NCBI GenBank assembly: GCA_029262855.1
Contig: JAJCYP010000030.1
Coordinates: 69,111 to 133,110, forward strand
Length of the DNA stretch: 64,000 bases
Direction: 5' to 3'
Source of the DNA: Bacteroidota bacterium
GTDB taxonomy: Bacteria; Bacteroidota; Rhodothermia; Rhodothermales; UBA10348
Numbering within the stretch: the stretch's first letter is position 1; each line of letters opens with the position of its first letter. The notes beneath the pieces were generated by a model. It saw nothing but the letters and a program-made list of their open reading frames with translations. It ran no database searches and was not told the origin of the DNA. Positions 1-64,000 of the stretch are shown piece by piece. A program made the position numbers and the translations under genes.

Positions 1-4
1 ACCC

Positions 5-1102
5 ATGTCCAGAGATATCAAACCGCATTCCGTCGTTCTTGGTGGCGCCGGCTTCGTGGGTTCGCACCTGTGTGACCTGCTCCTGTCTGAGGGCCATCAG
101 GTGTCCTGTCTTGACAATCTGGCCACCGGCCGGGAAGTCAACATCCGGCACCTCCTGGGTCGACCCGACTTCAACTTCAGTGTCCAGGACATTCGGGACT
201 CGATTGACCTCGAGGGCCCGGTGGATTTTATCTATCACCTGGCAAGTCCGGCATCGCCCAAGCACTATTTGGAGATGCCATTCCTGACCCTGGAGACGGG
301 TTCGAAGGGCACGCAAAACGCGCTGGACGCGGCCAGACGCTTCGAGGCGAGGTATCTGCTGGCATCCACGTCCGAGGTCTACGGCGATCCGGAGGTGCAT
401 CCTCAGGTCGAGACCTACTGGGGACACGTCAATTCCATCGGCCCTCGGTCGGTCTATGACGAAGCCAAGCGCTACGCCGAGGCGGTATCGATGGCCTACC
501 AGCGCGAGCGGAATACTGACGTGGTGCTGGTCCGCATCTTCAATACCTATGGCCCGCGAATGCGTCCGGACGATGGTCGAGCCCTGCCCGCCTTCATTTC
601 CCAGGCTCTGGCCGGCGACCCGTTGACCATTCATGGTGACGGGAAACAGACTCGTTCATTCTGCTATGTGGCGGATCTGGTCCGCGGACTCTACGCAGCC
701 GCGAACTCCCGCTCCTGCGGCCCCATCAATCTGGGCAATCCGTCCGAGGTGTCGATCGCGGATTTTGCGCGCGAAGTCATCGCCCTCACGGGTAGCGCGA
801 GCACGCTGACCTTCCATCCTCGCCCGGAGGACGACCCCACCGTTCGGAAGCCGGATATCGCGCGAGCACGGGATCTGTTGGCCTGGGAGCCGAAGGTCAA
901 CCGAGAGGAAGGACTGAAACTGACCATCCAGTACTTTGCCGAAGAGCTGGGATATGAAGGCGCAAGAGACCCGCAGACGGCTCCCAAACGCGTCCACACC
1001 AGGGCGCCTGCAGCACGCAGAGATCGGCCGGCCGCGGAACGCCAGAGAGGTCCCAAAACTTTCGTAGGCAAAAGGAATCCGGACGGAGGCGTTGCCCGAT
1101 AG
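5..1102 (+). CDS. UDP-glucuronate decarboxylase-like NAD-dependent epimerase (UDP-xylose synthase family)
   Basis: Extended short-chain dehydrogenase expected to turn UDP-glucuronate into UDP-xylose, or a related sugar-nucleotide reaction, in the cytoplasm for exopolysaccharide synthesis. The Rossmann motif GGAGFVGSH lies at residues 13-21 and the catalytic YxxxK is Y151/K155 (YDEAK). The family fold ends near residue 315; the last 50 residues are a basic, Arg-rich tail not needed by the family. The start lies 4 bases from the window edge, so a longer N-terminus cannot be excluded. The end overlaps the next gene by 11 bp, which suggests an operon. Family call strong; exact substrate inferred. 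Confidence 0.85.
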   Translation: MSRDIKPHSVVLGGAGFVGSHLCDLLLSEGHQVSCLDNLATGREVNIRHLLGRPDFNFSVQDIRDSIDLEGPVDFIYHLASPASPKHYLEMPFLTLETGSKGTQNALDAARRFEARYLLASTSEVYGDPEVHPQVETYWGHVNSIGPRSVYDEAKRYAEAVSMAYQRERNTDVVLVRIFNTYGPRMRPDDGRALPAFISQALAGDPLTIHGDGKQTRSFCYVADLVRGLYAAANSRSCGPINLGNPSEVSIADFAREVIALTGSASTLTFHPRPEDDPTVRKPDIARARDLLAWEPKVNREEGLKLTIQYFAEELGYEGARDPQTAPKRVHTRAPAARRDRPAAERQRGPKTFVGKRNPDGGVAR

Positions 1103-3608
1103 CGGCAATCATACCGACGGTTGGCGGGCGCCCGATGGCGGTTCGCCTGACCCGCGCCGAACGCCACCAGAGCGGTCGGCGCTGCTGCGTTCCCATTCCC
1201 CGGGTTCCTTCAGCGGGGTGCGTGGGGCGAATCAGCCGCCAGTTGCCCACTACGGGTCCCAGGTTTCTCCCAACGTCGGGCCACCACAGACACACTACGG
1301 GTCGCCCCCCGGTTTTCAGGCAGGCCCCACCCGAGCCGCGTGGGGAGAGTCCCTGTATCAACAGCCTTCCGTCGTGAGGCCGACCAGTGCGCGAGATGTA
1401 GTCAAACGCCTGCATCGCAACCGCTGGCTGGGAATGCTCATCTGCTCAGCCGTGTGGGCGGCGACAGTTGCGGTAGTGACCCTCATTCCGCCCCGATTCG
1501 AATCTTCGACCATTCTGCTGGTGGATACGGCCGCGATGAAGGCGACAGCCGCACGATATACCAGCGTGGAGGATGTGGTATCGGCATTCGGGTTGCCGAA
1601 GGTGGCCAATCAGGCCGCTGTTCTCCGGACCGTCCCGGCAATCGCCGAAGCGGCCGCGACCAAACTCACAGCCGATCTCCCCGCGGATCAGTTGGCGCTG
1701 TTGCCAACTACCGAAGTCGCCGGCCTGGTGGAGTGGCTGCGCGAGAGCGCCATCCTGATAACGGCCGAGGCCGGGAAGGACGACGCCGATCTGATTCACA
1801 TTACAGCGAAAGCTGGCGGCCCTGAGTTGGCATCGGCGGTCTCGACTTCCTATGCCGAATCCTACATGTCCATGATGAGGGCGGCCGTCGCCCGGTCGCG
1901 CGAGCAGGCGCTGGCGCTCCAGCGGGGACGCGTTGCCGAGGTTGGAGACGAGTTGACGGCACTCGACGATCAACTGCGCACCTTCATCCAGAACAACGGC
2001 TCGATTTCCATAGAGGAGGATGCGAACCGGGCCGCGACAAGGATTTCCGATCTCCAGACCGCGCTTGATGACGCCCGCATCGCCTTCTCAACACACAGCG
2101 CTACGCTGGAGACCCTGGAGTCGGAGCTGGATGGCCTGGACCTTGCGAGTCTGGCCGAGCGCGTCGGCTCGTCCGTGGAAAGCGAAATCACCGCGACGCA
2201 GGAGCAGCTGACGACCGCTGAACTGAGCCTGGAGCAGTACTACTCGAAGTACCCCGAACTCCGGGCTGATCCCTCCGGCAGTCCTCAAGTGATGAAGCTG
2301 GTCAATGATGTCAAGGCCATGCGCAGCCGGCTGGACGGGTTGTCTGCCCAGTACGTCAGGGAGGTAATGGCCACCGGCGGGGTCGATCTCGGCAGCGACT
2401 CCGACGGACGCGCGTACGTGCTCAACCTCCGCCAGCAGATTGCCCAGCAGCGGGTGGCCAAGCGGGCCTCCGAGGCGCGGGTGGCCGCCATCAACAGCAG
2501 GCTGGCGGCCTTCGAACGGTCGCGTTCCCAGTTCTCGAGCCAGTCGGTCTCTCTGACTCAAATCCAGCGGGGCCGGGATTTGGCGAACACCCGTCTGAAG
2601 ACCGAGATCGACCGGCTGGGCCAACTTCAGGTTGATGAGCCGACCGAGTTCATCAAGCGGATCCAGTCAGCCCTCGCGCCGGACGAGCAGGCGTTCCCGA
2701 ACGTCAAGCTCTTCGTTCTCGCAGGGCTCTTCCTTGGCCTCCTGCTCGGAGGGGGCGCCGCTTTTGGCTGGTCAGCCATCGATTCGTCCGTGTATGGCGA
2801 GGAGGATCTGGCCCAGTTCGGCGTGCCGGTCTTCGGCAATCTTCCGGATCTGACCCGCGTGGTTAAGAAACTTGTGGGTCGCACCTCGACCGTGGATGTG
2901 GGCGGACGGGTGGTGTCCAGCCGTCTGGTTGTCATGCATGCCCCGCAGGCGGCCGAGTCGGCCATCATTCGCAAGTATGCGATTGGACTGGCGGCCCGCA
3001 CGCCGCGCGGGGGGACCATTCTTTTCACCAGCGCAGACATGGGAGCGGGCAAGACTACGCTGACGGCCAATGTCGGGGCCGCCCTGAGCCTTGCGGGGTA
3101 TCGAACCCTGGTGATTGACGCCGACATATTCCGTCCGGGACAGTCCGAGACGCTCGGACTCACTCCCCGTTCGTCCCTGGACGTGGAGACCGGCGCATTC
3201 GGACAGGGCGGTGGCGTCGAACAATTTGGGGGCATCCTTCAATTGCTCTTCGGCTTGAAGCTGAGGGCCCGGATTCCGTCTGACGGTGAGGCTCAGGCGG
3301 CTCAGGCTGCCGTTCATCTGGCCCGGTTCTACGGTCAGCATTTCGACTACGTACTCGTGGATGCGCCGCCTACCGCGGCCTCCTCCATTGCCGCCGGTAT
3401 CGGGCGATACGCCCATACCAGGGTCCTGGTTGTGGGTGCCGGAAAGACCCACACTGACCTCGTGAGAATGTCGCTGGCGGAGTTGCAGTCGATGGGGTCT
3501 GCAGCCACAGAAATCGCCATCAACAGGATGGACATGTCGGAGCCCACGGCCGTACGATCAGCCTACCAGCAGGCGCAGGCGTACTACGGCGGAGCGCAGA
3601 TGGAATGA
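1092..3608 (+). CDS. Wzz chain-length / BY-kinase-like polysaccharide co-polymerase
   Basis: Inner-membrane regulator of polysaccharide chain length and export (Wzc-like). After a Pro/Gly-rich cytoplasmic stretch of about 100 residues come a Wzz domain with its first membrane helix (about 113-131), a long periplasmic coiled-coil region, and a second helix (about 538-560). The cytoplasmic ATPase follows: Walker A GAGKTT at 651-656, Walker A' VIDAD at 674-678 and a Walker B-like YVLVDAPP at 753-760. The C-terminus has only three tyrosines (AYQQAQAYYGG), a poor version of the usual Tyr cluster. The TTG start at 1092 overlaps the epimerase gene; later starts would shorten only the low-complexity N-terminus. 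Confidence 0.85.
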   Translation: MPDSGNHTDGWRAPDGGSPDPRRTPPERSALLRSHSPGSFSGVRGANQPPVAHYGSQVSPNVGPPQTHYGSPPGFQAGPTRAAWGESLYQQPSVVRPTSARDVVKRLHRNRWLGMLICSAVWAATVAVVTLIPPRFESSTILLVDTAAMKATAARYTSVEDVVSAFGLPKVANQAAVLRTVPAIAEAAATKLTADLPADQLALLPTTEVAGLVEWLRESAILITAEAGKDDADLIHITAKAGGPELASAVSTSYAESYMSMMRAAVARSREQALALQRGRVAEVGDELTALDDQLRTFIQNNGSISIEEDANRAATRISDLQTALDDARIAFSTHSATLETLESELDGLDLASLAERVGSSVESEITATQEQLTTAELSLEQYYSKYPELRADPSGSPQVMKLVNDVKAMRSRLDGLSAQYVREVMATGGVDLGSDSDGRAYVLNLRQQIAQQRVAKRASEARVAAINSRLAAFERSRSQFSSQSVSLTQIQRGRDLANTRLKTEIDRLGQLQVDEPTEFIKRIQSALAPDEQAFPNVKLFVLAGLFLGLLLGGGAAFGWSAIDSSVYGEEDLAQFGVPVFGNLPDLTRVVKKLVGRTSTVDVGGRVVSSRLVVMHAPQAAESAIIRKYAIGLAARTPRGGTILFTSADMGAGKTTLTANVGAALSLAGYRTLVIDADIFRPGQSETLGLTPRSSLDVETGAFGQGGGVEQFGGILQLLFGLKLRARIPSDGEAQAAQAAVHLARFYGQHFDYVLVDAPPTAASSIAAGIGRYAHTRVLVVGAGKTHTDLVRMSLAELQSMGSAATEIAINRMDMSEPTAVRSAYQQAQAYYGGAQME

Positions 3609-4990
3609 GCCCGTTCGCTGCTCCCTATCCAGGTTCGCAGCTGGTGGTGCCCTCTCGCGCGGACCACTCGCAAGCCGGGCCCGTGTACACGCCTACGCTG
3701 CAGGCAACCACCAGCACGGCCGAGCGCACGTTCCTCTGGGCCCTGTGCTTCGTGTTGGCCGGCTACGCCTTGCTCGGCCGCGGTTTTGCCTATCTGGGAG
3801 TGGCCCCGCTGTTCGTTGGAGAAGTCGCGCTGGTGCTGGGTGTACTGGCGTGGTTCGGCGGGCGCGATGCCCTGGCCCCGCTCCGGTCTGTGACGGGTGG
3901 GGCGCTGGCCTGTTTCATGCTGCTCGGGGCCGTGCGTCTGGCAGTAGACCTGCCCACCTACGGAGCGTCTGCCGTGCGGGATGCCGTGGTCTGGGGCTAT
4001 GCGGTGTACGCGCTGGCGATCTCGGCCATCATCATGCGAAACCGGGACGTCCTCAGGGTCTTGATCGACCGGTTTAGACCGCTGTCGGCGGCGGTCATTG
4101 CCGGGGGAGGGATTCTGTTTGCGATCTCTTTTACCCTCTCGGCATCGCTTCCGACCCTGCCAGGGTCCAATGCCACCATTCCCGGTCTGAAGGGCGGAGA
4201 TACGATGGTGCATCTGGCCGGGGCCACCGCGTTTGTTCTCATCGGGCTTCGCGGCAAGACCTGGTGGATGCTTCCGATGATCATTGCCGATTTCGGCCTG
4301 ATCGCCCTTAAGAATCGTGGGGGAATGCTTGCCTTCCTGCTGGCGATGGCTGTGGTCTTGACGCTGCGATCCAGGCGGGTCCGAATCGGAATATGGTCTT
4401 ATCTGAGCGTAGTTGGCGTGTTGCTACTGGTTCTGATAAACCCCAAAATCGAGCTCTACGGTGAACGCTCCGTATCGTTGGAGCAGCTCGTGGACAACTT
4501 CCGGAGTCTGACCGGCAGGTCCGGGGAAGCCGCGCTGGAGGGATCGAAGGAGTGGCGCCTCTCGTGGTGGTCAGACATCGTGGAGTACACCTTTGCCGGG
4601 CCCTATTTCCTGGCCGGAAAGGGGTTCGGACTCAATCTGGCTACCGACGATGGCTACCAGGTGGACGAGGAGGAGTCCTTGCGCAGTCCCCACAACGGCC
4701 ATCTGACGGTGCTCGCCAGAATGGGCGTTCCCGCATTTCTGCTCTGGCTCCTGCTTCAGGGCGCGTGGGCCATATCCATCCTCCGAAGTCTGCTACTGGC
4801 CCGCGCCAGGGCAGAGGACGGCTGGCATGGGCTGTTTCTATTCCTGCTGGCCTACTGGTCGGCGTTCATGGTGAACATCACCTTCGATGTCTTCATCGAG
4901 GGCCCGATGGGCGGTATCTGGTACTGGAGCCTGTTTGGCGTCGGTCTGGGAGCAACCCTGGTATACCACCGACAGTGGGCCGGCACATGA
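3605..4990 (+). CDS. O-antigen ligase/polymerase-like membrane protein
   Basis: Polytopic membrane protein of 461 residues with roughly ten hydrophobic helices and a large non-membrane loop near residues 280-370. That loop contains the segment around GKGFGLNLA and SPHNGHLTVLARMGVP, typical of the O-antigen ligase/Wzy superfamily (the conserved H-N-x-x-L region). It likely polymerises or ligates the repeat units made by the neighbouring enzymes, on the periplasmic face. The start codon overlaps the Wzz gene stop (ATGA), and its own stop overlaps the next start the same way, so translation is probably coupled. Ligase versus polymerase cannot be decided from sequence alone. Confidence 0.8.
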   Translation: MSPFAAPYPGSQLVVPSRADHSQAGPVYTPTLQATTSTAERTFLWALCFVLAGYALLGRGFAYLGVAPLFVGEVALVLGVLAWFGGRDALAPLRSVTGGALACFMLLGAVRLAVDLPTYGASAVRDAVVWGYAVYALAISAIIMRNRDVLRVLIDRFRPLSAAVIAGGGILFAISFTLSASLPTLPGSNATIPGLKGGDTMVHLAGATAFVLIGLRGKTWWMLPMIIADFGLIALKNRGGMLAFLLAMAVVLTLRSRRVRIGIWSYLSVVGVLLLVLINPKIELYGERSVSLEQLVDNFRSLTGRSGEAALEGSKEWRLSWWSDIVEYTFAGPYFLAGKGFGLNLATDDGYQVDEEESLRSPHNGHLTVLARMGVPAFLLWLLLQGAWAISILRSLLLARARAEDGWHGLFLFLLAYWSAFMVNITFDVFIEGPMGGIWYWSLFGVGLGATLVYHRQWAGT

Positions 4991-5781
4991 TCCGAAACGC
5001 ACAGGTTGTCTCCTTTCCGGTGGCGGCGCTGAACTACGAGCGCGCGGTTGGGGCCGTGATGGAAGACCTAGAGGCTGGCCGCGGCGGGTATGTCTGCGTG
5101 GCAAATGTCCACATGGTCATGGAGGCCCACGACGACCCCGCCTTTGCCGAGGTGGTCGAGGGCTCACGGTTTACGACTTCCGATGGGATGCCGCTGGTGT
5201 GGATGCTCCGGGCGCAAGGCCTGAAGGAGGCCGAGCGGGTGTATGGCCCGTCCCTGACGTTGGAGCTCTGTGCCTCGGCCGCTCGTGAGGGCCTGCCGAT
5301 TGGCCTCTTCGGAGGAACTGAGCAGTCGCTGGATGACTTTCGGGCGGTGCTTGGCGAACGGTACCCGGACCTGGATGTGGTCTGTGCCATCTCGCCGCCA
5401 TTTCGTCCGCTGATGGCGGAAGAAGATGCGCAGTACACTGCGAGACTGAGGGAGTCAGGCGCCCGGTTGATCTTCGTTGGAATCGGTTGCCCAAGGCAGG
5501 AACGTTGGATGGCAGAGCACACGTCCCGGCTACCGAACGCGATGCTTTTCGGGGTGGGAGCGGCCTTCGATTTTCACTCGGGCAGGGTGCGGCAATCGCC
5601 GCCGATACTGCAACGAATGGGCCTCGAATGGGCCTTTCGCCTCGTGATGGAGCCGCGCCGTCTCTGGAAGCGGTACGTGATTCACAACCCCCGTTTCGTG
5701 CTGCTGGCCCTGTGGCAGTTAATCCGTAGACGTGCCCGCAGCACGGCTTCGGCACGAAAGGTGCAGAAGACGGCATCATGA
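4987..5781 (+). CDS. WecG/TagA/CpsF-family glycosyltransferase (GT26)
   Basis: GT26 enzymes transfer ManNAc, ManNAcA or related sugars onto undecaprenyl-linked GlcNAc at the membrane surface. The protein has 264 residues, usual for the family, and shows the typical blocks: VANVHMVMEA near the N-terminus, a TSDGMPLVW segment, LFGGTEQSL, and FVGIGCPRQERWM followed by FGVGAAFDFHSG. I chose ATG 4987, which overlaps the upstream stop by 4 bp; the open frame extends further upstream, but only as an out-of-frame read of the ligase gene. WecB, which could supply ManNAc, is encoded at 58983 in the second cluster. Confidence 0.88.
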   Translation: MIRNAQVVSFPVAALNYERAVGAVMEDLEAGRGGYVCVANVHMVMEAHDDPAFAEVVEGSRFTTSDGMPLVWMLRAQGLKEAERVYGPSLTLELCASAAREGLPIGLFGGTEQSLDDFRAVLGERYPDLDVVCAISPPFRPLMAEEDAQYTARLRESGARLIFVGIGCPRQERWMAEHTSRLPNAMLFGVGAAFDFHSGRVRQSPPILQRMGLEWAFRLVMEPRRLWKRYVIHNPRFVLLALWQLIRRRARSTASARKVQKTAS

Positions 5782-7019
5782 CTCATCCGAAGCACATCCT
5801 GCTGGTTGCGTTCGCCTACGAACCAGGCCGTGGCTCAGAGCCCGGAGTGGGCTGGAACATGGCCCACGCACTCGCGGAGCGGTACCAGGTGACCGTGATA
5901 ACGCGAACCGGCCCTGAGCTTCCTGAGGATGACCCGGTCCGGGTGATTCGCGTCGACGCCGAGCTGTGGCCTTCGCGCTACCAGCCTGAACCCAGCAGCT
6001 ATCTGGGCCAACTTTATTACTACGCCTGGACGCGAAGTGTCGGCGCACAACTGCCCCGCATTCTGGATCAGACCGGGGCGGACCTTGTTCAGCACACCAC
6101 GTACGTGCGCTACTGGATGCCCTCGGCTCAGGACACGGCCGGCCGTCCCTTCATTTGGGGGCCCGTCGGCGGTGGCGAGGGCATGGACGAGCGGTTCATA
6201 GCCAGCCTGCCTTCGCGTATCCAGCGCTCCGAGCGATTCCGCAACGCGGTTCGCGCCACCTGGGAGCTGGATCCAGCCGTTCGCAGGACAGCCAACCTGG
6301 CTTCTGTCGCTCTCGCCACGACCCCGGAAACGGCCGGGCGCATGGAGCGATTGACCGGCCATGCCGTTCCAGTCTGTCCTACCGTCGGCCTGAGTCTGCC
6401 GGAGTACGAGCGACTGGCGAGGATAGCAACGCCCGACGACGGGCCCTTGGAGCTTCTGAGCGTCGGCCGACTGGTGGACTGGAAGGGCTATGACCTCGCC
6501 GTCGAAGCGATGGCTGACCTCCCCGAGTCGGTCCGCTATACCATCATTGGCGATGGCCCGGAGCGCGCCTCTCTTGAGGCTCTCGCGCACCAGAAGGGCG
6601 TGTCTGAGCGCGTGCATTTCGCGGGATGGATGGACCGCGAGGAGGTCCTGAACGCAATGGGCGATTCCCACCTCCTGATTCACCCCAGCTACCACGATTC
6701 GGGCGGAATGGTATGCCTGGAAGCCATGGCCGCCGGGAAACCAGTCATTACACTCGCGGGCAACGGACCCGCGGTGCTGACAGGCGCGGCTGGACTTCCT
6801 GTGGCGGCGCCGACGAGGCCGGCCGCCGTGCGAGGCATCACCCGGGCGATCTCTTCGCTTGCCGATGATCGTCCACTGAGACGACATCTCAGTGATTCAG
6901 GACGTGCCCGTGTGCGCGAGCAATTCCTCTGGAGTCGCCGCGCGGAGGCAATCAGCGGGTTCTACGGACTCGCTTCTGCCTCGCCAGACTCCCGCGACGC
7001 CCAGGCTCAAGGCGAGTAG
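5778..7019 (+). CDS. Glycosyltransferase family 4 (GT-B fold)
   Basis: Retaining GT-B glycosyltransferase of 413 residues. The N-terminus has the acceptor-side pattern AYEPGRGSEPGVGW, typical of GT4 enzymes. The C-terminal nucleotide-sugar half shows LLSVGRLVDWKGYDLAVEA, then IIGDGPERASLE, and the E-x7-E region as HPSYHDSGGMVCLEAMAAG, in which the first acidic residue is replaced in this copy (DSGGMVCLE). It probably adds one sugar of the repeat unit in the cytoplasm. The start overlaps the GT26 stop by 4 bp. Donor and acceptor are unknown. Confidence 0.85.
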   Translation: MTHPKHILLVAFAYEPGRGSEPGVGWNMAHALAERYQVTVITRTGPELPEDDPVRVIRVDAELWPSRYQPEPSSYLGQLYYYAWTRSVGAQLPRILDQTGADLVQHTTYVRYWMPSAQDTAGRPFIWGPVGGGEGMDERFIASLPSRIQRSERFRNAVRATWELDPAVRRTANLASVALATTPETAGRMERLTGHAVPVCPTVGLSLPEYERLARIATPDDGPLELLSVGRLVDWKGYDLAVEAMADLPESVRYTIIGDGPERASLEALAHQKGVSERVHFAGWMDREEVLNAMGDSHLLIHPSYHDSGGMVCLEAMAAGKPVITLAGNGPAVLTGAAGLPVAAPTRPAAVRGITRAISSLADDRPLRRHLSDSGRARVREQFLWSRRAEAISGFYGLASASPDSRDAQAQGE

Positions 7020-7023
7020 GGTG

Positions 7024-8196
7024 ATGCGGGTTCTGATGGTCCATGGGTACTACCAGCAGTTCGGAGGCGAGGACATGGTCTTCGATGCCGAGGGCGCTCT
7101 GCTGGAGTCGCACGGTCACACCGTGGAGCGCTTCACGTTCGACAATCACGAAATCGAGTCGTGGTCTTCGGCCAAGAAAGCGGCATCGCTCTTTTGGAAT
7201 CGGGACGCGCGGTCCCGTGTCCGCGATCTCATCCGGTCCTTCGCGCCCGACGTGATGCACGTCCAGAACACATTCCCCGGCCTGTCGCCGTCCGTGTACG
7301 CAGCGGCCAATGAGGCCGGCGTTCCCATCGTCCAAAAACTCTGCAACTACAGACTGCTGTGTGCGAACGGCATGCTGTTCCGCGACGGTCACCATTGTGA
7401 AGACTGTCTGGGAAAGCGGATTGCCTGGCCAGCCGTGGCCCACAAGTGCTTCCGGGATCACCGGGTGATGAGCGGTGCCATTGCGGGAGCCTATGGTCTG
7501 CACCGTGCACTGGGAACGTGGACCCGGCGAATTGGGGCGTTTCTCGCGCTCGATGAAGGCGGACGGGAGCTGTTCATCAAGGGTGGGCTTCCCGCCGATC
7601 GGGTCCTCGTCAAACCCAATTTCCTCGACCCATTTCCCGCTCAAGGCTCCGGAGAGGGCAACTACGCCTTGTTCGCGGGTCGGGTGGCGCCAGGCAAAGG
7701 CGTTGAGACGCTGGTGCGTGCGTGGGCCAACGACCCATCTCTGCCGGGATTGAAGGTGGTTGGGGATGGCCCTCTCCTGAATCAGGTGAAGAGCCTGGCC
7801 GGCGAGGCAAGCCACATCGAGTTCCTCGGACGGGTCTCACCAAATGAGGTGAGTACCCTGATGGGCTCAGCCGCTATTCAGGTGGTCCCGTCCGAATCCC
7901 GTGAGCCCTTCGGGAGAGTCGCGCTCGAGGCCATGGGAACCGGGACCCCCGTGCTCTCGACTCGCTCCGGAGCGCTGGAAGGCCTCATTCGGCCGGGAGA
8001 AAACGGCGAACATTTCGATGCCGGTGATCCGACCGACCTGGTGGCCAAGGCGCGTAGCCTGCTTGGAATCGCCGCCGGCCTCCGCACTCAGACCCGGGAG
8101 AATGCCATGCAACGCTTCTCGGGCGCTGCGAATCACGCGGCACTCATGCACGCCTACCGTGTGGCCAGCGCACACGCGGCCGCGGCCGATGCCTGA
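7024..8196 (+). CDS. Glycosyltransferase family 4
   Basis: Second GT4 enzyme, 390 residues from ATG 7024 (MRVLMVHGYYQQFGGED). The open frame continues upstream, but that part lies over the preceding gene, and the MRVL start fits the family; GTG 7021 is a one-codon alternative. The C-terminal half shows YALFAGRVAPGKGVETL, VVGDGPLLNQ and the E-x7-E motif in VPSESREPFGRVALEAMGTG. A four-Cys cluster near residues 112-142 (LCNYRLLCANG, HHCEDCLGK) is seen in a subset of GT4 proteins and may bind metal. It ends 8 bp inside the next gene. Confidence 0.85.
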   Translation: MRVLMVHGYYQQFGGEDMVFDAEGALLESHGHTVERFTFDNHEIESWSSAKKAASLFWNRDARSRVRDLIRSFAPDVMHVQNTFPGLSPSVYAAANEAGVPIVQKLCNYRLLCANGMLFRDGHHCEDCLGKRIAWPAVAHKCFRDHRVMSGAIAGAYGLHRALGTWTRRIGAFLALDEGGRELFIKGGLPADRVLVKPNFLDPFPAQGSGEGNYALFAGRVAPGKGVETLVRAWANDPSLPGLKVVGDGPLLNQVKSLAGEASHIEFLGRVSPNEVSTLMGSAAIQVVPSESREPFGRVALEAMGTGTPVLSTRSGALEGLIRPGENGEHFDAGDPTDLVAKARSLLGIAAGLRTQTRENAMQRFSGAANHAALMHAYRVASAHAAAADA

Positions 8197-9709
8197 CATG
8201 CGAACGGCCCTTATCCTCGTGGGCTTATGGCTGACGTTCCAGCCAGCTGCGACAGACCCCGGCGTCAAATACCGGGGCGATTGCACCACAGACCCGGCGA
8301 ACGGCCGCGTATTCTGGATCGACGACGCTCACCCGGCCGCGCGGGACGATGGGGCGGGCACCCCTGCCGCACCCTGGAAAACGCTCGCGGCCGTGTCCCG
8401 GCGCGACCTGCGGCGTGGCGATACCATCCGCATTCGCGAAGGCCTCTATCGCGGGGCGCTACGTCCCCGGAGCCCCGGACTGACCATTGAGGGCTGTCGG
8501 GGCGAGGAAGTGATCATCTCGGGTGCCCGTGTCCTCCAAACAGATTGGACTCCGGCGGGCGAGGCCTGGCAGGCCGAACGCTACCGGCCGCGGTATGGCT
8601 TCGGTGACACCTATGACGAGAACTTCGTGGTTGCCGACGGAGCATTCCTTCGACCCGCCGAGACTCGGGAATCGATGACGCCGCAGACCTTCCTGGTCCA
8701 GGAGGATCGCTACGGGAGTCCGCGCATGCTGCTCCGCCTGCGGGATGACCACCGTCCCGACTCCTCGCGCATTGAGGTGGCCGTACACGACGTCCTTTTC
8801 GGTCCCTCAGACGGCACGCCGTGTCGCGACACGAACCCGACAGAACCGGGGCACCAGGTTCGCAATCTCATTTTCCGTCACGCCGCCAACCCGGCCCAGA
8901 CCGGAGCCGTCTGCGTCTGGGGCGAAGGCGGGCTTCTTGAAGACGTCCGGGTCGAAGACACCAACGGACGCGGCGTCGAGGTCTGGGGCCATCGGCACGT
9001 CATCCGGCGGGTCCAGGCGTCGAGCCACGGACATCTCGGCATTGGCGGGGGATGTAAGGAATGCCTGGTCGAGGACGTCACCGCGGACGGCAACAACTGG
9101 CGAGGCCACGACCCTTTCTGGGAAGCCGGCGGTGGAAAATGGGTCTATACCGAAAGAACAGTTTTCCGCCGATTTGTGGCGCGGGACAACGACGGGCCGG
9201 GTCTCTGGTTGGACGGAGCCAGTTCAGACAACCTAATCCGGGAGGCGAACCTGTCAGGCAATCTGGTGTCCGGACTTCAACTGGAGCTGGGCTCAGATCG
9301 AAACCGGGTCGAAGACTCCCGCATTTCCGGGACACGCCGCGATGGCTGGGCGGCAGCCGGGATACTGATCATGGCGACCCAGGGCACCGTGCTCTTCGGG
9401 AACGAGATCTTCGGCAATGAGGGCAGCGGACTGTGGGTCCGAGTCGATGCCAGGCAGCCCACGGGTGGCGTCAGCGCGACGAACAACTGGTTTCACGACA
9501 ACGCGGCACGTCCCGGTGACAAGGATTTTCAGGTTCGCGTGGATCTGGACATTGCTCCCGGTGCACCGTTTCCGCCTCTGGAGTGGACCGGAAATCGCCT
9601 GTCAGCGGAGCCCATCGGGCACGTGGCCGGAATGCGAATGGACCGCGAATCGCCCGTCCAGGAATTCGGCTCCGAGACTGAGTTTGCCCGGGCCCTGGGG
9701 CTGAAGTGA
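8189..9709 (+). CDS. Secreted right-handed parallel beta-helix repeat protein
   Basis: 506-residue protein with an N-terminal hydrophobic export signal (ALILVGLWLTFQPAA). A DUF1565-like entry segment follows (GAGTPAAPWKTLAAVSRRDL), then many short rungs such as NRVEDSRIS, LFGNEIFGNEGSGLWV and SATNNWFHDN, which mark a right-handed beta-helix (PbH1). Folds of this type in polysaccharide loci are usually lyases, epimerases or glycan-binding proteins acting in the periplasm or outside. No catalytic residues can be assigned by eye. ATG 8189 overlaps the upstream stop; ATG 8198 is an alternative start. It closes the first run of tightly overlapping genes. Confidence 0.8.
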   Translation: MPDMRTALILVGLWLTFQPAATDPGVKYRGDCTTDPANGRVFWIDDAHPAARDDGAGTPAAPWKTLAAVSRRDLRRGDTIRIREGLYRGALRPRSPGLTIEGCRGEEVIISGARVLQTDWTPAGEAWQAERYRPRYGFGDTYDENFVVADGAFLRPAETRESMTPQTFLVQEDRYGSPRMLLRLRDDHRPDSSRIEVAVHDVLFGPSDGTPCRDTNPTEPGHQVRNLIFRHAANPAQTGAVCVWGEGGLLEDVRVEDTNGRGVEVWGHRHVIRRVQASSHGHLGIGGGCKECLVEDVTADGNNWRGHDPFWEAGGGKWVYTERTVFRRFVARDNDGPGLWLDGASSDNLIREANLSGNLVSGLQLELGSDRNRVEDSRISGTRRDGWAAAGILIMATQGTVLFGNEIFGNEGSGLWVRVDARQPTGGVSATNNWFHDNAARPGDKDFQVRVDLDIAPGAPFPPLEWTGNRLSAEPIGHVAGMRMDRESPVQEFGSETEFARALGLK

Positions 9710-9788
9710 CCGACCGGAGACGCAGCGTCCCACCCCTCTTGGCAGGGTATTTGACTGCTTCGGCTCAGTCATTACACCCACGGTCGAC

Positions 9789-11285
9789 GTGATTAAGCAA
9801 ACCACATACGCCGAAGCAGAGGCGCCGCGACTCGAGCGCCCCCTCGAGAGCTTCTTTGAGGTCTCGGACGATATCAGCGAGGCGAGCGCCCGGGCTGCGG
9901 CACGCGACCGTTCGCACTGGCCGACCGATGGCGCTCGCATAGCTGGTTTGGGTTTGTTTGCCGCCGATGCCGTGGCGTTGTTTACGTCTATCGCCCTGGC
10001 CAACTTGGCGGTCCGCGGAACCATCGCCATTCCGGCGTGGAGCATTCTCCTGGCGGGCGTCTGGTTGGCGAGACTGGCGATGGGTCGCTGCTATCCCGGC
10101 TGGGGAACGGGCCCGATTGAGCAAGTTCGGAGCAGATTTCAAGCAGTCTTCGCGGCCGCCGCCGCGGCTCTCATGGGAGCCTACGCCGCCGGCGATCCTG
10201 CGATGGAGGCCCTGCGGGTAACCGCCGTGGCTTGCGGTCTTGGAATGGGTTCGACCCTGCTTTCCAGAAGTCTGGTTCAGTCCTACCTCCACAGGCGCGG
10301 ACGCTGGGGAGTTGCCACCGTTTTCTACGGCACCACCGAGAGCGTCAGGCGGATTGTCCAGGTGGTTCAGACCCAACCGCAGGTTGGCTTTCGGCCCGTA
10401 GGCATTTTCGAGGACGATCCCAGAATTTGGGGAAGGGAACTCGCGGGCGTTCCGGTCCTCGGGGACACGGCGCTTGTTCATCCAGACGCAGCTGTTGCCA
10501 TCGTCGCGGACCTCGGAGGGACGCACGCCAATCGCATGGATGCCCTGCTCCGATACTATCGTCGCGTCGTGGTCATTCCGGACCTTCTGGATCAGTCCGC
10601 AACCATCATGCAGCCGATTGACTTTGGGGGCCTCCTGGGACTTCAGGTGGAAGTAAATCTGGCGTCGCGAAGTGCGCGTTTCCTCAAGAGAACGGTCGAA
10701 CTTGCAGCAACCGCCATCACGCTCCCAATATGGGGGTCTATCGCAGCGCTGGGGGCCCTGGTGATCTGGCTGGAGGACAGACAGAATCCCTTCTACGGGC
10801 AGGTGCGCGTAGGCCGCAATGGAACGTCGATCCGCGTGCACAAGATCAGGACTATGGTGCCTGATGCGGAGTTGGTGCTCGCCAGGGCCATGGGGGCAGA
10901 CGAATCACTTCGAATCGAGTGGGAGTCCACCTCAAAGCTTCAGAAGGACCCAAGAATAACGCGCGCGGGAAACATCCTGAGGCGCCTGTCCATCGACGAG
11001 TTGCCTCAACTCGTCAACGTGTTGACGGGCGACATGGCGTTGATCGGTCCGCGACCCTTGCCTGACTACCATGAGAAGCGACTCAGTTCCGACGCCCGCG
11101 CCATGCGTCGCCGGGTCAGGCCCGGTGTGACAGGATTGTGGCAGGTCTCGGGGCGGAGCGACACGGGAGACGATGGAATCGCGTGGCTGGACGCCTACTA
11201 CGTGCGTAACTGGTCGGTCTGGCTCGACCTCGCTGTCCTATTCCGGACGTTCCGCGCGGCGGTCAAGGGCGAAGGAGCGTACTGA
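9789..11285 (+). CDS. Undecaprenyl-phosphate sugar phosphotransferase (WbaP-like)
   Basis: Initiating polyprenyl-phosphate hexose-1-phosphate transferase, the first membrane step of repeat-unit assembly. The N-terminal half has several hydrophobic helices (about 50-150), then a CoA-binding-like segment (FYGTTESVRRIVQVV, about 178-193). The catalytic Bac_transf domain runs from about 297 to the end: KRTVELAATAITLP membrane helix, NPFYGQVRVGRNG, HKIRTM, DPRITRAGNILRR, SIDELPQLVNVLTGDM, IGPRP and PGVTGLWQVSGRS (about 444-456). GTG 9789 is the first reasonable start, after a 79-bp gap. The 3' end overlaps the convergent deacetylase gene by 48 bp. Confidence 0.9.
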   Translation: MIKQTTYAEAEAPRLERPLESFFEVSDDISEASARAAARDRSHWPTDGARIAGLGLFAADAVALFTSIALANLAVRGTIAIPAWSILLAGVWLARLAMGRCYPGWGTGPIEQVRSRFQAVFAAAAAALMGAYAAGDPAMEALRVTAVACGLGMGSTLLSRSLVQSYLHRRGRWGVATVFYGTTESVRRIVQVVQTQPQVGFRPVGIFEDDPRIWGRELAGVPVLGDTALVHPDAAVAIVADLGGTHANRMDALLRYYRRVVVIPDLLDQSATIMQPIDFGGLLGLQVEVNLASRSARFLKRTVELAATAITLPIWGSIAALGALVIWLEDRQNPFYGQVRVGRNGTSIRVHKIRTMVPDAELVLARAMGADESLRIEWESTSKLQKDPRITRAGNILRRLSIDELPQLVNVLTGDMALIGPRPLPDYHEKRLSSDARAMRRRVRPGVTGLWQVSGRSDTGDDGIAWLDAYYVRNWSVWLDLAVLFRTFRAAVKGEGAY

Positions 11286-12296
11286 GCCTCCGGCTGGAGG
11301 ACGTGCGAATCGATCGCGATGGCGACTGGCCGGCTCAGAGTATTCAGGCCACGGAACGGCGCTCCAATGGGAGAGCTGGGAGCTGGGCTCCTGCGTGTAC
11401 GTCGGGAAGCCCACCGGCACGCCGCCCGGGGAGAGCGCGTTTCTCGCCGAGAAATAGAGAGTGTGCTTGATCGGGTCTGCAGCCCAGATCTGGTCTCGGC
11501 ACAGGACGACGTCCTTTGGAGCCTCGGGACTGTCGGAAAGGAGGTGCGCTCCACGGACCACGGAGGAGGCCGAAACATGCCCGGCCTCGAAGATCAACCG
11601 CTTGGCCGCCCTCGAACAGTGATCGACCTGGCCGTAGGGCCAGGCAAAATGAAGAACCGGACCGAACCGGCGTTCCAGCCACTCTCTCGCAGATTCAATC
11701 TCTCGGGCCAGTCGGTTGACCGGGGTCTCCGAGCACACGACATGGGTGGTGGTATGATTGCCAATCTCGTGGCCGTCTCTCACCAGACCCTCCAGTTGTC
11801 TCTGGTCGAGGAATCGGCTCGGCCGGGCCTGCAAGCGTACTCGACAGAACTCGGCCACCCACGCGTCATCGCGGTTGGCAACGCTGGCCGGGTTCACAAA
11901 GAAGCATCCGGTTGTCCCGAACTCCTTGAGGACCGCAGCCAATCGGAGGTTCGATTCGAACCCGTCGTCCGAACTGAAGCAGGCCACGGGTCGGTCAGGA
12001 CGTCGTCCTTCAAGTACCATCCGGACCCCCTCTGACCACGACGCAAAGCGGTAGTACCTGGAAAGATGCTTCAGGAGTTCCCGGAATCCGGTTTCCTCAT
12101 CCCTGAACAGATGATGCAGGCAATAGAACTGAACCCTGGGAATTCTCAGGCCGCGTTCGATATCTCCAGAAAGGCGGGCTGCGGCGTGGAGGGCTGCGAT
12201 CGCCGCGCGTCGTCCCGCGCGACGGGGAAGTGTCCGTAGCGGGGGATGATTCCACTCTGAAAAAGAGTCGGGGAAGTATGGTTCGGCAGCCGGCAC
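11238..12296 (-). CDS. Polysaccharide deacetylase (NodB homology domain)
   Basis: Carbohydrate esterase family 4-type protein, 352 residues, expected to remove N- or O-acetyl groups from a glycan. The first metal motif appears as CFSSDDGFESN (usual TFDDG), with the two aspartates kept; the H-x3-H motif is present in GHEIGNHTTTHV, and FAWPYGQ follows as motif 3. No signal peptide is obvious. It is encoded opposite to its neighbours and runs into the 3' end of the WbaP-like gene. The GTG at 12296 sits only 7-8 bases downstream of a sigma-28-like -10 box, so the mRNA may be nearly leaderless. Confidence 0.82.
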   Translation of the reverse strand: MPAAEPYFPDSFSEWNHPPLRTLPRRAGRRAAIAALHAAARLSGDIERGLRIPRVQFYCLHHLFRDEETGFRELLKHLSRYYRFASWSEGVRMVLEGRRPDRPVACFSSDDGFESNLRLAAVLKEFGTTGCFFVNPASVANRDDAWVAEFCRVRLQARPSRFLDQRQLEGLVRDGHEIGNHTTTHVVCSETPVNRLAREIESAREWLERRFGPVLHFAWPYGQVDHCSRAAKRLIFEAGHVSASSVVRGAHLLSDSPEAPKDVVLCRDQIWAADPIKHTLYFSARNALSPGGVPVGFPTYTQEPSSQLSHWSAVPWPEYSEPASRHRDRFARPPAGGSVRSFALDRRAERPE

Positions 12297-12303
12297 CTTA
12301 CGG

Positions 12304-12330
12304 GTATCGGCGGGCGGCCAACCAGGTTAA
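12304..12330 (-). promoter_or_regulatory. Candidate sigma-28-type promoter of the deacetylase gene
   Basis: On the minus strand TTAA (12330-12327) is followed after 15 bases by GCCGATAC (12311-12304), the same -10 octamer and spacing as the promoters of the pilus-like locus. The predicted transcription start coincides with the GTG start codon. The base after TTAA is C rather than G, so support is weaker than for the cluster at 29.8-37 kb. Confidence 0.45.
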
Positions 12331-12418
12331 CGCGGAGGGTGGCCGTTTGGCACAACCTGTGCATCGGCACGGGAGTGACCAGCACCCACCCGTACCCTTG
12401 AAGGCCGCCCGACGCTTA

Positions 12419-15400
12419 ATGGCAATCCTGAGGGCGAAATCGCGCACTGCCGCGGTTCCGCTTGCAGACCAGGCCCTGGTCAGCCTGGTCAATTTTTCCT
12501 CTTTCTTCCTGCTCGCCCGGGAAATGGAGGAGATCTCCCTGGGGCACTTCGCCATCGCCTACACCCTGCTTCTGGTTCTGACTGCTTTTCAACAGTCGCT
12601 CCTGACCAGCGTATTTCAGGTCAAGGGCGCTCGGAAGGAAGGTGAAGGACTGCGCCGATTTACAACAGTATTGTTCGCACTGCAGTTGATGTTGGGCGCC
12701 GGAATGGCATTGCTCTTCGGCCTTTTGGGTGGCGCGGCCATGTTGGGTGGCCTTCCGGCCCTGGGTTTTCTCGCGGTGGTCTTGGGCCTTGCCGCGGCGC
12801 CATGGATGACCCAGGATCTGGCTCGTAAGGTCTTCTACACCCAGGGGCGAACCAGGAGCGCGCTCATCAATGATGGGATCTCCTACGGACTCCAGATTGC
12901 GGGCGTCGCCTGGCTGGTGCTCAGACGCGAGCCCCCGGCGGCCTGGGAAGCAATCGCCGTGTACGGTGCGGGATCGGCCGTAGCCTCGCTGGTCGGGTTC
13001 GTCCAACTGCGCGACATTCTGGTGCCACGACTTCTGAAAGAACGCGACCGTGCCCGGGTAGTCGCGCGAGAAATCTGGACCTATGGAAAATGGCTGGCCG
13101 GCGCACAGGCCTGGCGCCAACTGGGCGGTACGGGGCACACCTGGATTATCACCCTGGCCCTGGGGCCAGCTGCTCTGGGTGCTTACAGGGCGCTGGTTCA
13201 CCTGGTGAACGTGCTCAACCCCATCGAGATGGTGATCTCGCTCTGGCTGCCGTCAGAGGCAAGTCGTCGCTATGCCGCCGGAGGCTCCTCGTCGGTCAAG
13301 GCGTGGTTCCGCAAGGTCATTCCGATGCTGCTCGCACCGACGGGCCTGGGGGCACTGCTGTTCCTGCTGTTCTCGCAGCAGATCGTCGAACTGGCCTACC
13401 CCGGGAAGTACACAGGAACTGGATTCCACTGGATTGTTGCCCTGGCCGCCGTCGGTCGTCTGATTCACTTCGGCCGGGACCTGTATCACAACGCCCTGCT
13501 TGCCTGCGACCGTCCCAGTACGTCGCTGCTCGACAGCATGCTGACTGTGGGTATCAAATACGTGGTCGGGATCCCTGCCATCCTGGGCTTGGGCATCCTG
13601 GGAGCGCCCGCCGCTACGCTCATTGTCGCGATCACGACCTTGTCCTATAACCGGCGCACGTTCGAGGCCATGGCCGACGCCGATTTCGAGGCCCGCCAGC
13701 CAACCGTCTGGAAGACCGTCGGCGAGGGTTCCGAGGGACGGGTTTTCAAAGACGTCCATGCGGGGATTGCCACCAAGGTCTACTACGACGACGACGCGGT
13801 GGACGAGGCGTGGCGCTACTACATCGGTCTCCTCGCGGCGTTTGATCATGTGGAACAGGATCTGGTTTCGACGCCCATCCCCATCGAGTTCGAGCCCGAC
13901 ATTCCGCTTATTCAGATGGAAGCCTGCGAAGGGATGTCACTGGCAGCCTATATCCGGTCTCACTCGCTGGGAGCGACCAACCTTGAGGCCCTGGCGGAGA
14001 GAATCTGGTTCGGTATTCGCACGATTCCCACCGCAACGGCTGAGCCGACATATGGGCTGTGGCCGGACAATATTCTCTTCGACAGGGACGCCAACCGGGT
14101 CACGTTCGTCGATTTCATCACCGGAGAAAGGCGTGTGAACGTCACTTCGGCCTCCATGGCAGCGCTGACACTCGGCGGCTTCCTGGGTCCCGCTCTCTAT
14201 GAGCTGTCGCGTCCCACCCGCTGGTTCCGGCCGCTCGCAAACATCCGCATTGTTCGTCTGTGCCGGGCCGTGCTCGCGCGGGCGCTCAGAGATGGAGAGT
14301 CGTTGACAGACATCGCAGAGGCCACGCGCCAGGTATATGCCGTCTGCTCGAGCTCCGGCTCGGCAGAACGTCAAGCCTGGTACGGTCACGTTGGCCGCCT
14401 CCTGTGGAGTTTCAATTCACGTCGCGTTTTTGCTACCAATCCCGTGGGCCATCGGCCTTCGGGCCCATCCATGATTTGTCACTACGTGACCAGATTCCCC
14501 ACGAATGACCAGCGCACCGCGAACGGCGTGCACAAGGCTGTTCGTGGACTGGCTGGTGGGCTTCACCAACTGGGGACCCCTACCGAGATCCTCACCGACG
14601 GCGGCGTGCGGTGCAGCTGGATTACACCCGATGGCGTGGACGTCCATGCGTTCCGGGAGCGAGGCCCCGTCCCTGGGCTCATGTTGCCGGCCGAAATGAA
14701 AGCTCATATCGATTCTCTGCCGGAGCGAACGCTGTTCGTGGTGCACGGGCAGTTCAGTCCCCGCATGACCAGAGTCGCCGCGGCACTTCGTTCGATGGGG
14801 CGGCCTTACGTGGTCATGCCCCACACGCTGTACAGCGATGCGGTTTTCGCCAAGAACCGGATCGTCAAATTCATCTATTGGCACCTCCTGGAGAGGCCAA
14901 TGCTCAAGAAGGCATCGCTGATTCAGATTCTTGAACGCGACCAGGCGCAGCCCTTGCGACGCCGCGGGGTCAACACCCCGGCAGCGGTCGTCCCCAATGC
15001 CATCGATCCGGCTGACACCCCTCCGGAGGCCGGGTTGACCTGGTCCACCACCGGGCCGATACGACTCTACTATCTGGGACGAATCAATTTCCATCAGAAG
15101 GCGCTCGATATCCTGGTAAAGGCCGTCGCGCAAGTCCGGAAGGAATTCGACATCCACCTGACCATTCAAGGGCCGGACGCAGGTGACCTGGAGACCTTGA
15201 AGAGCATCGCCCGCCAGACCGGCGCGGATCAGGTCATGACGATTCTTCCCCCGGAGTTCCAGAAGGGGGCGTCGGAGCTGATCGCTGAATACGACGTGTT
15301 TTGCATGCCTTCCCGTATCGAGGGATTCCCCATGGCGGCTCTGGAGGCCATGCAGGCCGGTCGGCCTCTGCTGTTCACGAATGTGAGTGGTCTGACCGAG

Positions 15401-15739
15401 ACCATCGAGCAGTCCGGTTGCGGTGAGTTGGTTTCGCCGACGGTCGGTGATGTGGTGAGAGGTCTGAAGACCCTCTGCGCCCGCAGACTCGAGTTCGAGG
15501 CGATGGGCAGGGCGGGACGCGATTACGTAATTCGGCGGTACTCGCCCATGGCGTCGGCGCGCATCGCCACGGCAGCCTATGGCCGCGTCATTCCGGGCAC
15601 GGCCGGGCGCGCATCGGCACGGCCACAGTCAGGGCCGCAGCCAGGGCCACAGTCAAGGCCGCTCTCAAGTGAGCGACCGGCCATTGAACCTCAAGCTACG
15701 CGCTCCGCGGGGCAAGGTCAGGGGCAGGCTGCACCTTAA
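12419..15739 (+). CDS. Fusion: Wzx-type flippase, kinase-like domain, GT4 glycosyltransferase
   Basis: Single uninterrupted frame of 1106 residues joining three usually separate functions. Residues 1 to about 420 form a polysaccharide flippase-like membrane domain with many hydrophobic helices. Residues about 424-674 resemble a protein-kinase/aminoglycoside-phosphotransferase fold: glycine loop GEGSEGRVFK at 435-444, Lys453 (ATKVYY), catalytic-loop-like YGLWPDNILF at 545-554 and D565 (FVDF). The usual catalytic-loop HxD Asp is absent (Leu547). Residues 685 to about 1060 are a GT4 glycosyltransferase, beginning MICHYVTRFPTNDQR, with E-x7-E at E968/E976. The ATG at 14471 could also serve as an internal start. 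ATG 12419 was chosen because the flippase begins there. A Pro/Gln-rich repeat tail follows. Confidence 0.82.
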   Translation: MAILRAKSRTAAVPLADQALVSLVNFSSFFLLAREMEEISLGHFAIAYTLLLVLTAFQQSLLTSVFQVKGARKEGEGLRRFTTVLFALQLMLGAGMALLFGLLGGAAMLGGLPALGFLAVVLGLAAAPWMTQDLARKVFYTQGRTRSALINDGISYGLQIAGVAWLVLRREPPAAWEAIAVYGAGSAVASLVGFVQLRDILVPRLLKERDRARVVAREIWTYGKWLAGAQAWRQLGGTGHTWIITLALGPAALGAYRALVHLVNVLNPIEMVISLWLPSEASRRYAAGGSSSVKAWFRKVIPMLLAPTGLGALLFLLFSQQIVELAYPGKYTGTGFHWIVALAAVGRLIHFGRDLYHNALLACDRPSTSLLDSMLTVGIKYVVGIPAILGLGILGAPAATLIVAITTLSYNRRTFEAMADADFEARQPTVWKTVGEGSEGRVFKDVHAGIATKVYYDDDAVDEAWRYYIGLLAAFDHVEQDLVSTPIPIEFEPDIPLIQMEACEGMSLAAYIRSHSLGATNLEALAERIWFGIRTIPTATAEPTYGLWPDNILFDRDANRVTFVDFITGERRVNVTSASMAALTLGGFLGPALYELSRPTRWFRPLANIRIVRLCRAVLARALRDGESLTDIAEATRQVYAVCSSSGSAERQAWYGHVGRLLWSFNSRRVFATNPVGHRPSGPSMICHYVTRFPTNDQRTANGVHKAVRGLAGGLHQLGTPTEILTDGGVRCSWITPDGVDVHAFRERGPVPGLMLPAEMKAHIDSLPERTLFVVHGQFSPRMTRVAAALRSMGRPYVVMPHTLYSDAVFAKNRIVKFIYWHLLERPMLKKASLIQILERDQAQPLRRRGVNTPAAVVPNAIDPADTPPEAGLTWSTTGPIRLYYLGRINFHQKALDILVKAVAQVRKEFDIHLTIQGPDAGDLETLKSIARQTGADQVMTILPPEFQKGASELIAEYDVFCMPSRIEGFPMAALEAMQAGRPLLFTNVSGLTETIEQSGCGELVSPTVGDVVRGLKTLCARRLEFEAMGRAGRDYVIRRYSPMASARIATAAYGRVIPGTAGRASARPQSGPQPGPQSRPLSSERPAIEPQATRSAGQGQGQAAP
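15621..15668 (+). repeat. Short tandem 12-bp repeat at the fusion-gene 3' end
   Basis: Four imperfect 12-base units of the form GGCC[AG]CAG[TC]CA[AG], the last more diverged. In the fusion-protein frame they encode a Gly-Pro-Gln-Ser-Arg low-complexity tail. They lie after the last glycosyltransferase helix, so copy-number change would not disturb the enzyme. Confidence 0.7.
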
Positions 15740-15762
15740 GCAGTCGGAGGCCTGGCCGATCA
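15736..15762 (+). promoter_or_regulatory. Candidate sigma-28-type promoter before the sugar-nucleotide trio
   Basis: TTAAG at 15736-15740 is followed after 14 bases by GCCGATCA at 15755-15762. Spacing and first six bases of the -10 match the promoters at 30974 and 36687; the last two bases differ. It overlaps the stop codon of the fusion gene and lies about 35 bp before ATG 15798. Confidence 0.4.
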
Positions 15763-15797
15763 TCCGAGTGTTGGATGTCCAAATTCAGGCAAATGGC

Positions 15798-16592
15798 ATG
15801 ACCGCTGTAGTACTCGCCGGGGGCAAAGGCACGCGCCTGGCCCCCTACACCCGCATTCTCCCCAAGCCGCTGATGCCGATCGGGGATGTCCCGATTCTGG
15901 AGGTGCTCATCCGGCAGTTTCGACGGGCAGGGGTAACCGATGTCATCCTGACGGTGGGGCACATGGCCAGTCTCATCCGGACGTATTTTGGAGATGGTTC
16001 GGGCTTTGGCGTGAACATCACCTACAGCTACGAGGACGAACCACTTGGCACAGCGGGGCCACTCGCGGCCGTACGCGACGGGATCAAGGAAGACCACGTC
16101 CTGGTGACCAACGGCGACGTCCTGACGGACTTCGACTTCTCCGATCTGTTTACCCAGCATCGTGCCAGCGGAGCCGCGGCGTCCATCGCGTCCTTTCGCA
16201 AGAAGGTCAAGATTGATCTGGGCGTTCTCGAGCACGACGGGGGAGAAGATGGAGACCGCCTGACGGGTTACATCGAGAAGCCTACTTACGACTTCCTGGT
16301 GAGCATGGGTATCTACATGTTCCGGCGCGATGTGCTCGACTCCATTCCAGAGGGCCAGTATCTGGACTTCCCGGACTTGATTCTCCAGCTTCTGGAGAAG
16401 GAGCAATACGTGCGGCTGCACAAGTTTGAGGGCTACTGGCAGGATCTCGGCAGGCGCGAGGACTACGAAGCCGCCAACGAGGATCTGGATCGACTGGGCT
16501 CCATCTTGAACGAAGCCCCGGTACGGGCCACTGATCGTCCTGCGGCGCCGCGCGCCGGCACCCACAAGGTCACAATAAAGAAACCGGCATGA
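15798..16592 (+). CDS. Sugar-phosphate nucleotidyltransferase
   Basis: Activates a sugar phosphate to an NDP-sugar in the cytoplasm. The 264-residue protein carries the signature LAGGKGTRLAPYTRILPKPL right at its N-terminus, then GTAGPLAAV, NGDVLTDFDF and IEKPTYDFLVSMGIYMF, as in RmlA/mannose-1-phosphate guanylyltransferase enzymes. ATG 15798 was chosen because the signature begins there; the frame is open further upstream, but only over the preceding gene's Pro/Gln-rich tail. Its stop overlaps the aminotransferase start (ATGA). With the next two genes it likely makes one dedicated modified NDP-sugar. The specific sugar cannot be read from sequence. Confidence 0.87.
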   Translation: MTAVVLAGGKGTRLAPYTRILPKPLMPIGDVPILEVLIRQFRRAGVTDVILTVGHMASLIRTYFGDGSGFGVNITYSYEDEPLGTAGPLAAVRDGIKEDHVLVTNGDVLTDFDFSDLFTQHRASGAAASIASFRKKVKIDLGVLEHDGGEDGDRLTGYIEKPTYDFLVSMGIYMFRRDVLDSIPEGQYLDFPDLILQLLEKEQYVRLHKFEGYWQDLGRREDYEAANEDLDRLGSILNEAPVRATDRPAAPRAGTHKVTIKKPA

Positions 16593-17788
16593 GCACCAAG
16601 ATCACCCTTTCGGACGTCAGTCTCGGCGAAGAAGAGAAAGCCGCCGTTGCGCGTGTCATCGACTCGGGCTGGGTCTCAATGGGCCCGGAGACCAAGGAAT
16701 TCGAGAGCGAATTTGCCGCTCTTCACGGGACCCGGCATGCCGTTGCCGTGACCAACGGAACGGCAGCGCTTCATCTGGCCGCGATGGCACTGGATCTGGG
16801 ACCGGGCGACGAGGTCATCGTGCCCTCGTTGACCTTCGTGGCCTCGGCGAACGGATTCGCCTATACGGGCGCGACGATTCGGTTTGCGGACATCGTTTCG
16901 GACGAGGACCCCACGCTGGATCCCGCTTCGGTATCTGCCGCGGTCACGCCGCGAACGAAGGCCATCGTACCTGTACACTATGCCGGATGGCTGGCCGACA
17001 CCGCGGTCCTCAATGCCCTGGCTGCCCAGGCGGGAGCCCACGTGGTCGAGGATGCCTGCCACGCCGTGGGAGCGAGTGGAGCGCACGGAAGCGCAGGGAA
17101 TCTCGGCGCCATCGGCTGTTTCTCGTTCTTCGCCAACAAGAACATGACGGTTGGGGAGGGGGGGATGGTCACCACCAATTCCGACGAGCTTGAAGCGGCT
17201 CTCCGGCTGCTCCGGTCACACGGAATGACCTCTTCAAGTTGGGATCGCGACAAGGGGCATGCCTATGAGTACGACGTGGTGCGCCGCGGGTACAACTACC
17301 GGATCGACGAGATCAGGTCGGCCATCGGACGCGTGCAGCTGGCCAAACTCCCGGACGCCAATGCGCGTCGCCGAGAGGTGGTGGGCTGGTACCGCGAGCG
17401 CCTGCGGGATGTGCCGGTCACCGTCCCGTTTCCGGATCGGATGGCCTCGGAAACCTCGGCCCACGTCTTCACGGTCACAACGCGGACCCCGGAGGAGCGG
17501 GATCGTCTGAATACGAAACTCCGAGCGGCCGATGTACAAACCAGTCGGCATTACCCGCCATCGCATCTCTTCTCCATCTATCGCGAAGCGGCGGCCGCTT
17601 CCGGGTCTCTGGCCCGGACCGAGTCCTACGCACGGCGCGTGATCACACTGCCGCTGCACCCGAAGATGACCGTCGATCAGGTCGACCGGGTTTGCGGCCT
17701 CATTCGAAAGGAACTCGGACCAGACCGCCCAAGCATCCGTCGCCCATCGCGCACGGATGGGTCGACCACCAGCACACAGGAAGCATGA
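16589..17788 (+). CDS. DegT/DnrJ/EryC1-family sugar aminotransferase
   Basis: PLP enzyme that transfers an amino group to a keto-sugar nucleotide; 399 residues, normal for the family. Visible motifs are TNGTAALHLAAMAL, VPSLTFVASANGF, VEDACHAVGA (pyridoxal-binding Asp) and SFFANKNMTVGEGGMVTT with the Schiff-base lysine region. Later blocks are RRGYNYRIDEIRSAIG and QTSRHYPPSHLF. It overlaps the nucleotidyltransferase by 4 bp and the next epimerase by 4 bp. The C-terminal 25 residues after the fold are Arg/Ser/Thr-rich and not conserved in the family. Confidence 0.9.
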   Translation: MSTKITLSDVSLGEEEKAAVARVIDSGWVSMGPETKEFESEFAALHGTRHAVAVTNGTAALHLAAMALDLGPGDEVIVPSLTFVASANGFAYTGATIRFADIVSDEDPTLDPASVSAAVTPRTKAIVPVHYAGWLADTAVLNALAAQAGAHVVEDACHAVGASGAHGSAGNLGAIGCFSFFANKNMTVGEGGMVTTNSDELEAALRLLRSHGMTSSSWDRDKGHAYEYDVVRRGYNYRIDEIRSAIGRVQLAKLPDANARRREVVGWYRERLRDVPVTVPFPDRMASETSAHVFTVTTRTPEERDRLNTKLRAADVQTSRHYPPSHLFSIYREAAAASGSLARTESYARRVITLPLHPKMTVDQVDRVCGLIRKELGPDRPSIRRPSRTDGSTTSTQEA

Positions 17789-18840
17789 AAGTCGTCGTAA
17801 CGGGAGCCGCGGGATACATAGGCGCCTCCACCGTAGAACTCCTCCTTGGCGATGGCCACCAGGTCATCGGCATCGACTCACTGATGCATGGCGGTCAGAG
17901 TCTGATCCACCTTGCCGACCATGAGCGCCTTCACTTCGTCAAGGCCGACGTCCGCGATGCAGATGCGGTGCGGCCGTGGCTCCAGGGTGCAGACGCCGTT
18001 GTACATCTGGCAGCGATTGTCGGTGACCCGGCCTGCCGAATGGACCCGGACCACACGCGGGCGGTCAATTACGACGCGTCGGTCAACCTTCACGCCTGGG
18101 CCGTCGAGGCGGGGATTCAGCGCTTCATTTTCGCCTCGACCTGCTCCAATTATGGCAAGATGGAGGGCGATGGGTTCGTCAACGAGGACTCGCCGCTCCG
18201 TCCGGTCTCCCTGTATGCCGAGACCAAGGTGGCCTTCGAGAAGTATCTGTTCGCCCACTCCACCACGGAGACCACGGCAGTCGTCCTTCGGTTTTCGACC
18301 GTCTACGGACACTCGCCGAGGACGCGTTTCGACCTGACGGTGAACGAGTTCACCAAGGACATCGCGATGGGCCGGACCCTGGAGATATTCGGCGAGCAGT
18401 TCTGGCGCCCCTATTGCCATGTGCGGGATCTCGCACGTGCGGTGCATGCGGGCCTCACCTACGATCTCGGATCGCTGACTGCCGACGTCTTCAACGTCGG
18501 GGACACGTCAGAGAACTACACGAAGAAGATGATTGTGGAGGCGATTCTGGATCGCTTCCCCGGCGCCTCGGTGTCCTACGTCCCCAAGAACGAGGATCCC
18601 CGAGATTACAGGGTCAACTTCGATAAAATCAGGGATCTGATGGGCTTTCGTATAACCAGAACCGTCCCGCAGGGCGTCGAGGAAATCGCGCGTCTCATCG
18701 AGTTCGGTCTGATTGAGGACACCGAGGACCAGCAGTTCTACAACATCCCGCCACCGAGCTACGACGAAAAGCCCGCTCGCGAGGACCGGGGACCGGCACG
18801 CAGAGTGGCCAGGGCGCGGCAGCGACGACGTGTCAGCTAG
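17785..18840 (+). CDS. NAD-dependent epimerase/dehydratase
   Basis: Extended SDR of 351 residues acting on a nucleotide sugar. The Rossmann motif GAAGYIGAS is at residues 8-16, VVHLAAIVGDPAC follows the nucleotide-binding core, the catalytic pattern is YAETK, and RFSTVYGHSPRTRFDL is a substrate-side block. ATG 17785 overlaps the aminotransferase stop. The C-terminus ends in an Arg-rich tail, like the decarboxylase at the window start. Probably makes the final keto or epimer form for the trio; reaction unassigned. It converges with the phosphofructokinase gene across 58 bp with no clear terminator. Confidence 0.85.
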   Translation: MKVVVTGAAGYIGASTVELLLGDGHQVIGIDSLMHGGQSLIHLADHERLHFVKADVRDADAVRPWLQGADAVVHLAAIVGDPACRMDPDHTRAVNYDASVNLHAWAVEAGIQRFIFASTCSNYGKMEGDGFVNEDSPLRPVSLYAETKVAFEKYLFAHSTTETTAVVLRFSTVYGHSPRTRFDLTVNEFTKDIAMGRTLEIFGEQFWRPYCHVRDLARAVHAGLTYDLGSLTADVFNVGDTSENYTKKMIVEAILDRFPGASVSYVPKNEDPRDYRVNFDKIRDLMGFRITRTVPQGVEEIARLIEFGLIEDTEDQQFYNIPPPSYDEKPAREDRGPARRVARARQRRRVS

Positions 18841-18898
18841 GCGGCTGGAGCACGGCGGGGCCGGTAGCAGGCGCGGGCTCAGCCAGACAGGGGCTCGG

Positions 18899-20017
18899 CT
18901 AGGCCATCAAGGCCGCGTTGTCCAGCGTAAAGGTCAAGTTGGGGTTTCCGAATGAAGTTCCGACTGCGAGCGCGGCCTGCAGGACGGGTGAATCGGTGGG
19001 GACCCGTCGCGTCTTGTTGGCGACAGATTCGAGTGGGACGGTCGTGATACGGCCCTCGTCCAACGCGACCATCTGACCGAACGCACCGTCCTCGACAAGT
19101 TTGGCGGCATAGGACCCGAACACGGACGCGAGATTTCGATCGTAGGCCGTGGGCGTCCCACCCCGCTGAACGTGCCCCAGAATAGTGGTACGAACCTCGC
19201 TCTTGATGCTCTGCTCCAGGCCGAGTTGCAGCACTCGACCCACGCCCCCCAGTCGAATCGGATCGGGACTGTCGGTCACTTGTCGATCAACGGTCATGCC
19301 CCCCCCGCGCACGCGGGCTCCCTCTGCCACCACAATGATGGTGAAACTGCGTCCGAAGCTTTCCCGATCCTTGCAGACCTTGACAACTTCCTCAAGGTCG
19401 TACTCGAATTCCGGAATCAGGATGACGTCAGCGCCGCCCGCCACTCCGGCGTGGAGGGCAATCCAGCCTGCATACCGGCCCATGGTTTCCACGATCATCA
19501 CACGCTGGTGACTCTGGGCGGTGGTATGCAGCCGGTCAAGAGCCTCGGTCACAATCGAAACCGCCGTGTCGAATCCGAAGGTCCGACTGGTCCCGACGAT
19601 GTCGTTGTCGATGGTCTTGGGCACGCCGACCACATTCAGTCCGCGCTCCTGCAGCTTTGCGGCGATGGACATCGTGCCATCGCCACCAATCGCGACAATG
19701 GCATCCATGCCCAGGCTCCGGGTGTACTTGATCACCTCGGCGGACACGTCGGCGCCGCCCCGGTTGAAGTATGAAAAGGGGTTCGCCTTGTTATGGGTAC
19801 CCAATATTGTCCCGCCGAGTGTCAGGATGCCGGACACATCACCATAGGCGAGTGGACGAATGCGCTTCTCGATCAGACCAAGAAAACCGTCTTCTATTCC
19901 GATTACCTCGGCGTCATGGCGGAGGATGAGGCTCTTTGTTACGGCGCGGATTACGGCATTCAGGCCGGGGGCGTCGCCGCCGCCGGTGAGTACACCTACC
20001 CGAAGTCTCTTGGACAT
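18899..20017 (-). CDS. pfkA: 6-phosphofructokinase
   Basis: Phosphorylates fructose-6-phosphate in glycolysis. The 372-residue protein begins at MSKRLRVGVLTGGGDAPGLN, the family's N-terminal nucleotide motif; further upstream sequence is not family-like. GGDGTMSIA gives glycine at the position that separates ATP from pyrophosphate enzymes, whereas PKTIDNDI has lysine at the second discriminating site, a combination I recall from the group III ATP-dependent enzymes. TMGRYAGWIA and the effector-side GHVQRGG are present. Divergent from the LamG gene, with 187 bp between starts that must hold both promoters; I see no convincing box there. Confidence 0.92.
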   Translation of the reverse strand: MSKRLRVGVLTGGGDAPGLNAVIRAVTKSLILRHDAEVIGIEDGFLGLIEKRIRPLAYGDVSGILTLGGTILGTHNKANPFSYFNRGGADVSAEVIKYTRSLGMDAIVAIGGDGTMSIAAKLQERGLNVVGVPKTIDNDIVGTSRTFGFDTAVSIVTEALDRLHTTAQSHQRVMIVETMGRYAGWIALHAGVAGGADVILIPEFEYDLEEVVKVCKDRESFGRSFTIIVVAEGARVRGGGMTVDRQVTDSPDPIRLGGVGRVLQLGLEQSIKSEVRTTILGHVQRGGTPTAYDRNLASVFGSYAAKLVEDGAFGQMVALDEGRITTVPLESVANKTRRVPTDSPVLQAALAVGTSFGNPNLTFTLDNAALMA

Positions 20018-20204
20018 GGTACAGGGTTTGGGGGTGAGGATCGACCAACGTCCTCCGGTATCCCCGAGTTCGACGGGTCGGGGGCCATCGGACGAATTCT
20101 TTTGACGAAAACGCCTGAATCCCATATCCTTGCACACAAGCGTCTCCACCCCCACCCACCCGGATTTGACGCTGACGGGCGGCCCTCCGAACCCTGGCCC
20201 TGGA

Positions 20205-21899
20205 ATGATCCCACCTGACCGATTCCTCCGGATTCTGTGCCTGTGCGCCGTCAGCCTTGTTGGATTGGCGCTACCGGCCCTCGTATCCGGACAAGTACTG
20301 CGATCTCACGCTCCCGATCGCATCGCGACGGGAGGAGACGCTGCCATTTACCTGGATTGGGATGGCGTTCAACGGTTCGAAGGCGGCCTTCTGACCCTTC
20401 CGCAAGGCTGGCTCGCCTCCGATGTCCAGCTTGTCCGGGCAGACGGTGCCGTGGCAGAAGCCCGCTTGCGCCGGCTCGCGATGGCCACCAATGTGTTCGA
20501 AGTGCTGCCCGCCGGTTCGATGCCCGGGAGTCAGACGCTCGTGGTCAGAATAACGGCACCCGAATCGCCGGAGTCCGGGACGTGGACGTTCACTCCCTAC
20601 AGACTCGAGCGAAGTGAGCCCGGGTCCTACACGCTCGAGCCCGACCACGGCCTTGCGATAAAGGCGCCACTCGCTGCCAACGAGCAGACCAGGACCGACA
20701 ACCGGGCCCTGGTTTTCACGCGCCGCGACCGACCCCTCCAATTGTCCACTCGAGGGCTTCCTGACCTTTCCGCCTCGGCGGCATTCACCGTGGAGGCGTG
20801 GATCAGATCCGCAGTTGCCGGACAGGTGGTTTTGTCAACCTGGACGGGTGATGAGGAAGATTCCTACGCCCTGGATCTCCTTCTGGACAGCCGGGGGCAC
20901 GCCGTGCTTTTTCAGGGAATGCCGGGGGATCACAGGTCACTCCGTTCGAGGAGGCCGGTCGCGGACGGCGGGTGGCATCACGTCGCCATCACGCATGATC
21001 CCGAGCGCGGCTGGGCCAAACTGCTGGTGGACGGCGTTCGACAGGATTCTGTGCGTCACCTTACCCCACTTCTGGGGCGCTCGCCGGAGGCGCTGGCGTT
21101 GGGAGGCCGGGTAGGAGGCAAGGAGCCCGGCACCTTTGTCGGAGATATCGACGAACTCCGTGTCTGGGGATTGGCTCGATCTGCCACCATGATTCGGAGC
21201 ACGGTCTACAGATCTCTGCCGCAGCCCGCTGCGGGAGCCGGCTTCTTTTCTTTCGACGAGCCTGTCTCTCAGGAGCAACGCATCGGCCGCCAAGGCCCCA
21301 TTCCCAGGTTGACTGATCTGAGTTTTCGTAGTGACCTGGACGACGTCTCGGTCGCGATGGACGCAGCCGGAGTCACACTTGCCTGGTCGGCGGCGATTGC
21401 CCCTGGGGATCAGTTGGTCATTGAGCGCTCGGTGGACGGCGCCAGATACGAGGCGATGGGTTCTCTGGGTCCGGACTCCGGCGTACCCGCAGATGGTGGT
21501 CAGGTACGTTTTACCTGGAGAGACGATGCGCGAACAACCGTCAGTTTCTACAGGATCAGGCAAATCCGGAAGTCTGGCGCCGATCGGATCTCCAATCCCA
21601 TCAAGGTTGGCCACAACGAAGTTGTAGAGCCGCCCAAACTCGCCGTCCTGGAGGGCAGCTTCCCGAATCCCTTCAACCCGACCACCTCCATTCGCTATTC
21701 GCTGGTGGAGGGGCAGGACATTTCGGTTTCCGTTTGGGACCTGTCGGGTCAACTGGTCGGGTTGCTTTGGAGTGGGTTTCAGGAGGCGGGCGATTACACC
21801 GTATCTTTCAGTGCCGACGCGTTGCCCAGCGGGACGTATTTCGTTAGACTCCAGTCCCCGGAAGGCGTGCAGAGCCACCCGATTCTCCTTATGAAGTAG
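20205..21899 (+). CDS. Secreted LamG-domain protein with T9SS-type sorting tail
   Basis: 564-residue exported protein: signal peptide (RILCLCAVSLVGLALPALVSG), an N-terminal beta-rich region, a LamG/concanavalin-like domain around residues 185-330 (AFTVEAWIRS, GGWHHVAITHD, GDIDELRVWG), then a Fibronectin-like stretch. The C-terminal 80 residues (FPNPFNPTTSIRYSL, VWDLSGQLV, GTYFVRLQS, ending PILLMK) match the type IX secretion sorting domain or FlgD-like repeat of Bacteroidota. It should be exported across both membranes and anchored or released. ATG 20205 gives a clean signal peptide. The OPT gene follows after 10 bp. Confidence 0.82.
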   Translation: MIPPDRFLRILCLCAVSLVGLALPALVSGQVLRSHAPDRIATGGDAAIYLDWDGVQRFEGGLLTLPQGWLASDVQLVRADGAVAEARLRRLAMATNVFEVLPAGSMPGSQTLVVRITAPESPESGTWTFTPYRLERSEPGSYTLEPDHGLAIKAPLAANEQTRTDNRALVFTRRDRPLQLSTRGLPDLSASAAFTVEAWIRSAVAGQVVLSTWTGDEEDSYALDLLLDSRGHAVLFQGMPGDHRSLRSRRPVADGGWHHVAITHDPERGWAKLLVDGVRQDSVRHLTPLLGRSPEALALGGRVGGKEPGTFVGDIDELRVWGLARSATMIRSTVYRSLPQPAAGAGFFSFDEPVSQEQRIGRQGPIPRLTDLSFRSDLDDVSVAMDAAGVTLAWSAAIAPGDQLVIERSVDGARYEAMGSLGPDSGVPADGGQVRFTWRDDARTTVSFYRIRQIRKSGADRISNPIKVGHNEVVEPPKLAVLEGSFPNPFNPTTSIRYSLVEGQDISVSVWDLSGQLVGLLWSGFQEAGDYTVSFSADALPSGTYFVRLQSPEGVQSHPILLMK

Positions 21900-21909
21900 A
21901 CTACAGCCT

Positions 21910-23946
21910 ATGGCGTCCCAAGAGCCGGATTCGGAGCTGACCCCGTTCATCCCAGCCTCGCAATCCCTGCCGGAGATTACCGTCAAGGCCTTGGTCCTGG
22001 GTGTGCTGTTATCCGCGATCCTGGCCGGCGCCAATGCCTATCTGGGACTGAAGGTGGGGATGACCGTGTCCGCATCGATACCCGCGGCAGTGATCTCCAT
22101 GGCGCTCCTGCGGCTCTTCCGCGAGCACAACATTCTGGAGAACAACATCGTCCAGACGGCGGCTTCGGCGGGGGAATCCGTGGCAGCGGGCGTCATCTTT
22201 ACGCTTCCAGCCCTGGTGGTTTTGGGATATTGGCAGGGCTTCCCCTTCCTGCCGACCCTGGCGATCGCGGCGGCAGGAGGCATACTGGGAGTGCTCTTCA
22301 CCATTCCGCTCCGACGCGCTCTGATTATCGAGGCCAAGCTGCAGTTTCCGGAGGGCGTTGCCACCGGAGAGGTGCTCAAGGCGGGTACGAAGGGAGGCGC
22401 CGGTGCAAAACTGATAGGGTTCGCGGGTCTGGCTGGAGCCGGCCTGAAGTTCGCGCAGAGCGGATTGAAGCTGGTGGCCGGCAAGGCGTCCGGTGCCGTA
22501 ACCATGGGAGGATCAGTATTTGGATTTGGCAGCGAGCTGGGAGTCGCCCTCCTCGGGGTTGGCTTCATTGTGGGCCTCAACATCGCAACGCTGGTTTTTG
22601 GAGGCGGCCTGATCTCATGGTTGTTCGGGATCCCCCTCTTCTCGGCGTTGGCCAGTCCGGAGACCGTTGACGCGATTACAGGTGGGGCGACGGGCTATGC
22701 CGCTGCCGAAGAAATATGGAGTGCAGAGATCAGGTTCATGGGAGTCGGCGCCATGGCGGCGGGCGGACTCTGGACGCTGATTGCACTCATGAAGCCCATC
22801 AAGGACGGCATCATGTCGTCCATGGAAGCCCTTCGACTGAGCAAGTTGGAGGGTGCCGTGGCCATTCCCCGGACAGAGCGGGATATGCCCATCAACGCGG
22901 TGTTCTTCGGAACGCTGGCCATGGCGGTGCCGATTTTTTTCGTGTTCCTGTTTGTGGTCGATCAGAGTGCGCTGGGAATCACCACGGCCAGCTACTACGG
23001 GACCGTGGTGTTTGGGGTGTTCTTCGCTCTGGTAGCCGGCTTCTTTTTCTCCTCCGTGGCCGGGTACATGTCCGGGCTGGTGGGCTCGTCAAACAACCCG
23101 ATTTCTGGCGTGACCATCGCCACGATCCTGACCATCTCGCTACTCCTGCTGGCCTTCCTGGGCAATCAGATTGACTTCGCGGTCGATACGGCCAAGGCTA
23201 CTGCCGCGGCCGCCACGGCGATTCTGGTCGGAGGCGTTGTGGCCTGTGCGGCCGCCATCGCCGGCGACAACATGCAGGACCTCAAGGCAGGCCAGATAGT
23301 CGGCGCCACACCGGCCAAACAGCAGGTCATGCAGATCGTGGGCGTACTGGCCGGAGCCGTTGCCATCGCGCCCATTCTGCAGCTCCTCTTCTCGGCCTAC
23401 GGTTTGGGCGACGTCTTTCCGCGTGCCGGAATGGACGCTGCCGAGGCCCTGGCTGCCCCGCAGGCCACGTTGATGAGTTCGGTGGCCCACGGTGTGTTCA
23501 GCCGCGATCTACCCTGGACCATGATCTGGATCGGCGTTGCCATTGCGGCCGCCCTGATCATCCTGGACAAGTATCTGGAGTCTCGCGAATCCACCTTCAG
23601 GACTCCGGTTCTTGCCGTGGCTGTTGGAATCTATCTGCCCATCGAACTGACCACGCCAATTTTTGCCGGTGGTGTAATCGCCTGGGCCGCATCCAGGGCC
23701 ATTCGTGCCCGCGGAGGATCCGCGGTTGATGTCGCGGATGGAGCGCGCAAAGGACTGCTGTTCTCGTCCGGACTGATCACGGGTGAGGCGCTTGTCGGCA
23801 TTTTGCTGGCGATTCCGTTTGCGGCTGCCCAGAATACCGATGTCCTGGCGGTATCCCTCGAGGGGATGGCGTGGCTCCCGATGGCCCTCGGCCTGGCTGG
23901 TTTTGCGCTCTTCTGTACCTGGATGTACCGCGTCGCCCGCTCCTGA
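21910..23946 (+). CDS. OPT-family oligopeptide transporter
   Basis: 678-residue polytopic inner-membrane protein of the oligopeptide transporter superfamily, which moves small peptides or metal chelates with protons. Evidence is the N-terminal block EITVKALVLGVLLSAILAGA then NAYLGLKVGMTVSASIPAAV, the EGVATGEVLKAG motif, the GSSNNPISGVTIATI signature and the DNMQDLKAGQIVGATPAKQQ loop, all typical of prokaryotic OPT proteins. ATG 21910 is preceded by a short gap after the LamG gene, with which it may be co-transcribed. Length is normal for the family. Confidence 0.93.
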   Translation: MASQEPDSELTPFIPASQSLPEITVKALVLGVLLSAILAGANAYLGLKVGMTVSASIPAAVISMALLRLFREHNILENNIVQTAASAGESVAAGVIFTLPALVVLGYWQGFPFLPTLAIAAAGGILGVLFTIPLRRALIIEAKLQFPEGVATGEVLKAGTKGGAGAKLIGFAGLAGAGLKFAQSGLKLVAGKASGAVTMGGSVFGFGSELGVALLGVGFIVGLNIATLVFGGGLISWLFGIPLFSALASPETVDAITGGATGYAAAEEIWSAEIRFMGVGAMAAGGLWTLIALMKPIKDGIMSSMEALRLSKLEGAVAIPRTERDMPINAVFFGTLAMAVPIFFVFLFVVDQSALGITTASYYGTVVFGVFFALVAGFFFSSVAGYMSGLVGSSNNPISGVTIATILTISLLLLAFLGNQIDFAVDTAKATAAAATAILVGGVVACAAAIAGDNMQDLKAGQIVGATPAKQQVMQIVGVLAGAVAIAPILQLLFSAYGLGDVFPRAGMDAAEALAAPQATLMSSVAHGVFSRDLPWTMIWIGVAIAAALIILDKYLESRESTFRTPVLAVAVGIYLPIELTTPIFAGGVIAWAASRAIRARGGSAVDVADGARKGLLFSSGLITGEALVGILLAIPFAAAQNTDVLAVSLEGMAWLPMALGLAGFALFCTWMYRVARS

Positions 23947-23962
23947 GCAACTGTCCGTCGAA

Positions 23963-24649
23963 ATGAAGCTCACCTACTACGGCCACTCCACCATCCAGAT
24001 AGAGACGGCCGACCGGCAGATTCTCATCGATCCGTTCATTTCCGAGAACCCGCATGTGCGCGGCATCGTGACCGTTGGGGATTTTCAACCCGATGTGATT
24101 CTGATCACACATGCTCATGGCGATCACTGGGGAGACACGGAAGAATTGGCGCTGGGTTCGAACGCACTCGTGGTGGCGAACTTCGAAATTGTCACCTACC
24201 TGGCCACCAAGACGGGACATCAGAATGTGCAGGGAATGAATCTCGGTGGATCGTTCCAAATGGACTGGGGCCGCGTGACCCAGACGCTGGCCCGCCACTC
24301 GTCATCCTTTCCGGACGGCACCTACGGGGGGAGTCCCAATGGCTATCTGATTGAGTCAGGTGACGACATCGTGTACGTGGCGGGTGACACGGCACCGTTC
24401 GTCGAGATGCAATGGTTGGGCGAGCGACATGACATCGACGTCGCCTTTCTCCCGATTGGAGACACCTACACCATGGGCATCAAGGGTGCCGTCGAATCTG
24501 CCAGGATGCTGCGTCCCGGGATCACGATTCCGGTGCACTACAACACGTTTCCAGAGATCGAGGTGGATGTGACCGCGTGGGAAAGCCACATGCTGGACGC
24601 CGGGTTTCGGACACGCGCCATGCGGCCCGGCGAAACGCTTTCGATCTGA
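23963..24649 (+). CDS. UPF0173-type metal-dependent hydrolase (metallo-beta-lactamase fold)
   Basis: 228-residue cytoplasmic metallohydrolase. The start MKLTYYGHSTIQIE is the classic N-terminus of the UPF0173 group, and the metal motif HAHGDHWGD follows at about residue 50. Further ligand regions are ARHSSSF, VYVAGDTAPF and VHYNTFPEI. ATG 23963 was chosen on family grounds; the frame runs upstream over the OPT gene. The substrate of the family is unknown to me. Sits 16 bp after the OPT stop, likely the same transcript. Confidence 0.9.
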   Translation: MKLTYYGHSTIQIETADRQILIDPFISENPHVRGIVTVGDFQPDVILITHAHGDHWGDTEELALGSNALVVANFEIVTYLATKTGHQNVQGMNLGGSFQMDWGRVTQTLARHSSSFPDGTYGGSPNGYLIESGDDIVYVAGDTAPFVEMQWLGERHDIDVAFLPIGDTYTMGIKGAVESARMLRPGITIPVHYNTFPEIEVDVTAWESHMLDAGFRTRAMRPGETLSI

Positions 24650-24673
24650 GACCGTAGGCAGTGCATCACATCC

Positions 24674-25624
24674 ATGATGCGGTTCCCTCGGATATTGTCC
24701 ACCTCTGGCATCCAGAGACTGATGCTTGTGGCCGTCGCTTTGGCGTCAGTCGGGGGTGTGAACCGAGCCGATGCCCAGCGTCCCATCCGGGTCTTTGATC
24801 CGTTCTATCAGGACGAAATCGCCCGCCGAGGATTTAATGACCGGTATGCGGTCACGGGCGAATTGATTTACCGCCCGGCCGGCCTGCTGTCAGACCAGAA
24901 TCTCGCGGCGCCTGCCGGGGATGCACTGGGTGTAAGCTTGCGGGTCGACTATCAGCTCGCCGAGTACCTGGACGTGGGAATGCACCTGGATGCATCGAAC
25001 TCCGGTATTGGATCGGCGCCTTCGCTGCGATGGCTGTCCCTGAAATACTACCGGGTGGACGAGTTCACGGATTATGCCGTCCGCTTCGCGGTGGATCCGG
25101 TGGCACAGGGCATTTCCGGCTTTCCGCAAATGGATCTGGCCTTTCTGTACGGGTCGCCTTCGAGTCCCATTGTTCGAACGGACTACGCCATGGGCATCCG
25201 CCGGGTGCAGATCGGAATTCAGGAATTGATGACCGTTGCGCCCCCGCCAATCGATCCGGACGATCCGATTGTGACGCCGGCACCGGACCGGACCGTGGTC
25301 CGAACCCATGCATTTGGCTGGGAGGTCCACATGTCGGGTCGGTACAGTGTGGTCTTCGATCCGGCCGGGTCAAGCCTGTATGTGTCGCTGCTGGGCGAAG
25401 GCGGGAGCTATGACCTGGTGGAGTGGGAGGTCGCCTCCCCGGACGATCGAGAGACGTCCGAATTCACCGGGGGTGTGATCTGGGCCAGCACGGGTCTTCA
25501 GTTTGACAGGCCAAGCTATCGGTTCGGTCCCTACCTGTCCGTGCCCGTGAGTCAATGGGCACCGAAGGCCGGAGACTGGCCGCATCGCCGTACCCGGGTC
25601 GGGTTCAGGCTGACGTTCCGATAG
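24674..25624 (+). CDS. Exported protein of unknown function, probable outer-membrane barrel
   Basis: Unrecognised 316-residue protein. It has an N-terminal hydrophobic signal (LMLVAVALASVGG, cleavage probably after ADA), many alternating aromatic/polar stretches such as LRVDYQLAEYLDVGMHLD and RYSVVFDPAGSSLYVSLLGE, and ends in RVGFRLTFR. That is compatible with a beta-barrel whose last strand ends in an aromatic residue near the terminus. Gap of 24 bp from the hydrolase gene and 3 bp to the phosphoesterase, so it is within an operon-like run. No enzymatic motif seen. Confidence 0.65.
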   Translation: MMRFPRILSTSGIQRLMLVAVALASVGGVNRADAQRPIRVFDPFYQDEIARRGFNDRYAVTGELIYRPAGLLSDQNLAAPAGDALGVSLRVDYQLAEYLDVGMHLDASNSGIGSAPSLRWLSLKYYRVDEFTDYAVRFAVDPVAQGISGFPQMDLAFLYGSPSSPIVRTDYAMGIRRVQIGIQELMTVAPPPIDPDDPIVTPAPDRTVVRTHAFGWEVHMSGRYSVVFDPAGSSLYVSLLGEGGSYDLVEWEVASPDDRETSEFTGGVIWASTGLQFDRPSYRFGPYLSVPVSQWAPKAGDWPHRRTRVGFRLTFR

Positions 25625-25627
25625 CCC

Positions 25628-26131
25628 TTGCTCGTAGGCATCCTTTCTGATACCCACGGTTGGTTTCACCCGGAACTTCCCGACGTCCTGAAGGACTGTG
25701 ACGTGATTCTGCACGCCGGGGACGTAGGGACTCCAGAGATCATTCAGCGTCTGGAGGAAATTGCGCCAACCCGCGTGGTCCCAGGCAATATCGACGGACA
25801 ATACATTCTGCGGCGCTACCCCACGCACGACCGTTTCATGCTTGACGGGATCCGGTTTTGGATGACCCATATTGCGGGTCATCCAAAACACTGGCAGGCA
25901 GGCCTCGGACCGATGCTGAATGAGGAGCCGCCGGACGTGTTCATTTGCGGCCACAGTCATATCCTGCGGATCGAGCGCGTCAAGTCTCTCTACGGCATGC
26001 TGTACCTGAATCCAGGTGCTGCGGGGCGTCAGGGATTTCACCGCGTCAAAACCTGCGTCCGCCTGCGTTTACATGACGGGAAGGCTGTCGAGGCACAGGT
26101 TGTTCATCTAGACGAGACTGAGGAAACCTGA
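25628..26131 (+). CDS. YfcE/MJ0936-type metallophosphoesterase
   Basis: 167-residue phosphodiesterase of the calcineurin-like superfamily. All four metal motifs are visible: LSDTHG at residues 6-11, HAGDVG, VPGNIDGQ for the GNxD block, and GHSH with NPGAAG near the end. TTG 25628 is the only start that keeps the first motif complete; ATG options would truncate it. The gene is 3 bp from the upstream outer-membrane gene and 3 bp from the phosphatase gene downstream, so it is co-transcribed. Substrate is unknown in the family at large. Confidence 0.9.
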   Translation: MLVGILSDTHGWFHPELPDVLKDCDVILHAGDVGTPEIIQRLEEIAPTRVVPGNIDGQYILRRYPTHDRFMLDGIRFWMTHIAGHPKHWQAGLGPMLNEEPPDVFICGHSHILRIERVKSLYGMLYLNPGAAGRQGFHRVKTCVRLRLHDGKAVEAQVVHLDETEET

Positions 26132-26134
26132 CAC

Positions 26135-27886
26135 ATGGCTGAATCTGACCAGAAAGTAGAGCGAACTGAGCGGTTCGATCTCAGGGCGCTCTACGAGACG
26201 AGTCGCATCCTGAATTCCAGTCTTGAACTGGAGTTTGTGCTGAACAATTTGCTGCTTACCGCCATGAGCAAGCTGTTGGTGACGCGCGGTGTGGCCTTTC
26301 TGTTCGATCCGCTGACCTCCACGTACTCTGCCGCGGCCGTCAAGGGAGTACGGAATCTCGAGACCGGGACACGCCTGGAGATGCCGAGTGTGACTCCCGG
26401 TTCGCTGATGCAGGGCGACGAATTGCCCAAGCCCCTGCAGGAGGCGGGCATGCATCTGGCCATTTCCGTGGCGTACGGAGATCGCATCCTGGGACTTCTG
26501 GCCATCGGCAAGAAGGCACTGGGACAGGCATTTGAAAGCCGCGAGTTGGAGTTCATCCATTCGCTGGTGAACATGTCGTCGGCCGCCGTCCACAACTCGC
26601 TCATGGTCGAGGAACTGAAACTGGCCAACCGCGACCTTGACGGCAAGGTCCAGCAGTTGAATACGCTGTTTGATCTCTCCCAGGAGTTCAACGCCACGGT
26701 GGACCGCGACCGCCTGATTAACCTTCTCTCACTGGGGTTGATGGGCCAGATGCTGGTCAGCAAACACCTCTTCATCCTGGGGTCCGATGAAGCGAGCACC
26801 GGAGCTCAGGTTCTCAAGACGGAGAAGGGACCGCGCTACTTCCGGGTGGTCACATCCAAGGGGATAGGGCCTGAGGCCCTCGAGCCGGGGACCCTCACCT
26901 GCCTGTGCAGTCTGGAAATGGTCCACCTGCTGGACGATGCCCCGTCCGCCGAATGGGAGGCCTTCGCGGATCGCGGTCTGGTCCTGGCAATTCCCATTCG
27001 GCAGAAAGGCGAAACCTGCGGCGTGCTGTGCCTGGGCCCCAAGATGACCGGAAAGCCTTACGAGCCCGACGACGTCGAATTCCTGACCTCGCTCGGGAAT
27101 CTGGCCTTCGTGTCACTGCAGAACTCGGTTCTCGTCGAGCAGCAGCTGGAGAAACAGCGCCTGGAGGAGGAGATGCGCCTGGCGCGTCAAATTCAGGAGG
27201 GACTCCAGCCGACGGAGGTCCCCGAAGTGGAGGGACTGGAGATTGCCACACTCGCCATCCCCAGCCGGCACGTGGCTGGCGACTATTTCGACGTGGTTGA
27301 ACTGGAGGGCAACCGGGCCCTTCTGGCCATTGCTGACGTCACCGGGAAAGGGATGCCGGCGTCCCTGCTGATGTCCAATCTCCAGGCGGCCCTGCATTCC
27401 ATTATTCCCATGGACATCACCCTGGAAGAGGCCACGGCCAACATAAACCGCGTGATCTGTCGGAATACCGGCTACGACAAGTTCATCACGTTCTTCCATG
27501 GCATCTACAAGCCGACAGACCGCAGTTTTCGCTACGTGAATGCCGGCCATAATCCCCCCATGCTGCTGCGTACCTCGGGCGAAATGGAGGAGCTCGACAA
27601 GGGAGGACTGCTGCTGGGCGTACTGTTGGGGATGCCCTACGAGGCCGGGACCACCACAATAAATCCCGGCGACGTGCTGGCCATCTTCACCGATGGGGTG
27701 ACCGAAGCCATGAGCCCTGACGGAGAGGAGTGGGAAGAGCCACGTCTGGAGGCCTGTCTGCGCGAGGTGGCCGACAAGAGTGCGCAGGAAATACTGGATC
27801 ACGTGCGGGAAGCGGTCCGCGATTGGACCGATGACGCCCCGGTTCTGTCCGACGACCTGACCATGATCGTGGTGAAGGGGCGCTGA
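26135..27886 (+). CDS. GAF-domain SpoIIE/RsbU-type serine phosphatase
   Basis: PP2C-type phosphatase that typically dephosphorylates an anti-sigma antagonist or a similar partner. The 583 residues split into a first GAF domain (about 20-165), a second GAF domain (about 180-335), a coiled-coil linker with the LARQIQEGLQP motif, and the SpoIIE catalytic domain (about 365-583). The latter shows AGDYFDVVEL, IADVTGKGMPASLLMSN, NAGHNPPMLL, IFTDGVTEAM and DDLTMIVVKG, so all metal-binding aspartates look intact. No membrane segment. The partner switch proteins are not in this window. Ends 46 bp from the convergent DUF971 gene. Confidence 0.92.
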   Translation: MAESDQKVERTERFDLRALYETSRILNSSLELEFVLNNLLLTAMSKLLVTRGVAFLFDPLTSTYSAAAVKGVRNLETGTRLEMPSVTPGSLMQGDELPKPLQEAGMHLAISVAYGDRILGLLAIGKKALGQAFESRELEFIHSLVNMSSAAVHNSLMVEELKLANRDLDGKVQQLNTLFDLSQEFNATVDRDRLINLLSLGLMGQMLVSKHLFILGSDEASTGAQVLKTEKGPRYFRVVTSKGIGPEALEPGTLTCLCSLEMVHLLDDAPSAEWEAFADRGLVLAIPIRQKGETCGVLCLGPKMTGKPYEPDDVEFLTSLGNLAFVSLQNSVLVEQQLEKQRLEEEMRLARQIQEGLQPTEVPEVEGLEIATLAIPSRHVAGDYFDVVELEGNRALLAIADVTGKGMPASLLMSNLQAALHSIIPMDITLEEATANINRVICRNTGYDKFITFFHGIYKPTDRSFRYVNAGHNPPMLLRTSGEMEELDKGGLLLGVLLGMPYEAGTTTINPGDVLAIFTDGVTEAMSPDGEEWEEPRLEACLREVADKSAQEILDHVREAVRDWTDDAPVLSDDLTMIVVKGR

Positions 27887-27932
27887 GGCTGGTGTCCGTC
27901 GCGCCCCGCCCGGGCAACGGCGCCGTGCAGAC

Positions 27933-28256
27933 TCAGGCCGTACAGGCAGCGCAGGGACAGGTGGCGCGAAGGCGCTTCCATGTGTAGATCCCCGCCTCGT
28001 GCCCATCGTCCCACTTTATACGGAGCGCATAGGTGCCCACCGCGGTGACCTCGGGGTGCTCCCAACGCCGGCTGGCAGGCTGACGGAAGACTTCAGGGTC
28101 GGGAAGGTGCCCCATGTTCTCATGGCCACCGGCGCAGCCGGCGCAAGGACAGGCGCGGCGGAGCCCGTCCAGAGGCCAGGTGCTCAGGTGTCCATCCGTC
28201 CACTCGATGGAAAGGGTTTGGGCCGTGCGATCCACGGTCACGCTGGTTGGCTTCAT
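27933..28256 (-). CDS. DUF971 family protein
   Basis: 107-residue protein matching the DUF971 domain (also the N-terminal part of gamma-butyrobetaine hydroxylase). Visible blocks are LSIEWTDGHLSTWPLDGLRR, a CPCAGC pair followed by VTAVGTYALRIKWDDGHEAGIYTW, and a terminal CPCAAC. The cysteine pairs suggest metal or Fe-S handling; the domain is often linked to Fe-S carrier proteins, but that is family knowledge, not seen here. Its start codon directly abuts the stop of the M28 peptidase gene on the same strand, so the two are co-transcribed. Confidence 0.88.
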   Translation of the reverse strand: MKPTSVTVDRTAQTLSIEWTDGHLSTWPLDGLRRACPCAGCAGGHENMGHLPDPEVFRQPASRRWEHPEVTAVGTYALRIKWDDGHEAGIYTWKRLRATCPCAACTA

Positions 28257-29615
28257 TTAACGCCGCCGGATCAGGCCGCCGGGGAAGACCACCTCGCTTT
28301 CGTGTCCGTCGTGGCCCACGCTGGCCACGCCAAACAGGAAGTTGTCTATGACGATGCCCTCCAGCGTGTACTCATTCATCCCGCTCACGAAGCGCCGATG
28401 CTGCCACTGCGGGGCCGTCGTATCGCGCCAGTAGAGCGCGTAACCCGTCACGTTCGGATCGTCGGACGCGTCCCACTGGAGGGTGGTCGAGGGCCGGACC
28501 GCGCCGCCAATGCGTACTCCGGTCGGAGCCGGCGGAGCCCAGGCAAGGCCTGCGAGCGCAATCGCGTTAACCGCCGTGAGCCTGGCGGCATACGCGAAGT
28601 TCACACCCTCGATGACATCGCCGTACGCGATGCCATCTTCCGTACGCAGGTCCTGATGCTGGCGGTTGTAGTTTTCGTGCGCCTCCATGATCCGCACGCC
28701 CGCGAACCCGGCGTCATTGAACGGGCGGTGATGGCCACCCCTCCCGAATCGGTCGAGTCGGTAGATCATCATCGGATTCATCTCCGGCATGTACGTGCGC
28801 GTCATGCGCTCGATGTAGCGGGCAATCTGGCGGGAAACGCCATCCACCTCGCCGCCATAGAAACGCCTCGACTGCCGGGCCTGATCCGTTTCGGTGACAG
28901 GAGTCGGCTCAGAGAAAATCCGGAAGGTCCGGTTGTCGATCACGCCGTCGACCCCCTCGATATTGCCGATCATGTCGTTGTTGAGGACGCCGATGATCTC
29001 CCAGCCTTCCTCGGCGGCTACAGAGGCCATGTGGCGACCGCCGAACAGCCCCTGCTCCTCTCCGGACAGTCCGGCATACACAACCGTATTGGGGAAGGTG
29101 TACTTGCTCAGGACTCGGGCAGCCTCCATCGTCCCGGCCATCCCAGAGGCGTTGTCGTTCGCGCCTGGAGAGTCGTCGGTAAAGTTGTTCGAACTCGAAA
29201 CGCGGGAATCAATGTCGCCTGACATGATCACGTACCGGTTGGGGTACTCCGTCCCCCGTTGAATGGCTACCACGTTGACCACCCAGGTGTCAGTGGGAAT
29301 CCGATTCGAGTTGCCGGCTTCCACGAGGCTGCGCATGTAGGCGACCTCAAGACATCCTCCGCAGTCGGCAGAGATCTTATCGAATTCGGCCTTGATCCAT
29401 CGCCGGGCGGCGCCGATGCCGCGGGTGTTGGAGGTGGTGTCGGAGAGCGTATGGCGAGTCCCGAATCCGGCAAGCGTGCGAATGTCTGCTTCGAGACGAT
29501 CAGGTGATGGCGCGTCCGCGATCGCGTAAATCCGCGCATCGGTGGCAGGAGGCGTCTGCGCGATGGCAGGAGAGAAATACGGTGTAAGGAGGAGGAGGAG
29601 AAGTACCTTGCGCAT
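28257..29615 (-). CDS. Exported M28-family aminopeptidase
   Basis: 452-residue zinc metallopeptidase with a clear signal peptide (KVLLLLLLTPYFSPAIAQ). Metal-site motifs: SGDIDSR where most relatives have AHxDS (first His replaced by Asp), SPGANDNASG with the bridging Asp, LSGEEQGLFG with the catalytic Glu pair, NNDMIG, and GHHRPFNDAG for the C-terminal His. A short Fn3-like domain follows (residues about 360-452). The start at 29615 was chosen for the signal peptide. Upstream lie about 55 bp, then a structured region and a divergent sigma-28-like promoter. Confidence 0.87.
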   Translation of the reverse strand: MRKVLLLLLLTPYFSPAIAQTPPATDARIYAIADAPSPDRLEADIRTLAGFGTRHTLSDTTSNTRGIGAARRWIKAEFDKISADCGGCLEVAYMRSLVEAGNSNRIPTDTWVVNVVAIQRGTEYPNRYVIMSGDIDSRVSSSNNFTDDSPGANDNASGMAGTMEAARVLSKYTFPNTVVYAGLSGEEQGLFGGRHMASVAAEEGWEIIGVLNNDMIGNIEGVDGVIDNRTFRIFSEPTPVTETDQARQSRRFYGGEVDGVSRQIARYIERMTRTYMPEMNPMMIYRLDRFGRGGHHRPFNDAGFAGVRIMEAHENYNRQHQDLRTEDGIAYGDVIEGVNFAYAARLTAVNAIALAGLAWAPPAPTGVRIGGAVRPSTTLQWDASDDPNVTGYALYWRDTTAPQWQHRRFVSGMNEYTLEGIVIDNFLFGVASVGHDGHESEVVFPGGLIRRR

Positions 29616-29669
29616 CAGTGTGGACCTTAGGTGGAGGTCCAAAAGGTAGGCACGGTCGGGGCCAAACGA

Positions 29670-29828
29670 GAAAGCCGCCGGCATCTTTCGACACCGCCGG
29701 CTTTTCGTCAAGCAAGACCCCCGGGAGAGCCAGGACCGGGTAGGATACCCCTCAATACCCGCCCGGTCCCATAATGGCTCTCTTGGGGCACACGTTCCGC
29801 CATTTCGGCGGTGGAATGACTTCCCGTG
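29670..29828 (-). ncRNA. Structured leader or small RNA upstream of the M28 gene
   Basis: The minus strand downstream of the promoter at 29862-29835 can fold into three hairpins. First, CCGCC/GGCGG at 29811-29797 around a 5-base loop. Second, a 16-bp stem formed by 29782-29762 and 29740-29725 (GAGAGCCA and GGACCGGG pair with CCCGGTCC and TGGCTCTC), with one 5-base bulge. Third, a long stem at 29706-29670 closing on a GAAA tetraloop, terminator-like but with a poor U tract. No ORF accounts for it. I do not recognise a known riboswitch or the SRP, 6S or tmRNA motifs. It may be a 5' leader of the peptidase mRNA or a separate small RNA ending near 29665. Confidence 0.5.
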
Positions 29829-29834
29829 GGTCAG

Positions 29835-29862
29835 GTATCGGCACGCGAAAGCCAACCTTAAA
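29835..29862 (-). promoter_or_regulatory. Sigma-28-type promoter, divergent, toward the structured RNA and M28 gene
   Basis: On the minus strand TTTAAG (29862-29857), 14 bases, then GCCGATAC (29842-29835). Identical -10 octamer and spacing to the plus-strand sites in this locus; the FliA consensus is TAAAGTTT-N11-GCCGATAA. Its -35 lies 43 bp from the -35 of the divergent pilin-gene promoter. Confidence 0.68.
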
Positions 29863-29905
29863 CCTGTGTTCATGAAGATAAGATGAAGCAATGTGGCGGC
29901 TGGAC

Positions 29906-29933
29906 TTAAGAGTCGGACTCACATCGCCGATAC
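29906..29933 (+). promoter_or_regulatory. Sigma-28-type promoter of the first pilin-like gene pair
   Basis: TTAAG at 29906-29910, 15 bases, GCCGATAC at 29926-29933. The start codon at 29958 would be about 18 bases from the predicted transcript start. It forms a divergent pair with the site at 29862-29835. Confidence 0.7.
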
Positions 29934-29957
29934 CGGACTCGGAAAACCACGTAGATC

Positions 29958-30347
29958 ATGCCCCAAACCCTAATGGCATTCCTGGCGATGATGGTTGCGA
30001 GTATTGCAGCCTACAATCAACAGATGTCGTCCGTTCGCTCTCAGGAGGATCGCATCCGAAGCGAACTGGAAATGATGGCGAGTGCCGTAGCCCTGCATGA
30101 AATCGAAGTCACGGCGGCCTCCAAGAGCTGGACTGCGCTGGACGATCTCGATGACACGTCCGGAACCGCAGACTTCTCGCTCGACACGATCAGCGTTGCC
30201 TTCAACTGGGAGTGGGATGTTCGGTATGTCGATGATCTCGGTGAAATCTCTGCCACTCCCACGGACCTCAAGGAAGCCGAGGTAACCATTACCCATGACC
30301 GCTGGCCCATTGATCTGGTCATCATAGCACGGACGTTTGGACTGTGA
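29958..30347 (+). CDS. Minor-pilin-like membrane-anchored protein 1
   Basis: 129-residue protein with one N-terminal hydrophobic helix (LMAFLAMMVASIAAYNQQ) that runs into an amphipathic helix (RSQEDRIRSELEMMASAVAL) and then a small beta-rich domain. This is the layout of type IV minor pilins or pseudopilins. There is no normal prepilin leader, no cleavage Gly followed by Phe/Met and no Glu at position 5. The C-terminal half (TVTHD-like ...AEVTITHDRWPIDLVIIART) resembles small pilin globular domains. It overlaps the next gene by 4 bp (GTGA). Role inferred from shape and locus only. Confidence 0.6.
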   Translation: MPQTLMAFLAMMVASIAAYNQQMSSVRSQEDRIRSELEMMASAVALHEIEVTAASKSWTALDDLDDTSGTADFSLDTISVAFNWEWDVRYVDDLGEISATPTDLKEAEVTITHDRWPIDLVIIARTFGL

Positions 30348-30916
30348 ACGTAGTACTGGACAATATGTCGGCGACCATCGTGTTCGCCACAATCGCTTTT
30401 GTGCTGGCCATCACCCAGTTCAACATGCAGCAGGACACGGCCGAGGCGACGATAGCCTACATGGCCAAGAAGCACCTGCTCGGATTTGCGGAACTGATTG
30501 AGGACGAATTCGAACTGATAGGCGAGGGCATATCGGGGACCAAGATTGAGTCCCTCACCAGCGACTCAGACGGGAGAACCACTTCGTTCATCTTCAATCG
30601 CGAGATCAGCACGGTGGACACGCAGATCGAGTACCGCCTGGTTCCAGTGGATACGGTACAGTCCAAGGGCCGAGACGTCCCCATCTTCAGGGTCGATCGC
30701 TATGAGGGCACAACGAAGATTGGAGGCGGCCCATCCATGCTCAGTGACTTCAGAGTCGAGCTCCTCACGAGTTCGGGAGGGGCCGCGTCGACCTCTACGG
30801 CAAAAGTGGTGAAGATTACGATGTCCCTCGCCCACAACCTGGGGAACATGGACGACAGCAATGTCAACGTCAGCTATTGGGGAATGACTCTTCGGCCGGC
30901 CAGTCTGGACACCTGA
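30344..30916 (+). CDS. Minor-pilin-like membrane-anchored protein 2 (PilW-like)
   Basis: 190-residue protein. One hydrophobic helix near the N-terminus (MSATIVFATIAFVLAITQFN) continues as an amphipathic helix (TAEATIAYMAKKHLLGFAEL), followed by a beta domain of about 130 residues. The middle reads like PilW/GspJ proteins (TSFIFNREISTVDTQIEYRL), but the N-terminus lacks a prepilin peptidase site and Glu5. The GTG start at 30344 overlaps the previous stop. Expected to be inserted in the inner membrane and perhaps assembled into a pilus tip complex. Confidence 0.6.
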   Translation: MNVVLDNMSATIVFATIAFVLAITQFNMQQDTAEATIAYMAKKHLLGFAELIEDEFELIGEGISGTKIESLTSDSDGRTTSFIFNREISTVDTQIEYRLVPVDTVQSKGRDVPIFRVDRYEGTTKIGGGPSMLSDFRVELLTSSGGAASTSTAKVVKITMSLAHNLGNMDDSNVNVSYWGMTLRPASLDT

Positions 30917-30973
30917 TTCAGCCTGCCCCGTTGCAGGAGTCAGCCCCTGACTTCCGGAAATTTCGGCCGCGGC

Positions 30974-31000
30974 TTAAGGTCTCGCTCATTCTGCCGATAC
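30974..31000 (+). promoter_or_regulatory. Sigma-28-type promoter of the PilX-like paralogue
   Basis: TTAAG at 30974-30978, 14 bases, GCCGATAC at 30993-31000, in the 127-bp gap before ATG 31044. A GGAG sequence precedes the start codon by 4-7 bases. Confidence 0.72.
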
Positions 31001-31043
31001 CTGTGGGTGATACGTACACACCACGTTCGGGGAAACGGAGTCC

Positions 31044-32705
31044 ATGGGAAAGGCAGCGCTGATACTCGTCACGGCCGTGACATTCGCCGGCGGACTCGGC
31101 TACATGAACCAGAACCGGACCAAGACGGATTCCGCCGTCCAGGAGGCACTCTACGAGCACGGCATCCTGGCGCGAGAGATTGCCAAATCCGGTTTCAACG
31201 TTCTCAAGAGCCGGGTCGCGGCTGATTTTGACAACTACAGGTTGTCCGAGGCCGATCGAAGCCACAGGATGGGGAAGATGGACCTGGGCGCCTCCGGGAC
31301 CGCCGGTGGCCCTGTCGCCTTGACGGTGACGGGATACTACAACGATGCCGAGTTCACGATATCGGGCACGATGCAGAGGGGTGGAAGCTCCATTCTCGAC
31401 GCCCTGACCATTGATGGACTGTTGAAGAGTATGCAAGTCAAGAAAGACTCCGACATTTCAGGGTTGGACACCGACCCTGACGGAACCGACGGATCCGGAC
31501 TGGATGTGCACTCTGTTCGCTCGATACTGGCTGCGGCCCACCTGGAGGTTCTGGCCGAGGGGCCACCGGGGCTATTCGCGGGAGTCGCGGGTCTCAACGA
31601 TGTAGTCACAGGCACGGAGACCGACATCTGGGCGCTGATGTCCGCAGTAGAAGACTATGCGGGAGCAGACTTAATTGAATACAGCAGCAAGCAGACGTTT
31701 GATGACGTCACGTTTGGAAGCGCAGCCAATCCCGTGGTGGTTCGAGTCAACGGGAAAACCGAGTTGAAGGGAACCACAACGGGGTACGGAATCCTGTTCG
31801 CGAACGGCGGACTCAAGATGAAGGACGACGCTCGCTGGGAAGGTTTGGTTATTGCGACCGGTGACAAGCCGAAGTTTGATTTTAAGGATGATGCCCGGGT
31901 GTATGGCGCTGTAGTTCTCTCGACTGCCTCTGAAGACGGTAGTGGCAAGGATCCGGGAGGATCCAGTAGCGGCCTGCCGGGTGGTCACTTTGACGTTGAT
32001 GTATTTGACGCCGATGTCAGCACCACCAACGAGGTCTATCACGAACACCAGTACGATGACGACTTCGACAGGACTGACGTCAATATTCTAGGCTACACCG
32101 GTTGCAAGACGGGTGGTGGTCTGTGTTGGGATGACATCATGAGCGGGGAAACCGACGTGTTTGTCTCGTTTCTCAATGCTGGATTCAGCAGCGGCTCCTA
32201 CCGCATCAAGTCTTCCTTTGGTGATCTGACCGGCAATCCGGCAGACGGCCTGGCGCCGACGCTTGTGGATGCCACCACGCTGGACGAATTCTGGGTCAAC
32301 TTCGACGCACTCTGCTCGCTTCAGGAGTCCAGCCCGGGCACGGTGCAGAAGGACGCGGCGAACCGCAACGGAGCATTCAGCATCCAGGTCCATGACGCCG
32401 CCGGAGGCTCTCCGGGGGCCCTGCTGTATGAACTGTCCGTCTATCACCACACGGGCAACGAGTTGCTTTGCGGAACCACGCCAGCGCCCGATCCCGATCT
32501 GGACGGAGACGAAATGACCTACGGACGCGAGATGAAGGTCAAGTTGGACAAGAACGCCTTGCTTCAGTACAGCTCCAGCGCTCTGGAAAATGCTTTCAGC
32601 CTACTGTCGGGATATAGTCTTGGCAGCGGCGACGTCCAGCTGGTCAACATGTCCGAGTCAGGAATTCGTCCAAGCCGGAAGGCGCACGCTGTGATGGGGC
32701 AGTAG
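31044..32705 (+). CDS. PilX-like minor pilin paralogue A (without Asp-rich insert)
   Basis: 553 residues. It begins MGKAALILVTAVTFAGGLGY, a hydrophobic helix starting almost at the initiator Met, then an amphipathic segment (ALYEHGILAREIAKSGFN) like PilX/GspK pilins. The central part contains repeated short beta rungs (VVVRVNGKTELKGTTTGYG, LFANGGLKMKDDARWEGLVI, ARVYGAVVLS) that suggest a bactofilin-like beta-solenoid. The C-terminal part (APTLVDATT, LSVYHHTG) is shared with the next gene. No Glu5 and no classical prepilin cleavage site. Flanked by its own promoter and a strong terminator, so it is a monocistronic unit. Confidence 0.65.
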   Translation: MGKAALILVTAVTFAGGLGYMNQNRTKTDSAVQEALYEHGILAREIAKSGFNVLKSRVAADFDNYRLSEADRSHRMGKMDLGASGTAGGPVALTVTGYYNDAEFTISGTMQRGGSSILDALTIDGLLKSMQVKKDSDISGLDTDPDGTDGSGLDVHSVRSILAAAHLEVLAEGPPGLFAGVAGLNDVVTGTETDIWALMSAVEDYAGADLIEYSSKQTFDDVTFGSAANPVVVRVNGKTELKGTTTGYGILFANGGLKMKDDARWEGLVIATGDKPKFDFKDDARVYGAVVLSTASEDGSGKDPGGSSSGLPGGHFDVDVFDADVSTTNEVYHEHQYDDDFDRTDVNILGYTGCKTGGGLCWDDIMSGETDVFVSFLNAGFSSGSYRIKSSFGDLTGNPADGLAPTLVDATTLDEFWVNFDALCSLQESSPGTVQKDAANRNGAFSIQVHDAAGGSPGALLYELSVYHHTGNELLCGTTPAPDPDLDGDEMTYGREMKVKLDKNALLQYSSSALENAFSLLSGYSLGSGDVQLVNMSESGIRPSRKAHAVMGQ

Positions 32706-32716
32706 GCTCCGTTCGC

Positions 32717-32748
32717 AAAACTCCGCCTCCAATGGGGCGGGGTTTTTT
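32717..32748 (+). terminator. Intrinsic terminator after PilX-like paralogue A
   Basis: Eleven-base stem AAAACTCCGCC/GGCGGGGTTTT with one T-G pair, an 8-base loop and a run of six T. It separates the two paralogue transcription units. Confidence 0.88.
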
Positions 32749-32777
32749 GCTTCCACGACGTTTTTTTGAGACCGGGC

Positions 32778-32805
32778 TTAAGTACTCCCACCCATCCGCC
32801 GATAC
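32778..32805 (+). promoter_or_regulatory. Sigma-28-type promoter of the Asp-rich pilin-like gene
   Basis: TTAAG at 32778-32782, 15 bases, GCCGATAC at 32798-32805, directly after the upstream terminator. ATG 32870 is about 58 bases from the expected transcript start. Confidence 0.72.
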
Positions 32806-32869
32806 CCGACTTGAATGAACCGTGGATTCCCCGCAATGCGGAGTGAATCTACACCAACAGAAGAGCAGC

Positions 32870-35158
<2,289 letters not shown>

Positions 35159-35170
35159 TTGCAGCGGTGC

Positions 35171-35200
35171 CCGGCAGGAAAACGCATGCGTACCTGCCGG
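35171..35200 (+). terminator. Hairpin after the Asp-rich gene
   Basis: Perfect 8-bp stem CCGGCAGG/CCTGCCGG around a loop that itself contains CGC-AT-GCG. There is no T tract and the next start codon follows 4 bp later, so it may attenuate transcription or control the GTG start at 35205 rather than terminate. Confidence 0.5.
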
Positions 35201-35204
35201 CCCA

Positions 35205-36644
35205 GTGACTCAGAAAAAGGAAACAGTTTCCAGAAGGCAGGCCCAGTTTCGGAAGAGACTGGGCCTTCTTCGCGTGTGGCTGGCTCGACCCGTAGACGCG
35301 GCGCCGCTGGCGTATTTCCGGTTCGTCTTCGGCGCGATCATGGTCTGGGAGGTGTATCGCTACTGGTCCAAGGGGTGGATCGACCGGTACTACGTTGAAC
35401 CCCAACTCTTCTTTACCTACCCGGGATTCGGTTGGGTCAGCCCCTGGCCAGAACCGTGGATGGAAGTCCATTTCGCCATTCTGGCCGTCCTGGCTGCGGC
35501 GATTGCGCTGGGCCTGGCCTACAGGATTGCAGCCCCGCTGTTTGCGCTTGGATTCTGGTACGTGTTTCTCCTGGACCAGTCCAACTATCTCAATCATTTC
35601 TATCTGATCGCTCTCGTCGCAACGATTCTGTCGTTCTTGCCGGCCGAGCGCTACGCATCGCTGGATGCAATCTTGCGACCCGAGCTCCGCCGGCGTTGGG
35701 TTCCGTCGTGGACTCTGTGGGTCATCCGATTCCAGTTGGGGGTCGCCTACATCTACGGCGGGCTGGCCAAGATCAATGCCGATTGGCTGGCCGGTCGGCC
35801 CATGGATGACTGGCTTCAGGGATCGAGCGACATATGGCTGGTGGGGCCGTATCTGGAGTTGCCCATCGCGGCCCTGTTGCTCTCGTGGGGTGGTCTTGCG
35901 TTCGATCTGTTGGTCGTACCTGCTCTGGTTTACCGTCGAACCCGCGGGGTCGCGGTCGTTGCCGTGGCGGTCTTTCACCTGATGAACTCACAGATCTTCT
36001 CGATCGGCATCTTTCCCTGGTTCATGCTCGCCGCAACGCCCGTGTTCTTCGGCACGCCCTGGGGGTCAGGTCATCGCGTGAAGGCGGTCCGAGAAAAAAT
36101 CGCGTCCGGTGCCTGCGTTTCAATTGCATTCAGTCGACTCGCGTCCGGCCTGCTCGGCACCTATGTGGTAATCCAGCTACTGGTCCCGTTCCGGCACCTC
36201 GCCTATCCGGGCAATGTGAGTTGGACTGAAGAGGGCCACCTGTTTTCCTGGCACATGAAGCTCCGCGACAAGTCGGGGAGGATCGAGTTCACGGCGCACG
36301 ACCCGAAAACGGGACGTCGCTGGGCGTTCGATCATCGGGATTTCCTGAGCGCGCGACAGGCCCGAAAGATGACGGTCCGACCCAATTTGATTGCCCAGTT
36401 CGCCCGCAAGGCAAAGCCGCGACTCGAGGCATCGCTGGGCGTAACTGGCCTTGAGATCCGCGGGTCGGCCATGGTCTCACTCAATGGACGGGACCGGCGA
36501 CCCATGATCGACCCGGACGTGGACCTGGCCAGTGCTACCTGGGGATGGAAGCCCGCAGATTGGATCCGGCCGCTTGAAGGCGAATCGTTTGCTCAGGGAG
36601 GGGGGCGGTCGGTCCACGTGGGCGCCCGAAGTGATGACCGATGA
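35205..36644 (+). CDS. Vitamin K-dependent gamma-carboxylase-like (HTTM domain) membrane protein
   Basis: 479-residue polytopic protein homologous to the membrane part of GGCX. Matching blocks are FLLDQSNYLNHFYLIALVA then SFLPAERYASLDAIL, AYIYGGLAKINADWL and FHLMNSQIFSIGIFPWFMLA, plus FSWHMKLRDK in the lumenal-side domain. Family members use reduced vitamin K to carboxylate Glu. From memory, the human catalytic base is the Lys in LDKTSWNNH; here the aligned residue is Gln125. The GTG start follows the Asp-rich pilin-like gene by 46 bp, so that product is a candidate partner, though it is Asp- not Glu-rich. Activity unproven. Confidence 0.85.
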   Translation: MTQKKETVSRRQAQFRKRLGLLRVWLARPVDAAPLAYFRFVFGAIMVWEVYRYWSKGWIDRYYVEPQLFFTYPGFGWVSPWPEPWMEVHFAILAVLAAAIALGLAYRIAAPLFALGFWYVFLLDQSNYLNHFYLIALVATILSFLPAERYASLDAILRPELRRRWVPSWTLWVIRFQLGVAYIYGGLAKINADWLAGRPMDDWLQGSSDIWLVGPYLELPIAALLLSWGGLAFDLLVVPALVYRRTRGVAVVAVAVFHLMNSQIFSIGIFPWFMLAATPVFFGTPWGSGHRVKAVREKIASGACVSIAFSRLASGLLGTYVVIQLLVPFRHLAYPGNVSWTEEGHLFSWHMKLRDKSGRIEFTAHDPKTGRRWAFDHRDFLSARQARKMTVRPNLIAQFARKAKPRLEASLGVTGLEIRGSAMVSLNGRDRRPMIDPDVDLASATWGWKPADWIRPLEGESFAQGGGRSVHVGARSDDR

Positions 36645-36648
36645 CGGG

Positions 36649-36688
36649 AATCGCAGGGTAAAAGGCACCGTAGCGGTGCCTGCGATTT
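36649..36688 (+). terminator. Hairpin terminator overlapping the next promoter
   Basis: Nine-base perfect outer stem AATCGCAGG/CCTGCGATT (36649-36657 with 36679-36687); an alternative inner stem GGCACC/GGTGCC (36664-36669 with 36675-36680) shares two bases with it. Only three T follow, and these form part of the -35 element of the next sigma-28-type promoter. Confidence 0.65.
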
Positions 36689-36713
36689 AAGTCTGCCGAG
36701 GGATTGCCGATAC
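36687..36713 (+). promoter_or_regulatory. Sigma-28-type promoter of the small secreted peptide gene
   Basis: TTAAG at 36687-36691, 14 bases, GCCGATAC at 36706-36713. The -35 begins inside the 3' arm of the hairpin terminator of the preceding gene. About 57 bases of leader precede ATG 36777. Confidence 0.7.
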
Positions 36714-36776
36714 AACCCCTGCGGACTCCGTCTTATCGGGATCGGGGCCGCTTCTGGCAACCATCCCTCTCCGGTC

Positions 36777-36935
36777 ATGAAAACTCGATTCGCCCGCGTC
36801 GCCCTGCTCCTTCTTGCCATGGCGACGACGGCTCCCGCCCTCGGCTCAACCTCCGATGGCTTTGGACACGCCGACAGTATCACGAGCGCCACGACTCCCG
36901 GCGGCCGCACAGGCCCCATCATGGAGCGCTACTAG
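36777..36935 (+). CDS. Small exported peptide, 52 residues, unknown function
   Basis: A 52-codon frame with a well-formed signal peptide: positively charged MKTRFAR, hydrophobic VALLLLAMATTAPA, and a cleavage-like ALGS. The predicted mature part is about 30 residues (STSDGFGHADSITS, then ATTPGGRTGPIMERY), rich in Ser, Thr and Gly. Codon use is high-GC at third positions, like neighbouring genes. It has its own sigma-28-type promoter and precedes the ATPase promoter, so it is expressed with the pilus-like locus. There is no Shine-Dalgarno sequence. I recognise no family; the gene could also be a leader transcript with a chance ORF. Confidence 0.5.
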   Translation: MKTRFARVALLLLAMATTAPALGSTSDGFGHADSITSATTPGGRTGPIMERY

Positions 36936-36991
36936 TCTCGATCGGAGATCTGGACCCGAGCGCTAACTTGGTTTCCGTACCCTGAGATCAC

Positions 36992-37018
36992 TTAAGGGCA
37001 TAATCGGCAGGACGATAC
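36992..37018 (+). promoter_or_regulatory. Sigma-28-type promoter of the pilus ATPase operon
   Basis: TTAAG at 36992-36996, 14 bases, GACGATAC at 37011-37018; one base differs from the octamer of the other sites. It would start the ATPase-PilMN-PilO-secretin operon about 50 bp upstream of ATG 37075. Confidence 0.65.
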
Positions 37019-37029
37019 AGACTGTGTGA

Positions 37030-37047
37030 CCCCCTGAAACGGGGGCA
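37030..37047 (+). other. Hairpin in the ATPase 5' leader
   Basis: CCCCC-TGAAAC-GGGGG hairpin about 10 bases after the predicted transcript start. No T run follows, so a stabilising or regulatory leader hairpin is more likely than a terminator. The rest of the 139-bp gap shows nothing else. Confidence 0.45.
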
Positions 37048-37074
37048 GATGCAGCCAGAACATCGCCCGGCCCC

Positions 37075-38448
37075 ATGTACCGAGACTTACCGCTACCTAC
37101 CTTTTCCGTCGCTGACGCGCCCGGCGGCCGTCCTCGGACGGCCAAAGACGCACGTGCGCTGATGGCCCAGCGGGGCCACACTCCGTCGGCACCCAAGAGG
37201 CAGTCCACTGCGGCACTGAGAGGCCAGTTCAGCCACGAAGTCCCGATGATCATCCGGGAGATGGCTGAGAAGATCCCATACCAGTTTATGGGTTCCGACC
37301 GGGTGTTGTTCGCCTCGGAGCAGGTGCAACGTCTACCCGCCGTGGACAGGCAGGACATGCGGGAGTTCTTCCACCGCGTGGTCCGGCACATGCTGACTCT
37401 GGGCGCGAGTGACATAGACCTGGGAGGGACCTCGTCGAGGGGTTCCATCTGGCTCCGCATACACGGCGAAAAACGGCCCATCCATCAGTTTGGCATGTTT
37501 ACGCCCGATGAGTTTACCGTGCTCATCCTGAATCTGCTGAACGACAAGAGCCGTGTGGTTCTCGAGGAGCACAGGTCCTCCGACTTCTCCTTCTCGCTGC
37601 CCATTGAGGGAGACCGACAGGTCCGGTTCCGGGCATCGGCATACTACGAGATGGACCAATTGGCGCTCAACATGCGCGCGATCACCGACTCGGTACGCCC
37701 ACTCAAGTCGCTCGACCTGCACCCCCAAATCGAGCGTGGTCTGATGTTCAGGCACGTTCGGGACGGACTGACAATCATTGCGGGTGTGACCGGCTCGGGT
37801 AAGAGTACGACGCTGGACGCCATCATCGACGCGAACAACAAGGACTTCGCCGGGCACATTGTTGTGCTCGGCCAGCCTATCGAGTACATGCACCAGTCCC
37901 ACCGGTGCATTGTTCGGCATCGGGAGGTTGGGCGCGACGTCATGTCGTTCAAGCAGGGCATAACCCAGTCTCTTCGACAGGACCCGGATATCGTGGTCAT
38001 CGGTGAGATGAGAGATCCGCAGACCATTTCCGCCACGCTCGAAATCACGGACTCCGGCCACAAGGTGTTTACGACGCTCCATACCTCCTCCGCCGTGGAG
38101 TCGATTGACCGAATCATCGCCGAGTATCCAACCGACGAGCAGGACCGGGTCCGCGGTCGCCTGGCCGACGTACTTCGTTGCGTCATTGCCCAGAAGCTGG
38201 CACCCCGGGTGGGCGGCGGGCGCGTGATGACCAAGGAGGTCCTCTCGCTGGATTCATCGGCGCGCGCCGCCATCAAGAGCGACAACGCCTCCGAGATTTA
38301 TCAGATGATGTGGGAGGGTGGAGCACAGGGCATGACGACCCTGGAGCAGGATCTGTTTCGCCTTCTGAAGCAGGGTCTGATCACCGTGGAGACGGCCGTG
38401 AATTACGCAAACAACAAGAAGCGGCTGAATCAGCTGCTTCGTCGATAA
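37075..38448 (+). CDS. PilT/PilU-like type IV pilus ATPase
   Basis: 457-residue hexameric secretion ATPase. An N-terminal unstructured stretch of about 70 residues precedes the PilT-type N domain (MLTLGASDIDLGG) and the motor core. Walker A GVTGSGKST is at 237-245, Walker B DPDIVVIGEMRD at 303-314, and the His box GHKVFTTLHT follows. The retraction-type block AEYPTDEQDRVRGRLADVL and IAQKLAPR favour PilT over PilB. The Asp box, normally EDPIE, reads GQPIE (266-270), losing two acidic residues. First gene of a four-gene operon with no PilB, PilC or prepilin peptidase in this window. Confidence 0.87.
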   Translation: MYRDLPLPTFSVADAPGGRPRTAKDARALMAQRGHTPSAPKRQSTAALRGQFSHEVPMIIREMAEKIPYQFMGSDRVLFASEQVQRLPAVDRQDMREFFHRVVRHMLTLGASDIDLGGTSSRGSIWLRIHGEKRPIHQFGMFTPDEFTVLILNLLNDKSRVVLEEHRSSDFSFSLPIEGDRQVRFRASAYYEMDQLALNMRAITDSVRPLKSLDLHPQIERGLMFRHVRDGLTIIAGVTGSGKSTTLDAIIDANNKDFAGHIVVLGQPIEYMHQSHRCIVRHREVGRDVMSFKQGITQSLRQDPDIVVIGEMRDPQTISATLEITDSGHKVFTTLHTSSAVESIDRIIAEYPTDEQDRVRGRLADVLRCVIAQKLAPRVGGGRVMTKEVLSLDSSARAAIKSDNASEIYQMMWEGGAQGMTTLEQDLFRLLKQGLITVETAVNYANNKKRLNQLLRR

Positions 38449-38463
38449 TCCCGGAGGCCTGAC

Positions 38464-40191
38464 ATGAAACTGGGATCATCAAGAGACCTTGTCCTGGGCA
38501 TCGCGGTAACCTACCGTGCGGTTCACGGCGTGCTGGTCAAGAACACGCCCGAGGGCCCGGAGGTCGTCCGGCACTTCGACCGCCCCCGCAACATCACGGA
38601 GAACATGCCCACGGGCGCTCCGTCAGACTTTCAGTTCGTCGAGGAGGCGGATCCTGAGGTGAACTTCATCACGGGCGTGCCGGAAACCGACGCCGCCACG
38701 CTCTTCCTGGCCTCAGAGTTCGATGGGGCCAGCCCCACTGGAGAGACGACCGGCTTCGAGGCCATGGGTGCCTCCACGATCGAAATCGAACTGACGGATA
38801 TTCTCGACGAGTGCGCCGAGGCGGGGTATCCCGACCCTGAAGTTGCTTTTTGCGTCGGCTCGACAGACCTGGACTACCACGAAGTCCTGGTTCGCTCCAA
38901 GAAGGGGGCCCAGGACCGCGCCGCAAAGAAGGGGAAAGGCAAGCGTCAGGAAAACGGCAAGCTTATACAGCACCTGGCCGCGTCCACGGACTCGAAGTTC
39001 GATCCGGACCAGACGATCTTCATCCCGATGACCCCGAACGAGGAGCGCGTACCTCGCTACCTCGCGGTGTGTGCCCGTCCGAGCGAGATCATCGTACCGA
39101 CTCTTCGCCGATTGGCCGCGCGCAAGCGGACGATTTCCGTTGGCGTGATTGAGACGGAGGTCAGCCTCCTGCTCGGCATGGTGCGCCGGATGGTGGCCGA
39201 TGCCGATGAAGGTCGTACGCCGCCCTCGCGCCTTCTCGTGCGTGTCGGTGCCGACGACACGGTCATTCTGCTTCTGGAAGGCAACAATCTGAAGCACGTC
39301 GAGTCGCTTCGGTCCATCACGTCCTTCGATTCGCCGGACACCGTCTGTTCTCGCATTCTCCTGCTCCAGGACGAGCAAGGCTTTTCCGATCCTGACGAGA
39401 TGCTGGTCTTGGGTGAGGAAAACGAGGAGTCCCTGACACGGCGTCTGGGTGAGTTCTTCGAGGACACCGAGGTCAGGAGTCTACGTCCGCAGCTGCCGCG
39501 CAGCAGGGATGACCTGGACGAGGAATATTCCCGGGAGGGAACGCTGGCGGCCGCTGCCATTGTTCGTCACCTGACGGACCCGCAGGGCAAGGTCTACTTC
39601 GAGCCCGTCACGCTGCTGCCAAAGAAGCTGTTTCGCCGCGGAATCAGGCTGGAAGGCCTCAAGTGGCAAGTCGTCCCCATGATGGTGGTCCTGTTTGCGA
39701 CGGTGCTGTTCTTCATGCATCGGTACTTGCGGCAGACGAACGAGGCGAAAAATCTCGAGATCAAACTCGGCGAATACCCGGCCGAAATGGTCGAGGGCAA
39801 CAAGGAAAACCTGCAGGCCCGCATCGATTCCATTCAGGCCGTCACGGCCGGATACATCCAGGCACTTTACGTCCTGGACAGCATCCTTGTGGGGAGTGAC
39901 CGCTGGAGCCGCACCATGGAGCAAACCTCACGCGAGGCGGCCTCCGTTCCAGGTATTTGGATTGAGAAGTGGGAAGAAGGAGGCGGACTCCTTGAGCTGG
40001 AGGGGACCGCAACCGATCGGGATCAGGTGGTTCGGTACGCCGCCAGAATGGACGGTCAGATACAGAGCCTCTCGTTTGGCGAGATTCGCGATTGGCCCGT
40101 CTACCAGTTCAAGATGGCCGTGCCTCTTCCCGACGAATTGCCAGCGGCCGCACAGTTCCTCCGCGAACAGGCTCGCTCATCCGGAGAGTAA
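38464..40191 (+). CDS. PilM/PilN-like fused pilus assembly protein (GspL-like)
   Basis: 575 residues: an actin-like cytoplasmic part of about 390 residues (RDLVLGIAVTYRAVHGVLV at the N-terminus, EVAFCVGSTDLDYHEVLV, VGVIETEVSLLLGMV, RLLVRVGADDTVILLLEG), then one membrane helix (WQVVPMMVVLFATVLFFM, about 401-418), a coiled coil and a small periplasmic domain. This is PilM plus PilN in one chain, as in GspL. A good GGAGG Shine-Dalgarno lies 6 bases before ATG 38464. Only 3 bp separate it from the PilO-like gene. It would form the inner-membrane platform with the ATPase. Call based on architecture and order; sequence similarity is weak. Confidence 0.7.
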   Translation: MKLGSSRDLVLGIAVTYRAVHGVLVKNTPEGPEVVRHFDRPRNITENMPTGAPSDFQFVEEADPEVNFITGVPETDAATLFLASEFDGASPTGETTGFEAMGASTIEIELTDILDECAEAGYPDPEVAFCVGSTDLDYHEVLVRSKKGAQDRAAKKGKGKRQENGKLIQHLAASTDSKFDPDQTIFIPMTPNEERVPRYLAVCARPSEIIVPTLRRLAARKRTISVGVIETEVSLLLGMVRRMVADADEGRTPPSRLLVRVGADDTVILLLEGNNLKHVESLRSITSFDSPDTVCSRILLLQDEQGFSDPDEMLVLGEENEESLTRRLGEFFEDTEVRSLRPQLPRSRDDLDEEYSREGTLAAAAIVRHLTDPQGKVYFEPVTLLPKKLFRRGIRLEGLKWQVVPMMVVLFATVLFFMHRYLRQTNEAKNLEIKLGEYPAEMVEGNKENLQARIDSIQAVTAGYIQALYVLDSILVGSDRWSRTMEQTSREAASVPGIWIEKWEEGGGLLELEGTATDRDQVVRYAARMDGQIQSLSFGEIRDWPVYQFKMAVPLPDELPAAAQFLREQARSSGE

Positions 40192-40194
40192 ATC

Positions 40195-41202
40195 ATGGGA
40201 CCTGCCAACAACTTTCTCGTGATCGGAACGATCTGGCTCCTGTCAGTCGGGCTCGGCACGTGGATGACTTTTTTCAAGCAGCCTTCTGAGCTGGAAGACC
40301 TTCGGGCCACCGAACAGATGGCGCGAATTCACCAAAGCGATGTCGCCTCGCTGTTGACCGAGGAGTCCCAAATGCTGGGGAAGGCTTCGGCCATCCAGGC
40401 CCAATGGGACTCCCGATACAAGACGATTCCCAAGCGCCTGGAGACGCATGAGGTCATCGCCTATCTGAATGGACTGACCATGTCGGGTTTCGAGAGCTTC
40501 AACGTCACCTACGACGAGAACCTCGGCGGCGCGGACTTCAACACGCATGTCTTTTCGATTCAGGGCCGGAGCACCTATGCCGCACTCTACGAGTTCGTCT
40601 GGGCCATTGAGAATTACCGATCATTCTATCGACTCGCCCGATTCGAACTGTCGCACATCGACCTGCCGTCCGTCGACAAGAAAACCGGTCGCGACCGCGT
40701 TGACGTCTACGTCTCTTTCGACTTCAAATTGCACGCCTTCTACGGAGGCAAGGCCGGGCTCAGCGCCGACGACCAACTGCCCGGAACGATGATGGAAGGC
40801 ATCACGCCATCCACCGAGCTGCCTCCGGTTCCCGCGTCCGTTCTCCCGGCCCGGACGCCGGCCAAGGACCCCTTCTATCCGATCATCATGTCGGATATCC
40901 CGCCGAACACGCACGACCTCCTTGATCTCGACTTCGCAGATCTCATCTCGATCGTCGACGGCAAGGCTGTCTTCACGATCGTCAGCCGTAACCAGACGGG
41001 AGATACCAGCTCGCGGCTTGTCACGGTTGGAGTCGGAGACGATGTCTATCTCGGCAGAATCGTGATGGTTGACCCCATCAACAACAAAGTGGTGGCCCGC
41101 CTGAACATCGGCGGCATCATGGACGAGCGGATCTTCGAATTGGAGACCGCAGCCAACTTCCGCCAGGCCATCGGCCCTGCCCAACTGGCACCCTCAAACT
41201 GA
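40195..41202 (+). CDS. PilO-like inner-membrane pilus assembly protein
   Basis: 335 residues with one N-terminal membrane helix (FLVIGTIWLLSVGLGTWMTFF), a coiled-coil segment (ELEDLRATEQMARIHQSD) and a ferredoxin-like periplasmic domain (THVFSIQGRSTYAALYEFVW, YRLARFELSHIDLP). That is the PilO/GspM layout. The C-terminal 120 residues (from about 215) resemble a PilP-like HR domain (FTIVSRNQTGDTSSRLVTVG, VYLGRIVMVDPINNKVVARL), so PilO and PilP functions may be merged here. Inferred from order and topology. Start codon 3 bp after the upstream stop. Confidence 0.65.
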   Translation: MGPANNFLVIGTIWLLSVGLGTWMTFFKQPSELEDLRATEQMARIHQSDVASLLTEESQMLGKASAIQAQWDSRYKTIPKRLETHEVIAYLNGLTMSGFESFNVTYDENLGGADFNTHVFSIQGRSTYAALYEFVWAIENYRSFYRLARFELSHIDLPSVDKKTGRDRVDVYVSFDFKLHAFYGGKAGLSADDQLPGTMMEGITPSTELPPVPASVLPARTPAKDPFYPIIMSDIPPNTHDLLDLDFADLISIVDGKAVFTIVSRNQTGDTSSRLVTVGVGDDVYLGRIVMVDPINNKVVARLNIGGIMDERIFELETAANFRQAIGPAQLAPSN

Positions 41203-41215
41203 CGGGCCCCAAGCA

Positions 41216-42559
41216 ATGAAAACATCTCGCATCGCCCTTCTTCTGGTCGTCGCCCTGATAGGCGCCTCGACCGTTCAGGCCCAGCGCGTGCCGCAGCGTG
41301 CCCTGAGGACGTACATCCCGGAAGACCAGCTGGTATCCTTTCTGCCCTCGACACCGATGTCCACCTACCTGCAGTTGGTGAATCCCATTTTTGCCCGGGT
41401 GGCCGGCAAGGAGGTCATCGACCCCGATGGAATGGACTTCGAGATCGGGATCCCTCTCCAGGCCATGCATTTTCTGGATGCGACGGAGATGGTCCTGGCG
41501 TACAACGGATACGTCCTGCGTGAGACGGACAAGTACTTCATGGTCGAACCAGCTGCTCCGATCGACCCCGTGGATCCCATACCGGGCGGGATGACGATTG
41601 ACCCGGCGACGGGCGCTGCAGTCGTGGGCCTGGCCTCGCTGGCTACAAAGCAGGTCCGCATCAGCGCCGTCCTTTTCGAACTGAACCACACCAAGGCACG
41701 TGACTCCGGCATCAATTGGAGCGTCATCTTTGGCGAAGCGAGCGCGGCCGCGGCAGCCGGTGGCGGCTCGACATCAGCGGGCGGCGGCGGTCAGGGTCTC
41801 AATTTTTTCCTGAAGACCGATGAACTGTTCAAGCCCCTGAACGACTTTCTGATCTCGCCAAGTGTGATAGATCTGAAAGATCTCAAGTCCCTCATCCAGC
41901 TTGCCGAGGCTTCAGGCGTTGGTGAGACGATTGCAAGCCCCGAAATCACCGTGCAGTCTGGACAGAAAGGCAATTTTCAGAGCGGTCAGGACATTCCGAT
42001 CCAGACGTTGGACTTCTCGGGCAACACGATCACCACGCTGCTGCAGACCGGTATCATCATCAATGTAACGCCCACGATTATCACCGAACTCAGCCCGGAT
42101 TCGGTGGAGGTGGAGATTGTCCATCTGGATGTCAGCGTGGAGCGCTCGTCCAGCCGTCCGTCAACGGCAGGTCCGATCATAGACCGCAGCCAGGCCGGGA
42201 CCCAGGTCGTGTCGCTCAACGGTGAGCAGGTCATGATCGGTGGACTCTACAGCACCGATGAGGCCGTTTCACGTCGTGGCGTACCGTTTCTCAAGGATCT
42301 GCCAGGGTGGTTCTTCGGCCTGAAATATCTCTTCTCGCGTTCCCAAACCACCGTCTCGCAGAAGGAACTGCTCATGGTTCTGCAGGCCGACATCGTCGAG
42401 CCCCTGCTCACCCGGTCGGAGAAACCCTACCAGCAGGATCTTCTGGGTCGTCGACGTCAGCAGGTTCAGGATGCGCTCCGTCGCTTCAACGAGCAGGTTA
42501 ACGCCAACAGGGAGAAGCCGAACCGTTACGACGGCCAGAACGAGGAAAAGAAAAATTAG
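41216..42559 (+). CDS. Secretin (PilQ/GspD-type outer-membrane channel)
   Basis: 447-residue outer-membrane pore subunit. Signal peptide IALLLVVALIGASTVQA, a short N domain (to about 130), then the secretin core: VRISAVLFELNHTKARDSGI, a Gly-rich insertion, IQLAEASGVGETIASPEITV, the GQDIPIQTLD block and TGIIINVTPTI, followed by GEQVMIGGLYSTDE, VPFLKDLPGWFFGLKYLFSR and ELLMVLQADIVEPL. It is short for PilQ or GspD because most periplasmic N0-N3 domains are missing. Last gene of the operon, followed by a terminator at 42630. Confidence 0.9.
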   Translation: MKTSRIALLLVVALIGASTVQAQRVPQRALRTYIPEDQLVSFLPSTPMSTYLQLVNPIFARVAGKEVIDPDGMDFEIGIPLQAMHFLDATEMVLAYNGYVLRETDKYFMVEPAAPIDPVDPIPGGMTIDPATGAAVVGLASLATKQVRISAVLFELNHTKARDSGINWSVIFGEASAAAAAGGGSTSAGGGGQGLNFFLKTDELFKPLNDFLISPSVIDLKDLKSLIQLAEASGVGETIASPEITVQSGQKGNFQSGQDIPIQTLDFSGNTITTLLQTGIIINVTPTIITELSPDSVEVEIVHLDVSVERSSSRPSTAGPIIDRSQAGTQVVSLNGEQVMIGGLYSTDEAVSRRGVPFLKDLPGWFFGLKYLFSRSQTTVSQKELLMVLQADIVEPLLTRSEKPYQQDLLGRRRQQVQDALRRFNEQVNANREKPNRYDGQNEEKKN

Positions 42560-42629
42560 CCGACAAGGGCCACCGGCCCGGCGCACGACAACAGAAAATC
42601 GGGGTCCCTTGCGGCCGCGGTGTTCCGGC

Positions 42630-42663
42630 GGGCGGCATCCGAGAGGGTGCCGCCCTTATTTCG
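42630..42663 (+). terminator. Intrinsic terminator after the secretin gene
   Basis: GGGCGGCA/TGCCGCCC stem of 8 bp with a 10-base loop and a TTATTT tail. It closes the ATPase-to-secretin operon and faces the minus-strand gene that ends at 42700. Confidence 0.85.
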
Positions 42664-42699
42664 TGCTGGCAGGTCTGGATTGAACCCCGGACCTAGCTC

Positions 42700-43422
42700 C
42701 TAGCGCGCCAGAATCCGGTCGCGGTAGAGCAACTTGTGACGATAGGGCAGGACCTGTCTCGAAGACCCCGGCGCCTTCCACTCCGACTGGCGCCAGGCTC
42801 CCACTGCCTCCAGCATGGCCACCAGGGCCTGCGCCAGATGCCTCCGGCTCTGGACGATGCGTGCCTCCAGCCAACCAACCAGAGCGAGGCATGGAAGCAC
42901 GGCCAGGAAAAGGAACTGACCTCTCGCCAGGGACGTGTTGTAGGCCACGACGGTCCATGACACCGTCAATGCCAGCGCCATCGGAATCGCAAGACGCACG
43001 ACTGGTGGGAGCATCAGTCGGCTCGAGGCCAGAAGGGATCGGGCCAGCGAACCCTCCCGTTCCTTGCCTGTCGCCACAACCGATTCGGACCGGGTCAGCC
43101 CCTGTACCAGACAGCTAAGTTTCCATAGCTTGCCACCAGACTGAGCCGAGCCAAGAAGTTCACCTCGATTGGCGGCAAATCGAACAAAGCGCTCCTCGAA
43201 TTCCAACTGCCTATCCGCTTGAAAGCCCCCAATCAGACGATACGCCGCGAACGCCAGGTAGCCGATGGTCGGGACCATCACGATCAGCCGGTTGGGCATC
43301 CCGTTCCTGTAGGCCAGTGGAATGAGCACCACGGCGACAGATGTTGTGATGGCATACAGCACCGTCGCTCGCCGAGTGAGCGCGCGCAGTTCGAACAGTT
43401 TGGCGGTAATTTCCTGGGCCAT
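42700..43422 (-). CDS. Membrane protein of unknown function
   Basis: Unrecognised 240-residue protein with four likely membrane helices in two pairs: residues about 17-37 and 47-65 (VLYAITTSVAVVLIPLAY, VMVPTIGYLAFAAYRLIG), and about 145-160 and 170-186 (AIPMALALTVSWTVV, FLFLAVLPCLALVGW). The soluble loop between pairs is basic. Nothing indicates an enzyme. Its ATG (complement of 43420-43422) directly abuts the GTG of the divergent lipoprotein gene, leaving no intergenic promoter, so one of the two starts or promoters must lie inside the other gene. Confidence 0.6.
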   Translation of the reverse strand: MAQEITAKLFELRALTRRATVLYAITTSVAVVLIPLAYRNGMPNRLIVMVPTIGYLAFAAYRLIGGFQADRQLEFEERFVRFAANRGELLGSAQSGGKLWKLSCLVQGLTRSESVVATGKEREGSLARSLLASSRLMLPPVVRLAIPMALALTVSWTVVAYNTSLARGQFLFLAVLPCLALVGWLEARIVQSRRHLAQALVAMLEAVGAWRQSEWKAPGSSRQVLPYRHKLLYRDRILAR

Positions 43423-44604
43423 GTGCCGGTCCTACGCCGGTGGGTGCTTGTTGGATGCCTGCTCTTTCTGGCGGGGTCCGGATGCACGCCGCGGGTTGCG
43501 CTCGAGCCCGAACGTACCGCCGAGGTCCTGGATCTGTCGCACATCGCTGCGCACCACCAGAGACTAAATGCTCCAGAGACTGCCGGTAGAGGTACGGCAA
43601 CCGTAGGGTATGCCACCGCCGCGGCCTACGTGGCAGAGAGGCTCGCCGGCTTTGGCGTTCAGCCCATTCATCCCAAGGAGTATCGTCACCTGTCCTACGG
43701 CCCGATCAATCACGTTGCGGGTGCCGTCGTGACCCGGTTTGGCCCCGACTCCACGCGGTGGGGGCCGGATGCGGCCATGCTCGCCGATCCCCGCACCGCG
43801 CCCGCCAGGGTCGAAGTGACTTCCTTTCGTCGGGTCGAAATCGGGATGGTTCCGCAGGCTGACGCTGGCGGGAAGACGGCAGCCGTCGTCGACGCCATTC
43901 CCTCCGACAGCCTGGCTCGAAGGATTGCTCAACGCGGCTATGCGATCCTGTTTGTGGTTGGAACCCCGAGACTCGGCCGCTCGAGCACGCGTTTGCCGAT
44001 CGGTATCCTTCAGGTGGCCCCCGAGCGATGGGAGAGAATGGCCGGTGCCGGGAGCGCGGGGCAGCCGGAGGGTTCGCTCGCGCTGAGGATTCGTATCGAA
44101 TCGAGCTTTGATCCCGTCGCCCCCTATATCAACGTGATTGGAATCCTGCCGGGTAGCGATCCCGTGGGGCGTCGTCATGCCGTAGTCCTCGGTGCGAGTC
44201 TGGATTCGGCATCCAACCCGGCCGGGACTTCCATGGTGGATCCTGCGGGCAGCGGAATTGGCGCCGCGGCGCTGCTGGAAGTGGCCCGCCTTCTCGCTGC
44301 GGAGGCCGACCAGGGAGGCGGCGTCAGGCATTCGATCGTGTTCGCATGGTTTGCCGGCGGTGCCCAGCAAAATGTCGGACTCCACGATTTCCTGCGGTCA
44401 CCGCTCTGGTCATCAAGCGGGATTGATGAGGTGGTCTACGTGGGTCGCCCGGTCATGGCCGGGACAGACTCGGGCTCGCCCTCCATCAAACTCACGCGGC
44501 TGGGCCCTGACTCCGTTCTGAGCAGCCCCACGCCTACTCCGGTCCAGGATCAGGGAATGATTCTGGCGAATCAATTTCTCGCTGTGGCGAGACGAGGGCG
44601 TTAG
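43423..44604 (+). CDS. Lipoprotein related to M28 peptidases with lost metal site
   Basis: 393 residues with a lipoprotein signal (VLVGCLLFLAGSGC, lipobox Cys). The middle and C-terminal part follow the M28 peptidase fold, but metal ligands are replaced: the AHxDS motif reads GASLDS (S259 for His), the bridging-Asp motif reads MVDPAGSGIGAAAL without the Asp, and the catalytic Glu pair is AQQ (314-316) in WFAGGAQQNVGL. It is therefore probably not a peptidase; binding or regulation is more likely. GTG 43423 was chosen for the complete signal; GTG 43444 is an alternative. Stop overlaps the convergent barrel gene. Confidence 0.7.
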   Translation: MPVLRRWVLVGCLLFLAGSGCTPRVALEPERTAEVLDLSHIAAHHQRLNAPETAGRGTATVGYATAAAYVAERLAGFGVQPIHPKEYRHLSYGPINHVAGAVVTRFGPDSTRWGPDAAMLADPRTAPARVEVTSFRRVEIGMVPQADAGGKTAAVVDAIPSDSLARRIAQRGYAILFVVGTPRLGRSSTRLPIGILQVAPERWERMAGAGSAGQPEGSLALRIRIESSFDPVAPYINVIGILPGSDPVGRRHAVVLGASLDSASNPAGTSMVDPAGSGIGAAALLEVARLLAAEADQGGGVRHSIVFAWFAGGAQQNVGLHDFLRSPLWSSSGIDEVVYVGRPVMAGTDSGSPSIKLTRLGPDSVLSSPTPTPVQDQGMILANQFLAVARRGR

Positions 44605-45245
44605 AAAGTCAGCCCGCTCATGACGGAAAAGCCCTGCGTGTATACGTCCTCAGCGCCGGGTACAGTGCCTTCCAGGCCGGCCTTTGTGATGGAGCGCCAC
44701 CCGCGAAGACCTATGATGACCCGCTCGGTGCCCACTCGGAAGATGTAGTCGGCCGCGACCGCCCAGCCGGCGGTCCGACCGGGTCCGTCGAGTGCCTGGC
44801 TGAATTCCGGTCCTGTCTCTGCGGCAAAACTGGAACGCGTATCCACCTTGAGGCCCAGGCCCGGACCCGCTCCCAGTTCCAGGCGATGACCGTTGACCAG
44901 GTCAAATCCGACAACCGCCAGGAGGGGGATTTCGAGGTAGGTCAGATCGAATGTCCCCTCGACGGGAATAGCGGTTGGCTCTCCTCCGATCGCTCCGTCA
45001 ACGGTGCCCCTCATCCGGCCGCCTTGAATGGTGTAGCGGAGTTCGGCCCGGACACTGAGCATCGGGAGCAGTTCAACCGAAAGACCGCCGCCGCCGGCCA
45101 GTCGAAAAATGCGTTCCGCCCCGCTCGCGCCCTCGCCTTTGAGCGTGTAGCCGGAAACGCCAATCAGCATGCGCGCCCTGGCCCGTTGGCCCGAGGCGGG
45201 AAGGCAAACAGAGCCCAGAAAAAGGGCCAGCAGGAGCACGCGCAT
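44601..45245 (-). CDS. Outer-membrane beta-barrel protein (PorT/OmpW-like)
   Basis: 214 residues from ATG 45245, which gives a clean signal peptide (VLLLALFLGSVCLPASGQ). The mature part alternates hydrophobic and polar residues in barrel-like strands: MLSVRAELRYTIQGG, FDLTYLEIPLLAVVGFDL and HRLELGAGPGLGLKVDTRSS, ending FSVMSGLTF with a terminal Phe, the outer-membrane insertion signal. This fits the small porin/PorT-type barrels common in Bacteroidota. The frame extends upstream to 45542 but without a credible start. Role unknown. Divergent from the acyltransferase gene. Confidence 0.75.
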   Translation of the reverse strand: MRVLLLALFLGSVCLPASGQRARARMLIGVSGYTLKGEGASGAERIFRLAGGGGLSVELLPMLSVRAELRYTIQGGRMRGTVDGAIGGEPTAIPVEGTFDLTYLEIPLLAVVGFDLVNGHRLELGAGPGLGLKVDTRSSFAAETGPEFSQALDGPGRTAGWAVAADYIFRVGTERVIIGLRGWRSITKAGLEGTVPGAEDVYTQGFSVMSGLTF

Positions 45246-45307
45246 GAGGAACTCGGGAATGTGAGTGCTCAGAATACAGATACGGCCCCCAAAGAAAACC
45301 GTCGAAA

Positions 45308-46246
45308 GTGCCCAGCGGGGGTCCGGCGGGGCTGATTCGGGACTTCCGGTTGGCGAAGCGGAGACCAGGCGAGTCTCCACCGGCGACGCGGGGTCCTTGG
45401 CCCCTTGTCCCGGTGCGTTGTAGACTCCGGACACCTCAACCCATCGCCAACCTGATCCTGTCGGACGATCGTACCATACCACAGCCGACTCCGCTTCGGA
45501 AAACGGTCTGGACCCGCTTGCACTATCTGTGGTCAGTGGCATGGATTCTGGTTGTCACAGCAGGCAGCACTCTGGGCTATCTGGCGAGTCAGGCGGTCAG
45601 GCCGACCCCGGGGGTTTTTTCGTGGTGGGCCAGAGTCTGGGGGAGGGGGATGTTCTTCTTCATGGGCATTCGCCTTCGCCTCGTGGATCGTCGAACGTCC
45701 AGCAAAAGCGGGCCATGCGTTCTCTTGGCGAATCACCAGAACGGGATGGATATCCCGATTGTGGCCGCCGTGCTGCCGATGGTGTTTGGCTTCGTGGCCA
45801 AGGCTGAGCTGGAGTCGGCGCCGTTTCTGGGGCCGGCTCTGAAGCACTCGCCTTCGGTCTTTGTGGACAAGAGTAACCCCAGGCGGTCCCTGGAATCGAT
45901 CAGACGCGCCGGAGAACAGATCCGTGCGGGCAGTTCGGTGATGGTGTTTCCAGAGGGTCAGCGATCCTACACGGGACACCTCGGCCCATTCATGAAGGGA
46001 GCATTCCTGCTCGCCATCGAGTCGGGAGTACCCATCGTGCCGGTCACGTTGGTGGACGCGGCCGCGGTTTTCGACGAAACCCGGTGGGTCAGTCGCCCGG
46101 GGACGGTTCACTGCGTGATTGGAGATCCCATCCCGCTCGAGAATCCATCGCGGAAGGACATCCCGGAGCTGATGGCCAGAGCCCGGGAGGCCATCGCGTC
46201 TGAGCTCCCCGAGGCCTGGCGGAACCCGCCAGAAGAGGTGCAGTAA
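45308..46246 (+). CDS. plsC: 1-acyl-sn-glycerol-3-phosphate acyltransferase
   Basis: Adds the second acyl chain in phosphatidic acid synthesis at the inner membrane. Motif I is NHQNGMD (H-x4-D), motif II AELESAPFLG, motif III VFPEGQRSYTG, motif IV VPIVPVTLVDA. One hydrophobic helix precedes them (WSVAWILVVTAGSTLGYLA). The catalytic part fits the 240-residue norm; the first 60 or more residues are Pro/Arg-rich and unlike the family, so the true start may be GTG 45413 or an unusual codon further on. Followed 7 bp later by gatC. Confidence 0.85.
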   Translation: MPSGGPAGLIRDFRLAKRRPGESPPATRGPWPLVPVRCRLRTPQPIANLILSDDRTIPQPTPLRKTVWTRLHYLWSVAWILVVTAGSTLGYLASQAVRPTPGVFSWWARVWGRGMFFFMGIRLRLVDRRTSSKSGPCVLLANHQNGMDIPIVAAVLPMVFGFVAKAELESAPFLGPALKHSPSVFVDKSNPRRSLESIRRAGEQIRAGSSVMVFPEGQRSYTGHLGPFMKGAFLLAIESGVPIVPVTLVDAAAVFDETRWVSRPGTVHCVIGDPIPLENPSRKDIPELMARAREAIASELPEAWRNPPEEVQ

Positions 46247-46253
46247 CGCCCCG

Positions 46254-46559
46254 ATGGTCACCATCGAAGATGTCAAGTATGTTGCGCGCCTGGCCAGGCT
46301 GTCGTTCACTCCTGAAGAGGAGGAGCATATGGCCCGCGACCTGTCAAGTATCCTGGGCTACATGCGGCAGTTGGATGAAGTGGATACTTCTGAGGTCGCG
46401 CCCATGGAGCATGTCCTTGACCGGGTCGATGTCTTCCGGGAGGATGTCAAACAGAGCCGCATAACCCATGTCGAGGCACTCTCGAACGCCCCAGACACCG
46501 ACGGAGACCACTTCCGCGTGCCGCGCGTTATCCCGTCTCCATCCGCGGGCCCACGTTGA
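46254..46559 (+). CDS. gatC: Asp-tRNA(Asn)/Glu-tRNA(Gln) amidotransferase subunit C
   Basis: 101-residue small subunit of the GatCAB enzyme that converts mischarged Glu-tRNA(Gln) or Asp-tRNA(Asn). Typical blocks are VTIEDVKYVARLARLSFTPE, LSSILGYMRQLDEVDTSEV and the C-terminal FRVPRVI. ATG 46254 is 7 bp after the plsC stop, consistent with coupling. gatA and gatB are not in the window. Followed by a promoter-like sequence and the microcompartment genes. Confidence 0.92.
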   Translation: MVTIEDVKYVARLARLSFTPEEEEHMARDLSSILGYMRQLDEVDTSEVAPMEHVLDRVDVFREDVKQSRITHVEALSNAPDTDGDHFRVPRVIPSPSAGPR

Positions 46560-46589
46560 TTGACAATCCCGGAAATGAGCGTCTATATT
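46560..46589 (+). promoter_or_regulatory. Housekeeping-type promoter for the microcompartment genes
   Basis: TTGACA at 46560-46565 is followed after 18 bases by TATATT at 46584-46589. This is a near-consensus sigma-70 arrangement immediately after the gatC stop and about 65 bp before ATG 46654. It differs from the sigma-28-like sites in the pilus locus. Bacteroidota promoters often differ from this form, hence moderate confidence. Confidence 0.6.
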
Positions 46590-46653
46590 GACCATCGGCG
46601 GCGACGGTCCGCGATGGGACGAAGTCTGAACCAGATCACACAGAATACCCGTT

Positions 46654-46941
46654 ATGGCTGACGACTACGGAATGGCTCTTGGAATGATTGAAACGCGGGG
46701 ATTGGTCGGTGCCGTTGAGGCGGCCGATGCCATGGTGAAGGCGGCCCGGGTTCAACTCATTGGCAAGGAAACCATTGGTGGCGGCTTCGTCACGGTGATG
46801 GTCCGCGGAGACGTGGGTGCCGTCAAGGCTGCAACGGATGCCGGCGCCGCCGCGGCCGAGCGTGTCGGAGAACTCGTGTCCGTGCACGTAATTCCTCGAC
46901 CGCACAGCGATGTCGAGTCCATTCTTCCGTCAGGCGTCTAG
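46654..46941 (+). CDS. Bacterial microcompartment shell protein (BMC-H)
   Basis: 95-residue hexameric shell protein. It shows [40 protein letters not shown] and [20 protein letters not shown] followed by [12 protein letters not shown], matching PduA/CcmK-type proteins along the whole length. The pore loop is GGGF (residues 42-46) rather than the common GSGL. No vertex protein (BMC-P), trimer shell protein or encapsulated enzyme lies in the window, so the compartment, if any, must be completed elsewhere. The next gene follows after 9 bp. Confidence 0.93.
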
Positions 46942-46950
46942 GCGGCCTGC

Positions 46951-47481
46951 GTGATGGACCAGGGGGCACTTGGCCTCATAGAAACCAAGGGGCTGGTGGC
47001 CGCCATTGAGGCGGCCGATGCAGCCGCAAAGGCTGCCAGTGTGCGCCTCCTCGGGATTCAGAAGACAAATCCGGCGCTGATCACGGTTCAGGTAGTCGGC
47101 GAGACTGCCGCGGTCCGGTCGGCGATCGATGCGGCCAAGGCCGCCGCCGAGCGGGTGGGCACAGTGGTTTCGACCCACGTCATTCCGCGCCCTGCAATAG
47201 ACGTGGCCAGGATGCAATCACTCGGGAGTACACTCAAGAAACCTGCGCCGAAGAGGGCCGCGCCGAGCCCGACCGCCAGGAGTGCGAAGGCCACCTCGCG
47301 GAAGCCCACGACCCGTCCTTCAACCCTGGCGGCCCCGCCGGTCAAAGAGGCGGGCAGTTTGGCGTCCATGACGGTGCGAGAGCTCCGGGCTCTGGCCAGG
47401 TCAACCGAAGGCCTCTCTATCCAGGGTCGTGAGATAGCGCGGGCCAGCAAGGCAGAACTGCTTCAGGCTCTGGGGCGTTAG
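46951..47481 (+). CDS. Microcompartment shell protein with Rho_N-like C-terminal domain
   Basis: 176 residues. Residues 5-85 form a BMC domain (ALGLIETKGLVAAIEAADAA, SVRLLGIQKTNPALITVQVV, STHVIPRP). Residues 91-135 are a basic Ala/Pro/Lys/Arg linker. Residues 136-176 (SLASMTVRELRALARSTEGL then SIQGREIARASKAELLQALG) resemble the Rho_N/SAP-like helical domain that binds nucleic acid in Rho. BMC proteins with nucleic-acid-binding tails are known from EutK (helix-turn-helix), but a Rho_N tail is unfamiliar to me. GTG 46951 or ATG 46954 is the start. Probably binds RNA or DNA at the shell; inferred. Confidence 0.82.
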   Translation: MMDQGALGLIETKGLVAAIEAADAAAKAASVRLLGIQKTNPALITVQVVGETAAVRSAIDAAKAAAERVGTVVSTHVIPRPAIDVARMQSLGSTLKKPAPKRAAPSPTARSAKATSRKPTTRPSTLAAPPVKEAGSLASMTVRELRALARSTEGLSIQGREIARASKAELLQALGR

Positions 47482-47503
47482 CCGTTCCCAATCCTGAGGG
47501 CTC

Positions 47504-48496
47504 ATGTCAACACCATTCCGGAAATGGCTCAACACGCGATTCAGCGAGTTCATGTCATTCCAGCCAATGGGCGAGCGGGCATCGCCCGACGATGAAGGCC
47601 CCAAGGGCGTTGTCGTGGCGTTCTGTGTGCTGGCCAGCGTGCTTCTCTGGTTCAGTTTCTCGATGCGGGAGTCTCATCAACGGATGCTCGAGATTCCGCT
47701 CGAAGTGGTCAACCTGGATGAGTCCCAGGCACTCGCGAGCCGCCCTCCTGAGTCCGTTCGGGTTCAGGTGGATGGGGAGGGAATCCAGTTATTGAGGCTG
47801 TACTACAATCCGCCTTCGATCCCGGTGGATGCGTCAGTAGATAATTTCGACCTGACCACGGCAGCCTCAGAGGCTATCACGGGTGTCCGGATCGAGACCA
47901 TCATTCCAAGAACGGTGACACTGCAGAAGGACGTTCGCCTCCGCAAGCGTGTCCCGCTCATGCCGAGGGTGTCGGTTGTTCCGCCCGCTGGCCATCATCT
48001 TGTCGGGACTCCGCGCATACGCCCCGATTCCGTCACCATCGAAGGCGCGCGCTCAATCATTGCGGGGATCGCGGAGTGGCCAACCCGAAGACTGCAGTTC
48101 CAGCCTCAGGGCGACACGGTCTCCGTGATGGTGACCCTGTCGGACTCGCTCGGAGATCTGATTGAGCTCGATGCGTCTTCCGCCATCTATTCTGCATCCG
48201 TGAGGGAGTTTACGGAGGGCTCTCGCCAGGTGGCCATCACTGTGATCGGTGCTCCTGCCCGGCAGGACATCAAGTTTGACCCTCCGACGGTGCGGGTCGT
48301 TTACCAGGTCGCGCTCGACCAATATGACGAGGCCCTGGAGGCCGAGGATTTCTACGCGGAGGTTCACTTCGATGCCATGCGCAGGGATACGACAGGGAGC
48401 GTCGTTCCCGGTATCCACTACCCGGCCGGAATCAGATTCCGGGAGTATCGGCTGGAGCCGTCGGCGCTTGGTTACTACTTCGAGGTAATCGACTGA
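47504..48496 (+). CDS. YbbR-domain protein
   Basis: 330-residue protein with one membrane helix near residues 35-53 (VVVAFCVLASVLLWFSFSM) and repeated YbbR-like beta domains outside (IPLEVVNLDESQALASRPPE, VRVQVDGEGIQLL, VTLQKDVRLRKRVPLMPRVS, PRIRPDSVTIEGAR). YbbR (CdaR) proteins in Firmicutes regulate the c-di-AMP cyclase CdaA; no cyclase is encoded nearby here. Starts 22 bp after the BMC-Rho_N gene and is followed by the EamA transporter 13 bp later, so it shares their transcription direction and perhaps their transcript. Confidence 0.82.
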   Translation: MSTPFRKWLNTRFSEFMSFQPMGERASPDDEGPKGVVVAFCVLASVLLWFSFSMRESHQRMLEIPLEVVNLDESQALASRPPESVRVQVDGEGIQLLRLYYNPPSIPVDASVDNFDLTTAASEAITGVRIETIIPRTVTLQKDVRLRKRVPLMPRVSVVPPAGHHLVGTPRIRPDSVTIEGARSIIAGIAEWPTRRLQFQPQGDTVSVMVTLSDSLGDLIELDASSAIYSASVREFTEGSRQVAITVIGAPARQDIKFDPPTVRVVYQVALDQYDEALEAEDFYAEVHFDAMRRDTTGSVVPGIHYPAGIRFREYRLEPSALGYYFEVID

Positions 48497-48509
48497 TTCC
48501 CGTGAAAGC

Positions 48510-49373
48510 ATGACCTATCTCCTACTGGCGATTGCCAGCAGCCTTGGGATAGGTGTTGTCTTCAAGATGGCCAGTGTTCGGGGGATCGAAAGACTGCCCC
48601 TGCTTGCGGTCAACTACCTGGTGGCTGCCCTCATAGGATTGGGTCTGGTATTCTCGTCGGACCGTCCGGTCGCGCCGACGCTGAACGCGGAGTTTCTGGT
48701 GTTCTCGCTCTCTGTCGGCGGGCTGCTTATCGGGTCCTTCTTCCTGTTTGCGCTCGCGACGCACAAGGCCGGGATGTCGATCACGATCGCGGTGATGCGA
48801 ACCGGAGTCAGCATCCCGTTCCTGGTGTCCTGGCTGGCGTGGGGGGAGGTCCCGAGCGGTGGCCAGTGGATCGGGTTTGGACTGGTCGTGCTGGCCCTGG
48901 TGTTTCTGACCCGGCCACAAGAAGTCGTTCCGGGTCAGCGGCCGGATCGGGCTGGCGCCCTGCTGCTGCTGGCCGTGTTCGTTGGGGGAGGCCTGGGGGA
49001 CCTTTCCTTCAAGGCCTTCGACGTCTGGTTTGCCCCAGAGGTCGATGGGCATGTCTTCCTGGTCTTCGCCTTCGGCCTGGCCTTTCTGGTATCGGCGGTC
49101 ATGTTGGCAAGGCGGCCACCCGACGATCGGCTCCCGCGCTCCGATGCCTGGGCCATGGGCCTGGTATTGGGTGGCGTGAATTATGCTTCCATCCTCTTCG
49201 TGCTCGGCGCGGTGGCCCGCATCCCGGCCATTGTGGTCTTTCCGACCATCTCGGTGTCGGTCGTCGTGGGAAGCGCGTTGCTGGGCGTTGTAATCTGGCG
49301 CGAACGGCTCTCCTCGACCACCATGGCCGGAATCGCTCTGGCGGCCGTGGCCGTGGTGCTGCTCAATTTTTAA
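48510..49373 (+). CDS. EamA/DMT-family transporter
   Basis: 287-residue protein with about ten membrane helices arranged as two EamA repeats, each ending in a motif like SWLAWGEVPSGGQWIGFGLV and LLGVVIWRERLSSTTMAGIA. Members export amino acids, metabolites or drugs; the substrate cannot be predicted. ATG 48510 begins directly with the first helix (YLLLAIASSLGIGVVFKMA). Separated from the next gene by a 72-bp gap with an AT-rich stretch that may hold a promoter. Confidence 0.88.
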   Translation: MTYLLLAIASSLGIGVVFKMASVRGIERLPLLAVNYLVAALIGLGLVFSSDRPVAPTLNAEFLVFSLSVGGLLIGSFFLFALATHKAGMSITIAVMRTGVSIPFLVSWLAWGEVPSGGQWIGFGLVVLALVFLTRPQEVVPGQRPDRAGALLLLAVFVGGGLGDLSFKAFDVWFAPEVDGHVFLVFAFGLAFLVSAVMLARRPPDDRLPRSDAWAMGLVLGGVNYASILFVLGAVARIPAIVVFPTISVSVVVGSALLGVVIWRERLSSTTMAGIALAAVAVVLLNF

Positions 49374-49445
49374 GCACCGCCGGGTCGACGGAACGTACTT
49401 TATTGAACTTTCAGTATTTTTTGAAACCACCGCATCAAGGCACCG

Positions 49446-50111
49446 TTGACCGATTTCAGGGCCAATAAGAATTCCCAAAAGGGTTCGGAACGGCCTTCGT
49501 TCGTTGACTTGCCGAACGGGATTTTTACGCTCGATGGCGTCTGGTTTCATACGCGAATCCAGGACCTCGAGGCCTTCGCGGGTCCTGTGCTCGAGAAGGT
49601 CTCGCTGAAACAGCTCCTCCGGGACGCGGGAAGTTGGTTTCGATCACCCATGGCTGTCAGCCTGTGGGCGATGCTTGCAGCCCTGATGTTCAAGAGCCTC
49701 GGAGTTGCCATCGTAGCCGGCGTGACGGCCTTTGTCGGGTGGACGATGCTTTCGCCCGGAATCGTCTTTCGCCCCCTGGTTGCGGCGCATCGGATTCTAG
49801 GCCATCCGATGGCCGTGGGTGTGGCGTATGTGCTGGGGCTCAGTTGGTTGAGCTCCGGCGGAGACATAGCGCCTGTCGTCGTGGGCCTGGTCTGGTTCGT
49901 TGGGCTCCGATGGGGCATCCTGGCCCGAATGCTGGACCCAGTGCTCGAGCCCTTGCTGGACCGTATGTACAGGCTGCAGTCGCCGGACCAGATTCTCAGA
50001 TCCCTGATCATTCGGCACGCCCTGGCGCACCGTATCTCCATTGGTGATCTCGACGAGATGGAGCGACGGATGCTCGAGATCGCCAACCGGCATCGAAAGA
50101 AACAGACCTGA
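49446..50111 (+). CDS. Membrane protein of unknown function
   Basis: Unrecognised 221-residue protein. About 70 soluble residues precede three or four hydrophobic helices (MAVSLWAMLAALMFKSLGVA, IVAGVTAFVGWTMLSPGIVF, VGVAYVLGLSWLSSGG, APVVVGLVWFVGLRWGILA), then a charged C-terminal tail of about 50 residues with a helical DEMERRMLEIANRHRKK end. The TTG start at 49446 is the earliest in the AT-rich leader; ATG 49651 would remove the soluble part. It overlaps the next gene by one base (TGATG) and heads the menaquinone operon in order. Confidence 0.6.
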   Translation: MTDFRANKNSQKGSERPSFVDLPNGIFTLDGVWFHTRIQDLEAFAGPVLEKVSLKQLLRDAGSWFRSPMAVSLWAMLAALMFKSLGVAIVAGVTAFVGWTMLSPGIVFRPLVAAHRILGHPMAVGVAYVLGLSWLSSGGDIAPVVVGLVWFVGLRWGILARMLDPVLEPLLDRMYRLQSPDQILRSLIIRHALAHRISIGDLDEMERRMLEIANRHRKKQT

Positions 50112-50749
50112 TGACCAACCCTTCCTTTACGCTGTACTTGGCTCGCCACGGCGAGACTGACTACAACCGCAGAAGGCTCATGCAGGGGCGTTCGATAGAC
50201 GCGAGCCTGAATGAGAGGGGGGCTCTGCAGGCCGAGGCCCTGGCCGAGCGGATGGCCGACGTCCCACTCGACGCAGTCTATGCCAGTACCCTGAAGCGAG
50301 CCTGGCAAACGGCGGATCTGCTCGCCAGGCCGCACGGACTGGTGCCACTGCTGCTTCCTGATCTGGTCGAGATGGCTTGGGGAGAGTTGGAGGGGAAGCC
50401 CATCTTGGAATTTGCCGACTATCTCAAAGAGGTGGGCGCCGCATGGAAAACCGGCAGGTTTGAACACCGCATTGGGGGCGGCGAGAGCATACTTGATGTG
50501 CAAGCCCGCGCGAAGGCCGTCTGGACGCACCTGAACGAGAGCCATGCCGATGGTGAGACAGCGTTTGTGGTCACCCACGGCCGCTTCCTTCGGGTTCTCT
50601 TGACGGTGGCGCTTGCAGACCGGGGATTGGCCGACATGGACCGCTTTCCCCATTCGAATACGGGGGTATATCGGCTCGAACGAGCGGCCGGTGTCTGGAC
50701 CTTGACGCTCATGAATTGCACGGCCCACCTGGAGGTTGTACCGCATTGA
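50111..50749 (+). CDS. Histidine phosphatase (phosphoglycerate-mutase-like)
   Basis: 212-residue enzyme with the catalytic LARHGETDYNRRRLMQGRS motif, the second histidine in VVTHGRFLRVLL, and DVPLDAVYASTLKRAWQTAD between them. The motifs fit CobC/PhoE-type broad phosphatases. It overlaps the upstream gene by 1 bp and the isochorismate synthase by 4 bp (TTGA), so it is inside the menaquinone operon. A role in that pathway is suggested only by context; no dedicated phosphatase step is known to me in the classic pathway. Confidence 0.85.
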   Translation: MTNPSFTLYLARHGETDYNRRRLMQGRSIDASLNERGALQAEALAERMADVPLDAVYASTLKRAWQTADLLARPHGLVPLLLPDLVEMAWGELEGKPILEFADYLKEVGAAWKTGRFEHRIGGGESILDVQARAKAVWTHLNESHADGETAFVVTHGRFLRVLLTVALADRGLADMDRFPHSNTGVYRLERAAGVWTLTLMNCTAHLEVVPH

Positions 50750-52122
50750 CTCAGATGGAAATCCTGACCGACGTCCGCGAGAACCTCGCGCTTGCTGTTG
50801 AGCGTGCCGCCATGCAGGGGGGAGGCACGCCGCTGCTCCGAGTTCGTGTTTCGGCGCCGAAGACGGACGCGTTTCGATGGTTGGCGTCGCAGCCGATGGG
50901 GACCCGGGCCCTCTGGTCTTCCCGAGGTACCGATCGGGTGGTGGCGATGTCCGGGATGGCGGACGTCTATGAGGCCGGAGAGCGACCCGATTTTGATCGA
51001 CTGAGTCAGTACATGACGCACCACCTGGCGGGAGCCCATCCCTCCATCCGCTACTACGGCGGAATCCGTTTCGATGGTGGACGATCCATGAGCGAGGAGT
51101 GGTCCTCGTTCGGCTCACTGCGAATGGTCCTGCCCCGCTTCGAACTCGTGATGGATGGGTCCGGTGTGGAGTTGGTCTGCAACCTGGTCCCGCACCACGA
51201 TCGTGCGCGCCTGGCTTCGATTCTGGATGAGATTCGCGCATTGCCCTGGCCGGGTGAGGAGGCCCCGTCGGGCCTTCCGCGAGCCGTGGACCGGCACGAC
51301 CAGCCAGCACGTGCGGAGTGGATGGCTCGCGTTCAGGAATCGCTCGACATCATTGAGGCGAACGAAATCCAAAAGGTGGTTCTGGCCAGGCGTTCCACGT
51401 TCGCGTTTGACGGGCCGGTGTCGCCCATCGACCTCATCGCCCGGCTATACGCTGAAGCTCCCAATCGATTTCACTATCTGGTTGAGACCGAAGATGGCAG
51501 TGCCTTTCTGGGCGCAACTCCAGAGAGGCTGGTCCGGAGAGAGCGGTCCTACGTCTTCACAGAGGCGGTGGCCGGAACCCGCCCGGCGGTGGATGACGAG
51601 ACCGACGATGCCGAACTCCTGGCCGCGCTCATGGCGAGCGACAAGGAGCAACGGGAGCATCTGTGTGTGCGGTGGGCCATCGAAGAAATTCTGCGACCCT
51701 TCTGCGACGAGCTGGTCGTGGATGCCCATGCCACCGAAATGCGGCTTTCCCAGGGCCGGCATCTCGTTTCCCGATTCAACGGCGTCCTGAATGACGGCGT
51801 GGATACCTGGCAACTCGTCCGGCACCTGCACCCCACCCCGGCCGTCGGAGGGTACCCGGCGCCAGCCGCAATTCGGGCGATTCGCAGGATGGAGTCTTTC
51901 GACCGTGGTTGGTACGCGGGACCGATCGGATGGGTGGGTCCTGAGGAGGCGGAGTTTGCCGTCGCACTCCGCTGCGCCCTGGTGACCGGTGACCAAATGC
52001 ACATCTACTCCGGAGCGGGCATCGTCAAGGGAAGCGAGCCGCAGTCGGAGTGGGACGAAATCGAACACAAGATCGTGGACTTTGCCCGCGTCCTGGGTCT
52101 TGCCGGAATCCAAGCCAAATAG
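50746..52122 (+). CDS. menF: Isochorismate synthase
   Basis: First committed enzyme of menaquinone synthesis, converting chorismate to isochorismate. The 458-residue protein has the chorismate-binding core: KVVLARRSTF, FLGATPERLVRRE, TEAVAGTRPA, KEQREHLCVRWAIEEILRPF, HLHPTPAVGGYPAPAAIRAI and GPIGWVGPEEAEFAVALRC, ending in an IYSGAGIVKGSEPQSEWDEI block. I chose TTG 50746 because a GGAGG lies about 10 bases upstream and the start overlaps the previous stop; ATG 50755 is possible. It is followed by menD with a 23-bp overlap. Confidence 0.93.
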   Translation: MTQMEILTDVRENLALAVERAAMQGGGTPLLRVRVSAPKTDAFRWLASQPMGTRALWSSRGTDRVVAMSGMADVYEAGERPDFDRLSQYMTHHLAGAHPSIRYYGGIRFDGGRSMSEEWSSFGSLRMVLPRFELVMDGSGVELVCNLVPHHDRARLASILDEIRALPWPGEEAPSGLPRAVDRHDQPARAEWMARVQESLDIIEANEIQKVVLARRSTFAFDGPVSPIDLIARLYAEAPNRFHYLVETEDGSAFLGATPERLVRRERSYVFTEAVAGTRPAVDDETDDAELLAALMASDKEQREHLCVRWAIEEILRPFCDELVVDAHATEMRLSQGRHLVSRFNGVLNDGVDTWQLVRHLHPTPAVGGYPAPAAIRAIRRMESFDRGWYAGPIGWVGPEEAEFAVALRCALVTGDQMHIYSGAGIVKGSEPQSEWDEIEHKIVDFARVLGLAGIQAK

Positions 52123-53827
52123 CACCCAGGCCTGGACGCACGCCCTCCTGGACGAGTTCGTCAAGGCTGGCGTAACCACTGTATGCCTGTCGCCGGGATC
52201 GCGATCGACGCCTCTGGTGGCCGCCGCGGCCGCTCATCCTGGTCTGCGAATCGTGACACACGTGGACGAGCGCGGAGCGGCGTTCTTTTGCCTGGGGCAC
52301 GGCCGCGCATCCGGGACACCCGCGGTCTGGCTCACTACCTCCGGCACGGCCGTGGCCAACGGATATCCCGCTGTGATTGAGGCGGCGATGGACCACGTGC
52401 CCATGATTTGCCTCACGGCCGATCGTCCGGAAGAACTGCGGGGGACGGGTGCCAACCAGACCATCCGGCAGCCCGGAATATTCGGTGACTACCCGCGTTA
52501 CCAGGTCGATCTGGAGGCCCCATCGCCCGAATCGGATCCTGCCCGGGCCAGGGAGATCGCCCGCACCGCCATTCGGGCCGCCTTGGGTCTTCCGGCGGGC
52601 CCGGTTCATCTGAACTGCCCGTTTCGCAAACCGCTTGAGCCCACCGGTTCATGGCCCGAGGCCAGCCCATCCGCGGGACCGCCTGCGGCGACGTCCGAAA
52701 CGCCTGACGTGACCGCACTGGTCGCGGCGATCAACCGCATTCCGTTCGGCGTGATACTCGCCGGGCGCATGGATGAGGCAACCGCCAGGGCCACAGGCGC
52801 GCTGTCGGAGAAGCTCTCGTGGCCGATTCTGCCTGATATCTGTTCGAGGCGGAGACTGGGGGGGGCGGGGGCTCGGACGCCGGCCGGGTCGCTGACGCCA
52901 GGGGGACCAATGACGATTCGATACGCCCACCTCCTCGCCGGGCGGCCACTTCCCCCCCCCGAGGCCGTGATCCAGATTGGGCGCATGCCGGTCTCCCAGA
53001 GGCTGACGCGGTCTCTGGCCGCCTCGGAGCCAAAGCTGTGGGCCGTGCTCGCGGACGGCCGCGAGCGAATCGACCCGCACCATGCCGCCACCGACCGTCT
53101 CCGCGATGCCTGCACGGCGACGATTGCGCTGACATCACGGGTCGCCGCGAAGGATGCTGACGCCCGTGCCTGGGCCTGGGCGAGCGCCGACCAGCGTCTC
53201 GCGGACCGGTTGCCAGGCGAGTGGACATCACTCAGCGAGCCTGCCGTTGCGGCCAGTGTCGCCGCCCACCTGACCACCCGTGATGCCCTGGTTCTGGCCT
53301 CCAGCATGCCAGTCCGCGATGTCAACACATTCGCGGGCCTCGGAGAACGTCCGGCCATGGTGGTGGCCAATCGGGGAGCAAGCGGGATCGATGGGACCAT
53401 CGCCACGGCGGCCGGCGTCTCGGACGTGCTTTCCAGGACGGCCGCGAGCGGCCGCACAGTCCTGCTGATCGGTGACCTCGCGTTCCTTCACGACCTGAAC
53501 AGCCTCGGGCTGATCCGGGATCGGCGCATCACCGTTGTTGTGGTGAACAATGATGGAGGTGGCATCTTCTCCTTTCTCCCGATTGCGGATCACAGGGATC
53601 TGTTCGAGCCGTACTTCGGCGCGGCGCACGGTCTTCAGTTTGATTCGGCCTCCGCCCTCTACGGCATACCCCACCATCGGCCCACGAGCCTGGCCCAATT
53701 GACGGAACTCCTCGCCAAGGCCAGGGCGAGTCTCTCTCCGGCCATCATCGAGGTGCAGACCTCCCGAGTGGAGAATGCGCAGGAGCACGAGCGCCTCCAA
53801 CAACTGGTTGCGAAGTGGCTGGACTGA
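52100..53827 (+). CDS. menD: SEPHCHC synthase
   Basis: Thiamine-diphosphate enzyme joining isochorismate and 2-oxoglutarate in menaquinone synthesis. Family blocks: AWTHALLDEFVKAGVTTVCL, SPGSRSTPLVAAAA, HVDERGAAFFCLGHGRASG, TADRPEELRGTGANQTI, FGDYPRY, and the cofactor region GDLAFLHDLNSLGL with VVVNNDGGGIFSFLP. TTG 52100 was chosen because it restores the family N-terminus and gives 575 residues, a normal length; the open frame starts earlier, within menF in another frame. Overlaps menH by 13 bp. Confidence 0.93.
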   Translation: MPESKPNSTQAWTHALLDEFVKAGVTTVCLSPGSRSTPLVAAAAAHPGLRIVTHVDERGAAFFCLGHGRASGTPAVWLTTSGTAVANGYPAVIEAAMDHVPMICLTADRPEELRGTGANQTIRQPGIFGDYPRYQVDLEAPSPESDPARAREIARTAIRAALGLPAGPVHLNCPFRKPLEPTGSWPEASPSAGPPAATSETPDVTALVAAINRIPFGVILAGRMDEATARATGALSEKLSWPILPDICSRRRLGGAGARTPAGSLTPGGPMTIRYAHLLAGRPLPPPEAVIQIGRMPVSQRLTRSLAASEPKLWAVLADGRERIDPHHAATDRLRDACTATIALTSRVAAKDADARAWAWASADQRLADRLPGEWTSLSEPAVAASVAAHLTTRDALVLASSMPVRDVNTFAGLGERPAMVVANRGASGIDGTIATAAGVSDVLSRTAASGRTVLLIGDLAFLHDLNSLGLIRDRRITVVVVNNDGGGIFSFLPIADHRDLFEPYFGAAHGLQFDSASALYGIPHHRPTSLAQLTELLAKARASLSPAIIEVQTSRVENAQEHERLQQLVAKWLD

Positions 53828-54609
53828 CCTCCTCCGAATGGGGCCCCGCCAATGCCCCCGTGTTGGTCCTGCTACACGGTTTTATGGGGAGCGGCGACGA
53901 TTGGGCGGCAATCGCGGATGCGCTTCCCGACTTTCGGATTCTGGCTCCAGACCTTCCCGGCCACGGTCGGTCCACAGGCCTGCCTGGCGAGGCCTACACG
54001 CTCACCGGAGCGGCCGAGCTCTGTGCGGGACTTCTGGCCACAGTTGCAGCGGGCGGCGGGCGACCGGTCCTGCTTGCCGGCTATTCGATGGGTGGACGCG
54101 TGGCCCAGGAGATTCTGGCGATGGGCCTCCTGCCGGCTTCAGCCGGGCTCTGCCTCATTGGGGCGCATCCGGGTTTCCAAACCGCAGCGCATCGAAAGGA
54201 GCGCCTCAACGCAGACCGGACGCTCGCAGACCGAATCGAAGAAGACTTCGAGTCCACGCTGGGCGAGTGGCTGGCACTCCCGATGTTCTCAACGCTGACC
54301 CGGGTCCAGCGCCAGGCCCTGACGAGGCGTCGTCTATCGCGGTGCCTGCCCGCTGAGTTGGCCCGGAGTCTGCGCGGCATGTCGACGGGGAGCCAGCCTG
54401 ACCGCCGGTCGGCGCTGGCTGGCGCAGCCTCCCGGATCCGTCTGGTTGCCGGAGAGCGTGATGAGCGGTATGTCCGCCTGCTGTCGGGCCTGGGGCCTGA
54501 CATGGTGACCATAGCCGGGGCCGGACACAACGTGCTGGTTGAGCGGCCCGCAGAGCTGGCTGCGATTCTGCGTGATCTGGCTCGCCGGCAGCTGGACAGC
54601 GAGGCGTGA
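53815..54609 (+). CDS. menH: SHCHC synthase (alpha/beta hydrolase)
   Basis: 264-residue alpha/beta-hydrolase removing pyruvate from SEPHCHC to form SHCHC. Motifs: LLHGFMGSGDDWAAIA, DLPGHGRST, nucleophile elbow AGYSMGGRVA (Ser) and the C-terminal AGAGHNVLVERP (His). The LLHGFMGS and GYSMGGR combination is characteristic for MenH among hydrolases. GTG 53815 overlaps menD. A small CCCTG/CAGGG hairpin lies in the 77-bp gap that follows. menC and menE are not present between here and menB. Confidence 0.88.
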   Translation: MAGLTSSEWGPANAPVLVLLHGFMGSGDDWAAIADALPDFRILAPDLPGHGRSTGLPGEAYTLTGAAELCAGLLATVAAGGGRPVLLAGYSMGGRVAQEILAMGLLPASAGLCLIGAHPGFQTAAHRKERLNADRTLADRIEEDFESTLGEWLALPMFSTLTRVQRQALTRRRLSRCLPAELARSLRGMSTGSQPDRRSALAGAASRIRLVAGERDERYVRLLSGLGPDMVTIAGAGHNVLVERPAELAAILRDLARRQLDSEA

Positions 54610-54686
54610 GCGTAGGAACCGCCCCCTGCAAACAGGGTAGGTCGCGGCGACTCCCCTCCGTTTGAACGACTCAGGACGCACGCTCC

Positions 54687-57176
54687 GTGACAGCCCGCAC
54701 CCGCCGGAAGGCAACCACCACGCCCGCCTGGTTCAGTACCTGGACCACCCTGTCAACACCGGTGAGGCACGGAATCTGCCTGGCGCTACTGGCCGTTATC
54801 GCGGTGGGTTTCATGGCGCCCGAACTGTTCTCGAACCGCGAGCTGGTCGGGGGTGACATCGTCCACTGGAAGGCGATGGCGCAATCCCTCTTCGAGTGGA
54901 AGGAGGCCACCGGCGAGACACCGATGTGGGCGACCGGTCCCTTCATGGGCATGCCGGCCGTAGAGATCTCCTACCCGCTGAGCGTCCCTCAGATCGACGA
55001 TCTGGCGAGGCTGCTCCGTGGACTGATGTGGCCGACCTCCCACCTGCTGATTCTGTTCGCCGGCATGTACGGCCTGGTTTACCACCTCACCCGCGATCAC
55101 TGGGCCGGTACGTTGGCCGCCGTCGCGTTTGGGCTGACGACCTACCTGCCCATCCTGTTGATTGCAGGGCACCACTCGAAGTATGTGGCCCTGGCCCTGG
55201 CACCGTGGCTCATTTGGGCCTTTGTCTACGTCAGACGATCTCCCGGCCTGGTGCCGGCGCTTCTTTTTGCCATTGCCACCGCGGCGGGCCTCCGCGCGGG
55301 GCACGTGCAGATCACCTACTACGCAGCCTTTACACTCGGCGTCTGGTGGGTGGTCGATGCCGTTCGAGCATACCGGGGTGGGACGACTCCCAGTTTTGCG
55401 AAGTCGACACTTTGGCTGGTTGTCGGCGGCGTCTTGGGCGTGCTGATGGTGGCAGATCCGTATCTCACCAAGGCGGCCTACAAGGAGTTCACCATTCGCG
55501 GCAGCGCAGCGGGCGCCGCGGCTGGCGGAATGGGCTGGGACTATGCGATGGGCTGGAGCCAGGGCTGGGGTGAGCTGCTGACTCTGTTCATTGCTGACGC
55601 CTCCGGTGGTGGTGGATCTACCTACTGGGGTCCCAAGATCTTCACCGCGGGCCCCCACTACGTAGGCGGCATCGTGTTGATGCTGGCGGGCTTTGTGGTT
55701 GGCTTCGCCCGCCGACCGGCAGTCTGGGGGCTTTCCATTGCCGCCCTCTTGATGGTCGGCCTCTCGCTGGGCGAGAATCTGGAGATGCTGAACCGCTTCA
55801 TGTTCGAGTATTTCCCACTCTTTGACGCCTTCCGCGTGCCCGAGACCTGGCTCTCCATGGTGGCACTCGTGCTGGCGGTGCTGGCCGGGTTCGGATTGCG
55901 AGAAGTGGTTCGCCGAGCCCCCGATCCACAGGAAGACGCGGCGCTGACCAGGAGCGTTCAGCGATTCTCCCTCGGAGTCGTCGGTGTCGCGGCCTTCTTC
56001 ATGGTTCTTGGGAGCACAGTCCTGAGCTTCGAGAAGCCGAACGAGCTCGAACAGCTGGCTCGGCAGGTGGCCCAGCAGCGTCCCGACGTCTCCTTGCAGG
56101 ATCCCCAGACCCAGCAATTCCTGATTCAGACCATCGACCGGGTAAAAGAGGAACGCCGCGACAAATTCAACGCGGATGCACGGCGCACTTTCCTGTTCGT
56201 GCTACTGGCGGCGGGCCTTCTCGTGGCCGCGCGCCGGCGCAAGATTCCGGCGTTTGCGGCGCAGGCGGCCCTCGTCCTGCTCCTGGCGCTCGACCTGGGT
56301 GGGGTGGGCCGGCGCTATTTCAATTCCGATGCGTTAGTCCCGTCCCGGCAGACGGGCAATCTGGTGGAGGAATATGGGTTCGACACCTTCCTGGCCGAGC
56401 GGGCCGAGGCCGAGGGTGGCGACGGTCATTTCCGGGTTCTCTCGCTTGAGGGCGACCCCAACACGACGGCCCGACCGGCCTACTTCCACGAATCACTGGG
56501 CGGCTATCACGGGGCCAAACTTCGCCGGTATCAGGATTTCCTGGACAACATGCTGTTTGACCGGAGTACCGGCCTCCCGTCCCGGACGGCCCTGGCTATC
56601 ACCAATACCCGCTATGTGGTGGCCGGCGGGACGATCCCCGGAATGAATCCCGTGTTCTCAGATCAGGCCACAGGCTTCACGGTGTTCGAGGTGCCAGGTG
56701 CGCTCGCCCGCGCCTATCTCGTAGACAGCCTGGTGGTTGAGCCCGAGCCTACCGCCCAGTGGCAGGCCTTGCAGGATCCTGCCTTCGATCCGTCCCGTTC
56801 GGCCGTTGTGGGCGCCGACCTGGGCCTCGCGGCGGTACCGGACTCGGTTGTGGCTCTTGCCACTCTTCAGCACTACACGCCGGACGACATGTCCTGGAAA
56901 GTGACCACGTCGGCACCCCGACTGCTGGTAATCTCCGAGGTTTACTACCCCGGCGGATGGAGGGCCACCGTGGATGGCTCACCGGCTGAAATCGTTCCGG
57001 TGAACTACCTCCTGAGGGGCGTGGTCGTGCCCGACGGCACGCACGATGTCAGACTGACCTTTTCTCCGAGGGGAAGACGAGCGGGACTGATGATTTCCTG
57101 GGGAGCGACGGGTCTGGTCTATGGCGTGCTCACGCTGCTTCTTCTGGGGCTCTGGCAGAGGCGTCGAAGTGATTGA
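54687..57176 (+). CDS. YfhO-family polytopic membrane protein
   Basis: 829 residues with a dozen or more membrane helices followed by a C-terminal beta-rich extracellular domain. Typical YfhO features are the early PELFSNRELVGGDIVHWKAM, the helix-rich middle (GMYGLVYHLTRDHWAGTLAA, SKYVALALAPWLIWAFVYV), and the C-terminal ending EVYYPGGWRATVDGSPAEIV followed by LLRGVVVPDGTHDVRLTF. Related Firmicutes proteins glycosylate lipoteichoic acid, so it may be a polyprenyl-linked sugar transferase. The GTG start follows a 77-bp gap after menH and it overlaps the methyltransferase gene by 8 bp, opening the second polysaccharide cluster. Confidence 0.83.
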   Translation: MTARTRRKATTTPAWFSTWTTLSTPVRHGICLALLAVIAVGFMAPELFSNRELVGGDIVHWKAMAQSLFEWKEATGETPMWATGPFMGMPAVEISYPLSVPQIDDLARLLRGLMWPTSHLLILFAGMYGLVYHLTRDHWAGTLAAVAFGLTTYLPILLIAGHHSKYVALALAPWLIWAFVYVRRSPGLVPALLFAIATAAGLRAGHVQITYYAAFTLGVWWVVDAVRAYRGGTTPSFAKSTLWLVVGGVLGVLMVADPYLTKAAYKEFTIRGSAAGAAAGGMGWDYAMGWSQGWGELLTLFIADASGGGGSTYWGPKIFTAGPHYVGGIVLMLAGFVVGFARRPAVWGLSIAALLMVGLSLGENLEMLNRFMFEYFPLFDAFRVPETWLSMVALVLAVLAGFGLREVVRRAPDPQEDAALTRSVQRFSLGVVGVAAFFMVLGSTVLSFEKPNELEQLARQVAQQRPDVSLQDPQTQQFLIQTIDRVKEERRDKFNADARRTFLFVLLAAGLLVAARRRKIPAFAAQAALVLLLALDLGGVGRRYFNSDALVPSRQTGNLVEEYGFDTFLAERAEAEGGDGHFRVLSLEGDPNTTARPAYFHESLGGYHGAKLRRYQDFLDNMLFDRSTGLPSRTALAITNTRYVVAGGTIPGMNPVFSDQATGFTVFEVPGALARAYLVDSLVVEPEPTAQWQALQDPAFDPSRSAVVGADLGLAAVPDSVVALATLQHYTPDDMSWKVTTSAPRLLVISEVYYPGGWRATVDGSPAEIVPVNYLLRGVVVPDGTHDVRLTFSPRGRRAGLMISWGATGLVYGVLTLLLLGLWQRRRSD

Positions 57177-57693
57177 GGATCCCGAACTCCCCGTCCTGAG
57201 TCGCCGATATGAGAAGACGGCGGCATTCCTTCAGGCGTCCCTGGAGCCGCCGGCCCGGATCATTGATCTGGGCGCCAACAATCCCTTCTCGGAGATCATG
57301 CGCCGGATGGGCCATGAAGTCACCAATACGGAGGGTGATCTTGACCTGGAACCGTCCTCGGTCGAGGCGCCTGCGGACGTGGTTACCGCGTTCGAGATCC
57401 TCGAACACCTGGTCGCGCCCTTCAACATACTGAGGGCCATTGAGGCGCCGCGCTTGTTCGTGACCGTCCCCCTGGCGTTGTGGTTTGCTCGGGCATACCG
57501 TCATCCAACCGATCCATGGGACAGGCACTACCATGAATTCGAGGAGTGGCAGTTCGACTGGCTCCTGGAGAAAACAGGCTGGAAAATTGTCCGAAAGGAG
57601 CGTTGGAAGAGCCCCATCGGCCAGATTGGCGTGCGGCCGATTCTGCGCAGGATGTACCCCCGCTATCTGGCGGTCGAAGCCCGGCGGCCTTGA
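57169..57693 (+). CDS. SAM-dependent methyltransferase-like protein
   Basis: 174 residues from GTG 57169. The core reads ARIIDLGANNPFSEIMRRMG, then HEVTNTEGDLDLE and ADVVTAFEILEHLVAPFNIL, the layout of class I methyltransferases (motif I DLGANNP, motif for the acidic residue VTNTEGD, FEILEHL). It is short, and motif I (DLGAN) departs from the usual Gly-x-Gly pattern, so it may be a reduced form. Probably modifies a sugar or lipid-linked intermediate. It overlaps the YfhO gene and is followed after 6 bp by a glycosyltransferase. Confidence 0.75.
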   Translation: MIEDPELPVLSRRYEKTAAFLQASLEPPARIIDLGANNPFSEIMRRMGHEVTNTEGDLDLEPSSVEAPADVVTAFEILEHLVAPFNILRAIEAPRLFVTVPLALWFARAYRHPTDPWDRHYHEFEEWQFDWLLEKTGWKIVRKERWKSPIGQIGVRPILRRMYPRYLAVEARRP

Positions 57694-57699
57694 GCCCCG

Positions 57700-58986
57700 G
57701 TGAAGAAGCTCCTCTACATAGCCTATTACTTCCCCCCGGCCGGCGGGCCCGGCGTCCAGCGAAGTCTCAAGTTCGCCCGGTATCTGCCTGACCACGGCTG
57801 GCTGCCCACCGTGGTTTCCGTGGATCCGGATCACGCCGCGTGGCCCGCGCTCGACGAGTCGATGCTCAGGGAGGTGCCGGCCGCCGTAAACGTGGTGCGG
57901 ACGCGCTCGCGGGATCCATATGCTGCCTACGCAAGAGTGCGTGGCCAGAAGAAATCCGAGTCAGTCGGCGTGGGCTTTGCCGATGACAGCGTTCCGGGTG
58001 CATTCGAAAGGGTCGCTCGATTCGTTCGAGCCAATTTTTTCCTGCCTGATGCCCGTGTAGGATGGGTACGGTTCGCCAAGCGGGCCGTCAATCGACTGCT
58101 GAAGGAAGGGACATTCGATGCCATTCTTACCAGCGGGCCGCCTCATTCGAGTCATCTTGTTGGTCGATGGGCCAGTCAGAAATTCGGCCTGCCCTGGTTG
58201 GCGGATTTCCGTGATCCGTGGACGGAGGTCAGCTACTACGATCAGCTGCCCTTCCTGCCCTGGTCGAGAGCCATCGACGGTCGTTACGAGCGCCTGGTCC
58301 TGCGTGATGCCGCGTCGGTGATCACGGTTTCCCGGGCCGTGGCAGAACTGCTCCGAGCGAAGTCCAAACGCAAGGTCTCCGTCGTCCCGAACGGATTCGA
58401 TCCGTCGGATCTGGAGGACATCGAGCCCATCCGGGGGAACGGATTTCGGGTGGTTCATACGGGGACAATCACGGAGTCCCAGAACCCGGCCGGCGTCTGG
58501 CGGGCGATGAGATCCATGAAGGATTCTGGAGCCGATGTCCGCGTGCACCTCATCGGCCGGGTGGATGCATCGGTTCGGAAGTCCATCGAGACGGCCGGTC
58601 TTGCCGAGGCACTGGAGGTCACGCCCTACGTCCCCCACCGTCAGGCCCTGGCCTACATGGCCGGGGCCGATTGTCTGCTCATGTCGGTGCCTCGCACCCG
58701 GCAGGCGGCGGGCATTCTCACGGGAAAGGTATTTGAGTATCTCGCCTCCGGACCGCCCATTCTGGCGACGGGGCCCGTCGATTCGGACCCCGCCCGTCTC
58801 ATCCGGGAGGGCTCGGCGGGTGCGATGTTTGACTATGACGACCACAAGGGTATCCGGGCGTTTCTTGACGGGCAATACACCTCGGGCGCGCGGCCGGACA
58901 TGGGCAGGTCGGACTACCTTGCCCCCTTCACCCGGCAGAAGCTGGCCGGGGACCTGGCCCGCGAACTCAATCGAATCGCTGAATGA
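57700..58986 (+). CDS. Glycosyltransferase family 4
   Basis: 428 residues; start KKLLYIAYYFPPAGGPGVQR is typical for one GT4 subgroup (FPP-x-GG-x-G). Nucleotide-sugar half: VSVVPNGFDPSDLE, RVVHTGTITESQNPAG, VHLIGRVD and a C-terminal region with TGKVFEYLASGPPILATGPVDS. The usual E-x7-E is replaced by GKVFEYLASG, common in this subgroup. GTG 57700 gives the family start. It overlaps the wecB start by 4 bp (ATGA). Sugar specificity unknown. Confidence 0.85.
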   Translation: MKKLLYIAYYFPPAGGPGVQRSLKFARYLPDHGWLPTVVSVDPDHAAWPALDESMLREVPAAVNVVRTRSRDPYAAYARVRGQKKSESVGVGFADDSVPGAFERVARFVRANFFLPDARVGWVRFAKRAVNRLLKEGTFDAILTSGPPHSSHLVGRWASQKFGLPWLADFRDPWTEVSYYDQLPFLPWSRAIDGRYERLVLRDAASVITVSRAVAELLRAKSKRKVSVVPNGFDPSDLEDIEPIRGNGFRVVHTGTITESQNPAGVWRAMRSMKDSGADVRVHLIGRVDASVRKSIETAGLAEALEVTPYVPHRQALAYMAGADCLLMSVPRTRQAAGILTGKVFEYLASGPPILATGPVDSDPARLIREGSAGAMFDYDDHKGIRAFLDGQYTSGARPDMGRSDYLAPFTRQKLAGDLARELNRIAE

Positions 58987-60035
58987 CTGTCCTCTCCGTA
59001 ATCGGGGCCCGACCCCAGTTCGTCAAAGCCGCCGTCGTGAGTCATGCCATTCGTGGCATGGGCATCGAGGAGATCCTCGTCCACACCGGCCAGCACTACG
59101 ACGAGCGGATGAGCCAGGTCTTCTTTGACGAACTCGGCATCCCGAGGCCGGACGTCAATCTGGAGGTGGGCTCCGGCAGCCACGCCGTCCAGACCGGAGG
59201 CATGATGACGGCCCTCGAGTCGCTGATTTCGAAGGGGAAGCGACCGGATTGGGTGCTGGTCTACGGCGACACCAATTCGACCATTGCGGCGGCGCTGGTG
59301 GCCGCCAAGCTGCACATTCCCGTGGCCCACGTGGAGGCGGGTCTTCGGTCGTTCAACCGCCGGATGCCGGAGGAAATCAACCGGATCGTAACGGACAGGC
59401 TGAGCCGGCTGCTGTTCTGCCCAACCCAGACGGCCGTCGATCATCTCGCGTCTGAGGGCATCACCGAAGGCGTGCTGATGTCGGGGGACGTGATGCTGGA
59501 CGCAACCCTGCATTTTGCGGGGTTGGCTGCAAAGCGGGTTCCGCTTGCCGATGTCACCTCACTTGCCGCCGGGTCGTACCACGTGTCGACCGTCCACCGG
59601 GCTGAGAACACAGACGACCCTGGCCGCATGGCCGCGATTCTCACCGCGCTCGGCCGCCTCTCGAAACCGGTCCTGCTGCCGGCCCATCCACGCGTGAGAA
59701 AACTCCTCGGGGAGGTGCCGGCGAATATTCACGTCCGCGAGCCGGCCACCTACCTGGAGCTGCTGACGCTGGTACGGAATGCGGACCGGGTGTTCACGGA
59801 CTCAGGCGGCCTGCAGAAAGAAGCCGTCTGGCTTGGCCGACCCTGCGTTACGCTGCGGGACGAGACGGAGTGGGTCGAGACCCAGGCGGGCGGGTGGAAT
59901 CGAGTGGTAGGCGCCGACGTGGAGTCCATTGTTCGGGCCGAACTCCAGATCCCGGAAGGGGAAGCTCCCGACTTCGGCCGCCCGGACGTCGGCTCCAGCG
60001 CCTCCACACGCATCGCCCAGGCGCTTATCGGATAG
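58983..60035 (+). CDS. wecB: UDP-N-acetylglucosamine 2-epimerase
   Basis: Interconverts UDP-GlcNAc and UDP-ManNAc. The 350-residue protein carries VIGARPQFVKAAVV at the N-terminus, HTGQHYDERMS, YGDTNSTIAAALVAAKLHIP, HVEAGLRSFNRRMPEEINR, VSTVHRAENTD and FTDSGGLQKEAVWLGRPCVT, all diagnostic. The ManNAc-type product is the natural donor source for the WecG/TagA enzyme encoded at 4987, linking the two clusters. Short by about 25 residues relative to E. coli WecB. Overlaps upstream by 4 bp; 4 bp gap downstream. Confidence 0.93.
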   Translation: MTVLSVIGARPQFVKAAVVSHAIRGMGIEEILVHTGQHYDERMSQVFFDELGIPRPDVNLEVGSGSHAVQTGGMMTALESLISKGKRPDWVLVYGDTNSTIAAALVAAKLHIPVAHVEAGLRSFNRRMPEEINRIVTDRLSRLLFCPTQTAVDHLASEGITEGVLMSGDVMLDATLHFAGLAAKRVPLADVTSLAAGSYHVSTVHRAENTDDPGRMAAILTALGRLSKPVLLPAHPRVRKLLGEVPANIHVREPATYLELLTLVRNADRVFTDSGGLQKEAVWLGRPCVTLRDETEWVETQAGGWNRVVGADVESIVRAELQIPEGEAPDFGRPDVGSSASTRIAQALIG

Positions 60036-60039
60036 GCCC

Positions 60040-61293
60040 ATGCGGATCCTCATGGTTTTGGATCACGCCTTCCCGCCGGACATCCGCGTGGAGAATGAGG
60101 CCAGGACGCTGGTCGACGCCGGATTCGGGGTGGCTATTCTGGCGATTGGCCCCGACAAACGAGCGGCCGTGGAGCAGTTTCATGGCGTGACCATACTGCG
60201 GGACCCCGTGGCCGGGAAGGCAAGGGATTGGCTGCGCGGCCTGTCCGGGACGTTCCAATTCTCCTCCCGCTGGTATGCCCGGCGAATCCGTGCCGCGTTT
60301 CGCCGCTGGCCGTTCGATGCCCTGCACGTCCACGACCTGTATCTGTTTGGGGGCGGGATCCGGGCGGCCAGGGCGCTCGGCGTCCCCATTGTGGGTGACC
60401 TGCACGAGAACTGGGTGGAGGCACTCAAACACTACGCCTGGAGCACGAGGGCGCCCGCCAGGTGGGTGGTCTCGCTGCCGCGCTGGGAAAGGCTCGAACG
60501 GAAGTGGGTCACTGCCGTGGATCGGCTGGTGGTGGTTGTGCGCGAGGCGGCTGGACGGAACGAGGCCCTGGGGGTGGACCCGGATCGCATCATCGAGGTC
60601 CCAAACACGGTCCGGGTCGAGGATTTCGATGCCCACGCCATAGACCAGAGCCTGATCGATCGGGTGCGGGCCGGCGCCGACTTCACCGTGGTATACACGG
60701 GCGGCATGGACATCCACCGCGGGCTCGACACCACGATACGCGCCTTTGGCGAAGTCGCGGCCGCAAGACCTCGTGCGCGGTTGGTCCTGGTCGGAGATGG
60801 CCGCATAAGGCCCGCGCTGGAGGACCTCGCCCACGAGTTGGGACTCAGCGAAAACGTCTGGTTCGAGGGGTGGAAAGAGCAATCCCTGATTCCGTCCTAC
60901 ATCCGGGCCGCCGATGTTTGCCTCGTGCCCCATCGTCGCACGGTCCACACGGACGCGACCCTGCCCCACAAGCTCTTCCACTACATGTATGCGGAGCGGC
61001 CCGTGGTCGTCACCGATTGCCGGCCTCTCGACCGTATCGTCTCCGCGGAGAACTGCGGGTTGGTCGTGCCGGGTCAGGACCCTTCCGCCCTGGCGTCGGC
61101 CATCCTTCAACTGGTGGATGAGCCCGACCGAGCGAAGGCCATGGGATCGTGCGGACGGAAAGCGGTGCTGGAGCGGTGGAACTGGAAGGCCACCTCCCGC
61201 GATCTGGTGGCGATGTACCGGGCGATGCCCCCGGCGATGCCCCGGGCAAGGGCGCCTGGCTCCGGCGACGCCGGGGAGTCGGATCCCGGGTGA
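60040..61293 (+). CDS. Glycosyltransferase family 4
   Basis: 417 residues from ATG 60040 (MRILMVLDHAFPPDIRVENE, the RVEKE-type N-terminus of one GT4 branch). Catalytic half: VVYTGGMDIHRGLDTTIRAF, LVLVGDGRIRPALEDLAHEL, VWFEGWKEQ, VCLVPHRRTVHTDATLPHKL then FHYMYAERPVVVTDC. The frame is open upstream but only over wecB. A Pro/Ala/Arg-rich tail closes the protein. Followed by the flippase gene, which overlaps slightly if its GTG start is used. Confidence 0.87.
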   Translation: MRILMVLDHAFPPDIRVENEARTLVDAGFGVAILAIGPDKRAAVEQFHGVTILRDPVAGKARDWLRGLSGTFQFSSRWYARRIRAAFRRWPFDALHVHDLYLFGGGIRAARALGVPIVGDLHENWVEALKHYAWSTRAPARWVVSLPRWERLERKWVTAVDRLVVVVREAAGRNEALGVDPDRIIEVPNTVRVEDFDAHAIDQSLIDRVRAGADFTVVYTGGMDIHRGLDTTIRAFGEVAAARPRARLVLVGDGRIRPALEDLAHELGLSENVWFEGWKEQSLIPSYIRAADVCLVPHRRTVHTDATLPHKLFHYMYAERPVVVTDCRPLDRIVSAENCGLVVPGQDPSALASAILQLVDEPDRAKAMGSCGRKAVLERWNWKATSRDLVAMYRAMPPAMPRARAPGSGDAGESDPG

Positions 61294-61352
61294 GCGTACC
61301 TTCGCCTCAAGCCACGCAGGAGAGTTCTATCGCCGATCAGGAGAATAACGGA

Positions 61353-62852
61353 ATGTTGGGACGCCTCATCCGGCAGGGCGGGGCGTATGCGCTGGCAGGG
61401 GCCCTGCTGAAGGCGGCGGGTCTGGTTCTCGCACCGCTCCTGCTGAATGCGGAGTACCTGCCGGTCAGTGATTACGGAAGCCTGGCGCTGCTGATGGTCA
61501 CGGCCCAGCTTGCGATTTTCGTCGCGGGGCTGGGCCAGCCGACGGCGCTTCTGCGATTCATGACCCGGACGGAAGGCGAAATCCCGAGAACTGGCCTGCC
61601 AGCCACGGCACTCCTGATCTCCATTCTGGCAGCCACCGTGGCCGCTGCACTCTTCTGGCTCCTCGCCGCTCCACTGGCCGGCCTGCTGACCGATGACCCG
61701 GCCAATGCGCCGATTCTGATTCCCCTGGCGGCCTATGTGGCCATCAAGTGTGTTGCCGCCGTCCCACTGGCCCTGCTCCGCGTGCAGGAGCGGGCGGGTC
61801 GCTATACGATGGCGGTCGTACTGGAAATGGCCGTGCTGATCGTGTTGGCGTACGTGGAGCTTGCGCAGAACGGCAACGGTCTTGCCGGACTGATTCGGGC
61901 CTATGCCTGGTCCGCGGCCGCAGCGCTCATGGCCCTGCTCGTGCTGACCGCTCGGACATTCACCCGGCGCGTCGACCCCAACGCCGTCCGCCCTCTCCTC
62001 AAGTTTGGTGTGCCGCTTGTGCTGGCGGCGCTGGCGGGCTGGTTCCTGAACGCAGGCGACCGATACATCCTCAACTGGTTGGCAGACCGGGAAGCCGTGG
62101 CAGCCTACGAGTGGTCTGCCCGCCTGGCTGGACTCATCAACATGCTGCTGGTCCAGAGCTTTCAACTCGCCTTTACGGTGGTTGGCCTGAAGGCCCTGGC
62201 CTCCGGTGCCGCAAGTTTCTATCGACGCACGTTCCGGCATTTTGCCATCTGGACCGGTGCCGCCATTCTGGTGCTCTCGATCTGGACTCCGGAAGGCATG
62301 CGTGTGCTCATCTGGCTCTTCGATATTGAGGCGACCTATCTCCAGGCATCCTCCCTGGTATTTCCGCTGGCGCTCGGATTCGGCGCATATGGCATCTATA
62401 TCATCGTCAACAACGCCCTGCTTTCGAGTGGAAAAACCGGGGTCATCGGTGCCAACATCGTGGGGGTGGCTGTACTGAACGGTGCACTGAACATCGCCCT
62501 GATTCCGTCGCTGGGGGCTCTTGGTGCCGCACTCTCTACCACCCTGTCCTATGCCGTTCTGGCCGGCGTGGCCGCCTGGACCGCCCGAAAGGAAATCGCC
62601 GTCACCTATCCCTGGCGCATCGCTGCTCTGGTCACCCTGCTGTTGGTGGTCCTCTTCGGGGCCGGGACCGCCGCGGAGATGTTACGGCCTGGAGTTCGGT
62701 CACTGGTAAAACTCGGCATCACGGCCACCTATTTCGCGGCCGTGCCGCTACTGAGGCTGTACACCTGGCCCGAGATCAAGGACGGCTGGCGGCAGGTGCA
62801 AACGCTGATGCGCGATCTCAACCGACAATCCGCGAAACAGCCGTCCGATTGA
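61353..62852 (+). CDS. Polysaccharide flippase (Wzx/MATE-like)
   Basis: 499-residue, roughly 14-helix transporter expected to flip undecaprenyl-linked repeat units. Recognised by overall shape and by GGAYALAGALLKAAGLVLAP, LLMVTAQLAIFVAGLGQPTA, VPLVLAALAGWFLNAGDRYI and LGAALSTTLSYAVLAGVAAW. ATG 61353 was preferred because AGGAG lies about 9 bases upstream; GTG 61290 would overlap the previous stop by 4 bp and add 21 residues. Unlike the flippase domain of the fusion protein at 12419, this one stands alone. Confidence 0.85.
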   Translation: MLGRLIRQGGAYALAGALLKAAGLVLAPLLLNAEYLPVSDYGSLALLMVTAQLAIFVAGLGQPTALLRFMTRTEGEIPRTGLPATALLISILAATVAAALFWLLAAPLAGLLTDDPANAPILIPLAAYVAIKCVAAVPLALLRVQERAGRYTMAVVLEMAVLIVLAYVELAQNGNGLAGLIRAYAWSAAAALMALLVLTARTFTRRVDPNAVRPLLKFGVPLVLAALAGWFLNAGDRYILNWLADREAVAAYEWSARLAGLINMLLVQSFQLAFTVVGLKALASGAASFYRRTFRHFAIWTGAAILVLSIWTPEGMRVLIWLFDIEATYLQASSLVFPLALGFGAYGIYIIVNNALLSSGKTGVIGANIVGVAVLNGALNIALIPSLGALGAALSTTLSYAVLAGVAAWTARKEIAVTYPWRIAALVTLLLVVLFGAGTAAEMLRPGVRSLVKLGITATYFAAVPLLRLYTWPEIKDGWRQVQTLMRDLNRQSAKQPSD

Positions 62853-62911
62853 GCGCATTAACGGACCCGTAACTGATCACCCACCCTGTTGCCCAAATCA
62901 GCGTTGCCCAA

Positions 62912-63736
62912 ATGAGTCCCATCGACTGGCAGGAAGCCGGCTCCTTCAACGATATCCTCTACCACAAGGCAGACGGAATCGCCAAGATCACCATTAACCG
63001 TCCCGAGGTCAGAAACGCCTTCCGGCCCGGCACGGTAACCGAGATGCGGGTGGCTCTCCAGGAGGCGCGCGACGACCACGACGTGGGGGTGATCATTCTG
63101 ACGGGTCAGGGACCGAAGGCGTTCTGTTCAGGCGGCGACCAGTCTATCCGCGGAGATGCCGGGTACAAGGAAGAGGGAACGGGCGTGATGCGCCTCAACG
63201 TGCTGGATTTCCAGCGTGAAATCCGGACGTGTCCCAAGCCGGTCATCGCCATGGTGGCAGGTTGGGCCGTTGGAGGCGGGCACGTCCTCCACGTGGTGTG
63301 TGACCTTACCATCGCAGCCGACAACGCCCAGTTCATGCAGACTGGTCCGAAGGTCGGATCGTTCGATGGCGGCTATGGGTCCAGCTACCTGGCGCGCATC
63401 GTGGGGCAGAAGAAGGCCCGCGAAATCTGGTACCTCTGCCGGCCCTACAGCGCGCAGCAGGCCCTCGACATGGGCCTCGTGAACACCGTCGTGCCGCTCG
63501 ATCAGCTGGAGGCCGAGACGGTCCAGTGGTGTCGCGAGATCCTGGAAAAATCGCCGCTGGCCATTCGTTGCCTCAAGGCCGCCCTGAACGCAGACTGCGA
63601 CGGACAGGCGGGTCTGCAGGAGCTGGCCGGAAACGCCACCCTGCTGTTCTACATGACGGAGGAAGGCCAGGAAGGTCGGAATGCGTTCAATGAGCGGCGG
63701 CCGCCGGACTTCGGGAAATTCCCCAAGCGTCCGTGA
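62912..63736 (+). CDS. menB: 1,4-dihydroxy-2-naphthoyl-CoA synthase
   Basis: Crotonase-fold enzyme that closes the second ring in menaquinone synthesis. The 274-residue protein carries [32 protein letters not shown], the oxyanion and active-site region [20 protein letters not shown], and [20 protein letters not shown] then [20 protein letters not shown], diagnostic of MenB within the superfamily. ATG 62912 fits the family start. Overlaps the menA start by 4 bp. Separated from menF-menD-menH by 8.3 kb of polysaccharide genes. Confidence 0.95.
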
Positions 63737-64000
63737 CCACGGCGCTTCCGACTGCCGGTGTACTGCTTAAGGCCACCCGTCCCAGAACGCTCTGGGCGGC
63801 GGCGGCTCCCGTGTTCATCGGCTGGGCCCTGGCAGTAGGAGATGGTGTCTTCCACGCTCTCTCGGCCGGGCTTGCGCTTGCCGGAGCCCTGCTCATTCAG
63901 GTAGCCACGAACTACCACAACGACTACGCGGATTATCTGAAGGGCACCGACAAGCCCGACCGCGTCGGGCCCCAGCGGGTGACGGCAGCGGGACTGGCCA
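63733..64000 (+). CDS. menA: 1,4-dihydroxy-2-naphthoate prenyltransferase, 5' part
   Basis: Partial, running off the window end; the first 89 codons are visible. GTG 63733 overlaps the menB stop (GTGA). The translated start reads [20 protein letters not shown], and at about residues 64-73 it has [10 protein letters not shown] followed by [18 protein letters not shown], the allylic-diphosphate-binding Asp motif of UbiA-family MenA. It attaches the isoprenoid tail to dihydroxynaphthoate in the inner membrane. Confidence 0.88.

Follow-up and report, generated by a model that had tools for sequence, protein, structure and literature searches.

One gene in the window (the whole 64,000-nucleotide stretch of Bacteroidota DNA that was analyzed) joins a flippase, a kinase-like domain and a GT4 glycosyltransferase in a single polypeptide. 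This three-domain fusion, first noticed in an initial annotation made from the sequence alone, is confirmed. Judged by its residues, the kinase domain keeps most of the predicted nucleotide-binding site and is degenerate only in the three-way fusion. We give about an even chance to the reading that it is a tethering pseudokinase between the GT4 and Wzx domains, descended from a kinase whose substrate was probably either a lipid-linked glycan or a protein partner. No description of a flippase-kinase-glycosyltransferase fusion was found in the open-access literature, which agrees with the initial remark that no such protein was known. However, two-domain precedents exist, since flippase-pseudokinase and kinase-glycosyltransferase fusions are each known separately (PMC6180346, PMC11231755).

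A single intact frame encodes three domains

Translation of the plus-strand frame yields 1106 codons with zero internal stops, just as the initial annotation had reported. The ATG at 12419 sits before the conserved start of the flippase, making upstream in-frame starts unnecessary, and the sequence 5′ of it is the divergent side of the minus-strand polysaccharide deacetylase gene. A plus-strand frame at 11319-12035 is spurious, being antisense to this conserved deacetylase. An assembly join is rejected because another species of the genus (G002) also has all three domains fused in one stop-free frame, with 62% identity across residues 5-1085; GC content is also uniform along the gene. The same homolog rules out a sequencing artifact.

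Table 1. Features of the fusion gene and its locus (positions in the window unless a contig is named)
Feature	Position	Strand	Basis or remark
NDP-sugar epimerase/dehydratase, locus start	5..1102	+	Pfam Epimerase
Wzz/Wzc-type chain-length protein with ATPase domain	1092..3608	+	
Wzy_C-type polymerase or ligase	3605..4990	+	Pfam Wzy_C 1.6e-14
WbaP-type initiating sugar-phosphate transferase	9789..11285	+	Bac_transf 2e-51; TIGR03022 5.4e-99
Polysaccharide deacetylase, divergent from fusion gene	11238..12296	-	Pfam Polysacc_deac_1 5.7e-13; ~64% identity in G002, same place
Three-domain gene (Wzx flippase, pseudokinase, GT4), 1106 aa	12419..15739	+	Open frame; full-length homolog in G002, 62% identity
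Predicted Wzx/MOP flippase domain, aa ~9-423, about 12 membrane helices (counted on model)	12443..13687	+	WzxE 9g9p Z 33.4
Predicted APH/Bud32-type kinase-fold domain, aa ~430-670, without catalytic Asp and helix-C Glu	13706..14428	+	Model, residue alignment
Degenerate catalytic loop EPTYGLWPDN, aa 542-551	14042..14071	+	Alignment; relatives E-P-Y-H-D-F-x-P-x-N
GT4 glycosyltransferase domain, aa ~683-1060	14465..15598	+	Pfam above cut-offs; structure match; E-x7-E motif
Pro/Gln-rich C-terminal tail, disordered, little conserved	15599..15736	+	pLDDT about 30; 26% identity to G002
Sugar-1-phosphate nucleotidyltransferase, next 3′ gene of fusion	15798..16592	+	Same neighbor in G002
Free kinase paralog, all hallmark residues, YHDFAPVN loop	contig C30:68215-69057 = L032:13216-14058		

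A Pfam scan of the whole protein finds GT4 at residues 700-1034, Polysacc_synt below threshold at 19-267, and nothing in the middle. The proposal of three domains in one polypeptide is nevertheless borne out, with the folds coming from structure prediction and GT4 also from Pfam. The full-length model has a pLDDT of 82 and a pTM of 0.49, so the arrangement of the domains within it is unreliable.

The flippase part of the model (residues 10-420) aligns over 396 residues with WzxE, its closest solved structure, at 15% sequence identity. Its Polysacc_synt score of 21.9 bits lies under the curated cut-off of 28.2. On the model, the domain is a sequence-divergent member of the Wzx/MOP group, an assignment carried by fold and by context: Wzz/Wzc-like, Wzy_C and WbaP genes lie in the same locus as the fusion gene. 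The lipid III flippase WzxE shares the fold of the N-terminal domain but has no fused domains itself. With about 12 membrane helices, both flippase ends, and therefore the kinase and GT4 domains, would be cytoplasmic.

The GT4 domain matches Glyco_trans_1_4 (9.1e-22) and Glyco_trans_4_4 (1.2e-12), both above cut-offs. Its part of the model (683-1062) has a GT-B fold, with Z 32 to 6kih and 31 to MshA, and its E-x7-E motif is E968/E976.

The middle domain has a kinase fold and has lost catalytic residues

Modeled alone, the middle domain reaches a mean pLDDT of 89 and a pTM of 0.87. Its closest solved structure is PsiK (Z 16.6, 238 aligned, rmsd 4.2), and good matches are also obtained to PRPK/Bud32 (Z 15.9, 196 aligned, rmsd 3.4), methylthioribose kinase (Z about 15) and APH(2'') (Z about 14). 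Mycobacterial PknB, at Z 11.7, falls below this APH/Bud32-type range of 14-17. The kinase-fold similarity that had been suspected is upheld by structure prediction. When the whole protein was scanned, the domain had no Pfam match at E 0.1; scanned alone, it gives a weak match to Pkinase (E 0.013). Searching with a profile built from nine members of the family retrieves the Bud32-type KEOPS-complex kinase chain 8k20_B at E 3.5e-9. The kinase assignment rests on this family profile and the model, the domain's own sequence similarity to kinases being weak. Of the nearest folds, Bud32/PRPK, methylthioribose kinase and APH(2'') are soluble enzymes with intact catalytic residues and different substrates.

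Alignment supports the residues named in the initial annotation. The glycine loop VGEGSEG (434-440), Lys453, Asn551 and Asp565 are retained, and the catalytic-loop Asp is missing, with Gly at position 546 here, Thr in the G002 fusion and no shared acidic substitute. Comparison with relatives reveals an additional loss, that of the helix-C Glu, whose position (467) is Tyr in both three-way fusions. The Glu467 and Asp546 positions are intact in all eight other members and lost only in these two proteins, where the catalytic-loop His-Asp of relatives (YHDFxPxN) has become YG and FT. Lys453 and Asp565 are invariant in position across the ten aligned members.

Relatives carry the same parts in other combinations

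A search for the same fusion, or for adjacent split genes, in other genomes was productive on both counts. This flippase clade occurs in 8 of 27 family genomes, and the same eight carry the kinase. Among the 244 genomes of the class, neither reaches a comparable score outside these eight, and outside them no comparable kinase was found in 395 genomes sampled across the phylum. Weak kinase-profile matches do occur in many class genomes; most of them fall in frames of some 600-1000 aa, long enough that we regard these as ordinary Hanks-type kinases. Contig scans with P0001 and with the alignments found no further named members, and a scan with the GT4 half of G007 (public record JAQBZH01, a Bacteroidetes MAG) matched G007 alone.

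The fusion in G002 has matching neighbors: the WbaP-type transferase and the deacetylase flank it to one side, the nucleotidyltransferase and an aminotransferase to the other. The two three-way fusions represent two species and one evolutionary event, and support in the kinase tree is too low to order the fusions. Identity between the two proteins is 61% in the flippase, 53% in the kinase and 71% in the GT4 domain, making the kinase domain the fastest evolving of the three. In all three domains, differences at third codon positions are about two times as frequent as at first and second positions; the kinase domain is therefore under constraint.

In the six other family genomes, the parts are distributed over usually overlapping genes, either as flippase and kinase-GT4 or as flippase-kinase and GT4. 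A flippase gene is followed by a kinase-GT4 gene in G007, G011 and G013, while in G010 a flippase-kinase gene is followed by one ending in GT4, and G001 and G004 have a flippase-kinase gene (a fusion without GT4). The junctions in G007, G011, G013, G010 and G001 are 4-base ATGA overlaps, and the genes are therefore probably translationally coupled and readily fused. Where contigs are long enough to show them, the neighbors of the split forms are Wzz-like, Wzy and sugar genes. G010 has one additional flippase without a kinase. In the same genome, the gene at L015:8888-11395 fuses the GT4 to a preceding P-loop region (GPDGVGKTT) and to an N-terminal stretch that has no Pfam match; from its motif, the P-loop region is a putative further kinase-like partner of the same GT4 clade.

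The kinase in the relatives still looks active from its sequence. The kinase-GT4 proteins (L014, L016 and L018) keep the catalytic Asp, with Asp/His replacing the usual Asn, and their loop D-C/F-T-L-D-H resembles the HRDCYICH of WaaP at the motif level only.

Free kinases and other fusions of the locus

The free kinase paralog at the head of the locus ends 54 bp before the window start, just 5′ of the epimerase gene; the G002 assembly breaks at the spot where its counterpart would sit. A second free kinase of the family in the source genome (contig C70, L080:1405-2292) lies in no obvious glycan locus, adjoining a gene whose sequence reads like a GAPDH-like dehydrogenase, and shows that the family is not restricted to glycan loci.

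This type of locus is prone to fusions. In G007 one protein (L014:3053-5320) combines a WecG-type transferase with a right-handed beta-helix domain; the window encodes the two in separate genes (4552-5781 and 7901-9709).

Possible roles of the fusion protein

Neighboring genes that have fused repeatedly in varied combinations are a usual sign of proteins that work together, and the fusions described here suggest a physical coupling of sugar addition and phosphorylation to export. The common object of the GT4, kinase and Wzx domains would be a polyprenol-linked repeat unit at the cytoplasmic face of the membrane. Because kinases of polyprenol-linked glycans are known and these neighbors have fused repeatedly, the ancestral kinase probably acted on the glycan; in the relatives a lipid-linked glycan is the probable substrate, and a partner protein is less likely. 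In the three-way fusion, its residues indicate that catalysis has most likely been lost, and the domain would be a tether, perhaps also a sensor of nucleotide or glycan. The initial suggestion that glycan phosphorylation is coupled to transport is weakened for this copy, from which both Asp and Glu are gone, but it does fit the relatives and the free kinase.

As we picture the tethering pseudokinase, the whole protein would be one membrane component of a pathway for exopolysaccharide of the Wzx/Wzy type. On the cytoplasmic side, its GT4 domain would attach a sugar to the lipid-linked repeat unit, which the Wzx domain would then flip outward. We infer that the pseudokinase holds these two domains together, and it may bind nucleotide, phosphate or glycan and so pace the hand-over. 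Phosphorylation of the glycan, if still needed here, would be the task of the intact free kinase at the locus head.

Perhaps the domain does more than tether. The mycobacterial flippase MurJ (MviN) has the same order, a MOP-superfamily flippase of lipid-linked sugars followed by a cytosolic kinase-fold domain that is regarded as a pseudokinase and reported to be non-essential and possibly regulatory (PMC6180346). By analogy, the domain studied here might bind a partner or nucleotide and toggle flipping, a reading we consider doubtful but worth keeping in view. It would fit the flippase-kinase fusions without GT4 in G001 and G004 and the presence of Lys453, Asn551, Asp565 and the glycine-rich loop in both three-way fusions, and given the same three residues the nucleotide-gated transport raised in the initial annotation is possible. 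However, the MurJ route runs through phosphorylation by PknB and the FHA protein FhaA, and the kinase fold here is nearer to APH/Bud32 than to PknB. A search for FHA (PF00498) that was positive in 6 of 14 control genomes had no match in the source genome, which is 99% complete, and FhaA-type control is accordingly rejected. MurJ also differs in handling lipid II rather than exopolysaccharide units, in having 14 helices rather than about 12, and in lacking a GT4 domain.

A more elaborate 'add-check-flip' machine, in which GT4 finishes the unit and the nucleotide-binding pseudokinase gates Wzx by sensing either nucleotide or a glycan that has been phosphorylated or completed, strikes us as unlikely. 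The same holds for the further elements of this picture, that catalysis was ceded to the free paralog at the locus head and that the fusion performs pre-export quality control in the Wzx/Wzy pathway.

We think it rather improbable that the domain is an atypical yet active kinase that phosphorylates a lipid-linked glycan despite lacking Asp and Glu. Metal and nucleotide residues are indeed retained, and such activities are established. At the cytoplasmic membrane, the kinase-fold domain of WbdD from E. coli O9a has polyprenol-linked glycan as its substrate (PMC3482155), and Klebsiella O7 ORF6, a methyltransferase-kinase-GT2 protein, carries an APH-like kinase for polyprenol-linked glycan in the same polypeptide as glycosyltransferases (PMC11231755). 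Yet the D441A change in ORF6 abolishes activity (PMC11231755), and the two species with the fusion differ at position 546, one having Gly and the other Thr. WbdD (methyltransferase-kinase-coiled coil) and ORF6 (a chain terminator with a methyltransferase and no flippase) are active kinases of ABC-transporter pathways; terminators of this type have the catalytic Asp, as does the free paralog, whereas the fused kinase does not. The WaaP-like loop of the kinase-GT4 relatives might also be cited in favor of activity, but a WaaP-like glycan kinase is rejected: the likeness is confined to that motif in those relatives, profile comparison finds no similarity to WaaP/WaaY, with an hhalign probability of 0.1% against a single E. 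coli WaaP sequence.

A neutral fusion, in which overlapping genes were joined by stop loss and the kinase domain is decaying, would be eased by the ATGA overlaps and would fit the fast evolution and lost key residues of that domain and the WecG-beta-helix fusion in G007, but it is very improbable given that no stop or frameshift has appeared despite a 38% residue difference between the two species, that the codon-position bias extends to the kinase domain and that the remaining site residues are retained.

The fusion bears on the question of how Wzx flippases admit finished repeat units only and whether they touch the glycosyltransferase that acts last. With flippase, kinase and GT4 joined in several combinations, their cooperation becomes testable by splitting the protein or mutating single domains. 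The fusion also provides a second, apparently independent flippase with a pseudokinase, one whose kinase branch is nearer to APH/Bud32 than to PknB.

What the first reader, a model, noticed from the sequence alone, without database searches (positions are those of the whole stretch)
29835..37018. Six clustered sigma-28 (FliA/WhiG)-type promoters over a pilus-like locus
Six intergenic sites share TTAAG, a 14-15-base spacer and GCCGATAC (one GACGATAC): minus strand 29862-29835 and plus strand 29906, 30974, 32778, 36687 and 36992. This fits the FliA consensus TAAAGTTT-N11-GCCGATAA in both element sequence and spacing. I saw no flagellar gene here; instead each site precedes a pilin-like gene, a small secreted peptide gene, the pilus ATPase operon or a structured RNA. 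A flagellar-type sigma factor appears to run a type IV pilus-like regulon.
Basis: partly seen in the sequence, partly recalled or inferred. Interest (0 to 1): 0.85.

Follow-up and report, generated by a model that had tools for sequence, protein, structure and literature searches.

The report
Flagellar sigma factor runs pilus genes
In a bacterium of the Rhodothermales (Bacteroidota), the switch protein that normally turns on flagellum genes appears also to turn on the genes for a second surface organelle, the type IV pilus, and most relatives that lost the flagellum have kept the switch and its pilus targets.

Summary
All six sites (TTAAG-N14/15-G[CA]CGATAC) are exact and intergenic; 0.01 were expected. 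The genome has 15 such sites against 0 for the reversed pattern. It has one FliA/WhiG sigma factor, above the curated cut-off. In relatives the same motif precedes flagellin genes, so it is the order's sigma-28 promoter. Over 119 genomes it follows FliA: in genomes without flagella, 109 sites against 19 reversed with FliA, 18 against 21 without. Spacing peaks sharply at 14-15, and a purine-rich base 8 nt downstream marks a likely start site. Sites precede the pilus ATPase, the ComZ-like minor pilins and the major pilin across the order.

One correction: this genome does have a flagellar locus, and its sigma factor is the ordinary flagellar FliA. Of 24 relatives with neither FlhA nor flagellin, 20 keep FliA; in the one examined closely, its neighbours are unchanged. 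So sigma-28 appears to outlive the flagellum as a pilus sigma factor.

Sigma-28-type control of pili is known in Rubrobacter and Actinoplanes; I found no report for Bacteroidota. There are no transcript or binding data. One non-flagellated genome has a pilin site but no FliA found.

The parts
29906..29933 (+). sigma-28-type promoter before the first pilin-like gene; predicted start about 29941 (G)
   Evidence: same position before pilA in L294
29958..30347 (+). pilin-like gene 1 (129 aa, N-terminal hydrophobic stretch)
   Evidence: no Pfam/NCBIfam match; orthologues in the same order in G001, G002, G010, G011
30344..30916 (+). pilin-like gene 2 (190 aa), overlaps the first gene
   Evidence: predicted helix 3-56 followed by a beta-sheet, pLDDT 84.6; no fold match in PDB
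30974..31000 (+). sigma-28-type promoter before large minor pilin 1
   Evidence: a site also precedes the large minor pilin in L307, L313, G001, G004
31044..32705 (+). large minor pilin 1 (553 aa)
   Evidence: predicted helix 3-60 then beta domains; best PDB match is pilin ComZ of Thermus thermophilus, E 5e-4, low TM-score
32778..32805 (+). sigma-28-type promoter before large minor pilin 2
32870..35158 (+). large minor pilin 2, paralogue of the first, with Asp-rich repeats
   Evidence: 45% identity to the first
35205..36644 (+). HTTM / vitamin-K-dependent gamma-carboxylase homologue
   Evidence: PF05090 E 2.7e-92, PF22777 E 1e-41; orthologue at the same place in G001
36687..36713 (+). sigma-28-type promoter before a secreted 52-aa peptide
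   Evidence: site and peptide conserved in G001
36777..36935 (+). 52-aa predicted secreted peptide, C-terminus ERY conserved in G001
36992..37018 (+). sigma-28-type promoter before the pilus ATPase operon
   Evidence: 16 of 41 named relatives have a perfect site upstream of this ATPase, reversed control 0
37075..38448 (+). PilT-family pilus ATPase
   Evidence: TIGR01420 312.6 bits against a cut-off of 319.1
38464..40191 (+). PilM-position protein (575 aa)
   Evidence: no library match; found in 74 of 119 genomes
40195..41202 (+). PilN/PilO-position protein
   Evidence: no significant library match; conserved order
41216..42559 (+). PilQ-like secretin
   Evidence: PF00263 E 5.8e-28; TIGR02515 E 4e-27, below cut-off
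29835..29861 (-). sigma-28-type promoter of a divergent short transcript
29661..29827 (-). predicted small RNA of about 165 nt: long hairpin then a terminator hairpin
   Evidence: 76% identical over 189 nt in G001, matched changes on both arms of the terminator stem; no Rfam match

Best explanation
The six sites are promoters of the organism's flagellar-type sigma factor FliA (sigma-28). RNA polymerase carrying FliA reads TTAAG-N14/15-G[CA]CGATA[CA] and starts about 8 nt after the octamer. It thereby switches on a type IV pilus regulon: pilin-like genes, ComZ-like large minor pilins, a secreted peptide, the PilT-like ATPase-PilM-N/O-Q operon and a small RNA. In this genome the same sigma factor probably also serves flagellin and the major-pilin/PilC/PilB locus, so flagellum and pilus would be made together. 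In most of the family the flagellum is gone, but FliA, at least in the member examined at its old chromosomal place, and its pilus promoters remain. Shown by sequence: motif, sigma gene, conservation, co-occurrence, spacing, start-site signature. Inferred: recognition by FliA, transcription, and that these filaments work as pili.
For: Motif far above chance in window and genome. One FliA/WhiG gene, 193.8 bits against a cut-off of 189.6. Motif about 110-120 bp before the Flagellin_N start in many relatives; own flagellin has TTTAG-N14-GCCGATAA. Motif counts follow FliA: without flagella, 109 vs 19 reversed with FliA, 18 vs 21 without. Allowing spacings 2-32 in ten genomes, 71 of 90 matches fall at 14-15. 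G at the 8th base after the octamer in 59 of 113 sites against 25% background, p about 1e-9, in flagellated and non-flagellated genomes alike. Site upstream of the ATPase: 16 of 41 named loci perfect, 20 at 12 of 13 or better, reversed control 0; upstream of the major pilin across families. FliA of the family is one clade (99/98) holding flagellated and non-flagellated members; small ORF-FliA-PpiD-DapF-PhoH order is kept in non-flagellated G004.
Against: No transcript or binding data. G015 (96% complete, two contigs) has the site before its pilin but no FliA was found; G014 and G017, less complete, also lack it. Own major pilin and flagellin have only near-perfect sites. Pilin identity rests on gene order, predicted helices and a weak fold match. 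Relatives are not statistically independent.
Confidence: 0.9

Rival explanations
1. The motif is the binding site of some other regulator or sigma factor that came with the pilus genes and merely resembles a FliA promoter.
For: Three family members with no intact FliA found still carry it before the pilin; some family members have a second, divergent FliA-like sigma factor.
Against: Same motif before flagellins; collapses in families without FliA; -35/-10 spacing and start-site signature; own genome has only one FliA at E 1e-40 or better.
Confidence: 0.06
2. The sites are real FliA promoters, but the pilus genes are a minor side branch: expression depends mainly on other promoters, and FliA only adds coupling to flagellar assembly.
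For: Own genome keeps a flagellar cluster; own flagellin and major pilin have near-perfect sites.
Against: Sites persist before pilus genes in relatives without any flagellum.
Confidence: 0.2
3. The motif cluster is a chance or repeat artefact.
For: None found.
Against: Expected 0.01 in the window; spacers differ entirely between sites; conserved positions in relatives.
Confidence: 0.005

Closest known systems
WhiG-RsiG control of type IV pili in Rubrobacter (PMC8325347)
   Same: A flagellar-clade sigma factor with -35 TAAA / -10 GCCGATAA promoters, three of them in a type IV pilus gene cluster, in a bacterium using it for pili.
   Different: Actinobacterium; controlled by c-di-GMP through RsiG; promoters mapped by 5'-end sequencing there. 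Here Bacteroidota; no anti-sigma factor identified; -35 is TTAAG and the octamer ends mostly in C.
WhiG-like flagellar sigma factors of Actinoplanes missouriensis zoospores (cited in PMC8325347)
   Same: Flagella and type IV pili both driven by flagellar-type sigma factors.
   Different: There both organelles appear on zoospores; here most of the family has lost flagella yet kept sigma factor and pilus promoters.
SigF of Synechocystis and Nostoc (PMC7690835)
   Same: A group 3 sigma factor drives pilin genes.
   Different: SigF acts mainly on the major pilin there; here ATPase, secretin operon and minor pilins have sites too.
Enterobacterial FliA class 3 promoters
   Same: Spacing and octamer.
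   Different: Regulon here includes pilus machinery.

Membership tests
FliA/WhiG sigma factor | Score above the curated TIGR02479 cut-off | tested here: met
   193.8 against 189.6 bits; non-flagellated G004 orthologue 199.0
FliA/WhiG sigma factor | Sigma-70 regions 2, 3 and 4 in a short protein | tested here: met
   PF04542, PF04539, PF04545 all above cut-off in 254 aa
FliA/WhiG sigma factor | Gene placed with the flagellar cluster | tested here: met
   In G001 flhA and fliA lie 2.3 kb apart with a MinD/FlhG-like gene between; in the own assembly both lie at contig ends
Sigma-28 promoter | -35 TAAA-like, -10 GCCGATAA-like, fixed spacing | tested here: met
Sigma-28 promoter | Present before flagellin genes of the clade | tested here: met
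   many relatives; own flagellin with one -35 mismatch. Absent before some flagellins
Sigma-28 promoter | Transcription start 6-8 nt after the octamer | tested here: inconclusive
   Purine signature at the 8th base, but no transcript data
Type IV pilus system | Assembly ATPase PilB and platform protein PilC | tested here: met
   Homologues at C69 with the pilins: T2SSE E 1.8e-99, T2SSF E 3e-27; equivalog cut-offs for PilB/PilC not reached
Type IV pilus system | PilT-family retraction ATPase | tested here: inconclusive
   312.6 bits against a cut-off of 319.1
Type IV pilus system | Secretin | tested here: met
   PF00263 98.0 against 27.5 bits
Type IV pilus system | Pilins recognised by pilin families / N-terminal methylation motif | tested here: not met
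   No Pfam/NCBIfam pilin match; only helix plus beta architecture and a weak ComZ match
WhiG-RsiG c-di-GMP switch | RsiG anti-sigma factor | not tested

The most novel reading that the evidence does not exclude
In this family the flagellum was lost at least twice while its sigma factor stayed and became a dedicated type IV pilus sigma factor: a regulator outliving the organelle it is named for, with a sigma-28-driven small RNA as an extra output in the own genus.
Probability: 0.65. Interest if true: 0.7.

Novelty: new variant of a known kind. Interest (0 to 1): 0.62.

Why it matters
FliA genes are often read as evidence for flagella; here 20 of 24 non-flagellated relatives carry one, so that inference fails. 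It extends sigma-28-type control of type IV pili from Actinobacteria to Bacteroidota and shows it conserved over much of an order. It offers a natural series of flagellated and non-flagellated relatives in which to ask how a sigma factor is released once there is no flagellar export to signal completion.

Tried and rejected
Rfam scan of the window: nothing. Fold search of pilin-like gene 2: no match. Idea that the genome has no flagellum and so an orphan sigma factor: rejected, a flagellar cluster is on C49. The second TIGR02479 hit (127 bits) looks like the housekeeping RpoD from its sequence and groups apart in the tree. Two relaxed hits in the flagellar contig (151890 and 164272) were not taken as promoters. 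Literature search for this link in Rhodothermales, Salinibacter or Rhodothermus: no report in the held library.

Full report
OBSERVATION. The six sites are real and exact: TTAAG, a spacer of 14 (four sites) or 15 (two sites), then GCCGATAC (GACGATAC once). Dinucleotide shuffles give 0.01. All six lie between genes. Octamer end to start codon is 24 to 64 nt for the five plus-strand genes. In the whole genome (4.74 Mb, 146 contigs) the pattern TAAG-N14/15-GMCGATAM occurs 15 times and never in the reversed control. Every hit also has the leading T, which was not asked for. Outside the window, sites precede ORFs that look like lipoproteins or secreted proteins, including a subtilase, an NlpC/P60 protein and a two-component propeller kinase; a few have no clear gene.

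THE SIGMA FACTOR. The genome has one FliA/WhiG-family gene above the curated cut-off, at C5:72623-73387 minus. The next hit, 127 bits, looks like RpoD. Contrary to what the window alone suggests, the genome has a flagellar cluster: FlhA at 819 bits, with FlhB, MotA/MotB and other flagellar-type proteins beside it by their sequences, and several flagellins. In sister species G001, flhA and fliA are 2.3 kb apart; in G000 the two lie at the ends of two contigs, which fits a break between them. The sigma factor is therefore most likely the ordinary flagellar one.

THE MOTIF IS THE SIGMA-28 PROMOTER. (1) It lies about 110-120 bp before the Flagellin_N start in many relatives; the own flagellin has TTTAG-N14-GCCGATAA. 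(2) Over 119 genomes it follows FliA: flagellated with FliA, 4.76 sites per genome; no flagellum with FliA, 3.41 (109 sites, reversed control 19); no flagellum and no FliA, 0.38 (18 sites, control 21). Within family f13 alone, 9 genomes with FliA have 22 sites and 18 without have 1. (3) When spacings of 2 to 32 are allowed in ten genomes, 71 of 90 matches fall at 14-15 and 79 at 13-16. (4) The 8th base after the octamer, not part of the search, is G in 59 of 113 sites (25% expected, p about 1e-9) and a purine in over 80% of sites from FliA-bearing genomes, flagellated or not. That is what an initiating nucleotide would look like.

THE PILUS REGULON IS CONSERVED. In G001 the same gene order carries sites at corresponding places, including the pair before the 52-aa peptide and the ATPase. 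Among 41 loci, in named genome records of the order, that encode the PilM-position protein, 16 have a perfect site upstream of the ATPase and 20 have at least 12 of 13 positions; reversed sequence gives none. The other half of the system, the major pilin MGQQQLLLLVLG..., PilC and PilB, is at C69 in G000. In relatives its first pilin gene has the site mostly 60-90 bp upstream, in flagellated and non-flagellated species; in G000 the best match is TTAAT-N15-GCCGATAA, 148 bp upstream. Of 58 pilin upstream stretches in FliA-bearing genomes (a few counted twice), 32 score 12.5 or more of 13.5.

FLAGELLUM LOST, SIGMA FACTOR KEPT. In the window's family (27 genomes) only the own genus has FlhA and flagellin; 20 of the other 24 keep FliA. 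The family's FliA proteins in the tree form one clade (99/98), apart from the divergent second paralogue of G004. Flagellated and non-flagellated members are mixed in it; non-flagellated G010 is sister to the own genus (96/89), so at least two losses are likely. In non-flagellated G004 the order small ORF, fliA, PpiD, DapF, PhoH is the same as in G000, and the first part of it is the same in G001, with the flagellar genes upstream gone. Regain of the cluster by the own genus is less likely but not excluded.

WHAT THE GENES ARE. The ATPase is PilT-like (just under cut-off), and the last gene is a PilQ-like secretin. The pilin-like proteins match no family; models show an N-terminal helix of about 55 residues followed by beta structure, and the large one best matches pilin ComZ of Thermus at low TM-score. 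The minus-strand site heads a predicted 165-nt RNA with a terminator, 76% identical in G001, no Rfam family.

COMPARISON. A flagellar-clade sigma factor driving type IV pili is known in Rubrobacter, under c-di-GMP control, and flagellar-type sigma factors drive both pili and flagella in Actinoplanes (PMC8325347). Cyanobacterial SigF drives pilins (PMC7690835). I found no report in Bacteroidota in the held library. So the principle is known; the lineage, the order-wide extent and the retention after flagellum loss are new as far as I could test.

WEAK POINTS. No transcripts. G015 has a site before its pilin but no FliA was found in a 96% complete assembly of two contigs; G017, less complete, is similar; G014 also lacks FliA; G023 has a fragment. 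It may be a recent loss, an assembly gap or another regulator. Related genomes are not independent samples. How FliA is released without a flagellum is open; a conserved small membrane protein encoded directly before fliA is a candidate only.

Noticed in passing
window 35205-36644: Vitamin-K-dependent gamma-carboxylase homologue (HTTM plus VKGC lumenal domain) between the large pilin and a conserved secreted 52-aa peptide.
   Followed up: partly
window 29661-29861 minus: Predicted sigma-28-driven 165-nt RNA, long hairpin plus terminator, 76% identical in G001, no Rfam family.
   Followed up: partly
L020:19406-19693 minus and homologues: Small membrane protein of 85-100 aa encoded directly before fliA, kept also where flagella are lost; possible FliA regulator.
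   Followed up: partly
G004:C16:47593-48234 and others: Several non-flagellated family members have a second, strongly divergent FliA-like sigma factor.
   Followed up: no
window 34050-34630: Asp-rich DDDDGDS repeats inside large minor pilin 2.
   Followed up: no
L025 (G000:C115:48600-48626): Another site followed by a strong terminator-like hairpin within 150 nt; possibly a second small RNA or a short leader.
   Followed up: no
L026 (G000:C123:94127-94154 minus): A site precedes a gene for a two-component propeller histidine kinase of about 1550 aa; possible signalling output or feedback of the regulon.
   Followed up: no

Follow-up and report, generated by a model that had tools for sequence, protein, structure and literature searches.

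Among members of the vitamin K carboxylase (VKGC) family, the closest described system to the locus analysed here is human GGCX, whose known target is Glu, according to passages of PMC9146348. In passages of that report and of PMC12589487, Lys218 starts formation of the vitamin K base, the base takes hydrogen from Glu, and CO2 then adds. Passages of PMC12589487 describe Lys218 as essential for catalysis and Lys217 as required for substrate binding, not for catalysis. They further describe the Glu side chain as held by Asn159, His160 and Tyr395, place Met401 and Met402 in the wall dividing the two pockets, and treat Lys154 as an interface residue bonded to Asp442 and Gln446. The family also has bacterial members, one of which is encoded in the stretch of 64,000 nucleotides examined in this study (the window), from a genome of the Rhodothermales. 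To our knowledge, no function is known for the bacterial vitamin K carboxylase homologues. The Leptospira homologue VKC, studied by Rishavy and Berkner, reportedly has an altered activity without protein carboxylation.

The gene at 35205-36644 (forward strand, GTG start, 479 residues) encodes a genuine member of the VKGC/GGCX family. Pfam identified an HTTM transmembrane domain (PF05090) at residues 28-286 (35286-36062; E 2.7e-92, 309.5 bits against a cut-off of 27.7) and a VKGC lumenal, here periplasmic, domain (PF22777) at residues 312-458 (36138-36578; E 1e-41, 142.9 bits against a cut-off of 27.7). The latter domain separates the VKGC/GGCX family from proteins that carry HTTM only, and the gene product is the sole match to either domain in the 4.7-Mb genome. 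A phmmer search of the PDB returned only GGCX chains, with human GGCX the best (E 5.5e-59). The AlphaFold2 model, predicted from 52 sequences, had a pLDDT of 89.1 and a pTM of 0.89, and its top 16 Foldseek matches were all GGCX structures, the first with an E value of 2.8e-25, a TMq of 0.77 over 465 columns and 32% identity; no other protein matched below E 0.1. An earlier note on this DNA had described a GGCX-like protein starting 46 bases past the stop of an Asp-rich pilin-like gene, and both statements were borne out. NCBIfam searches with three proteins gave no match. The protein differs from human GGCX in size (479 against 758 residues), with no counterpart of the human sequence beyond about residue 505, which comprises the rest of the propeptide-binding domain and the Arch. 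The human Cys99-Cys450 pair and Lys217 are absent as well, Phe70, Lys402 and Ala188 taking their places. A full propeptide-binding/Arch region, the Cys99-Cys450 pair and a Glu-rich, Gla-like region in the partner protein, all features of the animal-type system, were not found.

The primary structure was then compared with that of human GGCX in a phmmer pair alignment, gap-free from residue 24 to about 200 of the window protein, and in a MAFFT alignment of 99 rows, 98 of them bacterial and one human GGCX. The earlier note had taken Gln125 as a replacement of the catalytic Lys and had proposed on this basis that the enzyme performs epoxidation only or uses another base. In both alignments, Gln125 (35577-35579) faces human Lys154, at the interface of the propeptide-binding and transmembrane domains, and Lys189 (35769-35771) faces Lys218, the catalytic base according to passages of PMC12589487. 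The column of Lys154 is variable among the bacterial rows, being mostly Gln, Lys, Glu or Ala, and that of Lys218 holds Lys in 97 of the 98 rows (the other has a gap) and in each of a further 90 rows. Judging from these alignments, the assignment of Gln125 is a slip, and with the catalytic Lys present the reason given for epoxidation only or for another base falls. Asn130-His131 (35592-35597) correspond to Asn159-His160, which form part of the Glu pocket in passages of PMC12589487. Asn159, His160, Asp222, Trp223, Phe286 and Phe299 are all identical in 97 of the 98 rows, one row having a gap, and His160 is present in the 90 further rows. The equivalents of Trp223, Phe286, Phe294 and Phe299 of the vitamin K pocket are Trp194, Phe257, Phe265 and Phe270. 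The window protein therefore resembles human GGCX in its two domains and in Lys218, Asn159, His160, Trp223, Phe286 and Phe299.

On the other hand, residues on the side of the substrate pocket are replaced. In the MAFFT alignment, Tyr395, Asp400, Met402 and His404 of human GGCX correspond to His345, His350, Lys352 and Arg354, and the stretch HLFSWHMK (36237-36260) that adjoins the pocket reads YGYSWDMM in the human enzyme. We used the columns of human residues 395, 401 and 402 to define subfamilies, with Lys or Arg at 402 designated x-M-K. Among 227 loci, 102 were Y/F-V-M, 77 x-M-K and 46 x-M-M, and two were unreadable; the window protein, with His345, Met351 and Lys352, is an x-M-K enzyme of the H-M-K form. 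His at 395 is common to the x-M-K and x-M-M types. Four positions at or beside the pocket are more basic in the x-M-K subfamily than in human GGCX, which would suit a polyanionic Asp tract as substrate.

The Y/F-V-M enzymes share both domains and the catalytic residues with the window protein and also occur in its order. They belong to a recurrent operon of Bacteroidota and Rhodothermales (L104-L113 in the discovery set, L160-L249 in fresh genomes) that consists of an imelysin gene, often a DUF4856 gene, the VKGC gene and a TonB receptor gene. In all ten discovery loci of this type, imelysin immediately preceded VKGC, and in five of them the TonB receptor followed VKGC. Among the fresh loci, 64 of 68 Y/F-V-M enzymes had imelysin immediately before them in the same direction, against 0 of 22 others. 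Passages of PMC5609570 name a TonB receptor, VKGC and imelysin together among the Fur-regulated genes of Riemerella anatipestifer. The window enzyme is not of this type, having His, Met and Lys at the signature columns, and its own genome has no match to the imelysin family. In a quick tree, built after leaving out three short rows, the VKGCs of the three genomes of its genus (G000, the window genome, G091 and G092) grouped together with a support of 99, apart from the imelysin-linked VKGCs of the same order and from those of two other genomes in the same family; the deeper forks were weak. Upstream of five planctomycete VKGCs (L048, L050, L063, L064 and L068) are a small lipoprotein gene and a pilin-like gene of DUF1559, the latter a second instance of a pilin-like gene near VKGC. 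Two VKGC genes were found on contigs labelled Nitrosopumilus (L067) and as an archaeal metagenome-assembled genome (L095), which could be binning errors.

The gene preceding VKGC, at 32822-35158 on the same strand, encodes a 778-residue pilin-like exported protein, PilX-like by its position and N-terminus, of which 19% is Asp and to which no Pfam family matched; the Met codon at 32870 is the likelier start. A run of 32 Asp codons with GAC and GAT mixed is found at 34079-34174, and a tandem (Asp5-6)-Gly-Asp-Ser tract at 34409-34621. Between the two tracts, at 34304-34405, is the motif CHIPPGNPSNAHTI...AHLNHGD...C. In the form CHIPPGNPxNAHxI...AVxAHLxHGD, this motif occurs inside Asp-repeat proteins of two lineages, in the window and at L078 (near 11955) and L100 (near 8143). 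Upstream are a paralogous pilin-like gene without the Asp insert (31044-32705, by sequence comparison) and two small genes (29958-30347 and 30344-30916) for which the pilin label was inferred from conserved gene order, with no Pfam match. The next gene past VKGC encodes a T2SSE/PilB-like ATPase (37075-38448, Pfam), followed by PilM-like (38464-40191) and PilO-like (40195-41202) genes, named by position in the conserved order as their orthologues in G092 have no Pfam match, and a secretin gene (41216-42559), whose G092 orthologue, with 73% identity, matches Pfam Secretin. All are on the forward strand.

VKGC is co-directional with these pilus-like operon genes, between the last pilin-like gene and the ATPase gene, in all three genomes of the genus found. 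Five members of the family without VKGC (G095, G082, G101, G087 and G081) have pilin, ATPase, PilM-like, PilO-like and secretin genes in the same order. As the pilus operon occurs without VKGC, the enzyme gene probably joined an existing operon once. Co-occurrence of this pilin with VKGC was rejected beyond the genus, pilin homologues being present in 32 of the 114 genomes of the order and PF22777 in 16. The Asp insert is shorter in G092 and G091 than in the window protein. In the VKGC-free genomes G087, G081 and G080 (L124, L131 and L133), Asp-Lys-Ser repeats replace the Asp repeats in the pilin-like homologues, and the VKGC-free G018 has an Asp-rich pilin-like gene that runs to the contig end. 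We also searched for Glu columns specific to the VKGC-adjacent pilins (4 rows against 11 homologues) and found no convincing cluster. Excluding fragments and copies, Glu content was 4.1-5.2% in the four adjacent proteins against 4.3-8.1% in the 11 non-adjacent homologues, ten of which are from VKGC-free genomes and one (L123) from G097, which has VKGC elsewhere. The pilin-like partner was thus not enriched in Glu, and no Gla-like Glu cluster was seen in it.

Homology clustering of VKGC neighbours recovered mainly imelysin, DUF4856, the TonB receptor and the planctomycete DUF1559/lipoprotein pair, and missed the Asp tracts because these have no shared homology. We therefore scanned the 96 discovery loci (L020 and L022 had been dropped as the same records as L101 and L114) for open reading frames of at least 80 residues regardless of homology, a frame counting as Asp-rich when a stretch of 40 residues contained 14 or more Asp. 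Of the 350 genes no more than two positions from VKGC, 14 were Asp-rich, against 4 of the 808 more distant genes. In six-frame translations of the same set, the 184 kb lying up to 1 kb from VKGC contained 13 Asp tracts, the 167 kb at 1-2 kb three, and the 543 kb at more than 5 kb two; the density thus dropped with distance from 7.1 per 100 kb to about 0.4.

The linkage was seen with one subfamily. In the pooled loci, from which L244, L213 (near-identical to L212) and copies of discovery loci (L250-L254, L280 and L281) were left out, an Asp tract lay no more than 3 kb from VKGC at 14 of 77 x-M-K loci, compared with 1 of 150 others (Fisher 1.2e-6). This single case is L247, whose signature columns are unreadable. 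The remaining 63 x-M-K loci had no tract within this distance, nor did any of the 102 Y/F-V-M and 46 x-M-M loci. The x-M-K loci contained 19 tracts in 408 kb near VKGC against two in 447 kb beyond 5 kb, and the Y/F-V-M and x-M-M types none in 777 kb near VKGC. When VKGCs were clustered, 9 of 26 x-M-K clusters against 0 of 29 others had a tract at 55% identity (Fisher 5e-4), 10 of 42 against 0 of 52 at 60% (p 2e-4), and 2 of 9 against 0 of 20 at the looser 50%, where the difference was not significant (p 0.09).

We then turned to genomes outside the discovery set with the prediction set beforehand. The first fresh set (82 of 395 Bacteroidota genomes, 90 loci; L244, 100% identical to L076, left out of the count) had two tracts at a distance of up to 1 kb from VKGC (176 kb in all) and one in the remaining 1.36 Mb. 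Lys-, Asn- and Ser-rich control tracts showed no peak beside VKGC in this set, and Glu-rich control tracts were absent from the first kilobase and numbered seven at 1-3 kb. The support from this set is weak, because both near tracts are from relatives of the discovery lineages L083 and L086 and the set is mostly of the imelysin type. The second set, from the order of the L026 genome (142 of 396 genomes), comprised 20 of 60 regions chosen blind to Asp content, two of them copies, and 25 new short loci. It contained no new H-M-K enzyme among the loci obtained, two rows being K-M-K, and no new tract. The fresh scans thus added no new tract-bearing lineage, and no further lineage replicated the positive half of the prediction. 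The discovery set therefore supplied most of the positive signal, and what was confirmed of the prediction was mainly its negative part, on the other subfamilies.

The distribution of the repeat over whole genomes was examined with the coding pattern (GAY)5GG, corresponding to Asp5-Gly. All nine matches in the window genome are in the tandem tract of the VKGC-adjacent gene (contig C30, 103519-103733, starting at 34409 of the window). Twenty further genomes were searched, ten picked for a known tract and ten not; L068, L092 and L063 are x-M-M and the rest x-M-K. All matches were within 5 kb of VKGC in L026 (6/6), L031 (5/5), L078 (4/4), L089 (7/7), L055 (2/2) and L035 (2/2), and some in L073 (4/6) and L100 (2/3). 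In L101, two of 15 matches were on the VKGC contig; the other 13 were on contig C623, where pilin-like genes are also encoded. Matches occurred only elsewhere in L042 (7), L038 (10), L028 (4), L024 (4), L068 (2) and L039 (2) and, with one match each, in L062, L083, L053 and L092; the genomes of L096, L044 and L063 had no match anywhere. In total, 43 of 92 matches were within 5 kb of VKGC. Seven of the ten genomes with matches at this distance have none elsewhere, and binomial p values for proximity in the ten single genomes ranged from 4e-4 to 3e-24. None of the seven x-M-K genomes without a previously seen tract (L042, L038, L062, L028, L039, L053 and L096) had a match within 5 kb of VKGC, six having 1-10 elsewhere and one none. 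Within the order of the window genome, at least two matches within 1.5 kb were present in 4 of 5 x-M-K genomes, a grouping assigned by hand, against 5 of 109 others (p 9e-5); with the genus counted once, the figure was 2 of 3 x-M-K genomes (p 0.01). The clusters in VKGC-free genomes of the order are those of G080, G052, G055, G021 and G068. In G080, which has no PF22777, contig C44 carries six Asp5-Gly coding matches at 12803-13005.

The tract cores consist of 66% Asp, 12% Gly, 7% Ser and 6% Glu (5.7%), with short spacers rich in Gly, Ser and Asn. The lengths of the Asp runs peak at five (37 of 107 runs). L083, L086, L246 and L247 have a single long run instead of repeats, in L044 the tract is a mixture of Asp and Glu, and that of L045 is short and is found on a 73-codon open frame on the opposite strand. 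GAC and GAT are irregularly mixed within the runs in genomes of 35-63% G+C, indicating that the runs are not a product of mere triplet slippage and pointing to selection at the protein level. Judged by eye from signal peptides and lipoboxes at their N-termini, the carriers are exported proteins (the start of that at L055 is cut off). In a Saprospiraceae genome, PepSY-like lipoproteins flank VKGC on both sides. Leptolyngbya has an SLH protein, L083 and L086 have proteins with weak DUF4382 matches, and the carrier of a Flavobacteriaceae genome contains SdrD-B and PKD domains. A Bacteroidia genome encodes a Por-secretion protein that shares the CHIPPGN...HGD motif with the window protein, and the carriers from Fulvivirga (L073), from a planctomycete and from a Chitinophagales genome were assigned to no family. 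At L035 and L049, the Asp-repeat protein is encoded two genes from VKGC. By sequence, the partners of the x-M-K enzymes are thus unrelated exported scaffolds in several phyla. The earlier note had looked to co-occurrence of the two genes across genomes. For the pilin homologue itself, the link is absent beyond the genus, whereas Asp tracts on unrelated exported proteins do accompany the same VKGC subfamily in other phyla. Judging from genome context, the window pilin exemplifies a broader association of a single VKGC subfamily with exported proteins that carry Asp repeats.

The frequent location of x-M-K genes beside genes for exported proteins with runs of about five Asp suggests that the runs are the target of the enzyme. 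Taking genome context into account, we consider it probable that the Asp-tract protein is the substrate. The possibility that Asp itself is carboxylated was raised in the earlier note from the supposed loss of the catalytic Lys. That ground is gone, and the co-location of the tracts with the x-M-K subfamily now makes the suggestion better supported; we would still place it a little short of an even chance. Carboxylation of Asp is favoured by the retained catalytic parts, the menaquinone genes and the basic side of the pocket. Such genes are in the window, as the earlier note had correctly stated: a chorismate-binding enzyme (MenF-like) and a MenD-like TPP enzyme are encoded at 50716-53827 on the forward strand, and with an alpha/beta hydrolase that is MenH-like by position the group extends over 50716-54609, as assigned by profile or position. 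The window genome (G000) also has two VKOR-family genes (contig C61, 12943-13323; contig C32, 82592-82990), one in a 432-codon open frame. These might recycle quinone epoxide; bacterial VKORs usually serve disulfide formation.

In the mechanism that we propose, Lys189 would deprotonate menaquinol, which with O2 would become a strong base. The base would take a proton from a side chain held by Asn130 and His131 together with the basic His345, Lys352 and Arg354, and CO2 would add to this side chain, leaving quinone epoxide. As the tracts are rich in Asp and poor in Glu, the favoured product is beta-carboxyaspartate, so that the pilus or cell surface would carry a strongly acidic tract that probably binds calcium. 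We know of no enzyme for Asp carboxylation and of no natural Asp carboxylation by the VKGC family. The mammalian enzyme is said to carboxylate Asp weakly in synthetic peptides, and beta-carboxyaspartate has reportedly been found in E. coli; the term did not appear in the open-access papers matched in our search.

One alternative is classic gamma-carboxylation. The enzyme would then modify the small number of Glu residues that the tract or its flanks contain, with the Asp run as an acidic docking or calcium-binding region. GGCX chemistry acts on Glu, the Asn159/His160 pair of the Glu pocket is conserved, and Glu does occur in the tract cores, most visibly in the mixed tract of L044. However, most tracts contain hardly any Glu, and the VKGC-adjacent pilins show neither enrichment in Glu nor a Gla-like cluster, so that we regard this as unlikely. 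An enzyme that is a menaquinol epoxidase, or whose substrate is a small molecule or a different protein, could have acquired Asp-rich neighbours through shared islands of surface and pilus genes. This would agree with the 63 x-M-K loci that lack a nearby tract, with the entry of VKGC into an existing pilus operon in the genus of the window, and with the Leptospira homologue, which reportedly has a changed activity and does not carboxylate proteins. It does not readily account for partners that are unrelated scaffolds in several phyla, for several genomes in which Asp5-Gly proteins are found solely beside VKGC, or for pocket residues corresponding to Asn159 and His160 kept in all bacterial rows but the one with a gap; we consider it rather unlikely.

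Finally, Asp-rich low-complexity genes may be common in such genomes, and a few could be found beside VKGC by chance or through sampling. The fresh scans brought no new tract-bearing lineage, Asp5-Gly clusters exist without VKGC, and half of the twenty genomes searched had been picked for a known tract. Nevertheless, the steep fall of tract density with distance, the absence of tracts around the Y/F-V-M and x-M-M enzymes and the proximity statistics in ten single genomes make this explanation highly improbable. Our preferred reading, to which we give an even chance, is a menaquinone-dependent, periplasm-facing carboxylase whose x-M-K subfamily acts on exported proteins with (Asp)5-Gly/Ser tracts, here the neighbouring pilin-like protein. 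A more specific proposal, which we put forward tentatively, is that the x-M-K enzymes are aspartyl beta-carboxylases that would use menaquinol, O2 and CO2 to convert (Asp)5-Gly/Ser tags on unrelated exported proteins into beta-carboxyaspartate tracts. With equal reserve, Rhodothermales, other Bacteroidota, Cyanobacteriota and Planctomycetota may possess in this system a bacterial counterpart of the Gla domain with its own enzyme-and-tag code.

No report of a pairing between VKGC and Asp repeats was found in the open-access literature, the scope of our search, with subscription journals and preprints outside it. The repeated pairing of VKGC with an Asp5-Gly/Ser tag provides a testable enzyme-substrate hypothesis, for which the imelysin-linked and x-M-M subfamilies are matched controls. 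If Asp is indeed carboxylated, the finding would bear on the origin of vitamin K chemistry and of Gla-like calcium-binding tracts.
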